DNA of 57,672 bases from a virus: the IMG/VR virus record IMGVR_UViG_3300046535_001319, positions 1 through 57,672 of that record. One strand, written 5' to 3'. Positions 1-57,672 of this stretch are shown in pieces. The notes below the pieces were generated by a model, which searched no databases, was not told the DNA's origin, and saw only the letters and a list, made by a program, of their open reading frames with translations. The number at the start of each line of letters is the position of its first letter. The stretch's first letter is position 1. Position numbers and translations under genes: made by a program.

Positions 1-177
1 CAGCGAACCGGACCCAGGGAACTACCTGAGCCGAAGCCTCCACCTGTCGGCCGGCATCAAAAGGTCCGCTGTCTCGACCGGCCTGCCGCCAGCGTCGTAG
101 CGGGTCCGCATCACGCGCCAGGCTGGCCGCTCCTATAGCTAGGCCGAGCTGCCCGGCCTCGTCGGCCGTGAGCTGGT
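1..177. repeat. Direct terminal repeat, left copy
   Basis: Bases 1-177 repeat bases 57497-57672 with one difference: this copy reads GGCTGGCCGCTCC near 121-133 where the right copy reads GGCTGGCGCTCC. Such end redundancy is what an assembler leaves on a circular or circularly permuted molecule. The extra C disrupts the gntR frame, so this copy probably carries the error. Confidence 0.9.
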
Positions 178-637
178 GCAGCTCGGCCTCGACACTGCAT
201 GCCGCCCACACTGCAGGCCGGGGCCCTGCCCACCATGAGATGACGAGGTGACTCGGGTGGAAGTCAGGGTCGAGGCACTCGATGAGTTCCAAGCGAACCG
301 GAGTGCCCGGTTGCACGTGGAGGCGGGCGGCTAGGTCGTCGCCAGCGGAGACCTCACCTGTGATTTCGTCGCCGCGCCGGTATGGCCAGTCGGCGTCTGG
401 GTCGATGAGGGTGCGCACAGCAGGAGGATGCGCCACCCAGAGCCGGGAGCGAGCGGTTCCTTCGAGGAGGCCCTCTTGCCGGATGACTCCGATGCCGCGC
501 CGGGCTTCGTTGATGCTGACACCTAGCTCTGCGGCCAGGTCTGCTTGGGACGGCATCCGATAGCCGGGGGGCCAGGTGCCCGAGACGATCCGGCGGCGCA
601 CTTCATCGGCAACGCGCCGGTATGGCGCGTCATGCAT
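22..637 (-). CDS. GntR-family transcriptional regulator with UTRA-like effector domain
   Basis: The gene starts at ATG 637 behind AGGAG (about 645-649). Residues 1-70 form a winged helix typical of GntR proteins (YRRVADEVRRRIVSG, then PSQADLAAELGVS). The rest fits a UTRA ligand-binding domain. In this copy an extra C near 127-129 shifts the frame; without it, as at the right end of the contig, the protein ends with the UTRA-type motif YDAGGRPVETADLLMPADRW and stops at TAG (22-24), 204 residues in all. GntR regulators (KorSA/KorA type) repress transfer and replication genes in Streptomyces conjugative elements, so a master-repressor role is reasonable but inferred. The 3' end converges with and overlaps the gene ending at base 29 (57525 in the right copy). 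Confidence 0.8.
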
Positions 638-840
638 CGTCACTCCTAGCTACCGTGGGTGAGCTGTGGCGACAAACGCTAGGGATGCATCACCATCTGC
701 GTTCATGCAGATGTACGCGCGGGTAAGGCCAGTGCGGAACGCCTGATTCCGCACGCTCCGCCCCACCCCCATAGCTGACTGCGGCAGCGAGATCTCGCAC
801 GAGGCCGCACTCCACCCAGATGGCGGAACCGCAGTCAGGA
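638..840. promoter_or_regulatory. gntR upstream region with inverted repeats
   Basis: No convincing gene was found here. The region holds three inverted repeats: CATCTGC/GCAGATG at 694-713, TGCGGAA/TTCCGCA at 733-753 with a 7-bp spacer, and CTGACTGCGG/CCGCAGTCAG at 775-784 and 829-838. They lie upstream of the leftward gntR gene and are candidate autoregulatory operators. A 66-codon leftward frame (650-850) crosses them but has no ribosome site or recognisable product. Confidence 0.4.
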
Positions 841-876
841 CCGCCCCCACGCCCTATCGCTAGGGTGTGGGGGCGG
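841..876. terminator. Strong GC-rich hairpin, likely bidirectional terminator
   Basis: CCGCCCCCACGCCCTA (841-856) pairs with TAGGGTGTGGGGGCGG (861-876) across a TCGC loop: 16 pairs including one G-T. It separates the gntR promoter region from attP and the integrase. Confidence 0.65.
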
Positions 877-923
877 CTCCATGCCGGGGCAGTCGATATC
901 TGGCCAATGATGATCCGTTAGAC

Positions 924-1121
924 GCCTACCGCCTGGCATGAAAACGGTTCGACCCGACCAGGCAAAACGGCAGGTGAGCACAGCGCTCAATCCGCGACAC
1001 CTTCTAAGCGGTAGGTCGCAGGTTCGAATCCTGCTGGGGGCACAAACACCATCTGACCAGCATGAATGGCCGGGAAGATCGCTTAGTGGCTGAGTGCACA
1101 GCGAACATCCGCCTACCGCCT
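924..1121. other. attP: attP: tRNA-Arg(TCT) 3' fragment flanked by arm-type repeats
   Basis: Bases 1001-1042 are the 3' part of a tRNA gene: anticodon loop CTTCTAA (anticodon TCT), T arm GCAGG-TTCGAAT-CCTGC at 1018-1034, and 3' acceptor strand TGGGGGC followed by A. There is no matching 5' half, so this is not a working tRNA; it is the segment that rebuilds the host tRNA after integration. The 11-mer GCCTACCGCCT occurs exactly at 924-934 and 1111-1121, one copy on each side of the core, as expected for integrase arm sites. The core itself contains the reverse complement of CCTACCGC at 1008-1015. The integrase gene starts 35 bp further on. Confidence 0.8.
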
Positions 1122-1155
1122 AGGCACATCGCCAGTTCCGCCCTAACGTGTCTCC

Positions 1156-2139
1156 ATGGCCCACACCACAGCCGTCACGCCCCAGGAGCCAGACCCGGAC
1201 CGATACGACCTGTCCCCCCTCGTCGCCTCGTGGATCCGCTCCATCCGAGCCCGCAACCTGTCGACCAACACGCAGAAGATCTACGAGCACGCCGGCCTCA
1301 GCCTCGCGCGCTACCTCCAGGCGGAGTACGAGCCGGAGACCGACGACAGCCGCCAGCCGCCAGCCGAGCTGGACGACATTCACCGCGAGCACGTCGAGGC
1401 GTACATCACTGCGCTGATCGAACGTACGAGCCCCGGCAACGCACACCAGGCATTCCGCAGCCTGAAGACGTTCTTCAACTGGCTGGTGGACGAGGAGGAG
1501 CTGGACCGCTCCCCCATGCGCACCATGAAGCCGCCCGTCCTGGAGGAGGTGGAGGTGCCGGTCATTCCGGACGACGCCCTGAAGCGCCTCCTCAAGACCT
1601 GCGCAGGCCGAGACTTCGAAAGCCGTCGTGACACTGCAATCGTCATGATGTTCATCGACACAGGGGTGCGCCTGTCCGAGCTGACCGTCCGCGACGTGCG
1701 GCACATCGACCTCGACCTGCTGGTGTTCCATGTGCTCGGGAAGGGCGGCCGGGAACGGGCCGTTCCGTTCGGGCGCCAGACCGCCCAGGCAATGGACCGG
1801 TATTTGCGGGCGTACGCAAAGCATGTCGGGCGCGCTCTTGAAGACGCGGATGCTCTGTGGATCGGCGTCAAGACGCGGCGTGCGATGCGCAAGTGGGGGG
1901 TGGCGGACATCGTGGAGCGCCGGGCCCGCCAGGCCGGCTTGCCGCACATCCACCCACACCAGTTCCGGCACACCTTCGCGCACCAGTGGAAGGTCAACGG
2001 GGGGAACGAGGATGCGCTGATGCGGATCACGGGCTGGCGAAGCCGGGAGATGCTCAGCCGGTACGGGGCATCGGCCGGTGCGGAGCGGGCCCGTCAGGAG
2101 CACAAAACGCTGAGCCCCGGCGACCGCCTCACCAAGTAG
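1156..2139 (+). CDS. int: Tyrosine recombinase, phage integrase
   Basis: This 327-residue XerC/D-like recombinase would join attP to a host tRNA-Arg attB. A SAM-like core-binding domain covers about residues 20-115 and the catalytic domain about 135-315. The full active-site set is visible: R172 (DTGVRLSEL), K196 (LGKGGRER), H268 and R271 (HPHQFRHTF), W294 (GWRSREM) and Y303 (LSRYG). The ATG at 1156 has no clear ribosome site and TAACGT (1144-1149) lies at -10 distance, so the message may be leaderless. The right arm site (1111-1121) sits at the expected -35 position, which would allow autoregulation. A further TAGGCGGTA lies at the stop codon (2137-2145). Confidence 0.93.
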   Translation: MAHTTAVTPQEPDPDRYDLSPLVASWIRSIRARNLSTNTQKIYEHAGLSLARYLQAEYEPETDDSRQPPAELDDIHREHVEAYITALIERTSPGNAHQAFRSLKTFFNWLVDEEELDRSPMRTMKPPVLEEVEVPVIPDDALKRLLKTCAGRDFESRRDTAIVMMFIDTGVRLSELTVRDVRHIDLDLLVFHVLGKGGRERAVPFGRQTAQAMDRYLRAYAKHVGRALEDADALWIGVKTRRAMRKWGVADIVERRARQAGLPHIHPHQFRHTFAHQWKVNGGNEDALMRITGWRSREMLSRYGASAGAERARQEHKTLSPGDRLTK

Positions 2140-2154
2140 GCGGTACCGGGGCCC

Positions 2155-2193
2155 GTGGCAGCCCCGCAGGCTCTATGCCTGCGGGGCTGCCAC
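2155..2193. terminator. Bidirectional terminator between convergent genes
   Basis: GTGGCAGCCCCGCAGGC (2155-2171) is perfectly complementary to 2177-2193 across a five-base loop. It follows int and also forms the 3' end of the leftward gene, whose stop codon lies in the loop. Confidence 0.8.
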
Positions 2194-2361
2194 GCTCCAC
2201 CCGTCGGGGCCGTAGCGGGCCATCAGGAGTATCTCCAGGATGGCTTCCGCGTCGGCTCGGCGGTTGCTGTCGAGGGCGGCATAGCCGCGCCCTCTTGCCT
2301 CGACGAAGACGACAGGGGCAGCGCTGTCAAGCTGGCGGTACTGGATGTGCACTACGGTCAC
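2173..2361 (-). CDS. Small protein of unknown function, convergent with int
   Basis: A 62-residue frame starts at GTG 2361, four bases after AAGGGGG. It contains YRQLDSAAPVVFVEARGRGY and a predicted helix near RADAEAILEILLMARYG. No family was recognised. Its place beside the integrase suggests a possible recombination directionality factor or regulator, but no HTH is evident. The stop codon lies in the loop of the shared terminator hairpin. Confidence 0.55.
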   Translation of the reverse strand: MTVVHIQYRQLDSAAPVVFVEARGRGYAALDSNRRADAEAILEILLMARYGPDGWSVAAPQA

Positions 2362-2530
2362 AAGACCCCCTTGTCCCCGCGCGTCCAACATGGAACATGA
2401 GGGATCGAACGCGCGTGCGAATCGCACGAGGCGTGATTACCATACGCGTACGCAGCAGGCGCTGGTAGTGAGACGGGGGCATCTCGTAGAAATTTGGAGT
2501 ACTACACTCCGGTTTGTGACGTGTACCACA
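2362..2530. promoter_or_regulatory. Intergenic region with small palindromes
   Basis: This lies between two leftward genes. It holds the 13-bp palindrome GTGCGAATCGCAC (2415-2427) and GGAGT-ACTAC-ACTCC near 2496-2510. An inverted GTGACG/CGTCAC pair (2516-2541) spans the stop codon of the repressor gene. These may be operators or a weak terminator; no gene is evident. Confidence 0.35.
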
Positions 2531-2938
2531 CTAGGCGTCACCGCCGTCGTCCCTCAAGACCTCATCGACGAACTCCTGAGCCATCGGCAGGTCGGCCTCG
2601 ACGGAGCCCGGCTCGTGCACCACATGGACTGTAACGCCCCCGGCGCGGTGACCGTCGAACGGGTCGTCAACCACGTAGCCGATGAACTGAAGCGTCGCAG
2701 CGCGCGCCACCCGGTCGATCGACAGCCCCAGCCCCTGGGCGATGGCGCGGATGAGCTCCGGGTTCACCTTGACGGACTCACCCTTGGCTACCTTCCAGAG
2801 AAGGTTCGCGCTGGGTCGGTACCCGGACTCCGGGTCGATAGATCGCTCGGATAGCGCAACGAACGTGTACTGACGTCCAGCGCCAGCCCGGCCGGCGACC
2901 AGGTCCGCCAGCGTCTCAGCCCCACCGTGGGCAGCCAT
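2531..2938 (-). CDS. HTH repressor-like protein, probable immunity repressor
   Basis: The ATG at 2938 is preceded by GGAG at good spacing, giving 135 residues; an upstream in-frame ATG has no ribosome site. Residues about 5-75 look like a Cro/C1 (XRE) helix-turn-helix: ALSERSIDPESGYRPS, then LLWKVAKGESVKVNPE and IRAIAQGLGLSIDRV. The C-terminal part has no recognised domain. It is divergent from the small HTH gene at 3176, with two operator-like repeats between them and a third beyond, which is the layout of a lysis-lysogeny switch. The immunity role is inferred from that layout. Confidence 0.65.
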   Translation of the reverse strand: MAAHGGAETLADLVAGRAGAGRQYTFVALSERSIDPESGYRPSANLLWKVAKGESVKVNPELIRAIAQGLGLSIDRVARAATLQFIGYVVDDPFDGHRAGGVTVHVVHEPGSVEADLPMAQEFVDEVLRDDGGDA

Positions 2939-3015
2939 GCGGGTCTCCATGTCTTCGGACGGGGCGAGTGTGTCGGCTGCACTCGTTGGGCCCGTCCGTA
3001 CATGCCATTGTCCAC

Positions 3016-3031
3016 ATACCCGAATGGGAAC
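3016..3031. promoter_or_regulatory. Immunity operator candidate 1 (degenerate)
   Basis: ATACCCGAATGGGAAC shares the centre CCCGAATGGG with the perfect operator at 3141-3156. It sits about 80 bp upstream of the leftward repressor gene, where it could cover that promoter (possible -35 TTGAGC on the minus strand near 3056). Confidence 0.5.
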
Positions 3032-3104
3032 GGCTACCCGGCCTGCCTTAAGAGGCTCAAAAGAGTGTCGCGTGTGGACGCCTCGACGAACTTCTGCAGC
3101 GCTA

Positions 3105-3135
3105 TGGACAGCGGTGCGAGCGCTGTGCTTAGCTA
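3105..3135 (+). promoter_or_regulatory. Putative rightward early promoter
   Basis: TGGACA (3105-3110) and TAGCTA (3130-3135) are spaced 19 bp apart. The perfect operator at 3141-3156 would cover the start site. Fit to consensus is moderate. Confidence 0.4.
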
Positions 3136-3137
3136 TC

Positions 3138-3159
3138 CCCATCCCCGAATGGGGATGGG
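3138..3159. promoter_or_regulatory. Immunity operator candidate 2 (perfect palindromic arms)
   Basis: ATCCCCGAATGGGGAT (3141-3156) has six-base complementary arms around GAAT, extended to CCC...GGG at 3138-3159. It lies 20 bp upstream of the start of the Cro-like gene, where bound repressor would block the early operon. Confidence 0.65.
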
Positions 3160-3175
3160 TTCGGAGGAGCAGTAC

Positions 3176-3448
3176 ATGCCGCCAGACCGCTACCAGATCC
3201 ACGACGGATCCCTGCTCAGACGCCTCATGCGCCACCCCGAGTCGGACGGGACGGTGCACACCGAGCGAAGCCTGGCTCGGCAGGCAGGGATCTCCTGGAG
3301 CAAGGTGCACCGACTCATAACGGGCGAACGGCCCACCGTGACGGAAGCACAGGCACACCTCATCGCCGAGTCCGTCGGCGTTTCAACGAAGGCGCTTTTT
3401 GCGCCACAAGCATCCCCATTCGGGGATGGGAATGAAGGAGGACCTTGA
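3176..3448 (+). CDS. Small HTH (Cro-like) regulator
   Basis: The ATG at 3176 is preceded by GGAGGAG, giving 90 residues. A Cro/C1-type HTH covers about 28-75: RSLARQAGISWSKVHRLITG followed by TEAQAHLIAESVGVSTKALF. It is the first gene of the rightward early operon, and its stop overlaps the next start (ATGA). A perfect operator precedes the gene and another sits in its last codons, so it is likely regulated by the divergent repressor. Confidence 0.7.
   Translation: MPPDRYQIHDGSLLRRLMRHPESDGTVHTERSLARQAGISWSKVHRLITGERPTVTEAQAHLIAESVGVSTKALFAPQASPFGDGNEGGP
3412..3427. promoter_or_regulatory. Immunity operator candidate 3
   Basis: ATCCCCATTCGGGGAT is the exact reverse complement of operator 2. 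It lies within the 3' end of the Cro-like gene, just before the ribosome site (AAGGAGG) of the next gene, a possible roadblock site. Confidence 0.6.
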
Positions 3449-3729
3449 TGGACCCGCAGGAGCGCACTCTCCGGGCCCGACTCGCCGCCCACGTCAGCTG
3501 GGCAAACACGGCCGACCCCGCAAGCCGCACCGCCAAGGCCCGCGCCGCGGCGATGGCCCGCTTCGAGCGCGAGGTCGACCCCGAGGGCGTGCTGCCCGTC
3601 GAGGAGCGCATGCGCCGCGCCGAGCACGCAAAGAAGGCGCACTTCTCCCGCCTCGCGCTGAAGGCGGCCAGCAAGCGCCGCATCGAGCGCGAGATGAAGG
3701 CCGGCGGCCGGAAGCCCGCCGCCGCCTGA
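3448..3729 (+). CDS. Small basic protein of unknown function
   Basis: The ATG at 3448 overlaps the previous stop by one base and follows AAGGAGG; 93 residues. It is rich in Ala, Arg and Lys and largely helical (SWANTADPASRTAKARAAAM, RRAEHAKKAHFSRLALKAAS). This pattern is common in small Streptomyces phage and plasmid proteins. The charge suggests nucleic-acid contact, but no fold was recognised. Confidence 0.7.
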   Translation: MDPQERTLRARLAAHVSWANTADPASRTAKARAAAMARFEREVDPEGVLPVEERMRRAEHAKKAHFSRLALKAASKRRIEREMKAGGRKPAAA

Positions 3730-3798
3730 CATGCAAGAGGCCGCCCGCGCGAACGGACGGCCAGACCAACCCCACCAACCCAAGGAAGTGAGGCGGCC

Positions 3799-4221
3799 GT
3801 GAGCCAGCCTACCGTCAACCCGCCACTCCCGGAACGGCGCCGGATCAACACCGGCGCGATCATCACCCGCGCCGCGGCCATCATCGAGCGGAACGGCCTG
3901 AACCAGGGCGGCTTCGTCGAGGCCGCGCCCGCCGACAGTGACGTCCCCCGAAACCTCTCGTACCGGCGTGTGTGCACCGCCGGCGCGATCCGCCTGGCGA
4001 CGTCGGGCAACCCGGAGGAGGACTGCCCGGCGGCCCGTGCCGCGATCCGCGTCCTGTCCGAGCTCCTGCCGGGCGACGCCCCGATCTGCAACGAGACCGG
4101 TGACGTGGCGTACGTCGAGCACGTGGCCCGCTGGAACGACACCGAGGGACGCACCGCGGCCGAGGTCGCCTCAGTCCTCCGGCAGCTGGCCCTCCGTACG
4201 GTCCTGGAGGTGGCGGCATGA
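3799..4221 (+). CDS. DUF6197-like protein
   Basis: GTG start after AAGGAAGTGAGG; 140 residues. The pattern TRAAAIIERNGLNQGGF ... VCTAGAIRLAT ... VARWNDTEGRTAAEV ... LRQLALR matches what I know of DUF6197, a small family of unknown function frequent in Streptomyces and their phages. It overlaps the next gene by four bases (ATGA) and is part of the early operon. Confidence 0.7.
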   Translation: MSQPTVNPPLPERRRINTGAIITRAAAIIERNGLNQGGFVEAAPADSDVPRNLSYRRVCTAGAIRLATSGNPEEDCPAARAAIRVLSELLPGDAPICNETGDVAYVEHVARWNDTEGRTAAEVASVLRQLALRTVLEVAA

Positions 4222-4952
4222 AGAACGTCAAGGCCAGCGCCGCGAAAATGTTCGCCGCCGACACCGCCCAGCACGAGCTGACCGTCCTACACGACAGCGG
4301 CCTGTACCGGCACCTGCGCTGCAAGACCCCCGGCACCAACGCCTACCGGTTCGACATCACCACGTGGCCCGGCAGCCTCGCCATCAGCGGCGACATGGGC
4401 AGCTTCACCTTCTCCCGCGAGCGGGACATGCTCCCCTTCTTCCGCTCCGAGTACGGCATCAACCCGCACTACTGGGCCCAGAAGGAGCAGTCCGGCGCGC
4501 CGACCAAGGAGTACTCCCAGGCCAGGTTCCGCGAGGCCGTCTGGTACCGCGTGCAGCAGGAAGTTGGGATGTACCGCGGTCTGGCGAAGGCCGTCCAGGC
4601 GGAGATCTTCGACGCGGGCTGCGCGGCCAACGAGCAGACGGCGCGCGCGGCCTTGGAGGACTTCAAGTTCGGGGGCGGCCGGGGCCTGACCGGGCCCGAG
4701 GTCCCGTTCCGATTCGACGACGTGTGGGAGATGTCGTTCGCCGACTACACCCACCACTACCTGTGGTGCTGCCACGCGATCCAGTGGGCGATCACGCGGT
4801 ACGACGTCGTCGCCGCCGCAGCCCGGGCCCTGGCCGACTCCTGGCTCGCCCAGCACGGCGACTACTACGACTGGTCCGCCGAGACCCACGTCGCCTACGC
4901 GCAGGCCGTCGAGGACCAGCGCACTGGTCGCCTGCTGGTGGGTGCCTCGTGA
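4218..4952 (+). CDS. Conserved phage protein of unknown function
   Basis: 244 residues. The N-terminal part has a stretch seen in hypothetical proteins of many tailed phages: FDITTWPGSLAISGDMGSFT, then RDMLPFF and a Cys-Cys-His run near residue 192 (LWCCHAIQWAITRYD). No catalytic motif was recognised. It is translationally coupled on both sides (ATGA upstream, GTGA downstream). Confidence 0.75.
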   Translation: MKNVKASAAKMFAADTAQHELTVLHDSGLYRHLRCKTPGTNAYRFDITTWPGSLAISGDMGSFTFSRERDMLPFFRSEYGINPHYWAQKEQSGAPTKEYSQARFREAVWYRVQQEVGMYRGLAKAVQAEIFDAGCAANEQTARAALEDFKFGGGRGLTGPEVPFRFDDVWEMSFADYTHHYLWCCHAIQWAITRYDVVAAAARALADSWLAQHGDYYDWSAETHVAYAQAVEDQRTGRLLVGAS

Positions 4953-5056
4953 GCGCCTTCCTGACCGCGATGACGGTCGTCGCCCTGTACCTCGCGTTCT
5001 GCGCTGACTACTCGCGCACCGAGGACACCCCCGCACAGAACCGGAAGGACGCCTGA
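4949..5056 (+). CDS. Tiny membrane protein
   Basis: A 35-residue frame starts at GTG overlapping the previous stop (GTGA) and ends overlapping the next start. One hydrophobic segment (FLTAMTVVALYLAFCA) is followed by a charged tail. Coupling on both sides supports translation; function unknown. Confidence 0.55.
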   Translation: MSAFLTAMTVVALYLAFCADYSRTEDTPAQNRKDA

Positions 5057-5427
5057 TGAGCCACGACGCCGGCTTGAACGCCGCGATCGACCCGACGTGG
5101 ATGCGCGTCATCCTGACGGCTCGCGGGATCCGGAACGCGGACCTGCGCGCCCTCGCCGAGGCGTTCGCTGAGGACCGCGAGCACGTCATCGCCGAGCTCA
5201 CCCAGCTCGCCGCGGCGCTGGACCGGCCCGCCGAGGGCTGGGACGAGGCGGTCGACGACTTCGAGGCGAACATGCAGCTCGACGAGGCCTCCCTGGGGCT
5301 CGACGAGCGGGACGCGCGGCAGTTGGCTGCCGAGCTCGACACCGCCGCCGACCGCACGTACACGGCGCGGGCCCGAGTCGGCCGGCCGCTCACCATCCCG
5401 CGGCAGCAGGACCGGAGGGTCGCGTGA
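5056..5427 (+). CDS. Hypothetical acidic protein
   Basis: 123 residues, largely helical and acidic (LAEAFAEDREHVIAELTQLA, DEASLGLDERDARQLAAELD). No family recognised. It sits immediately upstream of the recombination genes in the same coupled operon. Confidence 0.7.
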   Translation: MSHDAGLNAAIDPTWMRVILTARGIRNADLRALAEAFAEDREHVIAELTQLAAALDRPAEGWDEAVDDFEANMQLDEASLGLDERDARQLAAELDTAADRTYTARARVGRPLTIPRQQDRRVA

Positions 5428-5567
5428 ACCGCCTCCGCTACCTCACCGCATTGCGATTCCGCCGTACCGACTGGCCCTGGCCGGCTCTGGAGCTGGCTGC
5501 CGGTGACGGCCCCGGGCACCTGGTGTGCCCCCTGACCCTCGACTTCCTGTGGGAGAACCACCGATGA
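5424..5567 (+). CDS. Small hypothetical protein
   Basis: 47 residues from GTG overlapping the previous stop, ending in the ATGA of the RecT-like gene. It is rich in Trp, Leu and Arg (RFRRTDWPWPALELAAGDG). Support is positional: coupled at both ends and filling the gap exactly. Confidence 0.5.
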   Translation: MNRLRYLTALRFRRTDWPWPALELAAGDGPGHLVCPLTLDFLWENHR

Positions 5568-6658
5568 CCACCGAGATCGTGCGCGCGGGCGGCGCGCTCG
5601 CCATCCGTCCCGACCAGACCTCCTGGACCCCCGAGCAGCAGGCCGTGCTGCAGCAGTCGGGCATCAGTGACGAGGTCACCGCCGCCGAGCTGTCCGGCTT
5701 CCTGCACCTGTGCCAGCGGACCCAGCTCGACCCGTTCTCCCGCCAGATCTACCTGATCGGCCGCAAGGACAAGCGGGCCGGCCGGACCGTGTTCACGCCG
5801 CAGACCGGCATCGACGGATACCGGGTGATCGCTCACCGTGTCGTCGCCGAATCCCGCGAGAACTTCGGCTACGAGGACACCCTGTGGTGCGACAGCGACG
5901 GCAACTGGCGCGACGTGTGGCTCGCCAACGAGCCGCCCGCCGCAGTCAAGGTGACGGTGGTCCGCAACGGCCACCGCTTCCCCGCCATCGCCCTGTACCG
6001 CGAGTACGTCCAGACCGGCTGGGAGAACAAGCCCGTCGGCCTATGGGGCAAGATGCCCGCCGGCCAGCTCGCGAAGTGCGCCGAGGCTCTGGCCCTGCGG
6101 AAGGCGTTCCCCCACGACCTGGCTGGCGTGTACACCGCCGAAGAGATGGCCCAGGCGGACAACCCGGTCCCGGCCGGGCAGCCGGCCAGCCCGGCGCAGA
6201 CGCTCCGCTCCGTCCCCAACGACGGCAGCCAGGCGTTCGGCGCCCGGGACCGGGCCATCGTCGCGGCGGCAGAGATCGGCATCAAGGCGTCGGACGCCAC
6301 GACGGTCGACGAGTGGCGCGGGCTCTGGACCGAGGCCGGGAAGGCCGGGCTGCTGAGCACCCCGATCGTCGACCCGGACGGCTCCAGTCAGCTCCTCCTA
6401 GGCGAGTACCTGACCCGCCGCGGCGGCGAGCTGAGGCGGCCAGCAGCCGACGACGGCATCACGGACGCCGAGGTCGTCGAGGACGGGCAGGACGAGCGCA
6501 CCACCGCGGTCGACGCCCTTCGCGCCGCAGCGATGGACGCGGGTATCGCCGCCACCGTCGCGCAGGACTTCCAGCAGTCGTACGGCGTCCCGATCGAGCA
6601 GGCCAGCGTCGACAACGTGCGCCAGTTCACCGCGATCCTCCGGGGGGCCGCGGCATGA
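5564..6658 (+). CDS. recT: RecT-family single-strand annealing protein
   Basis: The chosen ATG overlaps the preceding stop; 364 residues. RecT/Bet proteins coat and anneal complementary single strands during phage recombination and replication. The core is clear: LCQRTQLDPFSRQIYLIGRK (about 45-65), GIDGYRVIAHR, VTVVRNGHRFPAIALYREYV and AKCAEALALRKAFPHDLAGV. The C-terminal 150 residues are variable and acidic, possibly for partner binding. No RecE/YqaJ exonuclease is visible next to it, so the partner nuclease, if any, is unknown. Confidence 0.9.
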   Translation: MTTEIVRAGGALAIRPDQTSWTPEQQAVLQQSGISDEVTAAELSGFLHLCQRTQLDPFSRQIYLIGRKDKRAGRTVFTPQTGIDGYRVIAHRVVAESRENFGYEDTLWCDSDGNWRDVWLANEPPAAVKVTVVRNGHRFPAIALYREYVQTGWENKPVGLWGKMPAGQLAKCAEALALRKAFPHDLAGVYTAEEMAQADNPVPAGQPASPAQTLRSVPNDGSQAFGARDRAIVAAAEIGIKASDATTVDEWRGLWTEAGKAGLLSTPIVDPDGSSQLLLGEYLTRRGGELRRPAADDGITDAEVVEDGQDERTTAVDALRAAAMDAGIAATVAQDFQQSYGVPIEQASVDNVRQFTAILRGAAA

Positions 6659-7191
6659 GCCTCAAGGACATCGCCACTCAGACCGCCGTACTCACCACGC
6701 TCTACGACCGCATCGGCGAGGAGCTGATGAAGGCCAAGGCCGAACTCCAGGCCGAGCTGAAGAAGGCCAAGGCGGAGAGCGGCACCAAGCAGATCGGCGC
6801 CGAACTGCCCGACGGAACGCCAGTCGCCAAGGTCACGCTGGTCACGCCGAAGCCGGCCGCGACGGTCACCGACCCGGACGCCTTCCTCGCATGGGTGCGG
6901 GACCACCACCCGGCCGGGGCGGAGAACATCGTCCGCCGGTTCGTCACCGAGGTCCGCCCGGCGTTCGCCAAGGCGCTGCTGGCCGAGCTGACCGCCGCGG
7001 GTGTCCCGCAGTGGTGCGACCCGGACACGGGCGAGGTGCACACCATTCCGGGCGTGACGCTGCAGGGCCGGGCGTCGCACCACCGGTTCACGTTCGAGAA
7101 GGACGGTCAGCTGCTGGTCGCCCAGGCGTGGCAGGCCGGCCAGCTGAACAGCCTGGTCCTGCCGCAGCTCACCGCGGGCGGTGCCGAGTGA
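6655..7191 (+). CDS. Hypothetical protein coupled to recT
   Basis: 178 residues, starting in the ATGA of recT. The N-terminus is a charged helix (ELMKAKAELQAELKKAKAES). The middle carries LPDGTPVAKVTLVTPKPAAT and the end GVPQWCDPDTGEVHTIPGV. Proteins of this shape often sit beside recT in Streptomyces phages; function unknown, an accessory recombination role is inferred from linkage. Confidence 0.7.
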   Translation: MSLKDIATQTAVLTTLYDRIGEELMKAKAELQAELKKAKAESGTKQIGAELPDGTPVAKVTLVTPKPAATVTDPDAFLAWVRDHHPAGAENIVRRFVTEVRPAFAKALLAELTAAGVPQWCDPDTGEVHTIPGVTLQGRASHHRFTFEKDGQLLVAQAWQAGQLNSLVLPQLTAGGAE

Positions 7192-7493
7192 CTCGCCACT
7201 ACATCCGGCACCAGCCGATCGCCGACGGCCTGCGTGCACTCCCCGGCCAGTGGGGTGACGTCGCCGAATACCCGGCCCTGTACACCGCGCTCACCACCGC
7301 CGCTGCGATCCGTACCGGCCGGCTCCCCGCCTACCAGCCCGCCGGATCCTTCGAGGCCGACGTGTTCGCCAGCCGCACCCCCGACGGCGAGCCCATCGTC
7401 CGCGCCCGCTACCTGGGAGCCCCCGGCGACAAGGCGGCCCTCGCAGCCGCCGAAGCACTCCGCGAACTCACCCGCAAGGAAGGTGCCGCATGA
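7188..7493 (+). CDS. Hypothetical protein
   Basis: 101 residues, GTG start overlapping the previous stop, and ATGA with the next gene. No motif recognised; sequence such as GEPIVRARYLGAPGDKAALA reads like a compact globular domain. Confidence 0.65.
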   Translation: MTRHYIRHQPIADGLRALPGQWGDVAEYPALYTALTTAAAIRTGRLPAYQPAGSFEADVFASRTPDGEPIVRARYLGAPGDKAALAAAEALRELTRKEGAA

Positions 7494-7939
7494 CCCCCCA
7501 AGAGCGCGGCGACCTCGCCGAACGCCTCATCCCCACCGCAGCCAAGCTCGCCTGCATCGCCCACGGCGACGGCGACCACCACGACATCACCCACCACACC
7601 CGCAAGCTCAACCGAGACGAACTCGTCGCCCTCGCCGTGATCCTCGCCTCCATGGTCAACCCCGACCAGACCATCGACGACGCCCTCGGCCACGTCACCT
7701 GGGACGAACACGGGCGCCCCGCACCGGCCACCGCGTACGGGCCGCTGACCATCCGCCAGACCGCCGGCCACATCCGCGGCCCGGAATGCCTCGGTGCCGC
7801 ACGGATCCTCGAATCCGAGCGGATCCAGCTCGCCCGGGAACTTCACCTCGGCCAGGGCTACACCCTCACCGAGGTCGGCGTCAGGGTCGGCGCCAGCCAC
7901 CGCACCATGCAGTCCTGGGCCGAGGAGTGGGCGGCATGA
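7490..7939 (+). CDS. Protein with C-terminal helix-turn-helix
   Basis: 149 residues. A His/Asp-rich N-terminal part (HGDGDHHDITHHTRKLNRDE) is followed by a C-terminal HTH-like segment, LGQGYTLTEVGVRVGASHRT then MQSWAEEWAA. It may be an early regulator or replication accessory protein. It overlaps the WhiB-like gene by four bases. Confidence 0.65.
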   Translation: MTPQERGDLAERLIPTAAKLACIAHGDGDHHDITHHTRKLNRDELVALAVILASMVNPDQTIDDALGHVTWDEHGRPAPATAYGPLTIRQTAGHIRGPECLGAARILESERIQLARELHLGQGYTLTEVGVRVGASHRTMQSWAEEWAA

Positions 7940-8238
7940 CGCGCCGAGTCACCGACTGGCAGCCCGAGGCGGCCTGCGCCGAGATAGGGCCGGGCGCCTT
8001 CCTCCTCGATGACGAAGCGGACACGGCCACCGCAATCGCCATGTACAACCAGGTCCGCCCCGTGTGCGACCGGTGCCCGGTGAAGACCGACTGCCTGGAG
8101 TTCGCCCTCGCCGTTGAAGGCGGCGCCGGCTCGTCCTTCAGGTCCGGCATGTACGGCGGCCGCACCCCGAAGGAGCGCTACCGCATCCACAAGCGACGCG
8201 AGCAGGCCGCCCTCGACGCCATCGCCGCCGCGGCCTGA
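7936..8238 (+). CDS. WhiB-like iron-sulfur transcription factor
   Basis: 100 residues with the four WhiB cysteines: C14 (EAACAEIGPG), C44 and C47 (VCDRCPVKTDC) and C53. The glycine-turn motif is present as GMYGGRTPKERYR, replacing the usual Gly-Val/Ile-Trp-Gly-Gly. Wbl proteins carry a 4Fe-4S cluster and work with the host sigma factor; phage versions can reprogram host transcription or block superinfection. It is coupled to the previous gene. Confidence 0.88.
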   Translation: MTRRVTDWQPEAACAEIGPGAFLLDDEADTATAIAMYNQVRPVCDRCPVKTDCLEFALAVEGGAGSSFRSGMYGGRTPKERYRIHKRREQAALDAIAAAA

Positions 8239-8319
8239 CCCACCTGCTGCCCGTGGCGGGGCGACACCACCCCCGCCACGGGCCACCAACCACCAACCAC
8301 GACCGGAAGAAGGACTCAC

Positions 8320-9201
8320 GTGGGCTACGACCTGCGACGCGCACTGCGGGTGGCCCTGGGCCCGCAGATCACCGGGCTCCAGCGCGCCGTGGCCCTGGAG
8401 ATCGCCGACGACGCCAACGACGTCACCCGCAAGAGCATGGTCGAACTTGAAGACCTCGTGACGTGGACCGGCGCCAAGGACACCAGTGTCGTCCGGAACG
8501 CGCTGAAGCGGCTCGCTGTGGCCGGCTGGGAGTTCCGGGTCCCGATCGGCAAAGGCAAGGACGGACGGATCCTCTACGCGGTCCCCGGGGTTCGGATGAC
8601 GTTCCTCGTCCCCCCCTTCGAAGGGGGAGCGGTGGCTACCCCTTCGGGCCCTGAGGGGGAGCAGGGGCTACCCCTAGGGGGAGCAGGGGCTACCCCTTCC
8701 ACCCCCCAAGGGGGAGCAGGGGCACCTTCAGAAGGAGCCGGGGCTCACTCAGAAGGAGCCGGGGCTACCCCCTACTCCTCATACCCCTCAGTCCCCTCAA
8801 CAGATAAAGACTCTTCCCCCCGCGAAGGCCGAGCCCCAGCTACCCCTTCCAAGCGGACCCCCAAGCGCGACTACCACCTCGACGCCTTCGGCGCCTTCTG
8901 GCTCGTCTACCCGAAGAAGCGCTCCCGAGAAGACGCCCAGAAAGCGTGGTGCGCCGCCATCGACCGCGGCGCCAACCCCCAGCAGATCGTCGCCGGCGCG
9001 ACCGCCTACGCCCGAGAGCGCGCCAGCGAAGACCCCAAGTTCACGAAATACCCGGCGACCTGGCTCAACAAGGGCTGCTACGACGACGAACCCGAGCCCA
9101 CAGGCCGCCCCCAACTCCGCGCCGTCGCCGGCGGCAGCTGGAAGCCCTACACCAACCCTCCCGACTCCGCTTACACCGCCAACTGGGGGAACCCCTCGTG
9201 A
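8320..9201 (+). CDS. Lambda-O-like replication initiator with internal iterons
   Basis: The GTG at 8320 follows GGAAGAAGG; 293 residues. Residues 1-95 look like a winged helix (KSMVELEDLVTWTGAKDTSV, RNALKRLAVAGWEFRVP). A low-complexity Gly-Ala-Ser-Pro linker covers about 100-165 and is encoded by DNA repeats. The C-terminal domain (FGAFWLVYPKKRSREDAQK, then TKYPATWLNKGCYDDE) is typical of phage replication proteins that recruit the helicase loader. The DnaC-like gene follows in GTGA overlap, matching the lambda O-P layout. Confidence 0.8.
   Translation: MGYDLRRALRVALGPQITGLQRAVALEIADDANDVTRKSMVELEDLVTWTGAKDTSVVRNALKRLAVAGWEFRVPIGKGKDGRILYAVPGVRMTFLVPPFEGGAVATPSGPEGEQGLPLGGAGATPSTPQGGAGAPSEGAGAHSEGAGATPYSSYPSVPSTDKDSSPREGRAPATPSKRTPKRDYHLDAFGAFWLVYPKKRSREDAQKAWCAAIDRGANPQQIVAGATAYARERASEDPKFTKYPATWLNKGCYDDEPEPTGRPQLRAVAGGSWKPYTNPPDSAYTANWGNPS
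8623..8771. repeat. ori: Iteron cluster, probable replication origin
   Basis: Exact or near copies of GGGGGAGCAGGGGCTACCCC start at 8623 (two mismatches), 8655 and 8677 (exact), with a truncated copy at 8710 and diverged copies at 8731 and 8752. They encode the protein linker. A stretch less GC-rich than its surroundings (CTCAACAGATAAAGACTCTT, about 8796-8815) follows. Iterons plus an AT-rich element inside the initiator gene are the hallmark of lambdoid origins; origin function is inferred. Confidence 0.65.
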
Positions 9202-9890
9202 CCACCACCGACCACGGCCTGCCCGACTACATCGCCGACATGCTGATCGCCAACGGCATCACCCCCACCCCCGTCGACGGCCCGGCCGAGACGGCAGACG
9301 AACCGGACCCGCGCACCGAATGGGCACTCGCCCGATGGGAGCAGGCCACCCCGCCCCGCTACCGCCGCTCCGAAGCCACCCACCCCGACGTCGCCGCGTG
9401 GGCCCAGCAGGCAGCCGAATGGGACCCGAGGCAGCTCCCCACCACACGATCACTGCTCATCACCGGCCCCACCGGCACCGGCAAGACCTACCAGGCCTTC
9501 GGCGCCCTCCGGCTGATCGCCGAAAACCACGGCGACGGCTTCGAATGCATCGCCATCACCAGCGCCGACCTGTACGGGTCACTCCGCCCCACCGGCGGCA
9601 TGGGTGACACCGAAGCCCGGATGCGGAAGCTGTGCGAAGTCAGGTTCCTCCTCGTCGATGACCTCGGAACAGCGAAGACCTCCGAGTTCACCGAGGAAGT
9701 GACCTACCGGCTGATCAACTACCGGTACAACCACTGCCTCCCGACGATCTTCACCAGCAACTTGCCGCCCCAGTTCGACAACGGCCCCGACCTCGTCAAG
9801 AACCTCGGCGAACGCAGCGCCAGCCGCCTCGCCGAAATGGTCACCACCGTCGTCATCAACGGCACTGACCGCCGCAGGGGCCAGCGATGA
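9198..9890 (+). CDS. DnaC/IstB-like AAA+ helicase loader
   Basis: 230 residues from GTG in GTGA overlap. The ATPase signature is complete: Walker A GPTGTGKT (90-97), Walker B LLVDDLG (151-157), a sensor-like TIFTSNLPP near 190 and a basic segment GERSASRLAEM that resembles the arginine finger. DnaC-type loaders open the replicative helicase and place it at the origin; no helicase is encoded nearby, so host DnaB is the likely partner. Confidence 0.88.
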   Translation: MTTTDHGLPDYIADMLIANGITPTPVDGPAETADEPDPRTEWALARWEQATPPRYRRSEATHPDVAAWAQQAAEWDPRQLPTTRSLLITGPTGTGKTYQAFGALRLIAENHGDGFECIAITSADLYGSLRPTGGMGDTEARMRKLCEVRFLLVDDLGTAKTSEFTEEVTYRLINYRYNHCLPTIFTSNLPPQFDNGPDLVKNLGERSASRLAEMVTTVVINGTDRRRGQR

Positions 9891-10237
9891 ACAACCCGTT
9901 CATCTCGAACCTCCAGAACGACCCGCGGATCCGCGGGCAGGTCTCCCAACTGCGTGCTGGCGGCCAACTCGGCGTCCTGTGGAAGGCCATCGCCGCCGCC
10001 ACCGCCACCGAGAACGCCGACCGCAAGAAGCTTGTACTCCAGTACGACGACCTCGCGCGCCGCATCGCCAAGGTGTTGCGCCTGCCGTCGCCCGACATGT
10101 GGAACGGCCGCCTCCCTGCAGCAACGATCCAAGGCAAAACCGACTACACACCGAACCCCAGCTCGATCCTCGCGCAGCTCCGAGAGATCGTCGCGGAAGC
10201 CGAAGCCCGACAGCAGCAGAACCAGGCCGCGGCATGA
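9887..10237 (+). CDS. Hypothetical protein
   Basis: 116 residues in ATGA overlap with the helicase loader. Mostly helical (GQLGVLWKAIAAATATENAD, LAQLREIVAEAEARQQQN). Function unknown; linkage suggests replication. Confidence 0.65.
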   Translation: MNNPFISNLQNDPRIRGQVSQLRAGGQLGVLWKAIAAATATENADRKKLVLQYDDLARRIAKVLRLPSPDMWNGRLPAATIQGKTDYTPNPSSILAQLREIVAEAEARQQQNQAAA

Positions 10238-10491
10238 ACAGCCACGGTGTCAGCGACGACGACATCAGCGCAGTCCTCGACCAGGGCGACTACCTCGACC
10301 TCCTGCAATCGATGGCCGGACACAAGACCGACAGCCGGCCCGCCCGCGAGACACGGCCAGCAACCGGCGGCCAGTCATTCCCGCGAACCACGCCGCCCAA
10401 GTCCCGCCCCGACGGCCGCCCGGTCGGCGCATGGCCCGCCGGATGCGGCCGACCCGGAAGCCCCGTCCCCCACCAGGCCCCCACCAGCTGA
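10234..10491 (+). CDS. Hypothetical protein
   Basis: 85 residues in ATGA overlap with the previous gene. An N-terminal acidic helix (DDDISAVLDQGDYLDLLQSM) leads to a Pro/Arg-rich tail. No family recognised. Confidence 0.55.
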   Translation: MNSHGVSDDDISAVLDQGDYLDLLQSMAGHKTDSRPARETRPATGGQSFPRTTPPKSRPDGRPVGAWPAGCGRPGSPVPHQAPTS

Positions 10492-10501
10492 GGAGACCCT
10501 C

Positions 10502-10780
10502 ATGCCCGCCCACCTCCTCTTCGTCACCCTCGACGGCGTCAACCACCCCCTCGCCGCCTGCCGCTGGATCCGCTACACCCCCAACGGCTGCGCCACCGGC
10601 AGCCACCACGGCGACGCCTTCACCACCCCCGAAGCAGCCGCCACCCACTGGACCCCCAACCAGCGCGACCGCCAACGCGAAGCACGCCGCGGCATCCGCT
10701 ACCGCCTCGTCAGCCCCGACCAGTGGCAGACCGTCAAACCCTGCCTCCTCGGCGAGTGCAACCACACAGAAGCCGCCTGA
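10502..10780 (+). CDS. Hypothetical protein
   Basis: ATG 10502 after GAGGAGACC; 92 residues. Contains HLLFVTLDGVNHPLAACRW and four scattered cysteines, without clear zinc-finger spacing. Last gene of the replication block; about 140 bp of cytosine-rich sequence without visible features follow. Confidence 0.6.
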   Translation: MPAHLLFVTLDGVNHPLAACRWIRYTPNGCATGSHHGDAFTTPEAAATHWTPNQRDRQREARRGIRYRLVSPDQWQTVKPCLLGECNHTEAA

Positions 10781-10918
10781 CGGCCCCACAGGGGCGCGGA
10801 AACCACCACCCGCCCCACCACCCCAACCCACACCCCAGCGCCCGCCACAGACCCCACCAGACCCCGCCACGAGCCACACACCAGCCAACCCCCGACCGGC
10901 CCAACGAAAGGCACCACC

Positions 10919-11413
10919 ATGACCGACCCCCGCGACGCCATGATCAACGCCGCCCGAGCACTCCACGACCGCGACCCCGACAACCCCACCGCCTGCGCCG
11001 TCTGCACAGACGACCCGCACCCCGAGTACGGCACCCCACAGATGGCGGCCTGGCCGTGCCCTACCGCAGTCGCACTCGGCGCCACCGGCCGCAGCGAATG
11101 GACGAACACACCCACCGTGGCCATCCCCGACCCGCGCTGCACGCACACAGGCGGCCAGGGCCGGTGCATCCTCAACGCCGACCACCGTCCCGGGCACATC
11201 ACATCCGCTGGCGACTACCCCCGGTGCCGGTCGGCGCGGTCAACCCTCAACTGCGTCATGGCCGAAGGGCACCTCAACAGCCACTTCGACATCGACGGCG
11301 TCCGGTGGGGCGGCTGCGGCCAGGTGCGTGTGGCGGGCATGGAGTTGTACCCGTGCGTGCTCGAAGACGGTCACGAGTACGGGCACCGCGACCAGGTCGG
11401 CAAGACGTGGTGA
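10919..11413 (+). CDS. Cysteine/histidine-rich protein
   Basis: 164 residues, ATG after ACGAAAGG. It contains nine cysteines and many histidines in repeated contexts resembling C-x-n-GH (CTHTGGQGRCILNADHRPGH, LNCVMAEGHLNSHF, LYPCVLEDGHEYGH). This looks like three tandem metal-binding motifs of one pattern. Function unknown. Confidence 0.7.
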   Translation: MTDPRDAMINAARALHDRDPDNPTACAVCTDDPHPEYGTPQMAAWPCPTAVALGATGRSEWTNTPTVAIPDPRCTHTGGQGRCILNADHRPGHITSAGDYPRCRSARSTLNCVMAEGHLNSHFDIDGVRWGGCGQVRVAGMELYPCVLEDGHEYGHRDQVGKTW

Positions 11414-11481
11414 CGCGCACTGGCCCCGGGCATGGCGATGGGCCGCGCGGCGGTGCCGGGCGGCTCAGACAGCAGGGGCGG

Positions 11482-11694
11482 TCAGCCCTGGGGCGGGGCC
11501 TCGGACCAGGGGCCGGCGTCGGGGCGGGCGGGCTGCTTGGCGCCGGGCCTGCGCAGGTACCAGCGGATGAACTCGCGGACGGCTTCGGCCCTGACGGTGC
11601 CGGCTTCCTTGGCGGCCTGGTCGAAGGGGAGCCATTCGTCGTCGGGGATGCGCATCTGGCGGGGTGGGGTGGGGCCGGCCTTGGTGGGTGTCAT
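11482..11694 (-). CDS. Ribbon-helix-helix DNA-binding protein, probable autorepressor
   Basis: 70 residues from ATG 11694; a TTG at 11730 is possible but would put an operator inside the gene. The fold is suggested by a strand (RQMRIPDDEWLPF) and two helices (DQAAKEAGTVRAEAVREFIRWYLRRPG), as in CopG/Arc proteins. There is no ribosome site. TTGGCG and TACCCT, 18 bp apart, end six bases before the ATG, so the message would be leaderless. GTAGCTAC lies in that promoter spacer, implying autoregulation. Confidence 0.65.
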   Translation of the reverse strand: MTPTKAGPTPPRQMRIPDDEWLPFDQAAKEAGTVRAEAVREFIRWYLRRPGAKQPARPDAGPWSEAPPQG

Positions 11695-11713
11695 GTTCGC
11701 AGGGTAGCGGGGC

Positions 11714-11813
11714 GTAGCTACACGCGCCAAGACGGCGGGCCCGGAAATGTAGCTACGCGAATCCCGTCGAATCGCTTGTCCTGTAGCTACGACAGACGCT
11801 AATCTGTAGCTAC
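11714..11813. promoter_or_regulatory. Four GTAGCTAC operators with divergent promoters
   Basis: The palindrome GTAGCTAC occurs at 11714-11721, 11749-11756, 11783-11790 and 11806-11813. A rightward promoter TTGTCC (11776-11781) / TAATCT (11800-11805), spacer 18, has one site in its spacer and one just after the -10. The leftward promoter has the same arrangement. This is a coherent operator array for the adjacent ribbon-helix-helix protein. Confidence 0.7.
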
Positions 11814-11870
11814 AGCGGAAGCCGCACCTAGCCGCCCCGCCCGTACACCACCAGTCCCCAGGAGACCCCC

Positions 11871-12239
11871 GTGACGCCGTCGCAGCTCGACCAGTACGTC
11901 ACCGACCAGCAGCGCGCCGCACGGTACGCGGGCGACCGCGAGGCGTGCCTCGTCGCCTACTGGGACGCCTGGACCTCACGCTTCGACCACTGGATCTACC
12001 GAGCTGCGTACATCGGCATCCCGCTGGAGTACTGCGACCCGACGACCGGCATGTGGACGGTCCCGGACGGCATGTGCTGGCAGTGCTGGACGCCGATCGA
12101 CGGGCCGGTGGTGCGGGAGATGTGCAACGCAGAGTGCCGCCACTACCACCCGGCCTGTCGCCCCGGCCACGACTCCCGCCTGTGGGAGGGCGAGCACTGC
12201 TTCTCCTGCCGCAGCACGATCCCCTGCTACGTCGCCTGA
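11871..12239 (+). CDS. Cysteine-rich hypothetical protein
   Basis: GTG after AGGAGACCCCC; 122 residues. The second half has paired cysteines (MCWQCWTP, EMCNAECRHYHPACRPGH, HCFSCRST), suggesting zinc binding. It is the first gene downstream of the GTAGCTAC promoter and so likely controlled by the ribbon-helix-helix protein. Confidence 0.7.
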   Translation: MTPSQLDQYVTDQQRAARYAGDREACLVAYWDAWTSRFDHWIYRAAYIGIPLEYCDPTTGMWTVPDGMCWQCWTPIDGPVVREMCNAECRHYHPACRPGHDSRLWEGEHCFSCRSTIPCYVA

Positions 12240-12304
12240 CCCCCGCCCGGGTGCCTGTCCCGTACGGGCACCCCACCACCCGACCAGCCCGAAAGGCCCA
12301 GCCC

Positions 12305-12844
12305 GTGAACATCACCGTCACTGTCGACGAGATCACCCTCGCCACCGTCATCGGCGACATCGTCGAGTACGACGAAGACGGCGACGCCCAGGTCGTCGGA
12401 CACAAGACCGTCGCCGACCTCGTCGCCACCCGGATCGTCGACCGGCTCGTCAAGGACACCGACCGCTGGCCTTCCCTGCGTGAGCGCGTCACCCAGATCC
12501 GCGACGAGGAGATCCGCGCCCGCATCGCCCCGTCCATCGACGCCGCCGTCAACAAGCCCATCCGCAAGACCAACATGTACGGCGAGGCGACCGGCCAGGA
12601 GACGACCCTGTCCGAGCTGATCGTCGCTGAGGCGCAGAAGTTCCTCACCAAGAACGTCGACGACTACAACCGGCAGAAGGGCTCGGTCCTCGGCCAGATG
12701 ATCGCGGCCGAGGTGAAGAAGGCGTTCGAGACCGAGATCGCCGCCGCGGTGAAGCAGGTGCGGGAGACCGTGGCCGCGCAGATCGGTACGACCGCGAGCA
12801 GCCAGATCACCGCCGCAGCGCTGCAGGCCCTCGCCAGCCGCTGA
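12305..12844 (+). CDS. Conserved actinophage-type hypothetical protein
   Basis: 179 residues from GTG after CGAAAGG. It begins with VDEITLATVIGDIVEYDEDG and continues as a long helical, coiled-coil-like region with repeated Arg/Glu (RVTQIRDEEIRARIAPSIDA, VKQVRETVAAQIG). Similar proteins are frequent in Streptomyces phages. Function unknown. Confidence 0.7.
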   Translation: MNITVTVDEITLATVIGDIVEYDEDGDAQVVGHKTVADLVATRIVDRLVKDTDRWPSLRERVTQIRDEEIRARIAPSIDAAVNKPIRKTNMYGEATGQETTLSELIVAEAQKFLTKNVDDYNRQKGSVLGQMIAAEVKKAFETEIAAAVKQVRETVAAQIGTTASSQITAAALQALASR

Positions 12845-12920
12845 CCCCTCGTGCTGGCCTGCTGGTCGCCTCGCCCACGACCGGCCAGCAGGCCCCCAAC
12901 CCGCCACCGAAGGACCCGCC

Positions 12921-13112
12921 GTGATCATCAGCGTCGACGCCTACCTGATCACCTGCGACGGCTGCCACAAGTGCCTGTACGAAGACCGCGGCGGATGGCA
13001 CTGCACCGTCCTCACCGACGACCACAGCACCGCCCGACACATTGCCGCCCTCGCCGGCTGGACCGTCCACCCCGACGGCCGCATGTACTGCCCCGACGGC
13101 CGCCACGCCTGA
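12921..13112 (+). CDS. Small zinc-ribbon-like protein
   Basis: 63 residues from GTG after GAAGGA. The N-terminal CDGCHKC pairs with HCTV and a C-terminal MYCPDGRH, giving a possible metal site. No known family. Confidence 0.6.
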   Translation: MIISVDAYLITCDGCHKCLYEDRGGWHCTVLTDDHSTARHIAALAGWTVHPDGRMYCPDGRHA

Positions 13113-13144
13113 CCGCCCCGTCCGCCCGCTGACCGGAGACCACC

Positions 13145-13411
13145 ATGACCACAGCCGAGCCCGCCACCGTCGCCGAGGCCAACGAGCGCGTAGCCGCCGC
13201 AGAGTTCAACGAGCGCTACCTGGTCGGCACCCGCGTGATCGCCTACCCCGGATGCCGGCCCGATCCCGGCGCCGCCAAGCCGTGCTGTCCCGGCCTCGAC
13301 ACCCGCACTCGCTCCCGGGCCTCCGTGCTCGGCGGGCACACCGCGGTCGTCTGGGTCGACGGGCACGGGGCGTGCATCGCCCTGACCCACGTTGATCCGC
13401 AGGAGGCGTGA
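13145..13411 (+). CDS. Hypothetical protein
   Basis: 88 residues, ATG after GGAGACC. Contains VGTRVIAYPGCRPDPG and GGHTAVVWVDGHGACIALTH, patterns of a small beta-rich domain. Similar proteins are common in Streptomyces phages. Function unknown. Confidence 0.65.
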   Translation: MTTAEPATVAEANERVAAAEFNERYLVGTRVIAYPGCRPDPGAAKPCCPGLDTRTRSRASVLGGHTAVVWVDGHGACIALTHVDPQEA

Positions 13412-13413
13412 CC

Positions 13414-14154
13414 GTGGCCACCGAGCCCGAGCCCCTCGCCGACCGCATCGCCGCCGCCATGGCCGGCCACACGGCCAACATCTCGAACGGCGACGGCACC
13501 GTCATCTGCAACTGCGGCACCACGGTAGGCGCCAACCCGGCGGCATGGCGCGAGCACCGCGCCGCCACCGTCCTGGCCGTAGTGCAGCCCGAGCTGGACC
13601 AGCGCGACGCCGAGATCCGCCGGCTCCGTCAGCACGTCGAGGAGTTGCAGAGCAAGGCCATGTCTTGCGGCAACGGCCAGTGCTGCTGCTCGTTCGACGG
13701 CCCCGGCGACGTCTGCATGGTCCACTCGCCCACCGTCGACCAGCTCCAGTCCGAGCTGCGCGTCTCGAACGAGCTGCTCACCGAGGTGACCGCCGCGTGC
13801 TCGGCCACCGAACGGGAAGCCGCCACCCTCCGCGCCGAGCTGGCCGACACCGACAGCCGCCGCGAAGCCCGGGAACGACGCGTGATCAACCGAAGCGCAC
13901 CCGGCAGCGCAGGCGAGCGGATCGAGAACATCGCGTTCGACCTCGCCACTGCGAGCCGCATCGTCCCGCCTGACGAGGTCCAGGCCGCCATCGCCGCTCT
14001 CCGCGCCGAGGCCTTCACCGAGGCCGCGGCCATCGCCCGCCAGACGACCGTCCCGGCCGAGAGCGGACGGAACTGGCACTGGTTCCAGTTCGCCTGCAAC
14101 CGGGTGGCTGACCGCCTGCTCGCCGCCGTCCCTGCTGCCGCGCCGACCCGCTGA
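13414..14154 (+). CDS. Coiled-coil hypothetical protein
   Basis: GTG 13414 is chosen because AGGAGG (13401-13406) is correctly spaced for it; the GTG at 13408 would be too close. 246 residues. A Cys-rich patch (SCGNGQCCCSFDGPGDVC) lies between two coiled-coil helices (ELDQRDAEIRRLRQHVEELQ and LQSELRVSNELLTEVTAACS). Function unknown; it directly precedes the methyltransferase. Confidence 0.65.
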   Translation: MATEPEPLADRIAAAMAGHTANISNGDGTVICNCGTTVGANPAAWREHRAATVLAVVQPELDQRDAEIRRLRQHVEELQSKAMSCGNGQCCCSFDGPGDVCMVHSPTVDQLQSELRVSNELLTEVTAACSATEREAATLRAELADTDSRREARERRVINRSAPGSAGERIENIAFDLATASRIVPPDEVQAAIAALRAEAFTEAAAIARQTTVPAESGRNWHWFQFACNRVADRLLAAVPAAAPTR

Positions 14155-14163
14155 GGAGACACC

Positions 14164-15324
14164 ATGCACACCCTGCCCGCTCCCCGCATCGGCTCCCTGT
14201 TCTCTGGCTACGGGGGCCTGGACAGGGCCGTCAGCGAGTTCTTCGGCGCCGTCCCCGCCTGGCACTGCCAGTGGGAGCCGCCCGACAAGAAGGGCAGGCC
14301 CGACCTCCACCAGTACGCCGCCCAGATCCTCGCCCACCACTACCCGGGCGTCCCGAACCTCGGCGACATCACCCAGGTGGGCTGGGACCAGGTCGAGCCC
14401 GTCGACATCCTCACCGGCGGCTTCCCCTGCACCGACGTCTCCCTCGCCGGGAAGCGCGCCGGCCTCAACGGCCAGACCCGCTCCGGCCTGTGGGCCCACA
14501 TGGCCCGCGCCATCAACGCACTCCGACCGAAACTGGTGGTGATCGAAAATGTCCGAGGTCTCCTCTCCGCGGCTGCCGATGGCGACGTGGAACCCTGCAC
14601 GTGGTGTCTGGGAGACCGGGCTGATGAGCCTGTTCTGCGGGCACTCGGAGCCGTACTCGCTGACCTGGCCGGCCTCGGGTTCGATGCGGAATGGGTCGGT
14701 CTCCCCGCGTCGGCCGTGGGAGCGCCCCACGAGCGATTCCGGGTCTTCATCCTCGCCTGGCCGGCTGCTGCCGACCCCGACGAGTTCGGAGCACACGGGG
14801 CCTGGGCACGCCGCGCAGGGCGGGCTGAATCTTCGGACAGCCGTGAGCTTGCTACCCACACCGACCGCGTCGTTCCCGGGCACGACGGCGAACTACCGGC
14901 CGGACGGGACGCCGTACGGCAGCGGATACGGGATGACTCTGCTCGACGCGGTCAGGCTGCTGCCGACGCCGGTCGCGGCGGACGGGGACCGGCAGAGCAC
15001 CACGTACAGCCGGGGGAACCCGACGCTCGTTGGGGCGCTTACGGACCTGCCGTCCGCCGCTGGGAGCACATCCTCGGACGGCCTGCTCCCGCTCACGTGG
15101 ACGCCCGAGGGCGACTGAGCCCCGTGTTCGTCGAATGGATGATGGGCCTCCCCGCGGGCTGGCTGACGGACGTGCCGCTCCCCGCCGGGATGACCGAGTC
15201 GCAGGCCCGTAACGCCCAGTTGAAGGCGGGCGGGAACGGCGTCGTCCCGCAGCAGGCGTACGCCGCCATCGATGAGCTCTGGTACCGCGCGACCGTCCCG
15301 GCCCGTGCGTCTGCCGCTGCTTGA
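14164..15324 (+). CDS. dcm: DNA (cytosine-5) methyltransferase
   Basis: 386 residues. C5-MTase motifs appear in order: I (GSLFSGYGGLDRAVSEFFG), IV with catalytic C89 (GGFPCTDVSLAGKRAGL), VI (ENV at 128-130), VIII (GAPHERFRVFILAWP), and a C-terminal IX/X region (LSPVFVEWMMGLPAGWLTD, GNGVVPQQAYAAI). No restriction enzyme is nearby, so this is probably an orphan protective methylase. Bases 14549-15118 are also open in a second frame with more typical codon usage (next entry); in that stretch the Dcm frame has unusually many A/T third positions. Confidence 0.93.
   Translation: MHTLPAPRIGSLFSGYGGLDRAVSEFFGAVPAWHCQWEPPDKKGRPDLHQYAAQILAHHYPGVPNLGDITQVGWDQVEPVDILTGGFPCTDVSLAGKRAGLNGQTRSGLWAHMARAINALRPKLVVIENVRGLLSAAADGDVEPCTWCLGDRADEPVLRALGAVLADLAGLGFDAEWVGLPASAVGAPHERFRVFILAWPAAADPDEFGAHGAWARRAGRAESSDSRELATHTDRVVPGHDGELPAGRDAVRQRIRDDSARRGQAAADAGRGGRGPAEHHVQPGEPDARWGAYGPAVRRWEHILGRPAPAHVDARGRLSPVFVEWMMGLPAGWLTDVPLPAGMTESQARNAQLKAGGNGVVPQQAYAAIDELWYRATVPARASAAA
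14549..15118 (+). CDS. Overprinted frame inside dcm: LLPTPT-repeat protein
   Basis: A 189-codon frame lies within dcm in another register; the ATG at 14549 is preceded by GGTGGTG. It reads WNPARGVWETGLMSLFCGHS, then LLPTPT-type motifs at least three times (LLPTPTSSEHTGPG, LLPTPTASF, LLPTPVAADGD) and ends TWTPEGD. This resembles proteins I associate with phage methyltransferase loci in actinobacteria. Its third codon positions are almost all G or C through 14780-15110, unlike the Dcm frame, supporting real translation. It may modulate the methylase or be the remnant of a fused domain. Confidence 0.6.
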   Translation: MSEVSSPRLPMATWNPARGVWETGLMSLFCGHSEPYSLTWPASGSMRNGSVSPRRPWERPTSDSGSSSSPGRLLPTPTSSEHTGPGHAAQGGLNLRTAVSLLPTPTASFPGTTANYRPDGTPYGSGYGMTLLDAVRLLPTPVAADGDRQSTTYSRGNPTLVGALTDLPSAAGSTSSDGLLPLTWTPEGD

Positions 15325-15379
15325 CCGTCTGGCCGGCCGTCACCCGACGGCCGGCCCCGCACCCCTGGAGGAGCGCCCG

Positions 15380-15721
15380 ATGAACCACCCCGTGATCGTC
15401 ACCCCCGAGCCCGAAGCCGTGCACTACGGCGTCCCCGTCACCTGCATCGGCGAGGACGGCGACATGCTCGCCTTCGGCCACCACGAGCCCCGACGCGCGC
15501 TCGCCGCGTTCAACCGGCACGCCCGCACCGAGATCGGGCTGGCCAACATCCTCGACGACCGGTCCGCCAGCGCCGAAGACCTGCTGGGTGACATCGCCCA
15601 AGGCTGGGGCCTGTTCCGGAAGCCCGCCGGGGACGAGGACCCGGACTGGGAGTGGGTCATGGATCCCTGCCAGGCCGGCGCCGAGCACGCCACCCCGTAC
15701 ACGCACCTCAGCGTCGCCTGA
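15380..15721 (+). CDS. Hypothetical protein
   Basis: 113 residues, ATG after GGAGGAG. Contains YGVPVTCIGEDGDMLAFGHH, then LANILDDRSASAEDLLGD and DEDPDWEWVMDPC. Small acidic protein of unknown function, common type in Streptomyces phages. Confidence 0.65.
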   Translation: MNHPVIVTPEPEAVHYGVPVTCIGEDGDMLAFGHHEPRRALAAFNRHARTEIGLANILDDRSASAEDLLGDIAQGWGLFRKPAGDEDPDWEWVMDPCQAGAEHATPYTHLSVA

Positions 15722-15775
15722 CTGTCCGACCCGGCCCGCCCATCTCGGGCGGGCCCCGCACCCCTGGAGCACCCT

Positions 15776-16132
15776 GTGATCCGCAACCTCACCCCTCACC
15801 CGATCCGCATCTACGAGCCGACCAGGCCCGACGGCCTCGACGACCTCGACCAGGGCCTCCTCCAGATCATCCCCGCGGAGGAGCAGCCGGCCCGGATCGC
15901 GACCGTCGAGCTCGGCACCGAGTACAGCGCGGGCATCCCGACCTCGATGGTCGAGTACGGCCACACGCACAACCTGCCGCCGAAGCAGGACGGCGTGTAC
16001 CTGATCGTCTCCCTGGCCGTGGCTCTGTCGCGGGTGCCGTATGGGCGCAACGACCTGCGTGTTCCGTATCTGGAGGTCCGTAACAGCTCGGGCACGGTGA
16101 TCGGTTGCCGGATGCTCGCCCAGCCCGTCTGA
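15776..16132 (+). CDS. Conserved phage hypothetical protein
   Basis: 118 residues from GTG after CTGGAGCACC. Begins RNLTPHPIRIYEP and has PPKQDGVYLIVSLAVALS followed by RNDLRVP, a pattern found in small proteins of many phages. Function unknown. Confidence 0.7.
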   Translation: MIRNLTPHPIRIYEPTRPDGLDDLDQGLLQIIPAEEQPARIATVELGTEYSAGIPTSMVEYGHTHNLPPKQDGVYLIVSLAVALSRVPYGRNDLRVPYLEVRNSSGTVIGCRMLAQPV

Positions 16133-16165
16133 CCACCGCCTGCCATCCACACCTCTGGAGCACCG

Positions 16166-16414
16166 ATGCCCGACACCCCCACCCCCACCGAGCAGCTCCG
16201 TGCCGCCGCCGAAGCGCTCGACGAGATCCGCACCCCGCTCGCCGCCTACCTCGCCCTGACGCGGCCCGATCTGTCCGCGGCCCTGGCCCGCTGGCTGGAG
16301 GCCGAGGCCGTCCGGTGGGAGCGCGGCGATTGCCTTCACTGCGGCGGAACGAACTGCTCCTGCACCCCGGAGGCCCTGGCGGTGGCTCGTGCGCTGCTCG
16401 GTGGCACTTCGTGA
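16166..16414 (+). CDS. Small zinc-finger-like hypothetical protein
   Basis: 82 residues, ATG after CTGGAGCACC. An alpha-helical N-terminus (EQLRAAAEALDEIRTPLAAY) is followed by CLHCGGTNCSC, a compact cysteine cluster. It belongs to a small family common in Streptomyces phages. It is coupled to the next gene. Confidence 0.7.
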   Translation: MPDTPTPTEQLRAAAEALDEIRTPLAAYLALTRPDLSAALARWLEAEAVRWERGDCLHCGGTNCSCTPEALAVARALLGGTS

Positions 16415-16530
16415 CCCGGGCCGTCATCACCATCGGCGCCGTCCTCGCCCTCGCCGTCATCTCCCTCGCGATCGTCCTCGCCGCCGCCACCCTCGGCACC
16501 CACACCGACCAGGAGAACCCCCCGTCGTGA
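16411..16530 (+). CDS. Tiny membrane protein
   Basis: 39 residues from GTG overlapping the previous stop and ending in GTGA with the next gene. Almost the entire length is one hydrophobic helix (GAVLALAVISLAIVLAAATL). Function unknown. Confidence 0.55.
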   Translation: MTRAVITIGAVLALAVISLAIVLAAATLGTHTDQENPPS

Positions 16531-17156
16531 TCGACCCCACCAGCGACCTCGCCCTCGGCCTGTTCAACCCCCTCGACAACAACCAAGTCGCCGACCTCAT
16601 CCACCTCTTCCACGCCTACCTCACCGAAGAGTTCCAGCGCATCGGCCGCCTCCCCCTCGGCATCCCCGCCGCCGCCTGGCTCACCACCGGCATCCTCTGG
16701 CACCGAGACATCCCGATCGGGTTCTGGTCCACCGACAAGACCCGCTACTCCCTCGAGCTGATCTACCTCGTCCCCGGCGCCCGCGCCCGCGGCATCGCCA
16801 CCCGCATCGTCGCCGACCTCGCCGCCAGCTGCCCCCGCCCGATGGAGATCAAGGCGCCACTCAGCCCCGCCGGCCAGCACCTCGCCGACAAGCTCCACCT
16901 CGGCGTCGCGCACCCCACCCCGGAGGAAGAGGCCCGCGTCGACCAGCACATCACCGAGGGCCACAAGCGGCTCAAGGCGAACTGCCGGCACCGCCGGCGG
17001 ACCGGCAACCCCGCCACGCCGTGCGCCCGCTGCTACCGCCGCGGCCTGAAGCGATACGCCACGGCCATGGTGATGGACTACGTAACCCCGGTCCGCCTCG
17101 CCGACGGCATGGTCCGCGGCACCGTCGACCCGCTGACCATGGCCCCGGTGTCGTGA
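16527..17156 (+). CDS. GNAT-like N-acetyltransferase
   Basis: 209 residues from GTG in GTGA overlap. The acetyl-CoA-binding motif A of GNAT enzymes is visible as LELIYLVPGARARGIATRIV, preceded by a beta strand with IPIGFW and followed by a lysine-rich C-terminal tail with paired cysteines (CRHRRR, CARCYRRG). Substrate unknown; phage GNATs can modify host proteins or small molecules. Confidence 0.65.
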   Translation: MIDPTSDLALGLFNPLDNNQVADLIHLFHAYLTEEFQRIGRLPLGIPAAAWLTTGILWHRDIPIGFWSTDKTRYSLELIYLVPGARARGIATRIVADLAASCPRPMEIKAPLSPAGQHLADKLHLGVAHPTPEEEARVDQHITEGHKRLKANCRHRRRTGNPATPCARCYRRGLKRYATAMVMDYVTPVRLADGMVRGTVDPLTMAPVS

Positions 17157-17368
17157 ACGAGGCCGACCGTCCGGTGGTCGTCTGCTGCCTGCTCACCCTC
17201 GGTGTCCTCCTCGCCGTCTGGGCCGTCGACCCGCTGTACCGCCGCTGGCTCCGCCGACGCCACGGCGGCCGCGCCCTCGTCGACGAGGCCGAGCAGCTCG
17301 TCCGCGACGACCACGACCGCATCACCTGGCAGTCCCTCGCCACCCGACTTGAGGAGCCCCCGCGTTGA
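17153..17368 (+). CDS. Small membrane protein
   Basis: 71 residues, GTG overlapping the previous stop. One transmembrane helix (VVVCCLLTLGVLLAVWAVDP), then a basic stretch (RRWLRRRHGG) and an acidic soluble tail. Function unknown. Confidence 0.6.
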   Translation: MNEADRPVVVCCLLTLGVLLAVWAVDPLYRRWLRRRHGGRALVDEAEQLVRDDHDRITWQSLATRLEEPPR

Positions 17369-17763
17369 GCAGCGACTACCACGTCCTCTGCCTGTCCCAC
17401 GACCCGGCCATCCAGGCCACCCATGCCCTCAGCCTCGAAGCGGCCGAGCAGGCCATCCGCGAGGGCGTCGATGGTCACGAGGCCTGTGACCTGATGATCG
17501 GCGCCTACTCGTACCCGCTCGTGGACCTCGGCTGCCCTGGCAAGGTCCTCGACCAGCCGCGGCCCGGCGCCCACCGTTGCTCGTCGTTGCACACCGCGAC
17601 GAAGTGGGCCGACGTGGCGTGGATCCGCATCCTTGCCGTCGCCCAGCGGCAGCCCGAAGGCACCCAGCTGCACACCCTGACCAAGGCCACCGCACTGGGG
17701 TGCTTCTCGCCCGAGCGCCTGCGCCGCCTCCGTGAAGAACTCCAAATCACCTGGGAGGACTGA
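17365..17763 (+). CDS. Hypothetical protein, TTG start
   Basis: 132 residues from TTG in TTGA overlap with the previous stop, behind GAGGAG. Sequence YHVLCLSHDPAIQATHALSL and ADVAWIRILAVAQRQPEGTQ reads as a small globular protein. Function unknown. Confidence 0.65.
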   Translation: MSSDYHVLCLSHDPAIQATHALSLEAAEQAIREGVDGHEACDLMIGAYSYPLVDLGCPGKVLDQPRPGAHRCSSLHTATKWADVAWIRILAVAQRQPEGTQLHTLTKATALGCFSPERLRRLREELQITWED

Positions 17764-17766
17764 CCG

Positions 17767-17991
17767 ATGACTGACCGTCTGACCGTCGACACGATCACCG
17801 ACCCCCAGCTCGACGAGCTGTACGCCCGCGCCGAGGCCGCCGAGCGGGCCCTTGCCGCCGTCCGCAGGATGGCCGTCCTCGCCGGGCGCCTCGACCCGCA
17901 CAGCCGCAGCGACTACCTGATGGGCGCGAAGGACGCGCTCGACCGCGCGATCCGGACGATGGACCGCTCCAGTAGGAAGGCCAGCCGATGA
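17767..17991 (+). CDS. Small helical hypothetical protein
   Basis: 74 residues, ATG after GGGAGGACTGACCG. Predicted helical (LDELYARAEAAERALAAVRR). Overlaps the next gene by ATGA. Function unknown. Confidence 0.6.
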   Translation: MTDRLTVDTITDPQLDELYARAEAAERALAAVRRMAVLAGRLDPHSRSDYLMGAKDALDRAIRTMDRSSRKASR

Positions 17992-18914
17992 GCAGCCCGT
18001 ACCAGCCGGAGCCCGGGTGCACGGCCCGGCAGCGGCAGTTGGAGCAGCAGCTCGCCGACACCAGGCGCGAGGTGCGCGCCTTGGAGGGCGACCTCGGGCA
18101 GGCCCGCGAGCGGAGCGCCGACCTGCAGGCCCGCGTCGAGCAGCTGCAGGTCGGTGCCTTGACGCGCGAGGCCCTGCTCGCCGAGGCCCGGGACCTGCTG
18201 GAGCCGTGGGGCGGCCACGGCGACGACTGGCCCGCGATCGGCCCGGCGATCGAGACGCTGATCGGCAAGCTCAACGAGGCGCTGGAGCGGGCAGTGACGG
18301 CCGAGGCCCGGCTGGCCGAGCTGGAGACCGACGACGGTGACTGGCTGACCGACGTGCTCTACGCCCGCAAGATGAGCATCTGCTGGGACGAGCCCGTCAC
18401 CCTGACCGCCCGGCACCTGTCGTACCAGCGGCCCGTGTGCCCCAGGTGCGAGTGGGCGGCACACCCGCCGCTCACCTGCGACGAGGTCCGGCAGTTCCGC
18501 GAGCGGTTCGACGGATTCGTCGCGGAGGGGCTCGCGGAGATCCGGGCAGCCGACAGCAACCTGATCGGCTACCGGGGCGTGGTCAACGCGCCGCTCACCT
18601 TCGAGACCATCACCGCACTTGCGGACAAGCTGAAGCAGGGCACCATGCCGCGGCGCAAGGTCCAGCGATCCGCCCCGGCGACCGACGGCGGCCTGACCGT
18701 CGTCACCACCGACCCCGTCCAGGAGATCGCCGCCGACGCGGCCACCGTCGACCGGTTGAAGCAGCAGTTCCTCGGCGAACCGGCCAGCCGCCTCGGCGTG
18801 CAGGTCGGGCAGATCGGCCAGTTCTTCGGCTTCCCGGTCATCGTCGACGCGGACCTGCCGCCCGGCGAGGTCCACATGCGGCCCCACCCGCAGACCACCG
18901 AGGGGCAGCCGTGA
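17988..18914 (+). CDS. Coiled-coil protein with cysteine motif
   Basis: 308 residues. Residues about 12-65 and 85-115 form coiled coils (RQRQLEQQLADTRREVRALE; LNEALERAVTAEARLAELET). CPRCEWAAHPPLTC in the middle may bind zinc. The C-terminal third (FLGEPASRLGVQVGQIGQFF) is globular. Domain order resembles hypothetical proteins of other Streptomyces phages; function unknown. Confidence 0.65.
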   Translation: MSSPYQPEPGCTARQRQLEQQLADTRREVRALEGDLGQARERSADLQARVEQLQVGALTREALLAEARDLLEPWGGHGDDWPAIGPAIETLIGKLNEALERAVTAEARLAELETDDGDWLTDVLYARKMSICWDEPVTLTARHLSYQRPVCPRCEWAAHPPLTCDEVRQFRERFDGFVAEGLAEIRAADSNLIGYRGVVNAPLTFETITALADKLKQGTMPRRKVQRSAPATDGGLTVVTTDPVQEIAADAATVDRLKQQFLGEPASRLGVQVGQIGQFFGFPVIVDADLPPGEVHMRPHPQTTEGQP

Positions 18915-19096
18915 GCTGCGCTGACGACCACGACCCGCGCTTCGCCGACGACCGGTGGCTGTGGCTCGACATCGAACCCGACGGCGACGACCTCGACCTC
19001 ACCTACGGCCCCGACGGCCCCCACCTGTGGCGCGGCCGCACCTGGGTCCCCATCACCGACGTGCGTATCGCCCCCGCCTACCAGCACGCCATCTGA
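18911..19096 (+). CDS. Small acidic hypothetical protein
   Basis: 61 residues, GTG overlapping the previous stop. Trp- and Asp-rich (DDRWLWLDIEPDGDDLDLTY). Function unknown. Confidence 0.5.
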   Translation: MSCADDHDPRFADDRWLWLDIEPDGDDLDLTYGPDGPHLWRGRTWVPITDVRIAPAYQHAI

Positions 19097-19109
19097 CCAG
19101 GAGCAGACC

Positions 19110-19262
19110 ATGTCCAACTGCACCCACCACGCTGGCGTCGCACTCGCCATCGCATGGCTCTGCGTGCCACTCCTCGGCGCCGCCGGCCTCGCATGGCTGA
19201 TCGCCTCCGAGATCCGCTACGACCGCAGGCTTCGCGCCGACGCTGCAGCCCGCCGCCGCTAG
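19110..19262 (+). CDS. Tiny membrane protein
   Basis: 50 residues, ATG after AGGAGCAG. One hydrophobic helix (AIAWLCVPLLGAAGLAWLIA) and a basic C-terminus (RYDRRLRADAAARRR). Function unknown. Confidence 0.55.
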   Translation: MSNCTHHAGVALAIAWLCVPLLGAAGLAWLIASEIRYDRRLRADAAARRR

Positions 19263-19352
19263 CCAGAACAGCAGGAGGGGCGCCCCGGCCCGCCAGCCAT
19301 AGGGACGCCCCACACGGTGTGATCACCCTACGCCCAGCACAGGAGATGCACC

Positions 19353-20117
19353 GTGCACAACACCCCCACCGGCACCACCACGTACGCCCGCTACCTCCGC
19401 CGCCAGGGCGTCCGCGCCACCACCAGCCCCGACCGCGCCGCCCACCACATCGCACTCCTCCGCCGGGCCGGCATGCGTGACCCGCAGATCGCCGCCGCCG
19501 CGAACCGCAGCGCCGCCACCCTGTACCGCATCGCGAAGCGCCACACCGTCACCATCAGCCGCGCCACCGAGGCCGCCATCCTCGCTGTCCCCTTGCCCGC
19601 CCAGCCCACCCCCCTCACCGGCCGCGCAGCCACCACCCACAGCCACGGCACCGCCCGCCGGCTGCAGGCCCTCGTCGTCGCCGGCAACCCCCCCGCCACC
19701 CTGGCCGCGCTGCTCGGTGTCGGCCGCGGGCACTTCGCCGACCTCCTCCACCAGCGGTACCCGCGCACCGCCATCCACGTCGCCAGCCGCGTCGAGGCCC
19801 TGTACCTCGAACGGTGGAACAAGCCCGCCGAAAACCACGACGTGCCGCCGTTCGCCGCCGCCGAAGCCCGCGCCCTCGCCTCCCGCCACGGCTGGGCACC
19901 CGCCGCCGCCTGGGACGACATAGACCACCCGCAGACCATGCCCGACCTCGGCGGTGAAACCAGCCGCCAGCAGGCCGTCATCCAAGACACCGCCGAACTC
20001 GCAGCCCAGGGCTACTCGCGCGAAGGCATCGCCTGCCGGCTCGGCATCGGCTGGGACGCCGTCCGCCAAGCCCACCGCCGGGCGGGCGTTCGGTTGCCGA
20101 TGCTTCTCGACGACTGA
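19353..20117 (+). CDS. Multi-HTH DNA-binding protein
   Basis: 254 residues from GTG after CAGGAG. Three helix-turn-helix-like units can be seen: DPQIAAAANRSAATLYRIAK (about 48-67), PPATLAALLGVGRGHF (about 112-127) and EGIACRLGIGWDAVRQAHRR (near 225-245). This resembles the HTH proteins at the end of early operons of Streptomyces phages and plasmids. It is followed by a strong terminator, so it closes the accessory operon; a late-gene regulator role is possible. Confidence 0.7.
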   Translation: MHNTPTGTTTYARYLRRQGVRATTSPDRAAHHIALLRRAGMRDPQIAAAANRSAATLYRIAKRHTVTISRATEAAILAVPLPAQPTPLTGRAATTHSHGTARRLQALVVAGNPPATLAALLGVGRGHFADLLHQRYPRTAIHVASRVEALYLERWNKPAENHDVPPFAAAEARALASRHGWAPAAAWDDIDHPQTMPDLGGETSRQQAVIQDTAELAAQGYSREGIACRLGIGWDAVRQAHRRAGVRLPMLLDD

Positions 20118-20136
20118 CCTTCCGTCGAAAGCACGA

Positions 20137-20160
20137 GGCCCCCGGTATCAACCGGGGGCC
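20137..20160 (+). terminator. Terminator closing the accessory operon
   Basis: GGCCCCCGGT (20137-20146) pairs perfectly with ACCGGGGGCC (20151-20160) across ATCA, 20 bp after the preceding stop codon. Some 140 bp of intergenic sequence without other features follow. Confidence 0.75.
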
Positions 20161-20301
20161 AAGGCACACGTGGGCCCCGAGAGACCTTGGCCGTCAAGCG
20201 GCTCCGGCGTGCACGTCCTGCCGTAGGAACACGGTACAGCCCAACCCGGACAGACCAAATAGCCGCTCGGCACGCGCCGGGCGGCTCACGCATGTCATGG
20301 G

Positions 20302-20577
20302 TCAGCCTGCGGTCTTGCCGCCACGCTTGGGGGCCTTGATCGAGCGCACAGTCGGGTTGCGCTTGAGCGGCACGCCGTGTTCACGGGCGATGCCCCGCAG
20401 CGTCTCGTCCGACCACGGCAGGTGGCCAGCAAGCACCTTGGCGGTGACGTCGAACTGCTTCATCTCCTCAGCGGCCGCGGTGCGGAGCGCATCGCGGGCG
20501 GCATCTGCTGCCGTCTGTGCCTCCTCGTAGCGCGCGATGGCTGCGCGAAGTTCCTGGCTGGGGCTGTAGTCGGTCAT
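20302..20577 (-). CDS. Probable DNA-binding regulator of the transfer module
   Basis: 91 residues from ATG 20577. An N-terminal helical/coiled part (QELRAAIARYEEAQTAADAA) is followed by an HTH-like segment (LPWSDETLRGIAREHGVPLK) and a lysine-rich tail. It is transcribed away from the transfer-like operon, and the shared upstream region has four copies of a CCAAGC-N-GCTTGG-type repeat. It is therefore probably a Kor-type repressor of its own and the transfer promoters; this is inferred from layout. Confidence 0.6.
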   Translation of the reverse strand: MTDYSPSQELRAAIARYEEAQTAADAARDALRTAAAEEMKQFDVTAKVLAGHLPWSDETLRGIAREHGVPLKRNPTVRSIKAPKRGGKTAG

Positions 20578-20592
20578 GCCCCAGATAGTTGC

Positions 20593-20735
20593 ACAAGCGA
20601 TTTGGCCATGGCCACGGTCTGTGCTGCTCATGTTCCCAGTACATCACGCCAAATAGTTCTGGCCAAGTCGCTGGGACTACTTGATTGGCCAAGCGTCTTG
20701 GTCTAACGTGGAACTCGTCAGGCCAAGCAGCTTGG
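20593..20735. promoter_or_regulatory. Repeated palindromic operators and rightward promoter of the transfer-like module
   Basis: Related 13-mers occur at 20593-20605 (ACAAGCGATTTGG), 20663-20675 (CCAAGTCGCTGGG), 20689-20701 (CCAAGCGTCTTGG) and 20723-20735 (CCAAGCAGCTTGG, a perfect palindrome about its centre). A rightward promoter TTGATT (20681-20686) / TAACGT (20704-20709), spacer 17, has one site in the spacer and one over the start region. Confidence 0.65.
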
Positions 20736-20751
20736 ACAAGGGGAGAGAACC

Positions 20752-21090
20752 ATGAACGCCAGTGCCCGTAAGGCCCAGCAGCTGATCCGCCAGCGGACCC
20801 GCACCCAGCGCGCCGCCGCCCGCATCAACCGCCGCGGCACCGGCACCCTCGCCACCCACGCCATCGCCCAGGGCCTCACCCACCACGACGCCCGCAGCGT
20901 CGCCGGCAGCCTCCGCACCGCCGCCAAGAAGGCCGGCATCACCGGCACCGAGGTCCGCGTCCACGCCGGACGGCACATGCGAGACGCCCGCCACTACACC
21001 CCGGCCGAGGTCGCCGCTATGGCCACCATCTACAAGCCGCGCAAGCCGGCTTACCGCGCCGTCGCCGCCCGCCTCGCCCTGGCCGCGTGA
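20752..21090 (+). CDS. Small basic protein, first gene of transfer-like operon
   Basis: 112 residues, ATG after GGGGAGAG. Strongly basic and helical (ARKAQQLIRQRTRTQRAAAR, then DARSVAGSLRTAAKKAGITG, VHAGRHMRDARHYTPAEV). Similar small proteins are found near the transfer genes of Streptomyces plasmids. Its operator-controlled position makes it the leader of the module. Exact function unknown. Confidence 0.7.
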   Translation: MNASARKAQQLIRQRTRTQRAAARINRRGTGTLATHAIAQGLTHHDARSVAGSLRTAAKKAGITGTEVRVHAGRHMRDARHYTPAEVAAMATIYKPRKPAYRAVAARLALAA

Positions 21091-21224
21091 TCGCCATGGC
21101 CGCCTGCGACTTCTGCGGCTGGAAGGGCGACGCCTCCGAGCTGACCCCCGGCCCGTCCGGTGACCCGACCTGCGGCGACTGCCACCTCGACCACGCCGAC
21201 ACCCGCGCCGCCTACGCCCACTGA
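21087..21224 (+). CDS. Small zinc-ribbon protein
   Basis: 45 residues from GTG overlapping the previous stop (an internal ATG at 21096 is also possible). CDFCGWKG and CGDCH form a C-x2-C pair of pairs, typical of a zinc ribbon. Function unknown. Confidence 0.6.
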   Translation: MIAMAACDFCGWKGDASELTPGPSGDPTCGDCHLDHADTRAAYAH

Positions 21225-21316
21225 GGGCCCACTTGCCCGGCCTGGTGGCCGTGACCCGCTCCGGTCGCCGGGCCGTACCGCCCCACCCCTGCACCACCAA
21301 CCGGAAGGACACCGCC

Positions 21317-21499
21317 ATGCCCAAGCTCTTCCTGCCCCGCCTCGGCACCTACGTCCTGGTCTGCCCGCCCGCCGACTCCGACGAGACCGCGACCCCCCTC
21401 CGCGTCTACGGGCCGATCCGCGCCTACGACATCCGGGCGTTCGTCGCCCAGGCCGCCGGCCGCACCGCCGACCAGTACTCCCTCCGCTACGACGCCTGA
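21317..21499 (+). CDS. Small hypothetical protein of the transfer-like module
   Basis: 60 residues, ATG behind GGAAGGAC; longer upstream starts lack a ribosome site. LPRLGTYVLVCPPADSDE then RAYDIRAFVAQAAGRTADQY. Small proteins of this sort are typical of Streptomyces plasmid transfer regions. Function unknown. Confidence 0.6.
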   Translation: MPKLFLPRLGTYVLVCPPADSDETATPLRVYGPIRAYDIRAFVAQAAGRTADQYSLRYDA

Positions 21500-21514
21500 A
21501 CCGGAGACCAGCCC

Positions 21515-21766
21515 ATGCGCATCGTCCGCACCGCCGTCACCCTCGCCGAGATCGCCCTCGATGCGGTCCTGTACCTGGTCGTCGACCGGTTCTTCTGGAG
21601 CGTGAACAAGGCCGTCGCCCTGCTCGCCGCGGTCGGCTTCGTCACCCTGCTCGGCCAGCCGATCGTCTACCCGGCCGCCACCACCATCGCCGGAGGGGTG
21701 CTGCTCGCCCTCGACACCATCGCCTGGTTCCTCGACCGCGAGTACCAGCGCCGCGCCACCAGCTGA
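21515..21766 (+). CDS. Small membrane protein, Spd-like
   Basis: 83 residues, ATG after CGGAGACC. Two hydrophobic helices (IALDAVLYLVVDRFFW and AVALLAAVGFVTLLG), then a third segment (TTIAGGVLLALDTIAWFL) and a basic end. Spread (Spd) proteins of Streptomyces plasmids are small membrane proteins in this kind of context; assignment is by analogy. Confidence 0.6.
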   Translation: MRIVRTAVTLAEIALDAVLYLVVDRFFWSVNKAVALLAAVGFVTLLGQPIVYPAATTIAGGVLLALDTIAWFLDREYQRRATS

Positions 21767-21796
21767 CCATCCACCAACCCCACGAGGGAGAAAGCC

Positions 21797-21883
21797 ATGT
21801 CCGACCACAGCTTCAACGGCGGCTACGGCCACCAGCCGATCCCCACCCCTCCGCCCCCGCCGCCCGCGGAGCCGCAGAAGTGA
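21797..21883 (+). CDS. Proline-rich micropeptide
   Basis: 28 residues, ATG after GAGGGAGAAAG, ending in a run of eight prolines interrupted by Thr (PIPTPPPPPPAEPQK). Good ribosome site, tight spacing. Function unknown. Confidence 0.4.
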   Translation: MSDHSFNGGYGHQPIPTPPPPPPAEPQK

Positions 21884-21945
21884 ACGGCTACGACGACGGC
21901 CCCGTCATCCCGAAGATCCCGAACCCCCGCCCCCCGTCCGACTGA
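21880..21945 (+). CDS. Micropeptide, coupled
   Basis: 21 residues from GTG in GTGA overlap with the previous small gene (ends PKIPNPRPPSD). Only positional support. Confidence 0.3.
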   Translation: MNGYDDGPVIPKIPNPRPPSD

Positions 21946-22049
21946 CAGCAGCCGACCATCAGCGCGCCCCCGGCCCGGCCGGCGCCCGCTCACGACGGAG
22001 ACGCGCACCACCCCGGGCACCCCGCCCGGGCAACCCAGAGGAGCACCTC

Positions 22050-22232
22050 ATGGCCCTGTTCGGCCGCACCACCAGCAGTGACAGCAGCAACGGCGACGAG
22101 TACGGCAAGTGGGTCGCCGCGGACGCGGTCGACATGACCGAGTTCGACCAGGCCCGCCAGGCACCGGCCACGACCCGCACCCCCGCCAAGGCCGCCGACA
22201 TCCTCGACGCCCTGCTCGGCAACAACAACTGA
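22050..22232 (+). CDS. Small hypothetical protein
   Basis: 60 residues, ATG after AGAGGAGC. Acidic, disordered-looking N-terminus (GRTTSSDSSNGDEYGKW) and a C-terminal helix (PAKAADILDALLGNNN). Function unknown. Confidence 0.6.
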   Translation: MALFGRTTSSDSSNGDEYGKWVAADAVDMTEFDQARQAPATTRTPAKAADILDALLGNNN

Positions 22233-22282
22233 CCCACCGGCGCGCACCACCCGGCGCCGGACCAACCGAGAGGAACCCCAAC

Positions 22283-22465
22283 ATGAGCGCCCCCACCACC
22301 GTCCCCGGCCCGACGACCCGCGCCGACTGGTACGAGGCCGCCCGGCAGCACTACGCCCAGGCCGCGATCGCAGTCCTGGCCGAGGACAGCTACTCCGACG
22401 AGGTCGCCACGATCGTCGCCCTCGGCCAGCTCGCACTGGCCCTTGGCCACGCCGCAGACGCCTGA
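22283..22465 (+). CDS. Small helical hypothetical protein
   Basis: 60 residues, ATG after GAGAGGAAC. Contains DWYEAARQHYAQAAIAVLAE and EVATIVALGQLALALGHAAD. Small helical proteins like this are frequent beside Streptomyces FtsK-like genes. Function unknown. Confidence 0.6.
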   Translation: MSAPTTVPGPTTRADWYEAARQHYAQAAIAVLAEDSYSDEVATIVALGQLALALGHAADA

Positions 22466-22556
22466 TCGCCGTACGGCGCCGCGCAGCCCACCCGGTCTGT
22501 GCGGCAGCCGCAGGCACTCAGACACCCCGCCGCACGCCCCACGACTGGAGACCGCC

Positions 22557-22778
22557 ATGCCCCCGCGCCTGCCCGACACCCGCCAGATCCTCGCCGGCAT
22601 CTGGATCCGCCTCATGGTCCTCGCCCCGATCCTGATGGCGCCGATCACCTGCCTGTGGCTGTTCGGTGTCCTGCCGTCCAGCAGCAGCCGCACCGTCGGC
22701 GCCCTGCTCGTGCTCCTCGTCCTCGCCCTCGACACCGTCCGCAACCCGAGCGGCATCAGGCAGGGGGCACGGACGTGA
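22557..22778 (+). CDS. Small membrane protein, Spd-like
   Basis: 73 residues, ATG after GGAGACC. Two hydrophobic helices (IWIRLMVLAPILMAPITCLW and VGALLVLLVLALDTV). Overlaps the next frame by GTGA. Likely one of the membrane components of the transfer-like module. Confidence 0.6.
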   Translation: MPPRLPDTRQILAGIWIRLMVLAPILMAPITCLWLFGVLPSSSSRTVGALLVLLVLALDTVRNPSGIRQGART

Positions 22779-22927
22779 GCGCCGCAACCGAGGCAGCCAT
22801 CGCCGCCGCTGCAGCCGAGCAGGCCCGCCAGGCCGCACACGCCGCAGCCGAAGCCCAGCGCATCGCCGCCGAGAACCTCGCCCGCCTCACCGCAATGACC
22901 ACCGCCCACCTCGGGCGACCCCAGTGA
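22775..22927 (+). CDS. Alanine-rich helical small protein
   Basis: 50 residues from GTG overlapping the previous stop. Single long amphipathic helix of Ala/Gln/Glu (EAAIAAAAAEQARQAAHAAA). Function unknown. Confidence 0.5.
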   Translation: MSAATEAAIAAAAAEQARQAAHAAAEAQRIAAENLARLTAMTTAHLGRPQ

Positions 22928-22979
22928 CAAGCAGCCAGTTACCCATCCACAGCACCACCCACCAGGAAGGACAGGACCA

Positions 22980-24233
22980 GTGAGCAGCTGGTACGAGGAG
23001 CGCCGCCAGGACAAGCGCCTCGACGCCGAACTCCGGCAGCAGCGCGATCAGGCAGACGAGGACCGGCGCCGCAAGGACCGCGCCGACCAGGCAGAGCAGG
23101 CCCGCAAGGACAAGCGGGAGGCCGAGCAGCGCCGCAAGCGCGAGCAGGCCGAACGCCAGCAGCGCCGCGCCGAGCGGGTCACCAACGCCAAGACGTGGCT
23201 GGCCGCCGAGTCCGACACCGCGTTCTCCGTCCTGATGATCCTCCTGGCCGTGTTCCCGTCGATCGCCTCGCAGGTCGGTGCGCTCGGCGGCAAGGTCGAC
23301 TTCGGATCCGCGGTGTCCCTGGCGCTGATGCTGGAGCTCGGCGCCTGGTCCGCCACGGTCGGCGGCGCCCGGGCACTGCGTGATGGCCGGCCCACCGTCC
23401 CGTACCGGGTGGCCATGTGGGGCTGCGCGCTGATTGCGGCGGTCATCAACGTCACGCACAACCTGGAGCGCGGCTGGTGGGTTGCCGCCGTTCTCGGCCT
23501 CGCCTCGATCGCAGGCGTCGCGTTCTGGGATCTGCGCTGCGCTGGCCGGCATGGCACCTCGCGCCGGACGAAGGCGGAGCGGGCCGCGGAGAAGGCCCGC
23601 AAGGCGCACGCGAAGGAGCGGGCGACCGCGCACCAGGACGTCCAGCGGACCGCGGAGCGAATCGTCTCCGCCGCGACGTTCGGCGCCGTCGAGTTCGAGG
23701 GCGCCTTCACCGACGCGTGGGAGGTCCACCACGGCACCCGCGAGGTTGGCCTGACCCCGGCGATGGTTGCGCTGCGTGTGCAGTCGAAGCGGCGGATGGC
23801 CGAGGCGTTCGGCACCGAGGCGGACGACGAAGCGCTGTTCCCCGACACCGTTCCCGCGGAGTGGGCGAAGGCATTCCGCGGTACGGGCGGCACCGTGTCC
23901 CGCTCGCCGATCGGCACCGCGGACGGGGACGACGACGAGGGCGGCGAGGGTGTCCCGCGCATCGCCCCGAGGCGGCCCTCCGCGGGGCCGTCGCAGGCCG
24001 CGGAAGCCCTAGGGGGGAAAGGGAAGCGTCAGGTTCTCGGGGGGCGCCGTGAGCGCGTCCAGCGGCCCCTCGCGGCGGAGCACATCGAGAAGGTTCGGGC
24101 GTACGCGGACCTGATCGCCGAGTCCCACCAGACCATCTCCGTCCGCAAGGTCAAGGACCTCATCGGCGGTGGCGAGAAGGACTACCTGTCCCGCCTCACC
24201 CGCCACGTGAAGCAGCTCCGCGGCGAAGCCTGA
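22980..24233 (+). CDS. spdB: SpdB/DUF2637-like integral membrane protein
   Basis: 417 residues from GTG after GGAAGGACAGGACCA. Residues 1-70 are a highly charged coiled-coil-like helix (DEDRRRKDRADQAEQARKDK). Four hydrophobic helices follow at about 82-103, 110-133, 142-162 and 164-184, containing LMLELGAWSATVGGARALRD. The C-terminal half is soluble and basic. The four-helix core and place before an FtsK-like gene match the SpdB/DUF2637 proteins that work with TraB in intramycelial plasmid spreading. A phage-only role cannot be excluded. Confidence 0.7.
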   Translation: MSSWYEERRQDKRLDAELRQQRDQADEDRRRKDRADQAEQARKDKREAEQRRKREQAERQQRRAERVTNAKTWLAAESDTAFSVLMILLAVFPSIASQVGALGGKVDFGSAVSLALMLELGAWSATVGGARALRDGRPTVPYRVAMWGCALIAAVINVTHNLERGWWVAAVLGLASIAGVAFWDLRCAGRHGTSRRTKAERAAEKARKAHAKERATAHQDVQRTAERIVSAATFGAVEFEGAFTDAWEVHHGTREVGLTPAMVALRVQSKRRMAEAFGTEADDEALFPDTVPAEWAKAFRGTGGTVSRSPIGTADGDDDEGGEGVPRIAPRRPSAGPSQAAEALGGKGKRQVLGGRRERVQRPLAAEHIEKVRAYADLIAESHQTISVRKVKDLIGGGEKDYLSRLTRHVKQLRGEA

Positions 24234-24286
24234 CCCACCACCCCGCAGCTACAGCCCGTCAACCCCCACCCCGAGGAGCACCCCCG

Positions 24287-26488
24287 ATGTCCGAGTACAC
24301 GACTGGCCCCACCCCCGGCCCCGCCGACGACGAGCCCGGCACCTACGACCTCGCCCGCCACTTCTCCCCGGAGGTCCTCGCCGACCTGGAGACCGCCATG
24401 CAGCAGGAGGCCGAGCTGAGCACCGCCGGCCGCCGCGGCGCCATGGTTGGCACCATCGTCGAGCCCGTCGGCGACGAACTCGCCCGTCACTGGCTCGCCA
24501 CCGCCGGCCACAAGGCACTCCCCGAGTGGGCGCACTCCCGCGACGCCATCGCTGGCGCCCTCCGCCACCGCCGCGACCTCGCCGCCTACAAGACCCTGTT
24601 CCACAGCCTCCGCACCCCGGTCTACGCCGCCCGCGTCGTCGGCCTCGCCGGCTACGGCGCCTGGCGGGCCACCGCCGACGTCACCCACTGGGCGCTCGCG
24701 GGCGAATACAGCCGCGCCATCGCCCAGGCCCGCAAGTCCGGCGACGGCGCCCGCGTCCTGACCCTGCGCGACGAGCGCGAAGCCGTGTCCAAGGCCCGCC
24801 TCAAGTCGAAGCGCCTCGCCGCCGGCAGCGCCACCGCAGGCCTGTACGTCACCGCCACCCTCGTCACCGCGGCCATCGGCGCCTGGATCATCGCCGGCCC
24901 GATGCTCGTCACCCTCGGCGCCCTCCTTGCCGCGGCCGGCTACCGGGCCAAGGCCCACCGCGCCGACGGCGACACCGGCGACGTGTACCGCTTCCTCGAC
25001 GCTCTGCCGTCCGACCACGGCCCCGTCACCGACGAGCGGATCATCGCCGCCCTCCGCGACGTCGGCCTCCTCAAGCCGGACGAGTCCCTGCGCCCGCACG
25101 GCCTCGTCGACAAGGACAAGAACGGGGCAACCACCCACGTCTTCGACCTGCCGACCCGGGTCATCGCCTCCGACGTCATCCCGAAGAAGGCGAAGATCGC
25201 CGGCGCGCTCGGCCTCTCCGCCGAACAGCTCGACATCGAGCAGGCCGGCCCCGAAGGCCGCGTCTCCATGTGGGTGTCGAAGAAGGTGCCGTTCTCCGGC
25301 GCCGCCCCCACCTCCCCGCTGGTCGACGCCAAGACATGGTCGATCTGGGACGGCGTACCGTTCGGAACCACCCGGCGCGGCGCCCGCAAGCACCTCGAAC
25401 TCCTCTGGTCGTCCATGCTGTTCGGCGGCGCCCAGGGCTACGGCAAGACCACCGCCATGCGGATCCCCGCCGCCGCCGCCGTCCTCGACCCGCACGCCCA
25501 GGTCCTCCTCGCCGACTTCAAGGGCGGCGCCGACTGGGAGGCGCTGGAGGAGGTCGCCCACACGGCGATCATCGGCGCCGACCCGGCCGCCGTGACCGCG
25601 ATCGTCGCCCTGATCGACCGGCTCATCGACGAGATGGACCGCCGCTTCGCCCTCATCCGGTCCCTGCCGAAGCGCCTCCGCCCGGAGATGCGCCTCACCC
25701 CGCAGCTCGCCAAGGACCACCAGATGCCGGTTCTCGCCCTGATCATCGACGAGATCCAGGAAGCGTTCGGCGCGCTCCTCGCCGGCGCTGAGGGCCGCAA
25801 GGAGTTCGACGCCCTCGTGGAGAAGCTGGCCCGGCTGATCCGCCGCGGCCGGGCCTGCGGCCTGATCGTCATCGCCGCTGCCCAGCGCCCCGACGCCAAG
25901 TCCGTGCCGACCGCGTTCCGCGACGTCATCCTCAAGCGCTACTCGGTGCACACCGTGGACGACACGTCGTCGGACATGATCCTCGGCGACAAGATGGCCA
26001 CCCGCGGGTTCACCGCGGCTGGCCTCGGCATCATCGGCGTCGGCGTCCTCGCCGAGGAGTCCGGCGCCGAGCGGATCCAGGTCGACCGGATCACCGAGGA
26101 CCAGCTGGAGGAGATCTGCCTCCGCGGCCGACAGCTGCGCATCGAGGCGGGCACCCTGACCGGGTACGCGGCCCGCGGAACCGTCCAGGCGGGCAGCGTC
26201 CTGTCGCTGATGCTCCAGGCGTTCGACACGGCCGGCGTCACCGAGCTGGGCACCGGCGACCTGGTCGCCCTGCTCGCCAAGCTCGACCCGGCTGGCGACT
26301 GGGCCCGGCGTGACGGGGAGGCGGACAGGGCGTTCTCGTCCCGGACCGGCGCCGCCCTCGGCAAGGCGGTCAAGGCCGCGCTGGACGGCACCGGCCGGGC
26401 CCTGTCGGCACGTCAGGTGGCGACCCTCGGCGGGAAGCCGGGCAACGGCTACACCCTGGCCGACGTGCAGGCCGCAATCGGCGCATAG
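24287..26488 (+). CDS. traB: FtsK/SpoIIIE-type DNA translocase, TraB-like
   Basis: 733 residues, ATG after CGAGGAG. Two hydrophobic segments at about 185-222 anchor it in the membrane. The RecA-like motor has Walker A GGAQGYGKTT (about 379-388) and Walker B LALIIDEIQE (about 482-491), with LLADFKGGADWE and FRDVILKRYSVHTVDD typical of FtsK/SpoIIIE. The C-terminal 60 residues (GRALSARQVATLGGKPGNGY) form a winged-helix-like domain, as in TraB proteins that bind clt. Its neighbours are an SpdB-like gene upstream and a hexamer-repeat cluster directly downstream. TraB pumps double-stranded DNA between mycelial cells; that function here is inferred. Confidence 0.85.
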   Translation: MSEYTTGPTPGPADDEPGTYDLARHFSPEVLADLETAMQQEAELSTAGRRGAMVGTIVEPVGDELARHWLATAGHKALPEWAHSRDAIAGALRHRRDLAAYKTLFHSLRTPVYAARVVGLAGYGAWRATADVTHWALAGEYSRAIAQARKSGDGARVLTLRDEREAVSKARLKSKRLAAGSATAGLYVTATLVTAAIGAWIIAGPMLVTLGALLAAAGYRAKAHRADGDTGDVYRFLDALPSDHGPVTDERIIAALRDVGLLKPDESLRPHGLVDKDKNGATTHVFDLPTRVIASDVIPKKAKIAGALGLSAEQLDIEQAGPEGRVSMWVSKKVPFSGAAPTSPLVDAKTWSIWDGVPFGTTRRGARKHLELLWSSMLFGGAQGYGKTTAMRIPAAAAVLDPHAQVLLADFKGGADWEALEEVAHTAIIGADPAAVTAIVALIDRLIDEMDRRFALIRSLPKRLRPEMRLTPQLAKDHQMPVLALIIDEIQEAFGALLAGAEGRKEFDALVEKLARLIRRGRACGLIVIAAAQRPDAKSVPTAFRDVILKRYSVHTVDDTSSDMILGDKMATRGFTAAGLGIIGVGVLAEESGAERIQVDRITEDQLEEICLRGRQLRIEAGTLTGYAARGTVQAGSVLSLMLQAFDTAGVTELGTGDLVALLAKLDPAGDWARRDGEADRAFSSRTGAALGKAVKAALDGTGRALSARQVATLGGKPGNGYTLADVQAAIGA

Positions 26489-26521
26489 CGGACGGATCGA
26501 CCTTCCGGGCCACGTTCCGGG

Positions 26522-26682
26522 AGGTTCATCCCCGCAGGTCAGCAGGTTCAGCCCAGGTTCCGCAGGCCGCCCGGAGGTTCCCCACGACGGAACCTCCGGG
26601 CCCCGCCAAGAACCTGCCCGGAACCTCGCCTGACCAGGACAAACACGGACAAAGCTCAGCGTTCAGAACCTCCCCCGAACCT
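26522..26682. repeat. clt: Nine AGGTTC/GAACCT hexamers: candidate clt (TraB recognition site)
   Basis: AGGTTC occurs at 26522, 26544, 26555 and 26575, and its reverse complement GAACCT at 26590, 26610, 26621, 26666 and 26677. Two central copies form a perfect 12-bp inverted repeat (CCCGGAGGTTCC 26570-26581, complement 26589-26600). Nine copies in 161 bp is far above chance. In plasmid pSVH1 the clt transfer locus is a cluster of short repeats at the 3' end of traB bound by TraB; the location here is the same, though the repeat sequence differs. Confidence 0.65.
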
Positions 26683-26705
26683 TCGACCCACCCGAGGAGC
26701 CCGCC

Positions 26706-27203
26706 ATGGACACCGCCCGCCAGACCCCTGCCCCGCTGCCCGGCGTCGCCCAGATCACCTACCCGGACGGCACCAGCGAGTACCGATACACGGATGAGCT
26801 GCAGGCCGCCATCGAGCGGGCCGAGGCTGCTGGCTACGCGCCCGTCGTCCAGCCCGCAGCCCAGCCGATCACCATTCAGCTCGTCACCCCCCAGACCAGC
26901 CCGGCCGTTCCGGTCGAGCGGCGCCAGCTGATCGAGCCGTGGATGGTCCGCTTCGGCGCCGGCCTCGGCGGGGCCGCCGGTGTCATCGCCCTCGCCGGCC
27001 CGGCGGAGGCCGCGGTCGTCGAGCTGTCCGTCAGCGTCGGGCACATGCTGCACATGGCGATGGAGCTCGGCGGCGCCGGCCTCGTCGCCTACGTCCTGAT
27101 CCGCCTCCTCGCCGGCCGGAAGCCCAGCAGTGGCGGCCGGGTGCTGGAGGTTACGCAGATCATCGAGCAGACCATCACTCAGGTCACCCGGATCGGTGAG
27201 TGA
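26706..27203 (+). CDS. Spd-like membrane protein
   Basis: 165 residues, ATG after CGAGGAG. A soluble Pro/Gln-rich N-terminus carrying YPDGTSEYRYTDELQAAIER is followed by hydrophobic helices (LGGAAGVIALAGPAEAAVV, then GGAGLVAYVLIRLLA) and a short tail (VLEVTQIIEQTITQVTRIG). It follows traB and the repeat cluster, a typical place for spread-function genes. Confidence 0.6.
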   Translation: MDTARQTPAPLPGVAQITYPDGTSEYRYTDELQAAIERAEAAGYAPVVQPAAQPITIQLVTPQTSPAVPVERRQLIEPWMVRFGAGLGGAAGVIALAGPAEAAVVELSVSVGHMLHMAMELGGAGLVAYVLIRLLAGRKPSSGGRVLEVTQIIEQTITQVTRIGE

Positions 27204-27835
27204 TGCGCTGGCTCGGCGGTTCCACGCATGCGGTGCGGATCCTCGGCCCGCTGATGGTCAACGGCCAGCCCCTCGCCTGCCCGGAGAAGGGCTGCGGTGA
27301 CACTGGGAAGGGCGGCGGGCACACCCTCACCGCGGAGGGCGAGAACGGGCACGCCACGATCACCTGCGGCGCCAACCCGCAGCACCAGTGGCGGGTGCCG
27401 GACATCACGATCACCCTGGTCAAGTTGCTGCCCCGGTCGGGCCGGTTCGAGCACAGGGAGGGCGACCTGAAGCTGGTCGGCATCGCGGCCCGGCCCGGCA
27501 AGGGCGACAAGAAGCCCCCGCCGGCCGGCAAGGGGCGGGCCCTCGGCCAGCAGCCCGCACCGGCCAAGACGCCCAGCCGCGGCAGCAGCAACGGTCCCGG
27601 GCTGGCTGGGGTCGTCGTCGCCGGGCTGCAGACCGTCACCGCCACCGTCGGCACCGTCGGGCAGATCGCCGGCGCCGCCGGGCAAGGGGCCCGCGCCCTC
27701 GGCGACGTGGCCAAAGCGGGCAGCAATGCCATCAGCCTGGCTCGCGACGGGGTCAAGGCAGCCGACCGGGCCGCCGGACGCCGCCACCAGACAGCGCTCG
27801 GCGAACGCCAGACCGGACCGAAGCGGGCCCTGTGA
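27203..27835 (+). CDS. Spd-like protein with cysteine motif and basic tail
   Basis: 210 residues; ATG 27203 (or GTG 27200) overlaps the previous stop. The N-terminal half contains CPEKGCGDTGKGGGHT and TITCGANPQHQW, a possible metal site. After a Lys/Pro-rich linker comes a glycine-rich hydrophobic helix (GLAGVVVAGLQTVTATVGTV) and a basic end. The architecture resembles plasmid Spd proteins; function inferred. Confidence 0.6.
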   Translation: MRWLGGSTHAVRILGPLMVNGQPLACPEKGCGDTGKGGGHTLTAEGENGHATITCGANPQHQWRVPDITITLVKLLPRSGRFEHREGDLKLVGIAARPGKGDKKPPPAGKGRALGQQPAPAKTPSRGSSNGPGLAGVVVAGLQTVTATVGTVGQIAGAAGQGARALGDVAKAGSNAISLARDGVKAADRAAGRRHQTALGERQTGPKRAL

Positions 27836-27876
27836 ACCGCGGGACAGACAGCCAGACAGAAAGGGACAATGACCCC

Positions 27877-28152
27877 ATGAGCGAACAGCCCCTCCACCCT
27901 GGACACGTGCTCCTGCGCACCGCCGTCGAGATCAACGGACGCAAGGTCCAGGCCGCCATGTCCGTCGAGAGCCGCGTGTGGAACGCCGGTACCGAGTACC
28001 AGGGGCACATGAAGGCCCAGGTGCTCCACATGCTGGGGGAGGCCATCGTCAAGGAACTCGCGCCCGAGGTCACTGTCGAACCGCCCCCGCTCACCTTGCG
28101 CGAGTCTCTGCACGCGGCCCTGCGGCCGTTCGACTACCCGCAGGAGCACTGA
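27877..28152 (+). CDS. Hypothetical protein
   Basis: 91 residues, ATG after AAAGGGAC. Begins with GHVLLRTAVEINGRKVQAAM then EYQGHMKAQVLHMLGEAIV, similar to small proteins seen in many Streptomyces phages. It overlaps the next start (TGATG). Confidence 0.6.
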   Translation: MSEQPLHPGHVLLRTAVEINGRKVQAAMSVESRVWNAGTEYQGHMKAQVLHMLGEAIVKELAPEVTVEPPPLTLRESLHAALRPFDYPQEH

Positions 28153-28454
28153 TGGCCGACGACAAGCCGGACGCCGGGTGGACGATCATGGATCGCACCC
28201 TTGAACTGCTCGCCGTGCACTGCGCCACCGTGGCCTACCAGGAAGCCAGCGGCTGGGAATGCGCCGGCTGCGGCGAGTACATCGACTCCCGGAACATCAC
28301 CGGCTGGCTGGCCCGCGCTGAGCAGATGCGCACCGGTCGGCGACTTGCCAGTGAGCCGCTCCAAGTGACGTTGGACAATCGGTCGGCCACGTTCACTCCG
28401 AGCACACCGATGACGCCGTACTTCGCAGGCGAGGAAGGCATGCCAAATGACTGA
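28152..28454 (+). CDS. Hypothetical protein with CxxC motif
   Basis: 100 residues, coupled to the previous gene and preceded by AGGAG. WECAGCGEYIDS is a short zinc-finger half. Function unknown. Confidence 0.55.
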   Translation: MADDKPDAGWTIMDRTLELLAVHCATVAYQEASGWECAGCGEYIDSRNITGWLARAEQMRTGRRLASEPLQVTLDNRSATFTPSTPMTPYFAGEEGMPND

Positions 28455-28791
28455 TGACCTGGTGAAGTTCCTGAGGGACCGCCTCGACGAGACCGCCCGG
28501 AAAGCTGAGGCCGCGAAGCCCGGCCCCTGGCATGCCGACGGCGGAAGCGTGTACGCCAGCCATCCCACGGACGAGGTGGTCGGCTACACCGAGAGCGCCG
28601 AGCACATCGCGGAGCACGACCCGGCGCGGGTGCTGGCCGAGGTCGACGCCAAACGGCGCATCATCGCCGAGTGCGTGAACGCCTACGACCAAGACAGTCG
28701 CGGCATGGCGTGGATGGCCGATCAGGTGCTCGGCATGCTGGCCCTGCCGGACCGCGATCACCCCGACTATCGGCAGGAGTGGACGCCGTGA
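28447..28791 (+). CDS. DUF6221-like protein
   Basis: 114 residues. Starts DLVKFLRDRLDETARKAEAA, has HIAEHDPARVLAEVDAKRRI and ends LGMLALPDRDHPDYRQEWTP; this order is what I know of DUF6221, a widespread Streptomyces chromosomal and phage family of unknown function. Coupled at both ends. Confidence 0.75.
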   Translation: MTDDLVKFLRDRLDETARKAEAAKPGPWHADGGSVYASHPTDEVVGYTESAEHIAEHDPARVLAEVDAKRRIIAECVNAYDQDSRGMAWMADQVLGMLALPDRDHPDYRQEWTP

Positions 28792-29072
28792 GACTGCCGT
28801 GGAGTCGGAAGCCGGTCCCTTGGTCGCGCCCGGGAACACCCGACCGCCTTGCCATCGCCGTCATGGAGTACGAGGAACTCGGCATCCAGCCCGAACCCGG
28901 CAGCGCCGCAGCCCTCGCCATCGGACTCCGCGCCTTCGGCCGCACCGGCATGTGCGCCGTGCACGACCCCGTCGCCGTCACCAGCCTCGGCGACCCCGTG
29001 CCGAACGCGATCTGCACCAGGTGCGGCCAGCACATGATTCAAGGCGAACACGGCGGCTGGAGGATCGCGTGA
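28788..29072 (+). CDS. Hypothetical protein, paralogous to gene at 53864
   Basis: 94 residues from GTG in overlap. VMEYEELGIQPEPGSAAALA aligns with the gene at 53864 (VLEYEVYGTVPEPGTAAAAY), so these are related copies in two modules. The C-terminus has CTRCGQHMIQGEHGGW, a possible zinc half-site. Function unknown. Confidence 0.6.
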   Translation: MRLPWSRKPVPWSRPGTPDRLAIAVMEYEELGIQPEPGSAAALAIGLRAFGRTGMCAVHDPVAVTSLGDPVPNAICTRCGQHMIQGEHGGWRIA

Positions 29073-29431
29073 CCACCATCGCCAAGGCCATCCAGACCTG
29101 TTCCGCCTGCCCCTCCCAGTGGGATGCCTGGACCGACACCGGCCAGTACCTGTACCTCCGCTACCGAGGGGGCCACGGCACCGTCGAGGTCTACCCCAGC
29201 CCCGACGTGAACGAATGGGTCATCACGGACGAGGCGCTGATCGCCGAGTTCGACACCGGCGAGGAGTACGGCGGCGAGATCGAGCTCGCCGAGTTCTGCC
29301 ACCGCGCCGGCCTCACCATCGCCCCCGACGCCGAGCTCAGCACGGGGCGCGGCGATCTGTGGCAGCTCACCATCACCGGAGCTAGAGTCCAGACGAAGCC
29401 TCCTTGCACAGGACAGGGCAGCGCTTCGTAA
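29069..29431 (+). CDS. Hypothetical protein, last gene of the transfer-like operon
   Basis: 120 residues from GTG in overlap. CSACPSQWDAWTDTGQYLYL then RGGHGTVEVYPSPDVNEW and YGGEIELAEFCHRAGLTIAP: a small mixed alpha/beta domain. A strong terminator follows 44 bp later. Confidence 0.6.
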   Translation: MTTIAKAIQTCSACPSQWDAWTDTGQYLYLRYRGGHGTVEVYPSPDVNEWVITDEALIAEFDTGEEYGGEIELAEFCHRAGLTIAPDAELSTGRGDLWQLTITGARVQTKPPCTGQGSAS

Positions 29432-29474
29432 AGGTTCCCCGGTAGGCCGTAGGACGCATCACCGCGAGAACCCG

Positions 29475-29505
29475 GGGCCCGCAGCTGATCAGTAGCTGCG
29501 GGCCC
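29475..29505 (+). terminator. Terminator ending the transfer-like operon
   Basis: GGGCCCGCAGCT (29475-29486) pairs perfectly with AGCTGCGGGCCC (29494-29505), seven-base loop, followed by TCCGCTTTGTCC. It separates early from late genes. Confidence 0.75.
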
Positions 29506-29612
29506 TCCGCTTTGTCCCGCCCGCCTGCCATCGTGCACGTGGGGTCGCGGCGGCCCCGCCCGGTCTCCCCCACCGCAGGGCCGCCGCATCTCGTGGCGGG
29601 TGGGCCGCGCAC

Positions 29613-29643
29613 AGCCCCCGGGAACTGACGGGACCCGGGGGCT
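29613..29643. other. Hairpin before terS; possible terminator or packaging-site element
   Basis: AGCCCCCGGG (29613-29622) pairs with CCCGGGGGCT (29634-29643) over 11 bases. It lies 45 bp upstream of the terminase small subunit, in the usual place for cos sequences of Streptomyces siphoviruses, but the end type of this phage cannot be read from sequence. Confidence 0.4.
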
Positions 29644-29687
29644 GACCCATGCACTCCCTAACCTGCCAAGCAGACGAAGGGGAGACC

Positions 29688-30227
29688 ATGAACGACCCGA
29701 ACGACCAGCCCGACCAGCCACGCGGCGGCAACGGCAAATGGACCCGCGGCCTCGCCACCGCCCAACGCGACGCCGAAGCCGCCCGCCTCCGCTCCGAAGG
29801 CAACTCCTACCGCGCCATCGCCCAAGCCCTCGGCGTCGACGTCCACACCGCCCACGACGCCGTCCGCCGCGCCATGCAAGCCGTCGTCGCACCCGCCGGC
29901 GAAATCGCCATCGCCCACGAACTCGGCCTCCTCGACGAAGAACTCCTCCGCCTCGACGACCTGTACGCCAAAGTCGTGCAGGTCCTGGAGCGGGAGCACG
30001 TCACCGTGTCCCAAGGCCGCGTCGTCTACGGCGAAGACGGGGCCGCCGTCCCCGACGACGACTGGATCCTCAAAGCCGTCGACCGCCTCGTCCGCATCGA
30101 CGACGCCCGCCGCCGCAACTCGGAATCCCGCCGCCGCCTCCTCGGCCTCGACCAGCCCGTCAAAACCCAGATCAGCGGCGGCCTCACGTACGAAGTCATT
30201 GGCATTGATCCGGAGGCGCTCAAGTAG
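29688..30227 (+). CDS. terS: Terminase small subunit
   Basis: 179 residues, ATG after AAGGGGAGACC. An N-terminal HTH (AARLRSEGNSYRAIAQALGV then DVHTAHDAVRRAM, about 30-63) recognises packaging DNA; the rest is an oligomerisation-type helical region ending in RRRLLGLDQPVKTQIS. Position at the head of the late operon and upstream of terL supports the call. Confidence 0.75.
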   Translation: MNDPNDQPDQPRGGNGKWTRGLATAQRDAEAARLRSEGNSYRAIAQALGVDVHTAHDAVRRAMQAVVAPAGEIAIAHELGLLDEELLRLDDLYAKVVQVLEREHVTVSQGRVVYGEDGAAVPDDDWILKAVDRLVRIDDARRRNSESRRRLLGLDQPVKTQISGGLTYEVIGIDPEALK

Positions 30228-30277
30228 CCTGCACATCCCAACTGGCCTGCGGAAACGGTAGAATTGACACACCAAAA

Positions 30278-30306
30278 CCCCGGCGACGGAGGCAACCGTC
30301 CCGGGG
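30278..30306 (+). promoter_or_regulatory. Leader hairpin upstream of the HNH gene
   Basis: CCCCGG-CGACGG pairs imperfectly with CCGTC-CCGGGG (30278-30306). A TTGACA lies at 30264-30269 but without a good -10. The element could attenuate terminase-HNH expression or be part of a mobile HNH insertion. Confidence 0.3.
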
Positions 30307-30337
30307 CGTGGAGAACACCTAGCGAAGAGGTGCCCTC

Positions 30338-30985
30338 ATGTCCAACACTACCTGCGGAGTCGACGGCTGCGAACGCCGACGTTCCTACCGCCTGTACTGC
30401 CATGGCCACTACCGCCGTTGGAAGCGGAACGGCGACACCGGGCCAGCCAACCTGCGTTCCACCCACAGCGAGCCTCCAACCTGCACATTCGACGGCTGCG
30501 GACGGCGACAGCGAACACTGGGGCTCTGCGCCGCTCACTACCTCCAGTCGTTCCATGGGAAGACCCTGACCCCGATCCGCGTCCGACCGGACACGATGGC
30601 ACGCGACGATCAGGGGAGGAAGCAGTGCACGGTCTGTACCGAATGGCTCCCCACCGATCGCTTCTACGGCAATGCCAAGACTCGGGACCGGCTAGCCACG
30701 AAGTGCATTGACTGCCATCGCGGCGATGCACTTCACCGTGGGTACGGAATCTCAGGACACGACTACCGCGAGATGCTCGTCAGGCAGCAGGGCATCTGCG
30801 CCATCTGCGGCGGAGTGAACCGCGACGGGCGAAAGCTCTTCGTTGATCATGACCATGAATCTGGCGAGGTTCGTGGCCTGCTCTGCAATCTCTGCAACCG
30901 CGGGATCGGCAACTTCCGTGACAGCGTCGAGCTCCTTGAAGCGGCCATCAGGTACTTGAAGGAGCATGGAGCACGGAGCCGCTAG
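30338..30985 (+). CDS. HNH endonuclease of the endonuclease VII type
   Basis: 215 residues. C-terminal nuclease core: C154-x2-C157 (CAICGG), DHDH at 170-173, then C183-x2-C186 (CNLCNRG), matching phage recombination endonuclease VII. The N-terminus has two similar zinc-knuckle units (C6/C11/C21/H24 and C49/C54/C64/H67) and a third CxxC pair near 97-126. Phage HNH proteins between terminase genes assist cos cleavage; alternatively it is a homing gene, since its codon third positions look less GC-rich than its neighbours. It overlaps terL by 20 bases. Confidence 0.85.
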   Translation: MSNTTCGVDGCERRRSYRLYCHGHYRRWKRNGDTGPANLRSTHSEPPTCTFDGCGRRQRTLGLCAAHYLQSFHGKTLTPIRVRPDTMARDDQGRKQCTVCTEWLPTDRFYGNAKTRDRLATKCIDCHRGDALHRGYGISGHDYREMLVRQQGICAICGGVNRDGRKLFVDHDHESGEVRGLLCNLCNRGIGNFRDSVELLEAAIRYLKEHGARSR

Positions 30986-32294
30986 CAACGTAGTTCGGTA
31001 TGAGCCGCGTGGCGCCGCTCTGGATCTTTTCCGGTCGCACGAGACCGAGCTGATCCTCAGCGGCGCCGCTGGAACGGGCAAGTCCGTCGGCGCTCTCATG
31101 AAGATCCACCTTGCATGCCTGTCTACTCCCAGGGTTCGCGCCCTCATCGTCCGCAAGACACACGCTTCCCTCACTGGCTCGACCCTTGTCACCTTCCGGA
31201 ACAAGGTCGCCGCCGAAGCCATCGCTGCCGGCGCCGTCTCCTTCTACGGCGGATCGGCCCAGGAACCGGCCTCGTTCCGGTACGCCAACGGCAGCGTCAT
31301 CGTCGTCAGTGGCCTCGACCGTGCCAGCCGGCTGCTCTCCATGGAGCTGGACCTGGTCTTCATCGACGAGGCGGTGGAGGTCACAGAGGAGGACGTCGAC
31401 ACCCTCGTCACCCGTCTCCGAAACGGGGTACTCAGCTATCAGCAGCTGATCATGGCCACCAATCCCGGACCCCCTACCCACCACCTCAAGCTCCGCGCCG
31501 ATGCCGGCCGCAGCCGCATGCTCTACAGCAAGCACGAGGACAACCCCCGCATGTACAACGGCGGCGAGTGGACCAGCTACGGCAAGGACTACTTGGCCCG
31601 CCTCGACACCCTCGTGGGTGCCCGCTACGAGCGGATGCGCTGGGGCCGCTGGGTTGCGAGCGAGGGCGCCGTCTACGAGGACTGGGACCCGGCGGTTCAC
31701 ATCGTCGACCCGTCCGTGGTCAGGCCCGACTGGACTCGTTGGTGGTCAATCGATTTCGGTTACACCGCGCCCTTTGTCCTGCAGTGCTGGGCCGAGGACG
31801 GCGACGGGCGCCTGTACCTGTACCGCGAGATCTACCGGACGAAGCGCCTCGTCGAGGATCACGCTCGGGACATCCTCGCCATGGTGGCGCCGGGCGGCCG
31901 CTGGATCGAGCCGCGGCCCCGGGCGATCATCTGCGACCACGACGCAGAGGACCGGGCCACCCTCGAACGGCACCTTGGCCTCGGCACCAGCTCGGCGCAC
32001 AAGACGGTGCGCGACGGCATCCAGGCAGTGCAGGCCCGCCTCCGCCCGGCCGGTGATGGCAAGCCGAGATTGTTCGTCTGCCGGGATGCACTGGTCGAGC
32101 GGGACAGCGAGCTAGTCGACGCCAAGAAGCCGTGCGGAACAGCGGAGGAGGTCGTCGGGTACGTCTGGGACGCTCAGCCCGGCAAGCAGCCGAAGGAGGT
32201 TCCGGTGAAGGAGAACGATCACAGCATGGACGCGCTCCGCTACATCGTTGCCGACCGGGACCTCGGCGGCCGACCCCGAGTGAGGTGGGTGTGA
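30966..32294 (+). CDS. terL: Terminase large subunit
   Basis: 442 residues. ATPase: Walker A SGAAGTGKS (32-40), Walker B LVFIDEA (about 130-136), and a coupling motif LIMATNPGPP. Nuclease: SIDFGYTAPF (first acid), IICDHDAEDR and ENDHSMDALRY near the C-terminus. It packages the genome into proheads through the portal. The start lies inside the HNH gene. Confidence 0.92.
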   Translation: MEHGAASNVVRYEPRGAALDLFRSHETELILSGAAGTGKSVGALMKIHLACLSTPRVRALIVRKTHASLTGSTLVTFRNKVAAEAIAAGAVSFYGGSAQEPASFRYANGSVIVVSGLDRASRLLSMELDLVFIDEAVEVTEEDVDTLVTRLRNGVLSYQQLIMATNPGPPTHHLKLRADAGRSRMLYSKHEDNPRMYNGGEWTSYGKDYLARLDTLVGARYERMRWGRWVASEGAVYEDWDPAVHIVDPSVVRPDWTRWWSIDFGYTAPFVLQCWAEDGDGRLYLYREIYRTKRLVEDHARDILAMVAPGGRWIEPRPRAIICDHDAEDRATLERHLGLGTSSAHKTVRDGIQAVQARLRPAGDGKPRLFVCRDALVERDSELVDAKKPCGTAEEVVGYVWDAQPGKQPKEVPVKENDHSMDALRYIVADRDLGGRPRVRWV

Positions 32295-32482
32295 CCAGCA
32301 TCGTGACCGGCGTCCTCGCCCGCGCGCGCGAGGCCCGTACCGCGCTTCTGACCGTCGCAGGCCTTGGCAGCCTCACTGCGTCAGCGTGGGTGGCGTTCGG
32401 CGTCGCGCCCGGTCTGGCGGCCACTGGCGTTGCCGCCCTGGTTCTGGAAGCTCTGACGACGGACGGGGTGAAGCGCCGATGA
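32291..32482 (+). CDS. Small membrane-like protein between terL and portal
   Basis: 63 residues from GTG in GTGA overlap with terL, ending in ATGA with the portal. Hydrophobic helices TVAGLGSLTASAWVAFGVA and LAATGVAALVLEAL. Function unknown. Confidence 0.65.
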   Translation: MTSIVTGVLARAREARTALLTVAGLGSLTASAWVAFGVAPGLAATGVAALVLEALTTDGVKRR

Positions 32483-34518
32483 GGTCTCCGCTCCGCACTC
32501 TCTTCGACCGCGCGCCCGTCCCGTTCGTGTCCAGCCGTGGCGGCGGCTTCGCCGCGCCCTGGGGCCGACCGTCCGGGATGGCCGCCCAGATGGCCGCCAT
32601 GGGGTCGGTTGGGACGCTGTTCGCGATCGTGTCGCGGCTCGCCAACGGCACCGCCCAGACCGAGTGGAAGCTGTACCGCAAGGCATCAACCCCGGATGGC
32701 GAGCGCACCCCGGTCACCGCGCACGCCGCCCTTGACCTGTGGCAGCACCCGAACCGGTTCTACACGACGCAGGAACTCGTCGAGACGTTCGAGCAGCACA
32801 TCGAGCTGACCGGCGAGGGCTGGCTGGTGATCGGCCGTGATCCGCGGTCGGCGATCCCCCTGGAGCTGTGGCCAGTCCGGCCGGACCGCATGACCCCGGT
32901 GCCGTCCCCGACTGAGTACCTGACCGGCTACATCTACACCGGCCCCGACGGTGAGCAGGTCCCCCTCCGGGTGGACGAGGTCATCCAGCTCCGCATGCCG
33001 AACCCGATGGATCCGTACCGCGGCATGGGCCCGGTCCAATCGATCCTCGTTGACCTCGACGCGACCAGGTACTCGGCGGAGTGGAACCGCAACTTCTTCA
33101 TCAACTCGGCCCAGCCTGGCGGCATCCTCCAGGTCGACCGGCGTCTCGGAGACGCCGAGTTCGACGAGCTGCGGATGCGCTGGAACGAGCAGCACCGCGG
33201 GACCGCGGCCGCCCACAGGGTCGCCATCCTGGAGCAGGCAACCTGGGTCGACCGCAAGTACACGCAGCAGGACATGCAGTTCACCGAGCTCCGGGCCGTC
33301 TCCCGTGAGGTCATCCGCGAGGCGTTCGGCTTCCCCAAGCCGCTCCTCGGCTCCGTGGACGACGTCAACCGGGCCAACGCCGAGGCCGGCGAAGTTGTCT
33401 TCGCCCGCTGGCTGCTGATCCCGCGCCTGGAGCGCATCAAGCAGGCGCTGAACAACGACCTGCTGCCGCTGTTTGGGGCCGCGGCGAAGGGCCTGGAGTT
33501 CGACTACGAGTCCCCGGTGCCGGAGGACGAGGAGGCGGAGAACGCCGAGCTCACCGCCAAGAGCAACGCGGCGGCCGTGCTGGTCACTGCCGGCTATGAC
33601 CCGGCGGAGGTTCTGGCTGCCGTTGGCCTGCCGCCCATGGCGCACACCTACCCCGTCGCTCCTGTCGCCCCGGCCGTGCCGGCGCCGACGAATGGTCGGC
33701 CGCGCGCACACCACACCCAGCGGCTGCGTCTCCGGGACTCCGCCGACGGCGACCTGGAGGACGTCCGAGCGGACCACGAGCAGGCCCTGGCCTCCCTTTC
33801 TACGACGTGGGACGGCATTGAGGCTGGGTGGATTCGGGACATTGAGGCCCTGGTCGAGGACGCCGTGGACAGTGGTGACACGACTGCTCTTGCGTCGCTC
33901 ACCGTCCCGACGGATGCCGCGGCCGGCGCCCTGCAGCGGGCGCTCAGCACGATGGCCGCGCAGGCAGCTTCCCGCCTCGTCCAAGAGGCCGCCGCGCAGG
34001 GCGTCCACATCACCGCGCCCATCGTTGACCCTGCCATCACCAACCGGACCGGGCCGGCCGCCTGGCGTGCCGTGTTCGGCGGGGAGCTCGGCGACGTCGC
34101 CACGGCGACCACGGCGATCCTCTCCGCGTGGATGGCCGGTCAGGCCGGCCGCGAGGCCTTGCGCCTGTACCGGCCTGGCGCCACCGGTCGGGCTGTAGCG
34201 GATGGTGTCGGCCGGTTCCTCCGCGGCCTGAAGGGCGTGTTCCGGCGCGACACCCTCGGCGGCGCCCTGCACCGCGCCCAGAACGTCGGACGGCTCGCAG
34301 CCATCGACGCAGGCCCGCCTGACCCGGTCATCACCGCGACCGAAGTACACGACGCGAACTGCTGCGGGCCCTGCGTCGACATCGACGGAACCGAGTTCAC
34401 CAGCCTCGACGCCGCAGCCGACGCGTACGGCACGGGCGGTTACATCAACTGCGACGGCGGGATCCGCTGCCGCGGCACGGTGGTCGCCGAATGGCCTCCG
34501 GGAGCCGCCAGCAGCTGA
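32479..34518 (+). CDS. Portal protein fused to a MuF-like C-terminal domain
   Basis: 679 residues, well above the 400-500 usual for HK97-type portals. Residues 1-400 have portal features (VSRLANGTAQTEWKLYRKAS, LELWPVRPDRMTPVPSP, FGFPKPLLGSVDDVNRANAE). After a Pro/Ala linker near 400-420 the C-terminal part is helical and ends in a MuF-like cysteine motif, ATEVHDANCCGPCVDIDGTE with GGYINCDGGIRCRG. The portal nucleates the prohead, and MuF proteins sit near it and are often ejected. A fusion of both in one chain is seen in several actinophages. Confidence 0.85.
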   Translation: MRSPLRTLFDRAPVPFVSSRGGGFAAPWGRPSGMAAQMAAMGSVGTLFAIVSRLANGTAQTEWKLYRKASTPDGERTPVTAHAALDLWQHPNRFYTTQELVETFEQHIELTGEGWLVIGRDPRSAIPLELWPVRPDRMTPVPSPTEYLTGYIYTGPDGEQVPLRVDEVIQLRMPNPMDPYRGMGPVQSILVDLDATRYSAEWNRNFFINSAQPGGILQVDRRLGDAEFDELRMRWNEQHRGTAAAHRVAILEQATWVDRKYTQQDMQFTELRAVSREVIREAFGFPKPLLGSVDDVNRANAEAGEVVFARWLLIPRLERIKQALNNDLLPLFGAAAKGLEFDYESPVPEDEEAENAELTAKSNAAAVLVTAGYDPAEVLAAVGLPPMAHTYPVAPVAPAVPAPTNGRPRAHHTQRLRLRDSADGDLEDVRADHEQALASLSTTWDGIEAGWIRDIEALVEDAVDSGDTTALASLTVPTDAAAGALQRALSTMAAQAASRLVQEAAAQGVHITAPIVDPAITNRTGPAAWRAVFGGELGDVATATTAILSAWMAGQAGREALRLYRPGATGRAVADGVGRFLRGLKGVFRRDTLGGALHRAQNVGRLAAIDAGPPDPVITATEVHDANCCGPCVDIDGTEFTSLDAAADAYGTGGYINCDGGIRCRGTVVAEWPPGAASS

Positions 34519-34533
34519 GGCGAGGAGGGCTGG

Positions 34534-35451
34534 ATGCCAGGCAGGCTACGCACTGCTCGGCCCAGGGCACAGCTGCGTCAGGGCCGCAACGACTGGTACC
34601 GGATCACGAACAGCGTCTCTGGTGGCACGGCAACGGTTCACCTCTACGACGAGATCGGCTACTGGGGCATCACCGCCCAGGACTTCGTCGCGGAGCTGTC
34701 TCAGCTGAACGCGTCGGCGATCGACCTCCATGTGAACAGCCCTGGTGGGGAGATCTTTGACGGCATCGCCATCATGAACGCCCTGCGCAGCCACCCGGCG
34801 ACGGTCACCACCTACGTGGACTCCCTCGCGGCGTCGATCGCTTCGGTGATCGCGATGGCCGGCGACCGGATCGTGATGGCGCCCAACTCGCAGCTGATGA
34901 TCCACGACGGCAGCGGGCTGTGTATCGGCAACGCGGCGGACATGCGCGCGACGGCCGAGCTCCTCGACCGGCAGTCAGACAACATCGCGTCCGTCTATCA
35001 GCAGCGCGCGGGCGGCACGGTCGCCGAGTGGCGAGCCCGTATGACTGACGAGACCTGGTACACCGCCGATGAGGCAGTGGCGGCCGGTCTCGCGGACGAG
35101 GTGGCGTCCGTGCATTCTCTCACCGCTGACAATTCGCCCCAGAATTCTTGGGACCTGAGCATCTTCCGGTACCCGAGCCGTGCCGAGGCGCCCGCGCCGC
35201 AGCCCGTGAACACGGCCGTCGACTGCCCCGCCGAGCCTGTCGTCGCCCCCGAGGCCGCCGAGCCGGAGGCCGCCCCCGCGGTCGAGGCCGAGCCGCCCGC
35301 CGCCGAGACACCCGACCCGGAGCCCGCGGTCGCCCCGGCCGTCGAGGAGCCCGAGCCGGCACCCGACCCGTGGACCACCGCAACCGCACACCTGACTTCC
35401 GCGTCGCCGACCGGCGACGCGTTCACCCGCCTGACGGAGGCACTGCTGTGA
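34534..35451 (+). CDS. ClpP-like prohead maturation protease
   Basis: 305 residues, ATG after CGAGGAGGGC. The S14/S49-like core has DLHVNSPGGEIFDGIAIMNA, the serine nucleophile in YVDSLAASIASVIAMAGD and the histidine in QLMIHDGSGLC. After residue 210 comes a Pro/Glu/Ala-rich tail (about 70 residues) that could act as scaffold or linker. It overlaps the capsid gene by four bases. Confidence 0.88.
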   Translation: MPGRLRTARPRAQLRQGRNDWYRITNSVSGGTATVHLYDEIGYWGITAQDFVAELSQLNASAIDLHVNSPGGEIFDGIAIMNALRSHPATVTTYVDSLAASIASVIAMAGDRIVMAPNSQLMIHDGSGLCIGNAADMRATAELLDRQSDNIASVYQQRAGGTVAEWRARMTDETWYTADEAVAAGLADEVASVHSLTADNSPQNSWDLSIFRYPSRAEAPAPQPVNTAVDCPAEPVVAPEAAEPEAAPAVEAEPPAAETPDPEPAVAPAVEEPEPAPDPWTTATAHLTSASPTGDAFTRLTEALL

Positions 35452-36824
35452 CCGCTCCTACCGTCCTCCCGAAGGACGTCGTGATCCCCCGGAACGAGAC
35501 CGAACTCGCCGAGATGATCGGCGACCCGGGCCGTCTCGCCCCGGTCCTCGCCGACAAGACCGCCCTGCGCGAGTTCATCAACGCCTACGCCACCAACAGC
35601 AAGGGCGACGCGCCCGACATCCAGCGCCAGGTACAGGAGGAGGTGCAGCGGCAGACCGCCGAGATCCTCCGCAACGGCGACCTCGACGTGAACCCGCAGA
35701 ACATCCAGCGCCTCAACCTCGACCCGTCCGCCAGCATCGGCACCCGGTCGAAGCACTACAACGCCAAGGCCCCCGGCGCGAAGCTCGACAAGCAGTTCAG
35801 CAACTGGGGTGACTTCCTCACCGCGATCTGGTCCGGCTCCAACACGGCCGAGGCCATGTCCGCCCGCGCGGACATCAAGAAGCTCCAGAACTCCTTCGGG
35901 TCGACGGTGCCGTCCGACGGCGGCTTCCTGATCCCGGAGATGCTGCGCTCGGAGCTGCTGCGCGTCTCCCTGGAGACCGCTCTCGTCCGGCCGCGAGCCC
36001 GCGTCGTGCCGATGGAGTCCCTCTCCGTCCCGTTCCCGATGATCGACTCCACGTCGAACGCGTCCAGCGTCCACGGTGGCATCGTCGGCTACTGGACCGA
36101 GGAAGGCGGCGCCCTCACCGACAGCTCGCCGAAGTTCGGCCGCATCAACCTGCAGGCCAAGAAGCTGACGGTCTACTCGGAGATCCCGAACGAGCTGTTC
36201 TCCGACAGCATCATCAGCCTCGACGCGTTCATGTCCGAGTCCTACCCGGAGGCCCTGTCCTGGTTCGAGGACGTCGCCTTCACCTCGGGCACCGGCGTCG
36301 GCGAACCCCTCGGCTTCCTCAACGCCCCCGCCGCCGTCTCCGTCCCCAAGGAGACCGGCCAGGCCACGGGCACCATCGTCTGGGAGAACATCGTCAAGGC
36401 GTACTCCCGCATGCTGCCGTCCTCGATCGCCCGTGCCGTATGGGTCGCCCACATCGACACCTTCCCCGAGCTCGCCACCATGGCCCTGACGGTCGGCACC
36501 GGCGGCTCCGCGGTGTGGATCGGCAACGGCGAAGGCGCAGGCGCCCCGCCGATGACCATCCTCGGCCGGCCCGTCATCTTCACCGAGAAGGTCAGCTCGG
36601 TCGGCACCGCAGGCGACATCAACTTCGTCGACTTCGGCTACTACCTGATCGGCGACAGGCAGGCCATGCAGGCCGAGACCTCCACGCACTACCAGTTCGG
36701 CAACGACAAGACCGCGATGCGCGTCATCGAGCGAGTCGACGGCAAGCCGTGGATCCAGTCCGCGATCACCCCGCAGACCGGCTCCAACACCCTCTCCCCG
36801 TTCGTGAAGGTCGCGTCGCGCTGA
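35448..36824 (+). CDS. Major capsid protein, HK97 fold
   Basis: 458 residues from GTG in overlap with the protease. Residues 1-100 form a helical delta-domain that the protease would remove. The mature part has HK97 hallmarks: STVPSDGGFLIPEMLRSELL, then WTEEGGALTDSSPKFGRINL, LTVYSEIPNELFSDS and the C-terminal IERVDGKPWIQSAITP. Confidence 0.92.
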   Translation: MTAPTVLPKDVVIPRNETELAEMIGDPGRLAPVLADKTALREFINAYATNSKGDAPDIQRQVQEEVQRQTAEILRNGDLDVNPQNIQRLNLDPSASIGTRSKHYNAKAPGAKLDKQFSNWGDFLTAIWSGSNTAEAMSARADIKKLQNSFGSTVPSDGGFLIPEMLRSELLRVSLETALVRPRARVVPMESLSVPFPMIDSTSNASSVHGGIVGYWTEEGGALTDSSPKFGRINLQAKKLTVYSEIPNELFSDSIISLDAFMSESYPEALSWFEDVAFTSGTGVGEPLGFLNAPAAVSVPKETGQATGTIVWENIVKAYSRMLPSSIARAVWVAHIDTFPELATMALTVGTGGSAVWIGNGEGAGAPPMTILGRPVIFTEKVSSVGTAGDINFVDFGYYLIGDRQAMQAETSTHYQFGNDKTAMRVIERVDGKPWIQSAITPQTGSNTLSPFVKVASR

Positions 36825-36833
36825 CCTCCGCTG

Positions 36834-36865
36834 GCCGGCCCCGGCAGTGACACCCCGGGGCCGGC
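36834..36865 (+). terminator. Terminator or attenuator after the capsid gene
   Basis: GCCGGCCCCGG (36834-36844) pairs with CCGGGGCCGGC (36855-36865). Placed immediately after the most abundantly needed late protein, it may reduce expression of downstream genes. Confidence 0.65.
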
Positions 36866-36922
36866 TCTCATCCGGGCCGGCAGCGTCGCCCCGGCAGGAA
36901 CACCAAGACGAAAGGCAAGCTC

Positions 36923-37357
36923 ATGCAGCGAGGACTCGGCTCGGTCTACAACGCCAGCCCGGCCGCCGACGGCAAGTGGATCAACCTGCGGGACGCGGGC
37001 GCGGTGGCTTTCATCTGCTACCTCACCGGCGCCGCGGGCGACACCTACACCCTGCAGGAGGCCAAGGACTCGGGCGGCACCGGCGCGCAGAACCTGCTGG
37101 CGTTCACCGAGTACTTCACCAACACCGGTGACGGCTCCGACGCGTGGACGAAGCGCACCCAGGCCGCCGCCGCGACCGTGGTCACCGCCGCCGCCGCGAC
37201 GCAGAACGCCATGGTGTGCGAGGTCATGGCCAGCAAGCTGTCCGACACCTACGACTGGGTGAAGCTCACCAGCACCGGCGCGGGCGCGGTCACCGCGCTG
37301 ACCCACCACCTGTCCGTGCAGCGTTCGGCGGCGAACCTGCCCGCGATGGGGGTCTGA
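36923..37357 (+). CDS. Putative virion protein (decoration or head-associated)
   Basis: 144 residues, ATG after GAAAGGCAAGC. A small beta-rich protein (INLRDAGAVAFICYLTGAAG, then TYTLQEAKDSGGTG, WTKRTQAAAATVVTAAAATQ). Position after the capsid protein suggests a capsid-associated or decoration role. Confidence 0.6.
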   Translation: MQRGLGSVYNASPAADGKWINLRDAGAVAFICYLTGAAGDTYTLQEAKDSGGTGAQNLLAFTEYFTNTGDGSDAWTKRTQAAAATVVTAAAATQNAMVCEVMASKLSDTYDWVKLTSTGAGAVTALTHHLSVQRSAANLPAMGV

Positions 37358-37359
37358 CC

Positions 37360-37818
37360 GTGAGCACTCTCATCCAGGGCGACCAGCTGCGCTCGCTCCT
37401 GTTCGGAACGACGGTCTCCAAGGCGTACCCGACGCTCGCAGTCGAGACGAAGACGCTGTTCACGGTCGCCGGCGGCAAGGTGCTGATCACCAGCATCGTC
37501 GGCGAGGTCACCACCGCGATCACCGTCGCCAACACCGTGAAGCTGCAGGCCAACCCGACGACCGGCACGACCGGTGACCTGTGCGCCGCCACCGACCTCG
37601 GCACCACCGACACCCCGGCCGGCGACCTCATCTCCTTCCAGGGGCTGAAGGGCGACTCGATCGTCTTCGGTGTGGGTGCGACGCCGACTCTGAAGCAGCC
37701 GATCGTCGTCAACGTCGGCACGATCGAGCAGGTCACGGCGACCGGCGCGGACGGCGGCATCACCTGGACGCTGACCTACGTGCCGCTCGACAACGGCGCG
37801 ACGGTGACGGCGGCCTGA
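37360..37818 (+). CDS. Putative virion protein
   Basis: 152 residues from GTG; beta-rich with repeated Thr/Val (LITSIVGEVTTAITVANTVK, ISFQGLKGDSIVFGVGATPT, WTLTYVPLDNGATVTAA). Overlaps the next start (TGATG). Likely head or head-tail region structural protein. Confidence 0.6.
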   Translation: MSTLIQGDQLRSLLFGTTVSKAYPTLAVETKTLFTVAGGKVLITSIVGEVTTAITVANTVKLQANPTTGTTGDLCAATDLGTTDTPAGDLISFQGLKGDSIVFGVGATPTLKQPIVVNVGTIEQVTATGADGGITWTLTYVPLDNGATVTAA

Positions 37819-38243
37819 TGGCTCTGTGGACGTGTGCGGGCTGCTCCGCCGCCTACGCGGTGGGGCTGCCCGCATGCCCCCAGTGCGCCAGCACCGACTA
37901 CCACGAGGAGGGCGTCATGCCGAAGATCACCGTCCATGGCGGGGCCAGCAACGACGCCGCGCCGGGCCGCACCGAGTGGGTCGGCGAGCACGGCCCCGAA
38001 GTGCTCAACCTGCCGGACGGCAACACCGTCCGGCGCGCACCCGAGGAGGAGCCATCTCCTGGTACGAGCTCCGAGACATCGCCGTCGAAGCCCAGCAGCT
38101 CCGCGAAGCCGAGCAGCAGCGCGGACCGCTCGCGTGCCCGAACGACGGAGAGCCGCTCATCGCGGCGCCGGACGGCGGCCTCTTCTGCCGCTTCGACGGA
38201 TGGCGACCCGACTCCGGCCAGTGACGCCGAGGAGCAGGCGTGA
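37818..38243 (+). CDS. Zinc-ribbon protein with tape-measure-like WVGExGPE motif
   Basis: 141 residues. N-terminal zinc ribbon (CAGCSAAYAVGLPACPQC), then VHGGASN ... TEWVGEHGPEVLNLPDGNTV, which matches the C-terminal motif of this phage's tape measure protein (WVGEQGPELVRLPAGSTV). The last 65 residues are Ser/Arg/Thr-rich and overlap a second frame (38054-38224). Proteins with EEPSPGTSS-type tails occur at this place in other actinophages. Function unknown. Confidence 0.65.
   Translation: MALWTCAGCSAAYAVGLPACPQCASTDYHEEGVMPKITVHGGASNDAAPGRTEWVGEHGPEVLNLPDGNTVRRAPEEEPSPGTSSETSPSKPSSSAKPSSSADRSRARTTESRSSRRRTAASSAASTDGDPTPASDAEEQA
38054..38224 (+). CDS. Overlapping frame with CPNDGEPL motif, non-AUG start
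   Basis: In another register of the preceding gene the DNA reads SWYELRDIAVEAQQLREAEQ, then LACPNDGEPL and LFCRFDGWRPDSGQ, a pattern known from small actinophage proteins beside the capsid genes. No ATG, GTG or TTG lies at the expected place. GAGGAGGA (38043-38050) precedes an ATC at 38054, so either a non-standard start or ribosomal frameshifting from the preceding gene is implied. About 56 residues. Confidence 0.5.
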   Translation: MSWYELRDIAVEAQQLREAEQQRGPLACPNDGEPLIAAPDGGLFCRFDGWRPDSGQ

Positions 38244-38650
38244 CCGTCTACCACTCCAACGAGCTGTTCCGCGCATCCGGCCTGACCCTGAACAGCAACA
38301 GCGACACCGTGACCGCGGGCACCGTCAACCTGGTGAACAACTCGGCTGCGGGCACGATCGACATCTCCCGTATCAGCAACGGCCTACTGGTCGTCTCCAC
38401 CGCGAACGCGCCGACCGGGTCGACGCCAGCACTCGCCGTGTTCTTCGACTGCAAGGACGCCTTCGGGAACTGGTGCCTAGTCAGCAACGCGACCGCGATC
38501 TCCGGCGCGACCCTGGGCAGCTCCGGCACGACGTACGGCAACATCGGCAACGGCTACCAGCTCACCGACGTGGGCCGCATCCGCTGGGTCGTCACCGGCA
38601 CAAGCAGCCCCACCTTTACCGGCGTGTCCTTCTCCCTGTACGGGCGCTGA
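38240..38650 (+). CDS. Putative virion protein
   Basis: 136 residues from GTG after GGAGCAGGC. Beta-strand-rich, Thr/Ser/Asn-rich (GLTLNSNSDTVTAGTVNLVN, WVVTGTSSPTFTGVSFSLYG), like small head or tail decoration domains. About 90 bp of featureless sequence follow. Confidence 0.6.
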   Translation: MTVYHSNELFRASGLTLNSNSDTVTAGTVNLVNNSAAGTIDISRISNGLLVVSTANAPTGSTPALAVFFDCKDAFGNWCLVSNATAISGATLGSSGTTYGNIGNGYQLTDVGRIRWVVTGTSSPTFTGVSFSLYGR

Positions 38651-38740
38651 CCGGAAGGCCTGTTCGGGCCGCCTGCCAGCATCCAGACCAACCGAATAGC
38701 AGCCCCTCGCTATCCCGTAGAAAGCAACCGTGGAGGCACC

Positions 38741-39808
38741 GTGGGCGTCTGGTACGCCACCAGGGAGGACGTCAAGTCTGCCCTGGATCTGAAGGAGACC
38801 GCGCGGTCCAACGCGCAGGTCGACCGGGCGATCGACGCTGCCTCCCGACTGGTCGAGGGCCTGTGCCACCGCCGGTTTTACCCGCAGGTCGACACCCGGT
38901 ACTTCGACTGGCCCGACCAGTACGCGAGGCCGTGGCGGCTGTGGCTCGACGACTCCGAGCTGATCAGCGTCACCAGCATCACCTCGGGCGGAGTCACGAT
39001 CCCCACCGGGAACGTGAACCTGGAGCCGAACCGCAGCGGGCCCCCGTACAACCGGGTCGAGGTTCGAATCGACACCGACTCTGCGTTCTCCGCCGGCCAG
39101 ACCAACCAGCGGGCCATCACCATCACCGGCCTGTGGGGCTACCGCAACGACGAATCCCCGGCTGGGACAGTCAGCGCCGGTGTCAGCGACACCGCCACCA
39201 CCCTGATGATCAGCGACTCGTCAGCCATCGGCGTCGGGCAGGTCCTCCGGACCGGCACGGAGCGACTCCTGGTCACTGACAAGCGCATGGCGGACAGCGG
39301 CCAGACCCTTCAGGCCGACCTCGCGGAACAGCAGAAGGCCGTCACCGCCCAGGTCACCGACGGCACCGCCTACGACATCGGCGAGGTCCTCCTGGTCGGC
39401 TCCGAGCGGATCCTGATCGTCGACATCGCCGGCAACCAGCTGACCGTGAAGCGGGCATGGGACGGCACCGTCCTTGCAGCGCACACCACCGGGACCCCCG
39501 TGTGGGCCGCGCGGGCCCTCACCGTGACCCGCGGCGCGCTCGGCACCACGGCCGCGGCCATCAGCAACGGCGCCACCATCTACCGCTGGGAACCGCCCGG
39601 CCCGGTGCGGACACTCGTCGTCGCCGATGCCGTCACCACCCTCCTGAACGAGGCCGCCGGTTACGCACGGATCACCGGCGTCGGCACCGCATCACGTCAG
39701 GTCGGCGGCGGCACCGTCACCAAGACGAGCTTCGGTGTCGGCCTCGACGCGCTGCGGGAGCAGGTCTACGTCGAGTGCGGCCGCAAGGGAAGGGTGAGGG
39801 CGGTCTGA
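38741..39808 (+). CDS. Head-tail connector protein
   Basis: 355 residues from GTG. The N-terminus is typical of phage gp6-like connectors (WYATREDVKSALDLKETARS, IDAASRLVEGLCHRRFYPQ). The central part carries two similar beta units (SDTATTLMISDSSAIGVGQV, TDGTAYDIGEVLLVGSERIL), and a helix ends the protein. It would bridge portal and tail. Confidence 0.75.
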   Translation: MGVWYATREDVKSALDLKETARSNAQVDRAIDAASRLVEGLCHRRFYPQVDTRYFDWPDQYARPWRLWLDDSELISVTSITSGGVTIPTGNVNLEPNRSGPPYNRVEVRIDTDSAFSAGQTNQRAITITGLWGYRNDESPAGTVSAGVSDTATTLMISDSSAIGVGQVLRTGTERLLVTDKRMADSGQTLQADLAEQQKAVTAQVTDGTAYDIGEVLLVGSERILIVDIAGNQLTVKRAWDGTVLAAHTTGTPVWAARALTVTRGALGTTAAAISNGATIYRWEPPGPVRTLVVADAVTTLLNEAAGYARITGVGTASRQVGGGTVTKTSFGVGLDALREQVYVECGRKGRVRAV

Positions 39809-40188
39809 TGCTGAACGTCTACGTGCGCCTGGAGGGCCCCACTGTGGAGGGCCTGGCGGAGCCGATGCTCGCCGCGTGTCTGGACGGCGCCTTGGCGGAG
39901 GTTGCCGACTACACCAAGTACGAGGTCAACATGCAGCTCAGCGAGGTGCTGCAGAACCCCACCGGGTACTACGAGTCGCAGATCCGATCCGAGCGGATCA
40001 GCGCCGAGATGTACTCGATCAACGACTCGAACGTGATCTACGGCCCGTGGCTGGAGGGCATCAGCCACCGCAACCAGACGACCCGCTTCAAGGGCTACGC
40101 AACGTTCCGCATCGTCAAGAACCGCATGGCCCAGAAGTCGGCGGCCATCATCGACGCCGCCGTTGCTGCCATTGTCGGGAGGCTGTGA
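39808..40188 (+). CDS. Head-tail joining or tail completion protein (HK97 gp10-like)
   Basis: 126 residues, coupled on both sides (TGATG). Helix ALAEVADYTKYEVNMQLSEV followed by YYESQIRSERISAEMYSIND and a C-terminal helix match the size and position of gp10-like proteins. Call rests largely on gene order. Confidence 0.6.
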   Translation: MLNVYVRLEGPTVEGLAEPMLAACLDGALAEVADYTKYEVNMQLSEVLQNPTGYYESQIRSERISAEMYSINDSNVIYGPWLEGISHRNQTTRFKGYATFRIVKNRMAQKSAAIIDAAVAAIVGRL

Positions 40189-40646
40189 TGGCACTCGACA
40201 TCGACGACATCCTCGACCGCGTCATCTCGCACGCATCAGCGTCCGGCTACTTCGATGCCGTCAACGGGCACGAGCCGAAGAACGCCCCCGGCCACGGCCT
40301 GACGGCTGCCGTGTGGGTGGAGTCGCTCCGCCCGGCGCTCACCTCGTCGGGGCTGGCGTCGTCGTCCGCGGTGCTGGTCCTGTCCGTGCGCGTCTACACG
40401 AGCATGCTGCAGGAGCCCCAGGACGGCATCGACCCGGCGATCGCGAAGGCGCTCGACGGCCTGTTCACGGCCTACGCATCGGATTTCGAGCTGGGCGGCG
40501 ACGCCCGCATGGTCGATCTCCGTGGCGCCGAGGGCACATCGCTGCAGGCCAAGGGCGGCTACCTGAACCAGGACAGCAAGCTCTACCGGGTTTTCACGAT
40601 CACGCTGCCCATTGTCGTCAATGACGCCTGGGACGAGGAGGCATAG
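40188..40646 (+). CDS. Tail terminator-like protein
   Basis: 152 residues: DDILDRVISHASASGYFDAV, then WVESLRPALTSSGLASSSAV, LVLSVRVYTSMLQEPQDGID, and YRVFTITLPIVVNDAW. Size, alpha/beta pattern and position before the tail tube gene fit tail terminators. Confidence 0.65.
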   Translation: MALDIDDILDRVISHASASGYFDAVNGHEPKNAPGHGLTAAVWVESLRPALTSSGLASSSAVLVLSVRVYTSMLQEPQDGIDPAIAKALDGLFTAYASDFELGGDARMVDLRGAEGTSLQAKGGYLNQDSKLYRVFTITLPIVVNDAWDEEA

Positions 40647-40648
40647 GC

Positions 40649-41407
40649 ATGGCCAACACGGCGAAGACCTCGGGTCTCGGCGACAACCTGTACGTCGGCG
40701 GCTACAACCTCTCGGGGGACATCGGCGCCCTATCGAAGATCAACGGTGGCAACAAGCCCATTGAGGTCACCGGCATCGACAAGAGCGCGTTCGAGCGGAT
40801 CGGCGGCCAGCGCGACGGCGGCATGTCCTGGTCGGCATTCTTCAACACCGCCCTCGGCCGCGCCCACCCCGTCCTGTCGGCGCTGCCGGCCACGGACGTA
40901 TTCGCCACGTACTGCCGCGGCACCAGCCTCGGCGACCCGTGCGCGACGCTCGTCAGCAAGCAGATCAACTACGACGGGACCCGGACCAACGCCGGCGAGT
41001 TCACGTTCGCCGTGGACGCCGAGGCCAACAGCTTCGGCCTGGAGTGGGGCGTGCAGTTGGCCGCTGGCCCGCGCGTCGACAGCGCTGCCACGCTCGGCAC
41101 GGGCGTGGACCTCGGCACTGGACCGCTGTCCTTCGGCGGCCAGGCCTACCTCCAGGTGATGGCGCTGACCGGCACAGACGTGACCGTCAAGATCCAGGAC
41201 TCGGCGGACAACGTCACCTTCGCGGATGTGGCCGGGCTGGCGTTCACAGCGGTCACGACTGCCCCGAACACGCAGCGCCTGGCAACCGCGAACACGGCGA
41301 CGATCCGCCGCTACGTCAGGGCCGTGACCACCACCTCGGCCGGCTTCACCAGCGCCACGTTCTGCGTGCAGTTCACCCGCAACGACATCGCAGGGGTGAC
41401 CTTCTGA
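40649..41407 (+). CDS. Tail tube-like protein
   Basis: 252 residues. N-terminal NLYVGGYNLSGDIGALSKIN and IEVTGIDKSAFERIGGQRDG are typical of phage tube proteins. A C-terminal Thr-rich beta domain (about 155-252) could decorate the tail. The motif TGIDKSAxER recurs in the gene at 42326, so these are paralogues. Confidence 0.7.
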   Translation: MANTAKTSGLGDNLYVGGYNLSGDIGALSKINGGNKPIEVTGIDKSAFERIGGQRDGGMSWSAFFNTALGRAHPVLSALPATDVFATYCRGTSLGDPCATLVSKQINYDGTRTNAGEFTFAVDAEANSFGLEWGVQLAAGPRVDSAATLGTGVDLGTGPLSFGGQAYLQVMALTGTDVTVKIQDSADNVTFADVAGLAFTAVTTAPNTQRLATANTATIRRYVRAVTTTSAGFTSATFCVQFTRNDIAGVTF

Positions 41408-41850
41408 TGGCCGCCATCGAGCCGAACATGCCGGTCAGCGCCTACAAGACGTACCGGATCCTGTCGCCGGTCTCGACGCACTACCGGCCCGCATCGTGCG
41501 CCGAGGTCGACTGTGCGGCGCATCTCAACGGTTGGCAGACCACGGTCGACGAGACCACCCTGATCGGCCAGCAGCAGGCCTTCTACGTGCGCAAGCAGTC
41601 CGGGCGCGGGTTCACAGAGCGCCGCAACGAGGCAGGCCTGACGGTCTTCACCTTCGAGGCCGGCCAGCGCTGCTTCGCCTCTGGGGAGCACCGGGTATCG
41701 CTGGACCGGCCGGAGCACTACCTCGTGCAGGGCGGCGACTGGCGCGGCAACCCCACGGGATACCAGCGCCGGCACGCCAACGCGGCCGACTGGATCGACG
41801 ACTTCGGCGAGCACCAGCAGCGCATCGCAGACCTGCGCGAGCGGGGCTGA
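41407..41850 (+). CDS. Putative tail-region protein
   Basis: 147 residues in overlap with the tube gene. Contains SPVSTHYRPASCAEVDCAAH, then FYVRKQSGRGFTERRNEAGL and FTFEAGQRCFASGEHRVSLD, similar to small conserved proteins in tail operons of Streptomyces phages. Function unknown. Confidence 0.65.
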   Translation: MAAIEPNMPVSAYKTYRILSPVSTHYRPASCAEVDCAAHLNGWQTTVDETTLIGQQQAFYVRKQSGRGFTERRNEAGLTVFTFEAGQRCFASGEHRVSLDRPEHYLVQGGDWRGNPTGYQRRHANAADWIDDFGEHQQRIADLRERG

Positions 41851-41852
41851 CG

Positions 41853-41936
41853 GTGCCTGTCACGGCTGTCGTGGATGTTGAGCCGAGCCGTCGCGACAGG
41901 CGGCCCATGGAGAGGGGTGGACGGGCATGTTGCTGA
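41853..41936 (+). CDS. Possible micropeptide
   Basis: A 27-codon frame from GTG directly after the previous stop (begins PVTAVVDVEPSRRDR). It fills the gap before 41927 and overlaps the next start. Weak support only. Confidence 0.2.
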   Translation: MPVTAVVDVEPSRRDRRPMERGGRACC

Positions 41937-42307
41937 GTTCGGACAGCGTCGCGCTGACCATCGACGGCGGCGAGTGCGCCGGCGAGTTCGAGCAGCTCGA
42001 CATTGACATGCCCCGCCTGACGTACGGCGAGCTCACCGACACCGGGGTGCTCCGCTTCCTTGGCCCGGCGGGTTTCCAGGTGACCGTGATCGGGCCGAGC
42101 GGGCGAATCCGCGCTCTGGTCGACGGCGGCACCGCGGTCCGCCACCTCACGATCACGATGGACGGCCAGTCCATCACTCACCCGGTCCAGTTCCACAAGG
42201 AGTGGACCGCTGGCGGGGTCATCAAGGTCTTCGGGTGCCTTGCCCGGGACCGTGACAGCGAGCCGCAGTGGGTGGCAACTGCTCCCTCTGCCCTCGTAGA
42301 GCGATAA
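41927..42307 (+). CDS. Putative tail-region protein
   Basis: 126 residues, ATG after GGAGAGGGGTGG. Beta-rich (VALTIDGGECAGEFEQLDID, LRFLGPAGFQVTVIGPSGRI, HLTITMDGQSITHPVQFHKE). Lies between the two tube-like genes; probably structural. Confidence 0.55.
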   Translation: MLLSSDSVALTIDGGECAGEFEQLDIDMPRLTYGELTDTGVLRFLGPAGFQVTVIGPSGRIRALVDGGTAVRHLTITMDGQSITHPVQFHKEWTAGGVIKVFGCLARDRDSEPQWVATAPSALVER

Positions 42308-42325
42308 CGGAAGGGACTGACCAAC

Positions 42326-42727
42326 ATGGCAAAGGCCAGCGGCCTCGGGTGGACCACGTGCAGCGTTGACGACGCCGGCGGCACCCCGGTGGTGATCAAG
42401 AACGACGTGACCGACCTGCAGTTCAGCACCCCGCGAGCAGTTCAGGACATCACCGGCATCGACAAGAGCGCGATGGAGCGGCTCCTGCTGCTCGCGGACT
42501 TCAGCATCACGCTGAAGGGCGTCTTCAACGCGGCGACCTCGCACACCGTCTTCAAGACGGTGCCGTCGACCAGTGTCGCCCGTACCACCAGCCTCACCGT
42601 GAACGCCGTCTCGCTGAACAACGAGGTGATGTACACCGACTACCAGGTGTCCCGCTCCGCGTCCGGCGAGCTCACGTGGTCCGTCCCTGGCGTCCTCGCC
42701 GACGGCAACGTTCCCACCTGGAGCTGA
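42326..42727 (+). CDS. Major tail protein (tail tube)
   Basis: 133 residues, ATG after GGAAGGGAC. DDAGGTPVVIKNDVTDLQFS, then DITGIDKSAMERLLLLADFS, and a final GELTWSVPGVLADGNVPTW: this is the usual pattern of short actinophage tube proteins. Lies directly before the frameshifted chaperone genes, the classic position. Confidence 0.75.
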   Translation: MAKASGLGWTTCSVDDAGGTPVVIKNDVTDLQFSTPRAVQDITGIDKSAMERLLLLADFSITLKGVFNAATSHTVFKTVPSTSVARTTSLTVNAVSLNNEVMYTDYQVSRSASGELTWSVPGVLADGNVPTWS

Positions 42728-42780
42728 CAGCCAGCCGCTGCTGCACGACCCCAGACCCCACCCGCCAGGAGATGTGACCC

Positions 42781-43197
42781 ATGGGATTCACGGTCCCCCG
42801 CACCACCTTCAAGCTCAAGTTCAAGGACCCCGAGTACGACGGGCTTGAGGTCATCGCCACCGAGCTCAGCACCGGCGAGCTCTGGCAGTGGATGGAGGAC
42901 GAGAAGGTCGCCAACGCAGGCGGCGATACGGGCATGGAAGCCCGCCGCCGGCTGCTCCAGGTCCTCGCCGAGGCGATCGTCTCCTGGAACGCCGAGGACG
43001 ACAAGGGTCAGCCGGTCCCCACCACGGTCGAGGGCCTGCTCGCCCAGGGGCACCGCTTCAACAACCGCCTGATGGACGCCTGGACGGATGCGCTGGTGGG
43101 GATCTCCGCCCCTTTGCCGCAGCCCTCCGCCGATGGAGCGCCGTCGGCGGAGGCATCGATTCCGATGGAATCCCTGTCACCAAGCCTGACGAGCTGA
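42781..43197 (+). CDS. Tail assembly chaperone, short (G) form
   Basis: 138 residues, ATG after AGGAGATG. FKLKFKDPEYDGLEVIATEL, GELWQWMEDEK and a helical domain with RLLQVLAEAIVSWNAEDDKG. It ends shortly after a slippery sequence at 43110-43116. Confidence 0.8.
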   Translation: MGFTVPRTTFKLKFKDPEYDGLEVIATELSTGELWQWMEDEKVANAGGDTGMEARRRLLQVLAEAIVSWNAEDDKGQPVPTTVEGLLAQGHRFNNRLMDAWTDALVGISAPLPQPSADGAPSAEASIPMESLSPSLTS

Positions 43198-43334
43198 TCC
43201 ACGCCGAGACGGTCCTCGCCCTCTGCGACCGCTGGCACAAGCTGCCGTCGGAAGTCCTGGCGGAGCCGGCCAGCATGCTCCGCCTGATTGAGATTGCCCA
43301 CCTGGGTTACCGGCCGAAGGAGGTGCCTGAGTGA
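42781..43334 (+). CDS. Tail assembly chaperone, frameshifted (G-T) form
   Basis: A -1 shift at CCCTTTG (43110-43116) joins the G protein to a frame reading ALRRWSAVGGGIDSDGIPVT, then LALCDRWHKLPSEVLAEPAS and stopping at 43334. The T part has the typical content of long chaperone forms. Such G/G-T pairs set tape-measure wrapping and tail length in lambda-like phages. Confidence 0.8.
43110..43116 (+). other. Programmed -1 frameshift site
   Basis: C-CCT-TTG in the zero frame (codons 111 and 112 of the chaperone gene) fits X-XXY-YYZ exactly: CCC and TTT pair again after slipping. It is just before the end of the short form. Confidence 0.75.
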
Positions 43335-46126
43335 ACCTTGTCGAGATCCTCGTCACCGCGAAGAACCTCACCGGGCCCGCATTCACCGAAGCCAAGGTCG
43401 GTGCGACAGCCATGGAATCCACCATGGCAAAGCTCAACAAGACCGCCAACCTGGCCGCGCTGAGCCTGGCCGGGGTCGGGTTCGAGGCCGTCAAGATGGC
43501 CTCGAAATTCGACTCCGAGATGAGCCTGATCAGCACTCAGGCTGGGGTCGCCACGGACCAGATGGGCACCCTCAAAAAGGGCGTACTGGACATCGCTGCG
43601 AAGGTCGGTACAGACCCCGACTCGCTGGCCGAAGCCCTTTATCACGTCGAGAGCAACTTCGAGAGCATGGGCATAACCTCGGCCCAGGCACTCAAGCTCA
43701 CCGAGACTGCGGCGAAGGGTGCCGCGATCGGCCACGCCAACTTGGTCGACGTCACCAATGCGCTGACCGCCGCCGTTGCAGCCGGAATCCCCGGTGTGCA
43801 GAACCTCGACCAGGCAATGGGCGTCCTCAACGCTACGGTCGGCGTCGGCGACATGAAGATGCAGGACCTCGCCAACGCCTTCTCCAGCGGCATGGTCGCC
43901 ACAGTCAAGGGCTTCGGCCTCAACATCAAGGACGTCGGCGCCGCACTGGCAGTGTTCGGCGACAACAACATCCGCGGCAGCCTGGCCGGTAACCAACTGC
44001 GGATGAGCGTCATGGCCCTGGCCAAGCCGATCTCCACTTCGGCCTCCGCGCTGAAGACCTTGGGCCTGACGCAGACCACACTCGCGGACGACATGCAGCG
44101 CGGCGGCCTCAAGCTGGCCCTCGAAGACCTGGTCGGCCGCATGAACGCGGCTGGCATCACGGCGGACAAGCAAGGCCAGGTCATCACCGACGCCTTCGGC
44201 CGCAAGGCCGGCGCCGGCCTGAACATTCTGGTCGGCCAGATGGACAGGTTCGAGAGCAAGTTCACCGCGCTCGACGAGGGCGCCAACAACTTCGGCAAGG
44301 CCTGGGAGCAGACACAGCAGCAGTTCTCCCAGCAGACGAAGGAGCTGGAAGGCTCCCTGCAGGCGCTGATGATCACGCTCGGCGAGAAGATGATCCCGCC
44401 GTTGCAGAAGGTCAGCACGTACATGCTGAACAACCGCGACACCATGGTCGAGGTGGCGAAGGGCGCGGGGCTGCTCGTCGTGGCCCTGACCGGCCTCTCT
44501 ATCGTCAACAAGGTCGCCACGGGCATCAAGACCCTCACAACCGCCTACGAGGCAGCCTCCACGGCGATGCTGGCGTACAAGGCGAGGGTGATCGAAGCGC
44601 AGGTCGCCTCTGCTGCTGCAGGCGAGGGCGTCTCGGCCCTGTCCCTGGCGTTCACCAGCCTGTCGACGAAGGCCAAGGTCGCCGTCTCCGCTTCGGCGAT
44701 CGGCCTGCTCGTCGTGGCGATCGCGTCGCTGGCGCAGATGTCGAAGAAGGCGCCGCCGGACGTCGACAAAATGACGGCGTCGTTGACGGACTTCAGCAAG
44801 AGCGGCGAGATCGCCGGCGAGCTGTCGAAGACGTTTGGCGACAACCTGGAAGGCCTCGGGAAAGCCGTCGACCCGGTCGTGGCCAAGGCCGGCGGCCTGC
44901 GCGGGTTCTTTGAGTCGGCGATCGGTGTGAAGGGCCTGGGCGCGGACAACTCGACCGTCACCAAGGCCAAGGAGCAGATCGACAGCCTCGACAAGTCCCT
45001 TGCGGGCATGGTGCAGGGCGGTCACGCCGACATCGCGGCGGCCGCGTTCGGCCGCCTGCAGCAGGCGTTCGCCCAGCAGGGCGGCGACCCGAAGAAGCTC
45101 GCCGGCGAGTTCCACCTGTACGAGGACGCCCTGGCTTCGGCGAGCGAGACGGAGAAGCTCGCCACGGGCAGCATGGGCGCCCTGGGCCAACAGGCCATGG
45201 ACACCAGCAAAGCCCTGGACGCCCAGCGGATGGACGCCGAAGGCCTCAAGGGCGCGATCGTCGACCTCAACGACACCTACCGCGCGGCCATCGACTCGCA
45301 GGCCGGCTTCGAGGCGTCGATCGACTCGGCGTCGAAGGCAGCTACGGAGAACGGCCGCGCCCTCCACATGCGCAACGGCGAGCTCGACCTGTCGACGGAG
45401 AAGGCGCGCGCCGAGGAAGCGGCGCTGACCGACCTCGCGGCGAAGACCGATGCCAACGCGGAGGCCGCTCTCAACAACGGCGAGTCGATGGAGTACGTCA
45501 ACGCGATCTACGACCGGGGCCGCGAGACCCTCATGAAGGTCGCCCAGCAGATGGGCCTCAACAAGGACGAGGCCCGCGACCTCGCCGAGCAGATCCTTCA
45601 GACCCCGGACAAGACCGCGAACCTGAAGCTCAACATCGAGGACATGCGGGCGAACCTCGCCACGGCAGAGGCGGAACTGCGGAACGCCAAGGGCGAGAAG
45701 AAGATCCAGCTGACAGCCGAGATCCAGCAACTTCTGGACGACATCCGGTACGCGCAGAACGAGATCAACCAGATGCACGGCCGGACGATCCCAATCGTCG
45801 TGAGCGTGCAGCGCGGCCAGGCCCGGCTGAACGGCAACGACGCGCACGGCGGGATCATCGGCGGCGCCGCAACCGGGGGTGTCCGCGGCAGCTTGACGTG
45901 GGTGGGCGAGCAGGGCCCGGAGCTGGTGCGGCTGCCTGCCGGGTCGACGGTGCACTCGAACCCGGACTCGCAGCGCATGGCGGCCGGCATGGGCGGCGGC
46001 GGCCCAGTACAGGTGCAGCTTGCCATCAACTCGTCCGGCGCCAGGCTCGACGACCTGCTGCTTGAGCTGCTGCGCAACGTCATCCGCATCCAGGGCGGCA
46101 ACGTCCAGGCCGTCCTCGGGTCCTAG
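43331..46126 (+). CDS. Tape measure protein
   Basis: 931 residues from GTG, overlapping the T frame. Long helical chain with two hydrophobic segments at about 376-396 (GLLVVALTGLSIVN) and 450-470 (SASAIGLLVVAIASLAQM). The N-terminus (NLVEILVTAKNLTGPAFTEA) and C-terminal HGGIIGG ... WVGEQGPELVRLPAGSTV are typical. At roughly 1.5 angstrom per residue this suggests a tail of about 140 nm. Confidence 0.93.
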   Translation: MNLVEILVTAKNLTGPAFTEAKVGATAMESTMAKLNKTANLAALSLAGVGFEAVKMASKFDSEMSLISTQAGVATDQMGTLKKGVLDIAAKVGTDPDSLAEALYHVESNFESMGITSAQALKLTETAAKGAAIGHANLVDVTNALTAAVAAGIPGVQNLDQAMGVLNATVGVGDMKMQDLANAFSSGMVATVKGFGLNIKDVGAALAVFGDNNIRGSLAGNQLRMSVMALAKPISTSASALKTLGLTQTTLADDMQRGGLKLALEDLVGRMNAAGITADKQGQVITDAFGRKAGAGLNILVGQMDRFESKFTALDEGANNFGKAWEQTQQQFSQQTKELEGSLQALMITLGEKMIPPLQKVSTYMLNNRDTMVEVAKGAGLLVVALTGLSIVNKVATGIKTLTTAYEAASTAMLAYKARVIEAQVASAAAGEGVSALSLAFTSLSTKAKVAVSASAIGLLVVAIASLAQMSKKAPPDVDKMTASLTDFSKSGEIAGELSKTFGDNLEGLGKAVDPVVAKAGGLRGFFESAIGVKGLGADNSTVTKAKEQIDSLDKSLAGMVQGGHADIAAAAFGRLQQAFAQQGGDPKKLAGEFHLYEDALASASETEKLATGSMGALGQQAMDTSKALDAQRMDAEGLKGAIVDLNDTYRAAIDSQAGFEASIDSASKAATENGRALHMRNGELDLSTEKARAEEAALTDLAAKTDANAEAALNNGESMEYVNAIYDRGRETLMKVAQQMGLNKDEARDLAEQILQTPDKTANLKLNIEDMRANLATAEAELRNAKGEKKIQLTAEIQQLLDDIRYAQNEINQMHGRTIPIVVSVQRGQARLNGNDAHGGIIGGAATGGVRGSLTWVGEQGPELVRLPAGSTVHSNPDSQRMAAGMGGGGPVQVQLAINSSGARLDDLLLELLRNVIRIQGGNVQAVLGS

Positions 46127-46134
46127 GGAGAACC

Positions 46135-46641
46135 ATGCACCGGTACAAGATGTTCAACGGCGCGATGCCGACGACTGCGGCGCTGGCCAAGGTCGCCACC
46201 GGCACCAGCATCAAGACCATGCTGCAGCTCGCCACTCCGTCGACCAGGCAGATCCAGTTGATCAGCTGGGGCTACACGCTGGACGGCACGCCGTCGTCTG
46301 GTGTGGTCGAGCTGATCCAGACGGACGTGGCCGCGACGGTGACGGCGCATGTCGCCTCCGGCGTGCAGCCACTGGACCCGAACGCCCCGGCATCCCTGAT
46401 GACACTGGGTGCCTCGGCCACGGGCTACACAGCGTCGGCCGAGGGCTCGATCACGGCGACCAGGAGTTTCGACACGGTCAACCTGGTTGCGTCGGGTTCG
46501 GCTGCGGCGCCGACGCTCGCCTACACGTACCAGTGGATGCCGGACGAGCGGCCGATTATCGCGGTCTCCAAGTTCCTGCGGGTCAGGGTGACGCTCGGGT
46601 CGACGGCCAACATGACCACTTGGCTGTGCTGGGACGAGTGA
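46135..46641 (+). CDS. Minor tail protein, putative
   Basis: 168 residues, ATG after AGGGAGAACC. TRQIQLISWGYTLDGTPSSG, VVELIQTDVAATVTAHVASG and a C-terminal RVTLGSTANMTTWLCWDE; beta-rich. This pattern is common directly after the tape measure gene in Streptomyces phages. Function otherwise unknown. Confidence 0.6.
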   Translation: MHRYKMFNGAMPTTAALAKVATGTSIKTMLQLATPSTRQIQLISWGYTLDGTPSSGVVELIQTDVAATVTAHVASGVQPLDPNAPASLMTLGASATGYTASAEGSITATRSFDTVNLVASGSAAAPTLAYTYQWMPDERPIIAVSKFLRVRVTLGSTANMTTWLCWDE

Positions 46642-46644
46642 TCG

Positions 46645-48897
46645 ATGCCGTCCGCGATTGCGCCGCTGGTAGCGGGCTGGGGCCGCCGTTGGGGTGGGCA
46701 TGCCGGCCCGCTCGGGCCTGTGTCCGCAGGGTCCGGAGAGCAGGCCACCGGACCGGTCGAAGTTGAGCTGTACTACGACGGCCAGTGGCAGGTCATCACC
46801 TCTCGCGCGATGACCCGGGACGGCTCCCAGAACATCAACATCACCCGGGGTCAGTCGAACGAGGGTACACAGCCGCAGGCGGCCCGGTGTGCGTTCCAGT
46901 TGAACAACCGCGACGGCATGTTCACGCCAAAGAACCCGCTCTCAGCGCTGTACGGGAAGATCGGCCGCAACACCAGGATCCGGGTGTCCGTTCCGTCCGG
47001 CAACGACAAGGCATACAGGTTTTGGGGCGAGATCCCGGACTGGCCGCAGGCGTGGGACACGACCGGCAATGACGTATGGGTCAACATGGAGGCGGCCGGC
47101 CCGCTGCGGCGGCTGGGTCAGGGATCCTCGCCGCTGGCGTCGCCCATGCGGGTCTCGCTGGGCCGCGGGGTAACTACGAACACTGTCGTGGCGTACTGGC
47201 CGTGCGAGGACGCGTCCGGGTCGACATCCATCGGCTCGGCGGTATCCGGCGTGCAGGCGATGAGCATCAGCGGCACCCCGACCCTGGCCACCAACTCGGA
47301 GTTCGCATGCTCGGGTGCGCTGCCGACGATGGGCACTGCCGCGTTCACCGGGCAGGTGCCGTCCTACGTGCCGCCGTCGGATGCGATCTTCAACTACTGG
47401 ACCGGGCTGCGGTTCTTGGTGAAGCTGCCGGCGGGTGGCGCCACGAACGGACAGGTCCTGGCGGCTTTCACGTGGACTGGGTCGATCCCGCGGTGGGAGG
47501 TGTACTACTCCACGGCCAGCAGCGGGCAGATCGGCCTCCGCGGCCGGGACTCGACCGGGGCGGTCACCGTCGACACCGGGGTGGGCGGGCCGGCCATGAA
47601 CGGCACGCTCGCGCACGTGCAGGTCGGTCTGGATCAGGTCGGCGGTATCCAGTTCGACTACAACCTGCAGATCATCACGACGGCCAGCAGCACGCCGACG
47701 GTCCTGTCCGGCACGTCGTTTGGGCCGACTAACGGCGTCGTCTCGACGATCACCATGGCGCCGGGCAAGGGCCTGCCGGACACGGTGATGGGGCAGGTCA
47801 GTTTGCAGGTCGCGCCGGCGGCGCCATCGGACTCGGCGGCCCTGGCGCTGACAGTCGCCGCGTATGCGGGGGAGACCGCAGCAGCCCGAATCCAGCGGCT
47901 GTGCGGGATCATCGGCATGGCGTACGAGCAGGTCGGCAACGCGTCGGACACCGTGCTGATGGGCGTGCAGACGACCAGCACCGTCACCGATCTGATCAAC
48001 CAGGCGGTGGCGGCGGACGGCGGACGGCTGTACGAGCAGACCGCGGCGTTCGGCCTCGGCTACCGTACCCGGGTCAGCCTGGAGAACCAGACCCCTGACC
48101 TGGCGCTCTCCTACTCGGCGTTCAACCTGTCCGAGGTGCCAACGCCGGTGTCCGACGACCAGTACACCCGCAACGACATCACCGTCAGCCGGAACAGCGG
48201 GTCGTCGGCGCGGGCCACGCTCACCGCTGGGCCGCTGTCGATCCTGGATCCGCCGAACGGTGTCGGCCAGTACGCGGACTCTCAGACGGTCAACGTCCAA
48301 TCGGACTCTCAGCTCGCCGATCAGGCGGGGTGGCGGCTGCACCTCGGCACGACGGACGACGCCCGCTACCCGAAGATCTCCATCAACCTGGCGCACCCAA
48401 GCATCGTCAGCTCGACGACGATCCGCCCGTCCGTCCTCGCGTTGCGGTTCGGCGACCGGATCACGATCAGCGGCATGCCGGCCGGGCAGGCCCCGGACAC
48501 GGTTTCGCAGCTGCTGCTCGGCACCACGGAGACCATCGACAACTTCCAGCACCGCATCAGCTTCAACTGCCAGCCGGAGTCGCCGTACCGGGTCGCGGTC
48601 ACCGACGACCCGGTGTACGGGCGGGTCGACACGGACGGCAGCCAGCTCGCGGTGGACATCGGCCCGGCGGACACGACGATGCTCGTCGCGGTCACGGCCG
48701 GCCCGCTGTGGACCACGAGTGCCCCCGAGTTCCCGTTCGATGTGCGACTGGGCGGCGAGGTCGTCACCGTCACCAACATCACCGGCAGCACCAGCCCGCA
48801 GGCATTCACTGTCACGCGCTCCGTGAATGGTGTCATCAAACCGCAGACCGCCGGCACGGACGTCCGACTCGACCAGCCCGCCACGATCGCCCTGTAG
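46645..48897 (+). CDS. Large minor tail protein with LamG-like domain
   Basis: 750 residues. N-terminal tail-hub-like region (VELYYDGQWQVITSRAMTRD, then FQLNNRDGMFTPKNPLSALY). The middle, about 165-390, resembles a concanavalin/LamG jelly roll (VAYWPCEDASGSTSIGSAVS, then WEVYYSTASSGQIGLRGRDS). The C-terminal part has TETIDNFQHRISFNCQPESP and a small beta domain. Probably at the tail tip, where it would contact host carbohydrate. Confidence 0.75.
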   Translation: MPSAIAPLVAGWGRRWGGHAGPLGPVSAGSGEQATGPVEVELYYDGQWQVITSRAMTRDGSQNINITRGQSNEGTQPQAARCAFQLNNRDGMFTPKNPLSALYGKIGRNTRIRVSVPSGNDKAYRFWGEIPDWPQAWDTTGNDVWVNMEAAGPLRRLGQGSSPLASPMRVSLGRGVTTNTVVAYWPCEDASGSTSIGSAVSGVQAMSISGTPTLATNSEFACSGALPTMGTAAFTGQVPSYVPPSDAIFNYWTGLRFLVKLPAGGATNGQVLAAFTWTGSIPRWEVYYSTASSGQIGLRGRDSTGAVTVDTGVGGPAMNGTLAHVQVGLDQVGGIQFDYNLQIITTASSTPTVLSGTSFGPTNGVVSTITMAPGKGLPDTVMGQVSLQVAPAAPSDSAALALTVAAYAGETAAARIQRLCGIIGMAYEQVGNASDTVLMGVQTTSTVTDLINQAVAADGGRLYEQTAAFGLGYRTRVSLENQTPDLALSYSAFNLSEVPTPVSDDQYTRNDITVSRNSGSSARATLTAGPLSILDPPNGVGQYADSQTVNVQSDSQLADQAGWRLHLGTTDDARYPKISINLAHPSIVSSTTIRPSVLALRFGDRITISGMPAGQAPDTVSQLLLGTTETIDNFQHRISFNCQPESPYRVAVTDDPVYGRVDTDGSQLAVDIGPADTTMLVAVTAGPLWTTSAPEFPFDVRLGGEVVTVTNITGSTSPQAFTVTRSVNGVIKPQTAGTDVRLDQPATIAL

Positions 48898-48908
48898 GAG
48901 GGACGCCC

Positions 48909-49421
48909 ATGGTCGCCACCACATACCCGGCCATCGCCGCTGGCCAGCGCATCACCGGCTCCCTGCTGACCAGCATGTTGCCGCTGTTCGCCACCAAGCC
49001 GGCGGACGAGTCGATCACGTCATCGACGACGCTGCAGAACGACGATGACCTGTTCTTCTCCGTCGCGGCGTCGGCGACCTACGCGCTCGACGGCTACCTG
49101 ATCACATCCGGTGCGACGACGGGCACCGGCGACCTGAAAGTCGACTGGACGGTGCCGTCCGGCACGACGATGAAGTACACCAGCTTCGGTGTGACCACGA
49201 CCGGCCCCGCGGTGCAGTACGAGGCGACCGTGAACCTGTCGTCGACTGCGAGGGCGATCGGCACAAACGGCTCCGCCGACATGGGTGTCCCCCTGCGCGC
49301 GGTGATCATCACGTCGACAACGGCCGGCACCGTGCAGCTGAGGTGGGCCCAGAACACCAGCGTCGCCACGGCGACGATCCTCCGCGCCGGGTCGTGGCTT
49401 CGGCTGACGCGTATTACCTGA
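48909..49421 (+). CDS. Tail tip or receptor-associated protein, putative
   Basis: 170 residues, ATG after AGGAGGGACGCCC. TYPAIAAGQRITGSLLTSML then SVAASATYALDGYLITSGAT and RLRWAQ-like strands (VQLRWAQNTSVATATILRAG): this pattern is frequent in short proteins at the end of Streptomyces tail operons. Structural role inferred. Confidence 0.6.
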   Translation: MVATTYPAIAAGQRITGSLLTSMLPLFATKPADESITSSTTLQNDDDLFFSVAASATYALDGYLITSGATTGTGDLKVDWTVPSGTTMKYTSFGVTTTGPAVQYEATVNLSSTARAIGTNGSADMGVPLRAVIITSTTAGTVQLRWAQNTSVATATILRAGSWLRLTRIT

Positions 49422-49490
49422 TCAGGGGTGTGTTCGGGCTGGTTCATACGATCACGACATCAGGCCCAACTGTCACTGCTGGGAGTCCTC

Positions 49491-50618
49491 GTGACCCGTC
49501 TTCGCCGTCTGCTTGCGGCTGTGCTGCTCGTCTTCGCCGCTTCGGTGGGGTCGATCGCGGCCCCGGCGGGCGCTCTCTCTGGTGGTGGCACCGCCATTGC
49601 CTACCGGGCCCCAGTCACTGTGACCGGCCTGGACCTCCACGACGGGCAGATCCTCAAGGTCGGGGACACCTACTACCTCTACGGGACGATGTATTCCTGT
49701 GGCTTCACCTGGGGGACAGCCGGCACACCGTGGTGCGGGTTCGGCGTGTCGACGGCCACCAGCATGGACGGCCCGTGGACGACGCCGATCCGCCTGTTCT
49801 CCCCGCAGGACACCGACCCGTGGACCGGCACCACCTGGGCAGTCGAATGCGGGTCCACAGGCGCGGGCTGCTTCAACCCCCGCATGATCGTCCGCACCGG
49901 GTGGGGCCAGAACGACGGCGTACCCATCCTGTGGTTCAACAGCCCCGCCGACTACACCCGGTCCCACGCCAACGCCTACAACGCCATGGGCTGCAACAGC
50001 CTGACCGGGCCGTGCGGGCCGTCGGCCGGGGCCCCCTACGGCTCGTACAACAAGCCGTCCCTATGGATCTGCGGCGCCAACGGCGACTTCACCATCATCA
50101 CCATCCCCGGCCAGCAGCCCGCCCTCATCTGCACCATGCCCGGCTCCGCATCCCTGTCGATCGAGCGCCTCGCCTACTCCGGCACCAACGGCGACGGCTA
50201 CGGCGCCCGCAACCTGGCAGGCCTGACAGGCATCGAATCCCCTGGTGCCTGGCAGGACAGCAGCGGCACCTGGGTCATGACCTACTCGGATCCGAACTGC
50301 GGCTACTGCGCCGGTGTCCCGACCGGGTACGCGACCGCGGCCAGCCCGTACGGCCCGTGGACCGCCCCCGCCAACGTGGGTGCCAACGCCCCTGCCAGTG
50401 GCCGAAGGGACTTCGCCGCGAACTCGTGCGGCGGCCAGCCCCGCACCGTCAGCGTCCTCGATGGCGTGCCGTGGCAGGGCATCGACCTGTGGACCGGCAC
50501 CAACAACGAGACAGGGGCCAGCCTGCACTTCGAACCCCTGAACTACCAGGCCGCCACCGGCACGACCGGCGACGGCGGCCTCTGGCACACGGCCCTCACC
50601 TCCTTCTACTGCAACTGA
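49491..50618 (+). CDS. Secreted GH43-like beta-propeller protein
   Basis: 375 residues from GTG after GGGAGTCC. Residues 1-30 form a Sec signal peptide (RRLLAAVLLVFAASVGSIAA with APAGALS). The mature part begins LHDGQILKVGDTYYLYGT, typical of the first blade of five-bladed glycoside hydrolases (GH43/GH117 type), and continues with SMDGPWTTPIRLFSPQ and SIERLAYSGTNGDGYGARNL. Eleven or so cysteines suggest an extracellular, disulfide-bonded protein. A signal peptide is unusual for a tail component; it may be a secreted enzyme made by lysogens or during lysis. Catalytic residues were not assigned. Confidence 0.7.
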   Translation: MTRLRRLLAAVLLVFAASVGSIAAPAGALSGGGTAIAYRAPVTVTGLDLHDGQILKVGDTYYLYGTMYSCGFTWGTAGTPWCGFGVSTATSMDGPWTTPIRLFSPQDTDPWTGTTWAVECGSTGAGCFNPRMIVRTGWGQNDGVPILWFNSPADYTRSHANAYNAMGCNSLTGPCGPSAGAPYGSYNKPSLWICGANGDFTIITIPGQQPALICTMPGSASLSIERLAYSGTNGDGYGARNLAGLTGIESPGAWQDSSGTWVMTYSDPNCGYCAGVPTGYATAASPYGPWTAPANVGANAPASGRRDFAANSCGGQPRTVSVLDGVPWQGIDLWTGTNNETGASLHFEPLNYQAATGTTGDGGLWHTALTSFYCN

Positions 50619-50630
50619 CTGGAGCACGAC

Positions 50631-51443
50631 GTGACCATTCGGTTCATCGACGAGCACCCGGGTGCCTACCGGCTCGGCCGGCACGTCGAGCACGACCCCC
50701 GATCCCGGGCGTTCGCCCTCTCCGAGGACCTGCTGCCCGGTACCTACGGCAGCGCCGTCCACATGGTGCGGATCCCCGTCCTCGACCAGGGAGACCTCGG
50801 GTCCTGTACCGGGCATGCGGCGGAGGCCCTGGCCGGCACGGACCCGCTGTTCGGGGCGATCCCCGCGGACGTGACGGCCCGGCCGACGGGCGACGCCGAC
50901 CAGGACCATCTGCAGGCCGTGGCCCTGTACTCGGCGGCGACCCGCCTCGACTCGATCCAGGGCGTGTACCCGCCGACCGACACCGGCTCGACGGGCCTGG
51001 CAGTCGCGAAGGCCGCACAGAAGGCGGGCCTGATCTCCGGCTACCAGCACGCGTTCTCCCTCGACGCGGCGCTGAAGGCTCTCACGGTGATGCCGCTGAT
51101 CATCGGTGTGAACTGGTACGAGGGCTTCGACAACCCGGACGCCTCCGGGCAGGTGGGGATCAGCGGGTCCGTGCGTGGCGGTCACGAGTTCCTGCTGTAC
51201 GGGATCGACGGCCCGGGGCAGCGCGTCCTCGCCCGCAACTCGTGGGGCACATCGTTCGGCGTCGCCGGCTGCTTCTCGTTCTCCTTCGACGACTTCGGCC
51301 GTCTCCTCGCCGAGCACGGTGATGCGACGGCGTTCGTGCCGCTGACTGCTCCGGCGCCGGTTCCGGTGCCGCCGCAGCCGGCCAGTGTGGACCAGGCGCT
51401 CGCCGTGGCGGTGCGGACCTGGCTGACCGCGAAGGCCCTGTGA
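50631..51443 (+). CDS. Papain-like cysteine peptidase (C1-type)
   Basis: 270 residues from GTG after CTGGAGC. Catalytic triad in order: C59 (DQGDLGSCTGHAA), H185 (RGGHEFLLYG) and N203 (ARNSWGTSFG), with Q53 as oxyanion residue. No signal peptide is visible. The last 40 residues are Pro/Ala-rich. It sits between the GH43-like gene and the endolysin, so it may process virion proteins or help degrade the host envelope. Confidence 0.85.
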   Translation: MTIRFIDEHPGAYRLGRHVEHDPRSRAFALSEDLLPGTYGSAVHMVRIPVLDQGDLGSCTGHAAEALAGTDPLFGAIPADVTARPTGDADQDHLQAVALYSAATRLDSIQGVYPPTDTGSTGLAVAKAAQKAGLISGYQHAFSLDAALKALTVMPLIIGVNWYEGFDNPDASGQVGISGSVRGGHEFLLYGIDGPGQRVLARNSWGTSFGVAGCFSFSFDDFGRLLAEHGDATAFVPLTAPAPVPVPPQPASVDQALAVAVRTWLTAKAL

Positions 51444-52081
51444 TGGCCGGCTCCTACGGGCAGGACTGGGCGTCGTACCAGTCGTCGGCCCCTGACACGG
51501 CGGGCCTGGCGTTCGCGTTCGTCAAGGTGACCGAGGGCCTGACGTACATCAACCCGCGGTGGATGCCGCAGCGGGACCACGCGAAGGCTGCGGGCCTGGT
51601 GTGGGGCGGCTACCACTACCCGCACATGGCCAACGACCCTGTCGCGGAGGCCGATCGCTTCCTGAGCCTCGTCGACTGGCAGCCCGGCGACGTCATCTGC
51701 CTCGACTGGGAAGGCTACGACACCGCGAACCGCAGCGTGCCTGCCGCCAAGCAGGCCGCCTACAAGGACGCGTGGCTCCACTACGTCAAGGCCAAGCTGC
51801 CGCACAACGCGGTCGGCACGTACATGAACGTCGACTACCTGACCAGGGTCGACGGTAGCGGCTACCACGGGGACTTCCTGTGGATCGCCGTGAACGCCCC
51901 CGCCGGCCAGCCCGGCATCCGGGGCCAGTGGATGTTCCACCAGTACAGCTCCGCGGGTGTGGACCGGGACTACTGCCCGCTGTCAGCAGGCGAACTCCAA
52001 ACCTGGGCCCTCTCGTTCGCGAAGCCCGCCCCCAACGTGACCCCCGGCGACCGCCGCCGGCTCGACGAAGAAGTGAGGTAG
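51443..52081 (+). CDS. lysA: Endolysin, GH25 muramidase
   Basis: 212 residues; ATG 51443 overlaps the previous stop region. GH25 lysozyme motifs: D8 in YGQDWASYQ, FVKVTEGLTYINPR, GGYHYPHM, catalytic D88 and E90 in CLDWEGYD, and GQWMFHQYSSAGVDRDYCPL. No cell-wall-binding domain follows, so it is a single-domain enzyme. It cleaves the beta-1,4 bond of peptidoglycan at lysis, delivered by a holin. Confidence 0.9.
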   Translation: MAGSYGQDWASYQSSAPDTAGLAFAFVKVTEGLTYINPRWMPQRDHAKAAGLVWGGYHYPHMANDPVAEADRFLSLVDWQPGDVICLDWEGYDTANRSVPAAKQAAYKDAWLHYVKAKLPHNAVGTYMNVDYLTRVDGSGYHGDFLWIAVNAPAGQPGIRGQWMFHQYSSAGVDRDYCPLSAGELQTWALSFAKPAPNVTPGDRRRLDEEVR

Positions 52082-52085
52082 CACC

Positions 52086-52433
52086 ATGGCACTCGCGATC
52101 GGCACCGTCGCGCCGGGCTTCCTGGCTGACGACAAGGCCAACGCCACCGTCATCCCGCTGCCGCCGCAGAACGGCGGCGCGTTCGGCTGGGGCGGCGTGT
52201 GGCTGTCCTTCGGCGCTGACTTCGGCGACGTCACGCTCCGCACCGCAGTGTGGAACGACGTCACGAAGGCCTGGACCGTCGGCCAGCTCAAGGTCCCCGC
52301 CGCCGGCGGCCGAATCAACCTCGGCATCAAGGACGGCGACTCGAAGGTCAGCGTCGGCCGCATCAAAACCGGGCCCACCGACACCGGCACCTGGCCCTGC
52401 TCGTGGCTGCTCGAAGCCGTCCTCAAGGCCTGA
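52086..52433 (+). CDS. Hypothetical protein of the lysis cassette
   Basis: 115 residues, ATG after GAGGTAGC. Beta-rich (GGVWLSFGADFGDVTLRTAV, then GQLKVPAAGGRINLGIKDGD). Similar small proteins occur beside endolysins of Streptomyces phages. Function unknown; may be a cell-wall-binding or virion-decorating subunit. Confidence 0.6.
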   Translation: MALAIGTVAPGFLADDKANATVIPLPPQNGGAFGWGGVWLSFGADFGDVTLRTAVWNDVTKAWTVGQLKVPAAGGRINLGIKDGDSKVSVGRIKTGPTDTGTWPCSWLLEAVLKA

Positions 52434-52459
52434 CACCCAACCATCGAACGGAGAACACC

Positions 52460-52684
52460 ATGCCCCGCTTCTTCCTCGACCTCGCCGAGCGCGTCGTCGC
52501 CACCTACCTCGCCGGCTTCCTCGGCCTGCTCCTCGCCAACGGCTTCGACCTCACCTCGGTGAGCGCCCTCCGCGCCGCCGCAGTCGCCGCACTGCCCGCC
52601 GCCATCACCGTCATCAAGGGCTTCATCGCCACGTTCATCGGTGACCCCAACACCCCGGCCGTCCTCCCGAAGGCCCGGGTCTGA
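52460..52684 (+). CDS. Holin, r1t-like
   Basis: 74 residues, ATG after GGAGAAC. Starts with an amphipathic FFLDLAERVVATYLAGFLGL and has a second hydrophobic helix (AAAVAALPAAITVIKGFIAT). This is the layout of the phage r1t holin family, very common after actinophage endolysins. Confidence 0.75.
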   Translation: MPRFFLDLAERVVATYLAGFLGLLLANGFDLTSVSALRAAAVAALPAAITVIKGFIATFIGDPNTPAVLPKARV

Positions 52685-52688
52685 CCGA

Positions 52689-53024
52689 GTGGATGTTCTG
52701 GCAGGCCTCAACGTGGTCCAGGGCGGTGCAGCTACCGTCCTGGGCCTCGTCGTCCTGCTGATACTGCTCGGCCGCCTGGTGCCCCGACGCACAGTGGATG
52801 ACGTCCGGGCTGACTACCAGGCACGCATCGCCGAGCTCATCGCCGAACGGGACATGTGGCAGGCCGCCCACCGTGTCAGCGAGGAAGCCCGCCACGAAGA
52901 CGGGCAGCAAGTCCGGGAGTTGCTGGAGGTCGCCCGCACCACCGACCACGTCCTGCGCTCCCTGCCCAGACCCTCCGAGGGGGTGTCTGATGCGCCGATG
53001 GCTGCAGAGGTGGCGTCGCAGTAG
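52689..53024 (+). CDS. Membrane-anchored coiled-coil protein
   Basis: 111 residues from GTG. One N-terminal transmembrane helix (GGAATVLGLVVLLILLGRLV) and a long charged helix (DYQARIAELIAERDMWQAAH). This architecture resembles lysis accessory proteins between holin genes. Function unknown. Confidence 0.65.
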   Translation: MDVLAGLNVVQGGAATVLGLVVLLILLGRLVPRRTVDDVRADYQARIAELIAERDMWQAAHRVSEEARHEDGQQVRELLEVARTTDHVLRSLPRPSEGVSDAPMAAEVASQ

Positions 53025-53232
53025 CGGACGAGTGTCGCTGGAGCGCCGCACGCCACGGCCTACACCGGGCCAGCGAGATGCCGCCCGCGCCCTGCACCGG
53101 GCCGAGTGCGCGCGAGACGAAGCCCGCGGCCGCCGGCCGGAGGTGAACGAGGCCGCAGCCCGGCTCCGACGCCACCGGGCAGAGAACCACTTCGCGGAAC
53201 GCTTCCGCGCCACGATTGAGGGCGGTGCCTGA
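52990..53232 (+). CDS. Arginine-rich small protein of the lysis cassette
   Basis: 80 residues from ATG inside the previous gene's end. Strongly basic helical protein (RRWLQRWRRSSGRVSLERRT, then VNEAAARLRRHRAENHFAER). Comparable short Arg-rich proteins with an xxNHFAExF ending are usual here in actinophages. Overlaps the next start (TGATG). Confidence 0.65.
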   Translation: MRRWLQRWRRSSGRVSLERRTPRPTPGQRDAARALHRAECARDEARGRRPEVNEAAARLRRHRAENHFAERFRATIEGGA

Positions 53233-53579
53233 TGGATGCAGCGCAGATCTCGAACCTCGCCGCGAGCGGACTCGTGTGCGCGTCCTCGATGACGGCCGCC
53301 ACCATCTACCACCTCCGCACGCGCTGGTGGCGGTCCTGGATGGGCCGCCACATCATGACCGTCACCATCAGCGTCGGGCTGCTCGGCCTGTACACGCTGC
53401 TCGTCAGCCTGGTGTGGCGGACGGGCCCGATGGCTGCGGCGCTTCGGATCGGGCGAACTGGTGTGCTGGTCGTCCTCGCGGTCGCCATGGTGCAGAGGGT
53501 GTTCCTCGTCATCGACGCGCAGAAGCAGAGCAGTGAGGCGAGGCGGCGAGAGCCCGGCAAGAGCTCTAACCCTCGATAA
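53232..53579 (+). CDS. Membrane protein, second holin candidate
   Basis: 115 residues. Three hydrophobic segments: ISNLAASGLVCASSMTAAT, TVTISVGLLGLYTLLVSLVW and TGVLVVLAVAMVQRVFLVI, with WWRSWMGRHIM between the first two. This pattern is widespread in actinophage lysis cassettes and usually annotated as holin. The stop codon lies in an inverted repeat (53574-53591). Confidence 0.65.
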   Translation: MDAAQISNLAASGLVCASSMTAATIYHLRTRWWRSWMGRHIMTVTISVGLLGLYTLLVSLVWRTGPMAAALRIGRTGVLVVLAVAMVQRVFLVIDAQKQSSEARRREPGKSSNPR

Positions 53580-53591
53580 CCTTCCTTATCG
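53574..53591. terminator. Inverted repeat at the end of the late operon
   Basis: CGATAA-CCTTCC-TTATCG, six perfect pairs, overlapping the last stop codon. A weak, AT-rich hairpin; could be a terminator or a protein site. A palindrome GGATCATCC follows near 53601. Confidence 0.4.
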
Positions 53592-53660
53592 CCACTCATC
53601 GGATCATCCGGTCAAATCGGGACACCGATACCTGCGCGTTCATCCCCCTTAGCCATGCCT

Positions 53661-53690
53661 TACCGCCTATAATTTCCCTTGTAGGCGGTA
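53661..53690 (+). promoter_or_regulatory. Promoter-operator: inverted TACCGCCTA repeat around TATAAT
   Basis: TACCGCCTA (53661-53669) and TAGGCGGTA (53682-53690) are perfect inverted copies. TATAAT (53668-53673), an exact -10 hexamer, lies between them. Nine-base arms related to the integrase arm sites (GCCTACCGCCT at 924 and 1111) suggest a shared binding protein. No clear -35 is present, so an activator may be needed. Confidence 0.55.
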
Positions 53691-53717
53691 ACAGTGACGG
53701 ACGGAAGGATCGAGCAC

Positions 53718-53867
53718 ATGACCGAACGATGGACGGCGCCCCGGGCCGGCATCTACCAGGTGCCCCTCGGTGGCGCCCTGCTGGCCGGCGCCGACGATCT
53801 CCCCGAGACGGCGACTGAGCTCCCCTCGGACGCATGGGTGACCACCCCCGCGGAGGAGGTCGCGTGA
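53718..53867 (+). CDS. Small protein, first gene of the second recombinase operon
   Basis: 49 residues, ATG after GGAAGGATCGAGC. APRAGIYQVPLGGALLAGAD then ELPSDAWVTTPAEEVA. Overlaps the next gene (GTGA). Function unknown. Confidence 0.55.
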   Translation: MTERWTAPRAGIYQVPLGGALLAGADDLPETATELPSDAWVTTPAEEVA

Positions 53868-54061
53868 ACGCCCTTCGCCGCCTGCTGCGCCGCCGCGCCC
53901 CGGCCACCCCCGTACGCCGATCGTCACCCACCGACACCGCAGTCCTGGAGTACGAGGTCTACGGCACCGTTCCCGAACCGGGCACCGCCGCCGCGGCCTA
54001 CATCAACCTGCGCGCCGCCCTCGGCAACCCGGTTCCCCGCGGGGGCGACCATGCCGAGTGA
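53864..54061 (+). CDS. Hypothetical protein, paralogous to gene at 28788
   Basis: 65 residues from GTG in GTGA overlap, after GGAGGAGG. VLEYEVYGTVPEPGTAAAAY aligns with the gene at 28788 in the transfer-like module. Basic N-terminus (NALRRLLRRRAPATPVRR). Confidence 0.6.
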   Translation: MNALRRLLRRRAPATPVRRSSPTDTAVLEYEVYGTVPEPGTAAAAYINLRAALGNPVPRGGDHAE

Positions 54062-54278
54062 GCCCGGCCGCCCCGACTACATCGTCATTCGGCCGGCACC
54101 GGGCCTCCCGCCCGGCTTCCTCCCGCCGCATCTCGACGGCCGGTGGTACGACGCGGCCCAGATCCCGGAGCTGTTCCGCTCCCACTCCTTGTCGGATGCG
54201 GTGGCCGTTCCCAGCGGACGCCTTGAAGTTCGCGACTCCGATGGTGCTGTGGCCGAGGTGTACGAGGTGAGGCCGTGA
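54051..54278 (+). CDS. Hypothetical protein
   Basis: 75 residues from ATG inside the previous gene's end, overlapping the recombinase start. DYIVIRPAPGLPPGFLPPHL then AVPSGRLEVRDSDGAVAEVY. Function unknown; coupling to the recombinase suggests coordinated expression. Confidence 0.6.
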   Translation: MPSEPGRPDYIVIRPAPGLPPGFLPPHLDGRWYDAAQIPELFRSHSLSDAVAVPSGRLEVRDSDGAVAEVYEVRP

Positions 54279-55402
54279 CCACGCCGGAGGTGATCCTCGA
54301 CGCCGAACTCGTTGACGACGGCGCCCTGCCCGCCGTCCGCCCGGACGCCGCGCCGCGGTTCCTCGTCGACAAGCACACCGTCCTCGCGCCCGGGCAGCTC
54401 CCGCCCACCGAGGCGGACCGGCCCGCCTACAGCGAAGCCGATTTCCGTGTCTCCCAGCGCACCATCGAGCTCAACCAGGGCTCCGTCCCCGACAACACGA
54501 AGGCCAACCGGGACTCCGTTGGGCGCGCCTACCGCGCCTGGTGCGCCCGGGCCGGTCGGGTCGCCGTACCGTGCACCACCGCCACCTACACCGAGTACGG
54601 CACCCACCTCATGGAGCAGGGCCACAAGACCAGCACCATCCGCACCTACATGGCCCACGTCATGGCCCTGCAGCCCAAGGGCGACCGGCCCGACCCGTCG
54701 CTGTTCCGCGACAACCTCAAGGGCTACCGGGCCGAGAACCCTCGCGCCAACCGCACCCGCCGCGCCTACCCGCTACAGCTGCCGCACGTCGTCGCCATGA
54801 CCGACGCCTGCGACCCCACGACCGCGATCGGCCGACGGGACGCCGCCCTCATCGTCCTCGGCTACCGGTTCCTCGCCCGCCGCATCGAAGCCGCCGACCT
54901 CCTCATCGAGGACCTCACCATCGGCGAGCGCACCATCACCGTCTACCTGCCCAAGGACAAGACCCACCAGGACGAGGACCAGGAGATCGTCCTGCACGAC
55001 CACCCGGCCCTGCAGCTCGTCGCCCGGATCCGTGCGTGGCTCGCCGACCTCGCCCAACTCGGCGTCACCAGCGGCCCGCTGTTCCGCGCCCTCACCAAGA
55101 CCGGGCGCCTGGCCAGCCGCCACCACGCCACCGCCCGCGGCGACGCCCTGCGCGGCAACACGGTCAACGACATCATCAAGCAGCGCTTTGCCCAGGCCCG
55201 GCTCGACTCCGGCGGCAAGCCCGTTACCGCACACGGCCTGCGCGCCGGTGCCGCCACCGACCTCGCCGAGGCCAAGGTCCACGGCAAGGACCTGAACGCG
55301 GCCGGCCGCTGGGCCGAGAACTCCCGAATCCCTGAGACGGTCTACGTTCGCCCAGCCCGCGACCGCTCGTTCGATCCGTTCAAGGACGTCCGGCTGAGCT
55401 GA
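54275..55402 (+). CDS. Second tyrosine recombinase
   Basis: 375 residues from GTG overlapping the previous stop. A SAM-like N-terminal domain (TKANRDSVGRAYRAWCARAG) precedes the catalytic domain. Active-site candidates are R203 (FLARRIEAAD), K229 (PKDKTHQ), H320 and R323 (TAHGLRAGAA), W346 (GRWAENS) and Y357 (PETVYVRP). It is unlike the integrase at 1156, being longer N-terminally and of the type often found in Streptomyces genomes and phages. It could resolve multimers, invert DNA or act at a second site; no att site is visible beside it. Confidence 0.88.
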   Translation: MTTPEVILDAELVDDGALPAVRPDAAPRFLVDKHTVLAPGQLPPTEADRPAYSEADFRVSQRTIELNQGSVPDNTKANRDSVGRAYRAWCARAGRVAVPCTTATYTEYGTHLMEQGHKTSTIRTYMAHVMALQPKGDRPDPSLFRDNLKGYRAENPRANRTRRAYPLQLPHVVAMTDACDPTTAIGRRDAALIVLGYRFLARRIEAADLLIEDLTIGERTITVYLPKDKTHQDEDQEIVLHDHPALQLVARIRAWLADLAQLGVTSGPLFRALTKTGRLASRHHATARGDALRGNTVNDIIKQRFAQARLDSGGKPVTAHGLRAGAATDLAEAKVHGKDLNAAGRWAENSRIPETVYVRPARDRSFDPFKDVRLS

Positions 55403-55414
55403 TTACAGCGGGCT

Positions 55415-55440
55415 GCCCCGTCTCCTTCGGGAGGCGGGGC
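55415..55440 (+). terminator. Terminator after the second recombinase
   Basis: GCCCCGTCTCC-TTCG-GGAGGCGGGGC: 11 pairs with one G-T and a stable TTCG tetraloop, 13 bp after the stop. Also ends the convergent leftward gene. Confidence 0.8.
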
Positions 55441-55457
55441 GGTGTGCTGCCCGGCAG

Positions 55458-55889
55458 CTACTGGCCTTCGCGCAGTACGAGGTAGGCCGCTGCGACGCTC
55501 TTACAGTCCGCAGCGGTCCCGGCCGGTGTGGAGCGGTTGAGCTCGGCGAGGATCTTGAACTCGGTCTCGCTCCGGATGCCGTTCTTCTGCAGGTCCTGGA
55601 GTCCCCCGTACACGTACCCGGCGAGTGTGTCCTGGTCTTGGGTGCACTTCGCGGACCACTCGTTGAGGAGCGACTGGTAGGCGACCACCGGGTAGGCGTT
55701 CGCGTCGAGGTCGGCCATCATCTGGGCCGCGTCCGGCTGGGGCGGTGGCTGGCTTGCTGTGGTGGCGGGGGCCGGGTCGTCCTCGGTGAGCCACTCGTAC
55801 AGGCCTGCGGTGAGGAAGATCAGCAGTCCGACGGCGACGGCAGCGATGCCCTGGAGGAGGCGGTCGATGGACTGCTGCGGTGGGGTCAT
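55458..55889 (-). CDS. Membrane-anchored extracytoplasmic protein
   Basis: 143 residues from ATG 55889, preceded by GGAGACAGCC. One N-terminal transmembrane helix (GIAAVAVGLLIFLTAGLYEW), a Pro/Ala/Thr linker and an outer domain with two cysteines (SAKCTQDQDTLAGYVYGGLQ; GTAADCKSVAAAYLVLREGQ). It is transcribed leftward next to regulators, away from the late operon, so it is probably expressed in the lysogen: a candidate superinfection-exclusion or conversion protein (inference). Confidence 0.65.
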   Translation of the reverse strand: MTPPQQSIDRLLQGIAAVAVGLLIFLTAGLYEWLTEDDPAPATTASQPPPQPDAAQMMADLDANAYPVVAYQSLLNEWSAKCTQDQDTLAGYVYGGLQDLQKNGIRSETEFKILAELNRSTPAGTAADCKSVAAAYLVLREGQ

Positions 55890-55979
55890 GGCTGTCTCCT
55901 GCTCGTGGTGGCAGAGGACAGCGTGACGGCTGCTCCGGGCTGGCGCGGGGCGTGTGGCCGAGTCGTTACGGGACGCAGG

Positions 55980-56960
55980 TCACCCGGCCGCCATGTACTC
56001 CCAGACGCGGATGCCCTTGGATCGCCACGGTTCCGGGATTGGGTCGGCGTCCGCGAGGCGCTGCAGCCAGTCAAGCTGCCCGGCGAAGTAGTCCCAGTAG
56101 TCGCTGCCGCCGTCGCCCTTGTCGAAGGTGAGGATGGGACCGTCCGTGCCCCGCTTCCCATGGCCGTACAGCATGACCCGGATGGAGTCGTCGATGCGCT
56201 CCATGGCGAACGAGCAGGGGAAGTCGTACAGGTAGATCTTCAGGTCGCCATCGCTGGCCGCGACCGCTTCGGCGAGGGGGCGGAGCACCTCGCGTTCGTA
56301 CCGGGCCGGGTCCTCCATCGCAGCCTCGGCCGGCTCCAGCCGGTACCGGTCACGACGGGACGCGCAGTGCGGATCCATGGTGAAGATCCGGATCGGCACC
56401 TCGCGGCTCTTGGCGGTGAACAGCGGCAGCATCTCGTCACTGCCGTAGAAGTTCCTGGTCAGGCCGAACATGACGATCTGTTCGCGGGCCGCGCGGAGGC
56501 GGCTGACCAGGTCGCTCTTGGATTCGATGTTGGTGCGAGGGAAGGCATCGACGATGCCGGCCTGCTCCAGGTGTCCCAGCATGGCCCCACTGTAGTCACG
56601 CCCGAAGCCGAGACGATCGGGTCTCGTCTGATAGACCCGGCACAGGTAGTCGATACGCTCGTCGCCGGGGCGCCGCTGGCCGTGTTCCCAGCGGCACAGC
56701 TCGGCGTCGGTGAGGTTGGGTGCCATGAGACCGTCTTGCTGGTAGAGGATGTCGATGCGGGCGGCAAGTTCGCCGCGGTCCCAGCCGTGGGCCCACCGGT
56801 ATGCCTCCAGGGGGAGGACGCCATCGAGCTTGTCGAGGATCTGCTCGACGATGTCGGCGACGGTGGCACCGTCACGAAGGCCGGCAAGTCGAATGTCGCG
56901 CGCGGTGCGTTCGGCTCGTCGGCGGGTTGTTCGGTCGGGGCGTGGGGTTGACGTCGTCAC
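55980..56960 (-). CDS. HTH regulator with C-terminal DUF5919-like domain
   Basis: 326 residues from GTG 56960 (TTG 56987 is also possible; neither has a clear ribosome site, so leaderless). The N-terminal part (PLEAYRWAHGWDRGELAARI, then DAELCRWEHGQRRPGDERID) is a Cro/C1-type HTH of a kind frequent in Streptomyces. The C-terminal half (RLRAAREQIVMFGLTRNFYG, VPIRIFTMDPHCASRRDRYR, DLKIYLYDFPCSFAMERIDD) fits a phospholipase-D-like/DUF5919 fold used as a sensor. It is divergent from the gene at 57050. Confidence 0.75.
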   Translation of the reverse strand: MTTSTPRPDRTTRRRAERTARDIRLAGLRDGATVADIVEQILDKLDGVLPLEAYRWAHGWDRGELAARIDILYQQDGLMAPNLTDAELCRWEHGQRRPGDERIDYLCRVYQTRPDRLGFGRDYSGAMLGHLEQAGIVDAFPRTNIESKSDLVSRLRAAREQIVMFGLTRNFYGSDEMLPLFTAKSREVPIRIFTMDPHCASRRDRYRLEPAEAAMEDPARYEREVLRPLAEAVAASDGDLKIYLYDFPCSFAMERIDDSIRVMLYGHGKRGTDGPILTFDKGDGGSDYWDYFAGQLDWLQRLADADPIPEPWRSKGIRVWEYMAAG

Positions 56961-56987
56961 AGGGTTGAGTTTGACGGATGGCGTCAA
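56948..56987. promoter_or_regulatory. TTGACG/CGTCAA repeats at the regulator start
   Basis: GTTGACGTCGTCAC (56947-56960) and TTGACG-GATGG-CGTCAA (56971-56987) are two related inverted elements at the start of the leftward regulator gene, candidate autoregulatory operators. Confidence 0.45.
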
Positions 56988-57012
56988 TGGCTGTGCCGTG
57001 CGTGGCCATATT

Positions 57013-57038
57013 GATCATCGGCTTCTGCGCCGATGATC
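57013..57038. promoter_or_regulatory. 26-bp palindromic operator
   Basis: GATCATCGGC-TTCTGC-GCCGATGATC: two perfect ten-base arms, ending 11 bp before the ATG of the rightward gene at 57050. Strong candidate binding site of a dimeric regulator in the divergent region. Confidence 0.65.
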
Positions 57039-57049
57039 GTGGTGTGACG

Positions 57050-57322
57050 ATGCAACCGCCAGCCGTGAGCCTGGTCAAAGAGCCCCGCCCGGAGGCCGAT
57101 CCACTCCTTCAGCAGACACGCCTCAGTGAGGCTCAGGCCGCCAGTCAGGCGTGTATCAGCATGGCGTGCGAGACGCCCGACGCGGCGCTGACGGTCGACG
57201 AGCAGGTGACGGTGCGGGTCGACGGCGTTGTCCGGGTCCTGCCCGTGAAGCGCTGCACCCCGTGCTCGCTGAAGCTGCAGGGGATGCGGGTCATCGTCGG
57301 CGAGACTGGGGGCCGGCCGTGA
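57050..57322 (+). CDS. Hypothetical protein
   Basis: 90 residues from ATG 57050 (GTG 57044 possible). SEAQAASQACISMACETPDA, VDEQVTVRVDGVVRVLPVKR and CTPCSLKLQGMRVIVGETGG: one CxxC pair and a small beta domain. It overlaps the next gene (GTGA). Confidence 0.6.
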   Translation: MQPPAVSLVKEPRPEADPLLQQTRLSEAQAASQACISMACETPDAALTVDEQVTVRVDGVVRVLPVKRCTPCSLKLQGMRVIVGETGGRP

Positions 57323-57525
57323 CCGACCGGTACGAGGCCGCCGAGATGGGTCCCGATGACCCGTATCCGGGCATGTGGGGCATCCGCGACACGGCGCTCG
57401 GCGAGTGGGTGCACAACAGCGGCGACGTGGAGCGGTACCCGATGGAGCACTCCGCGCAGGCCTGGCTCGCAGGACGCCGGTACATCGACAACTGGGCAGC
57501 GAACCGGACCCAGGGAACTACCTGA
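57319..57525 (+). CDS. Hypothetical protein crossing the contig join
   Basis: 68 residues from GTG in GTGA overlap. MGPDDPYPGMWGIRDTALGE, HNSGDVERYPMEHSAQAWLA, then RRYIDNWAANRTQGTT. Its last 29 bases are repeated at 1-29. It converges on gntR and overlaps its 3' end by eight bases. Confidence 0.6.
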   Translation: MTDRYEAAEMGPDDPYPGMWGIRDTALGEWVHNSGDVERYPMEHSAQAWLAGRRYIDNWAANRTQGTT

Positions 57526-57672
57526 GCCGAAGCCTCCACCTGTCGGCCGGCATCAAAAGGTCCGCTGTCTCGACCGGCCTGCCGCCAGCGTCGTAGCGGG
57601 TCCGCATCACGCGCCAGGCTGGCGCTCCTATAGCTAGGCCGAGCTGCCCGGCCTCGTCGGCCGTGAGCTGGT
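57497..57672. repeat. Direct terminal repeat, right copy
   Basis: Same sequence as 1-177 with one C fewer in the CTGGC-GCTCC stretch. This version keeps the GntR frame open to its natural end. Confidence 0.9.
57518..57672 (-). CDS. 3' part of gntR, intact frame
   Basis: Read leftward from the contig end, this copy encodes the GntR C-terminus without the frame disruption: GAPAWRVMRTRYDAGGRPVE, then TADLLMPADRWRLRLR and TAG (57518-57520). It is the continuation of the gene starting at 637 once the molecule is circularised. Confidence 0.8.
   Translation of the reverse strand, partial: QLTADEAGQLGLAIGAPAWRVMRTRYDAGGRPVETADLLMPADRWRLRLR

Follow-up and report, generated by a model that had tools for sequence, protein, structure and literature searches.

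The window, the whole stretch of 57,672 nucleotides that was analysed, is the circularly closed genome of a temperate siphovirus. Closure of the contig rests on a 177-bp terminal repeat, and TerL, portal, MCP, tape measure, lysin and integrase genes were all found, in agreement with the preliminary description of a complete siphovirus genome; the replication-type genes are a phage-type RecT and an IstB/DnaC-like gene. The host is most likely Streptomyces. Left of the packaging and head genes lies a transfer kit with an SpdB2 homologue, a TraB-type translocase, an array of AGGTTC words and several small proteins (Table 1), and the conjugation-like TraB/SpdB/clt module reported earlier from within this circular phage genome was recovered. 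The phage genes that flank the kit on both sides are conserved in two related phages, G300 and G337.

The module had also been described as a self-contained block at 20302-29505 between two terminators. The kit is present, but 20752-21090 and probably the genes from 28152 onward belong to the phage backbone, since relatives with a different kit, or with none, retain them. At the edges of the block, near 20137-20160 and 29474-29506, direct folding gave stable hairpins (-26.9 and -29.9 kcal/mol, z about -4), but both are without a T-run and absent from a consensus terminator scan.

Table 1. Position of the transfer kit and of associated phage features in the window
Feature	Position	Strand	Basis or remark
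GntR-family regulator, crosses the circle closure	1..637	-	PF00392, 41 bits
tRNA-Arg 3' half, anticodon TCT, probable attP core	about 994..1043	+	inferred from sequence, adjoins integrase
Tyrosine integrase	1156..2139	+	PF00589, 84.9 bits
Divergent small HTH-type regulator candidate	20302..20577	-	weak PHROG HTH match
Two CCAAGC-NN-CTTGG-type palindromes, candidate operators	20689..20735	.	divergent promoter region
phrog_10890 protein, phage backbone, left edge of kit	20752..21090	+	retained in kit-less relative G313
Zinc-type mini-protein	21087-21224	.	open reading frame
Small membrane protein, three hydrophobic segments	21515..21766	+	60% in G300
Two-segment membrane mini-protein upstream of spdB2	22557..22778	+	65% in G337
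SpdB2-type protein, 417 aa; charged coiled N-terminus, hydrophobic core, basic C-terminus	22980..24233	+	blastp
TraB-type FtsK/SpoIIIE DNA translocase, 733 aa	24287..26488	+	PF01580 above cut-off, plasmid homologues, tree
Translocase C-terminal domain, candidate winged helix reading the array word	26147..26485	+	low-to-moderate model
clt-like array, ~160 bp	26522..26682	.	AGGTTC 4 forward and 5 reverse, directly behind traB
Left arm of lineage-independent core, GCAGGTCAGC	26534..26543	.	comparison across lineages
Core CTGACCAGGACAAACACGGACAAAG	26630..26654	.	partly common to pSVH1 (TGACCTGCGCAAACACGGAG) and Kitasatospora plasmid (CTGACCAGGACAAACAC)
Small membrane protein directly 3' of array, Spd-like by position	26706..27203	+	60% in G337
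One-hydrophobic-segment protein, Spd-like by position	27203..27835	+	72% in G337; dN/dS 0.35
Packaging/head block (small-terminase-like, TerL, portal, protease-like, MCP)	29649..36824	+	right flank of kit

At the left of the block lie the divergent regulator candidate and repeated candidate operators, CCAAGCGTCTTGG at 20689 and CCAAGCAGCTTGG at 20723, both as proposed earlier; in G300 the regulator is replaced by another small divergent gene. The small zinc and membrane proteins were found as described. The Spd-like membrane proteins downstream of the array stood in part: the products of 26706-27835 have one or two hydrophobic segments each, but in sequence the first of the two matched no plasmid Spd protein. 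At the other end of the genome the tRNA-Arg integrase and the GntR regulator were confirmed; with no more than the 3' half of the tRNA present, ARAGORN did not report it. The GntR gene, of the family of TraR/KorA-type regulators, adjoins int, about 20 kb from traB.

The SpdB2-type protein was 36% identical to pSVH1 SpdB2 over 310 aa (E=1e-42) and 51% identical, over its full length, to a DUF2637 protein of a Kitasatospora plasmid. The suggested SpdB/DUF2637-like membrane protein is upheld by the former match, although the Pfam DUF2637 score of 15.3 is below the cut-off of 22.8, and the translocase has a neighbour with plasmid homologues. A dN/dS of 0.28 between the window and G337 shows purifying selection on SpdB2.

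The translocase scored 33.6 bits with FtsK_SpoIIIE (cut-off 24) and has a Walker A motif, GAQGYGKT, at residues 381-388. A membrane anchor is predicted from two neighbouring hydrophobic stretches within residues 184-215 (hydropathy peaks at 184-202 and 197-215). Patterns built from the single protein retrieved no relatives among viral and genome contigs; these came to light once an alignment with plasmid proteins served as query. Identity is 53% to Streptomyces linear-plasmid proteins and 32% to pSVH1 TraB (E=3e-43). In the tree the window translocase groups with Streptomyces plasmid translocases (SH-aLRT 100), inside the plasmid and AICE translocases and not only with chromosomal FtsK, and membership of a phage packaging family is ruled out by the same tree.

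Of the earlier picture of a 733-residue translocase with membrane segments and a winged-helix end, the winged helix is plausible from the model. An AlphaFold model of the full translocase was discarded (pLDDT 39.6); the C-terminal domain (pLDDT 63.7) was modelled as helix-helix-helix-hairpin-helix, a compatible secondary structure, with a candidate recognition helix around SARQVATL. Foldseek gave no significant match to this model in the PDB, and profile comparison with the end of pSVH1 TraB reached a probability of 42%.

The AGGTTC words start at 26522, 26544, 26555 and 26575 on the plus strand and at 26590, 26610, 26621, 26666 and 26677 on the minus strand. Nine words were observed against 0.1 expected (shuffle z=11.4; chance probability about 1.7e-15), and there is no stronger short-word cluster in the phage. 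The position is that of the proven clt of pSVH1, and the hexamer-repeat locus anticipated as the cognate site is well founded. Outside the array the word occurs 12 times on the plus and 14 times on the minus strand, and a KOPS-like segregation signal was rejected because of this lack of strand bias. Most relatives have an array at the equivalent place, in which the word differs between lineages and a TGACC(A/T)G core is often common; the array is a part of the kit. Across 35 loci, word similarity tracked C-terminal similarity with motor similarity controlled (partial rho 0.33, permutation P 0.001), a modest correlation that is inflated by related loci.

The order of small genes, SpdB2, TraB, a gap of ~220 bp and small genes is common to pSVH1, pFP11 and pZL1. 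The window resembles pSVH1 and pFP11 in this order, in the homologous TraB and SpdB2 and in the array of repeats immediately downstream of traB, within the gap, and a TGACC(T/A)G-CAAACAC core of pSVH1 is also found in the window array. It differs in that the kit sits in a siphovirus, in the word (AGGTTC versus GACCCGGA) and in the GntR gene, which adjoins int and not the operon, the latter being headed by another small divergent regulator. The closest translocases are those of linear plasmids in Streptomyces sp. NBC_01136 and S. albidoflavus NBC 01665 (NZ_CP108634, NZ_CP109237), with equal gap length and an inverted hexamer array, but with the word GTGTCC and without a phage structural block at the site; on the S. 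albidoflavus plasmid a type-IV-like conjugation set is additionally annotated.

With AICEs such as pSAM2 the window shares a tRNA-directed tyrosine integrase, a GntR regulator, TraB and Spd-type proteins, and integrase and TraB are on one element. AICE replication genes are of the RepSA, RepAM (DUF3631) and Prim-Pol types (PMC3218068). In the window, which in contrast to AICEs has a full virion gene set, the DUF3631 profile had no match, weak evidence of absence given that the same search was silent in every control genome, and Prim-Pol gave only a below-cut-off match at a spurious place. By its gene content the element does not appear to be a classical AICE, and as a classification the earlier term phage-AICE hybrid goes too far, because the DUF3631 and Prim-Pol searches brought up no AICE-type replication gene.

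Among isolated phages, Streptomyces phage Dagobah (MT711977; TerL 52%, portal 51%, MCP 50%) is the nearest in its head and tail genes; it differs in having neither the transfer kit nor a match to the window integrase. The sole known precedent is the plasmid-phage pZL12 (Streptomyces phage ZL12, NC_013420), which also has a GntR gene and an FtsK/SpoIIIE gene; its conjugal transfer needs a tra gene and two neighbours (PMC3583192). It differs in being an extrachromosomal element with ParAB, its divergent FtsK-like gp071 falls far outside the TraB group of the window (branch 2.9), and no comparable array was found behind gp071. A search of 50,697 phage records gave no comparable TraB or SpdB2.

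G300 is a sister phage with a 98% identical capsid protein. Its TraB is of the pSVH1 type (56% to pSVH1 TraB over 698 aa) and its word, CCCGGAC, is near that of pSVH1. G337 has an SpdB2 82% identical to that of the window, but a third motor and the word CCGGACG, so that word and motor change together. In a separate, unrelated phage lineage (G001), GntR-UTRA, SpdB2, TraB and an array are found between DnaB and TerL. The phage TraBs are spread over several plasmid and AICE branches of the tree; the kit has therefore been captured or exchanged by phages repeatedly. It is not essential, because phages of the same lineage exist without it.

Taken together, the block is probably a TraB/SpdB2/clt kit for double-stranded DNA transfer, taken from Streptomyces conjugative plasmids or AICEs and kept under selection. 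Gene homology, gene order, the array, its exchange together with the motor and the purifying selection on SpdB2 carry this reading and point to mating-like transfer as a possible route of spread for these viruses besides virus particles. The prophage would be excised as a circle via int and attP at the tRNA-Arg, and the operon would be expressed under control of the GntR and the small divergent regulator. The C-terminal domain of TraB would bind the AGGTTC array, and a TraB hexamer would assemble in the membrane with SpdB2 and the small membrane proteins. The unprocessed double-stranded phage circle could then be pumped, without virions, into a touching mycelium and from there across septa, and the mycelium would be colonised without lysis and without a receptor.

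It is unlikely, if conceivable, that the kit instead serves stability or spread from compartment to compartment within a single mycelium: intramycelial spreading and stability are functions of SpdB2 and other Spd proteins (PMC4170104), septa equally confront a phage infection in the mycelium, and SpdB2 is the best-preserved kit part between the window and G337, but TraB and clt suffice for plasmid transfer between mycelia (PMC3583192, PMC4170104) and precisely these two stay matched. The kinship with plasmid transfer proteins and the accompanying SpdB2 make it improbable that the translocase is an FtsK-like, KOPS-type aid in phage replication, segregation or packaging, with the array as its ordinary loading site. 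The FtsK-like gene of Geonosis 'might be used during replication' (PMC11536984) and the PHROG class of the window translocase is FtsK/SpoIIIE-like, but the word has no genome-wide strand bias and kit-less phages of the same lineage still package.

A conjugative element inserted by chance and now idle cargo would agree with the 33 of 38 relatives' contigs (several of them fragments) that had no kit match; intact reading frames in four phages, dN/dS of 0.28-0.35 for SpdB2 and the 27203 gene, the matching of word and motor and the identical location in several phages leave this very little probability. The sequence comes from IMG/VR and has no isolate behind it, and a phage and plasmid could have been joined in metagenome assembly, but this was rejected as scarcely credible on the independent contigs G300 and G337, in which kits occupy the same site and are bordered by the same phage genes; in G001, a separate record, the kit likewise lies between phage genes.

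Extending the transfer-kit reading, we see an even chance that two unrelated Streptomyces siphovirus lineages are conjugative as naked double-stranded circles via a TraB pump, and swap motor, DNA-reading end and array with plasmids and AICEs in one common pool of orthogonal transfer specificities. If true, mating-type transfer would let the virus spread without relying on receptors and lysis, and in Streptomyces it would connect the gene pools of phages, plasmids and AICEs. Specificity has been shown only for pJV1, pSVH1 and pIJ101, no clt has been described for pSAM2, and the 2022 study reporting this asks whether co-resident AICEs share TraB (PMC9513070). Among the compared loci from phages, plasmids and AICE-like elements, most TraB genes have a word array of their own at the 3' end, and the question is therefore directly testable. 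The natural swaps between the window, G300 and G337 offer ready-made pairs with which to work out how the word is read by the TraB end.

Some further loci were set apart from the kit phages. G310 has a Prim-Pol gene close to its TraB and was for that reason left out. G323 and G324 also have TraB-like genes, which may lie inside or outside the prophage edges. G336 combines an SpdB2 (67%) with a GntR gene, lacks this MCP and any translocase match, and could be a plasmid or an AICE.

The transfer block opens at its left end with a small divergent gene and two CCAAGC-type palindromes, followed by the phage-backbone gene phrog_10890 and by small zinc and membrane proteins. Its core runs from a 417-aa SpdB2 homologue through a 733-aa translocase to an array of the word AGGTTC; 3' of the array are two proteins with hydrophobic segments and then phage genes as far as the terminase, and both borders have strong hairpins. 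The SpdB2 homologue is weak in Pfam but clear in direct comparison, with 36% over 310 aa to SpdB2 of the Streptomyces conjugative plasmid pSVH1 and, at full length, 51% to a protein of a Kitasatospora plasmid. Its dN/dS of 0.28 indicates purifying selection. The translocase shares 53% identity with two Streptomyces linear-plasmid proteins and 32% with pSVH1 TraB.

AGGTTC occurs 35 times in the window genome, and nine of these copies, four forward and then five reverse, lie within the 161 bp directly 3' of the translocase gene, where 0.1 are expected. The counterpart gap in pSVH1 contains the known TRS word GACCCGGA (4 forward, 1 reverse); the word-cluster method thus recovers a proven clt. With SpdB2 and TraB homologues and an array in the pSVH1 clt position, the conjugation-like TraB/SpdB/clt module of the preliminary description is upheld. 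These sequence features strongly suggest a work-alike of the TraB/SpdB2/clt module and place the block in it; the winged helix of the translocase is a candidate.

Most of the 35 loci compared have an array 3' of traB with a word that varies by lineage (GTGTCC, ACGCGAC, CCGTAC, GGTTTCG, TAGAGGGG, CGCTAGCG, CCGCGACC, GCTACCGGTAGC and others), word enrichment by itself not being significant at several chromosomal loci. The window and pSVH1 gaps also have a constant piece in common, CTGACCAGGACAAACACGGACAAAG and TCTGACCTGCGCAAACACGGAG respectively, which reads CTGACCAGGACAAACAC in the Kitasatospora plasmid; TGACC(A/T)G is found in either orientation in 18 of the 35 gaps. Published clt sites of this type differ among plasmids and have repeats to which the Tra protein binds (PMC3583192). 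Lineage-specific arrays, including TAGAGGGG and CGCTAGCG, also follow traB at the chromosomal AICE-like loci L012-L039; for the AICE pSAM2 the clt is reportedly undescribed (PMC9513070).

The window capsid protein has relatives in 80 contigs, and five of the 38 contigs searched have a TraB-like gene. The sister phage G300 is 98% identical to the window in capsid, portal and TerL proteins. Its TraB, located as in the window, is 56% identical to pSVH1 TraB but still 97% identical to window TraB over residues 1-40; its SpdB-like membrane protein differs from that of the window, and its array word, CCCGGAC, resembles the pSVH1 word. Phage G337 keeps SpdB2 (82%) and the TraB start; past this point motor and array (CCGGACG) differ, and likeness to the window resumes just before the next gene. 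The relative G313 shows the locus without the kit, because the two flanking phage genes are only about 1.3 kb apart, against 8.6 kb. Motor, DNA-reading end and array behave as one exchangeable unit. Word similarity tracks similarity of the C-terminal end beyond that of the motor (partial rho 0.33, P 0.001), close relatives supplying much of the signal.

Only in the sister phage, a 268-aa protein that by eye looks like an SGNH-type esterase is encoded between kit and terminase (G300 28034-28840, reverse-complement coordinates). In the 96.9-kb contig G310, the region 35.5-47.2 kb has a TraB-like gene and, some 10 kb from it, a Prim-Pol gene, possibly an AICE beside a prophage.

The simplest mechanism would be that of the plasmids, for which it is established (PMC4170104, PMC3583192): TraB would bind its own array, form a membrane channel and move double-stranded DNA, and SpdB2 and the small proteins would spread the DNA across septa. 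We infer that the phage itself may use such transfer. Alternatively, the kit could serve spread within one mycelium, or replication or packaging, or it could be without a role.

Phage TraBs form separate branches in a tree among plasmid and chromosomal (AICE-like) proteins. In G001, an unrelated phage with other types of terminase, portal and capsid, GntR-UTRA, SpdB2, TraB and an array lie between the DnaB and TerL genes. A search for TraB/SpdB2 in 50,697 phage records gave no match except a weak one in a 3.4-kb Enterococcus record. Phage pZL12 is an earlier example with conjugation genes (PMC3583192), and some actinophages have annotated FtsK-like genes (PMC11536984); the novelty lies in the presence of a complete plasmid kit and its candidate cognate site within integrating siphoviruses, in the repeated exchange of this kit, and in motor and word changing to match each other.

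The ends of the window, a virus record of 57,672 bases, repeat over 177 bp at 99.4% identity, which makes it a closed circle of about 57.5 kb. The copies (1-177 and 57497-57672) differ by one indel; as this falls inside the GntR gene, one copy may contain a sequencing error. Besides TerL, portal, HK97-type capsid protein, tape measure and GH25 lysin, the genome encodes RecT, an IstB/DnaC-like protein and the genes tabulated below. The tRNA-Arg integrase and the GntR regulator of the preliminary description are upheld: the integrase adjoins the 3' half of a tRNA, whose anticodon TCT makes it tRNA-Arg by sequence, and a GntR-family gene that crosses the circle closure. Of the proposed phage-AICE hybrid, these features stand; the element does not qualify as a classical AICE, as no AICE-type replication gene was detected in the window (the DUF3631 search was also without match in control genomes).

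Other genes located in the window
Feature	Position	Region	Pfam match
Tyrosine integrase	1156-2139		
WhiB-family regulator	7936-8238	early region	PF02467, 45.8 bits
C5-cytosine DNA methyltransferase gene	14164-15324		
Second, diverged tyrosine recombinase	54275-55402		PF00589, 42 bits

The isolated phage nearest in its head genes, at about 50% identity, is Streptomyces phage Dagobah, which lacks the transfer block that the window carries. Judging from these relatives, the host is probably Streptomyces. Tandem repeats of 21-54 bp (GGAGCAGGGGCTACCCC...) at window 8626-8766, within the gene at 8320-9201, are a possible replication origin.
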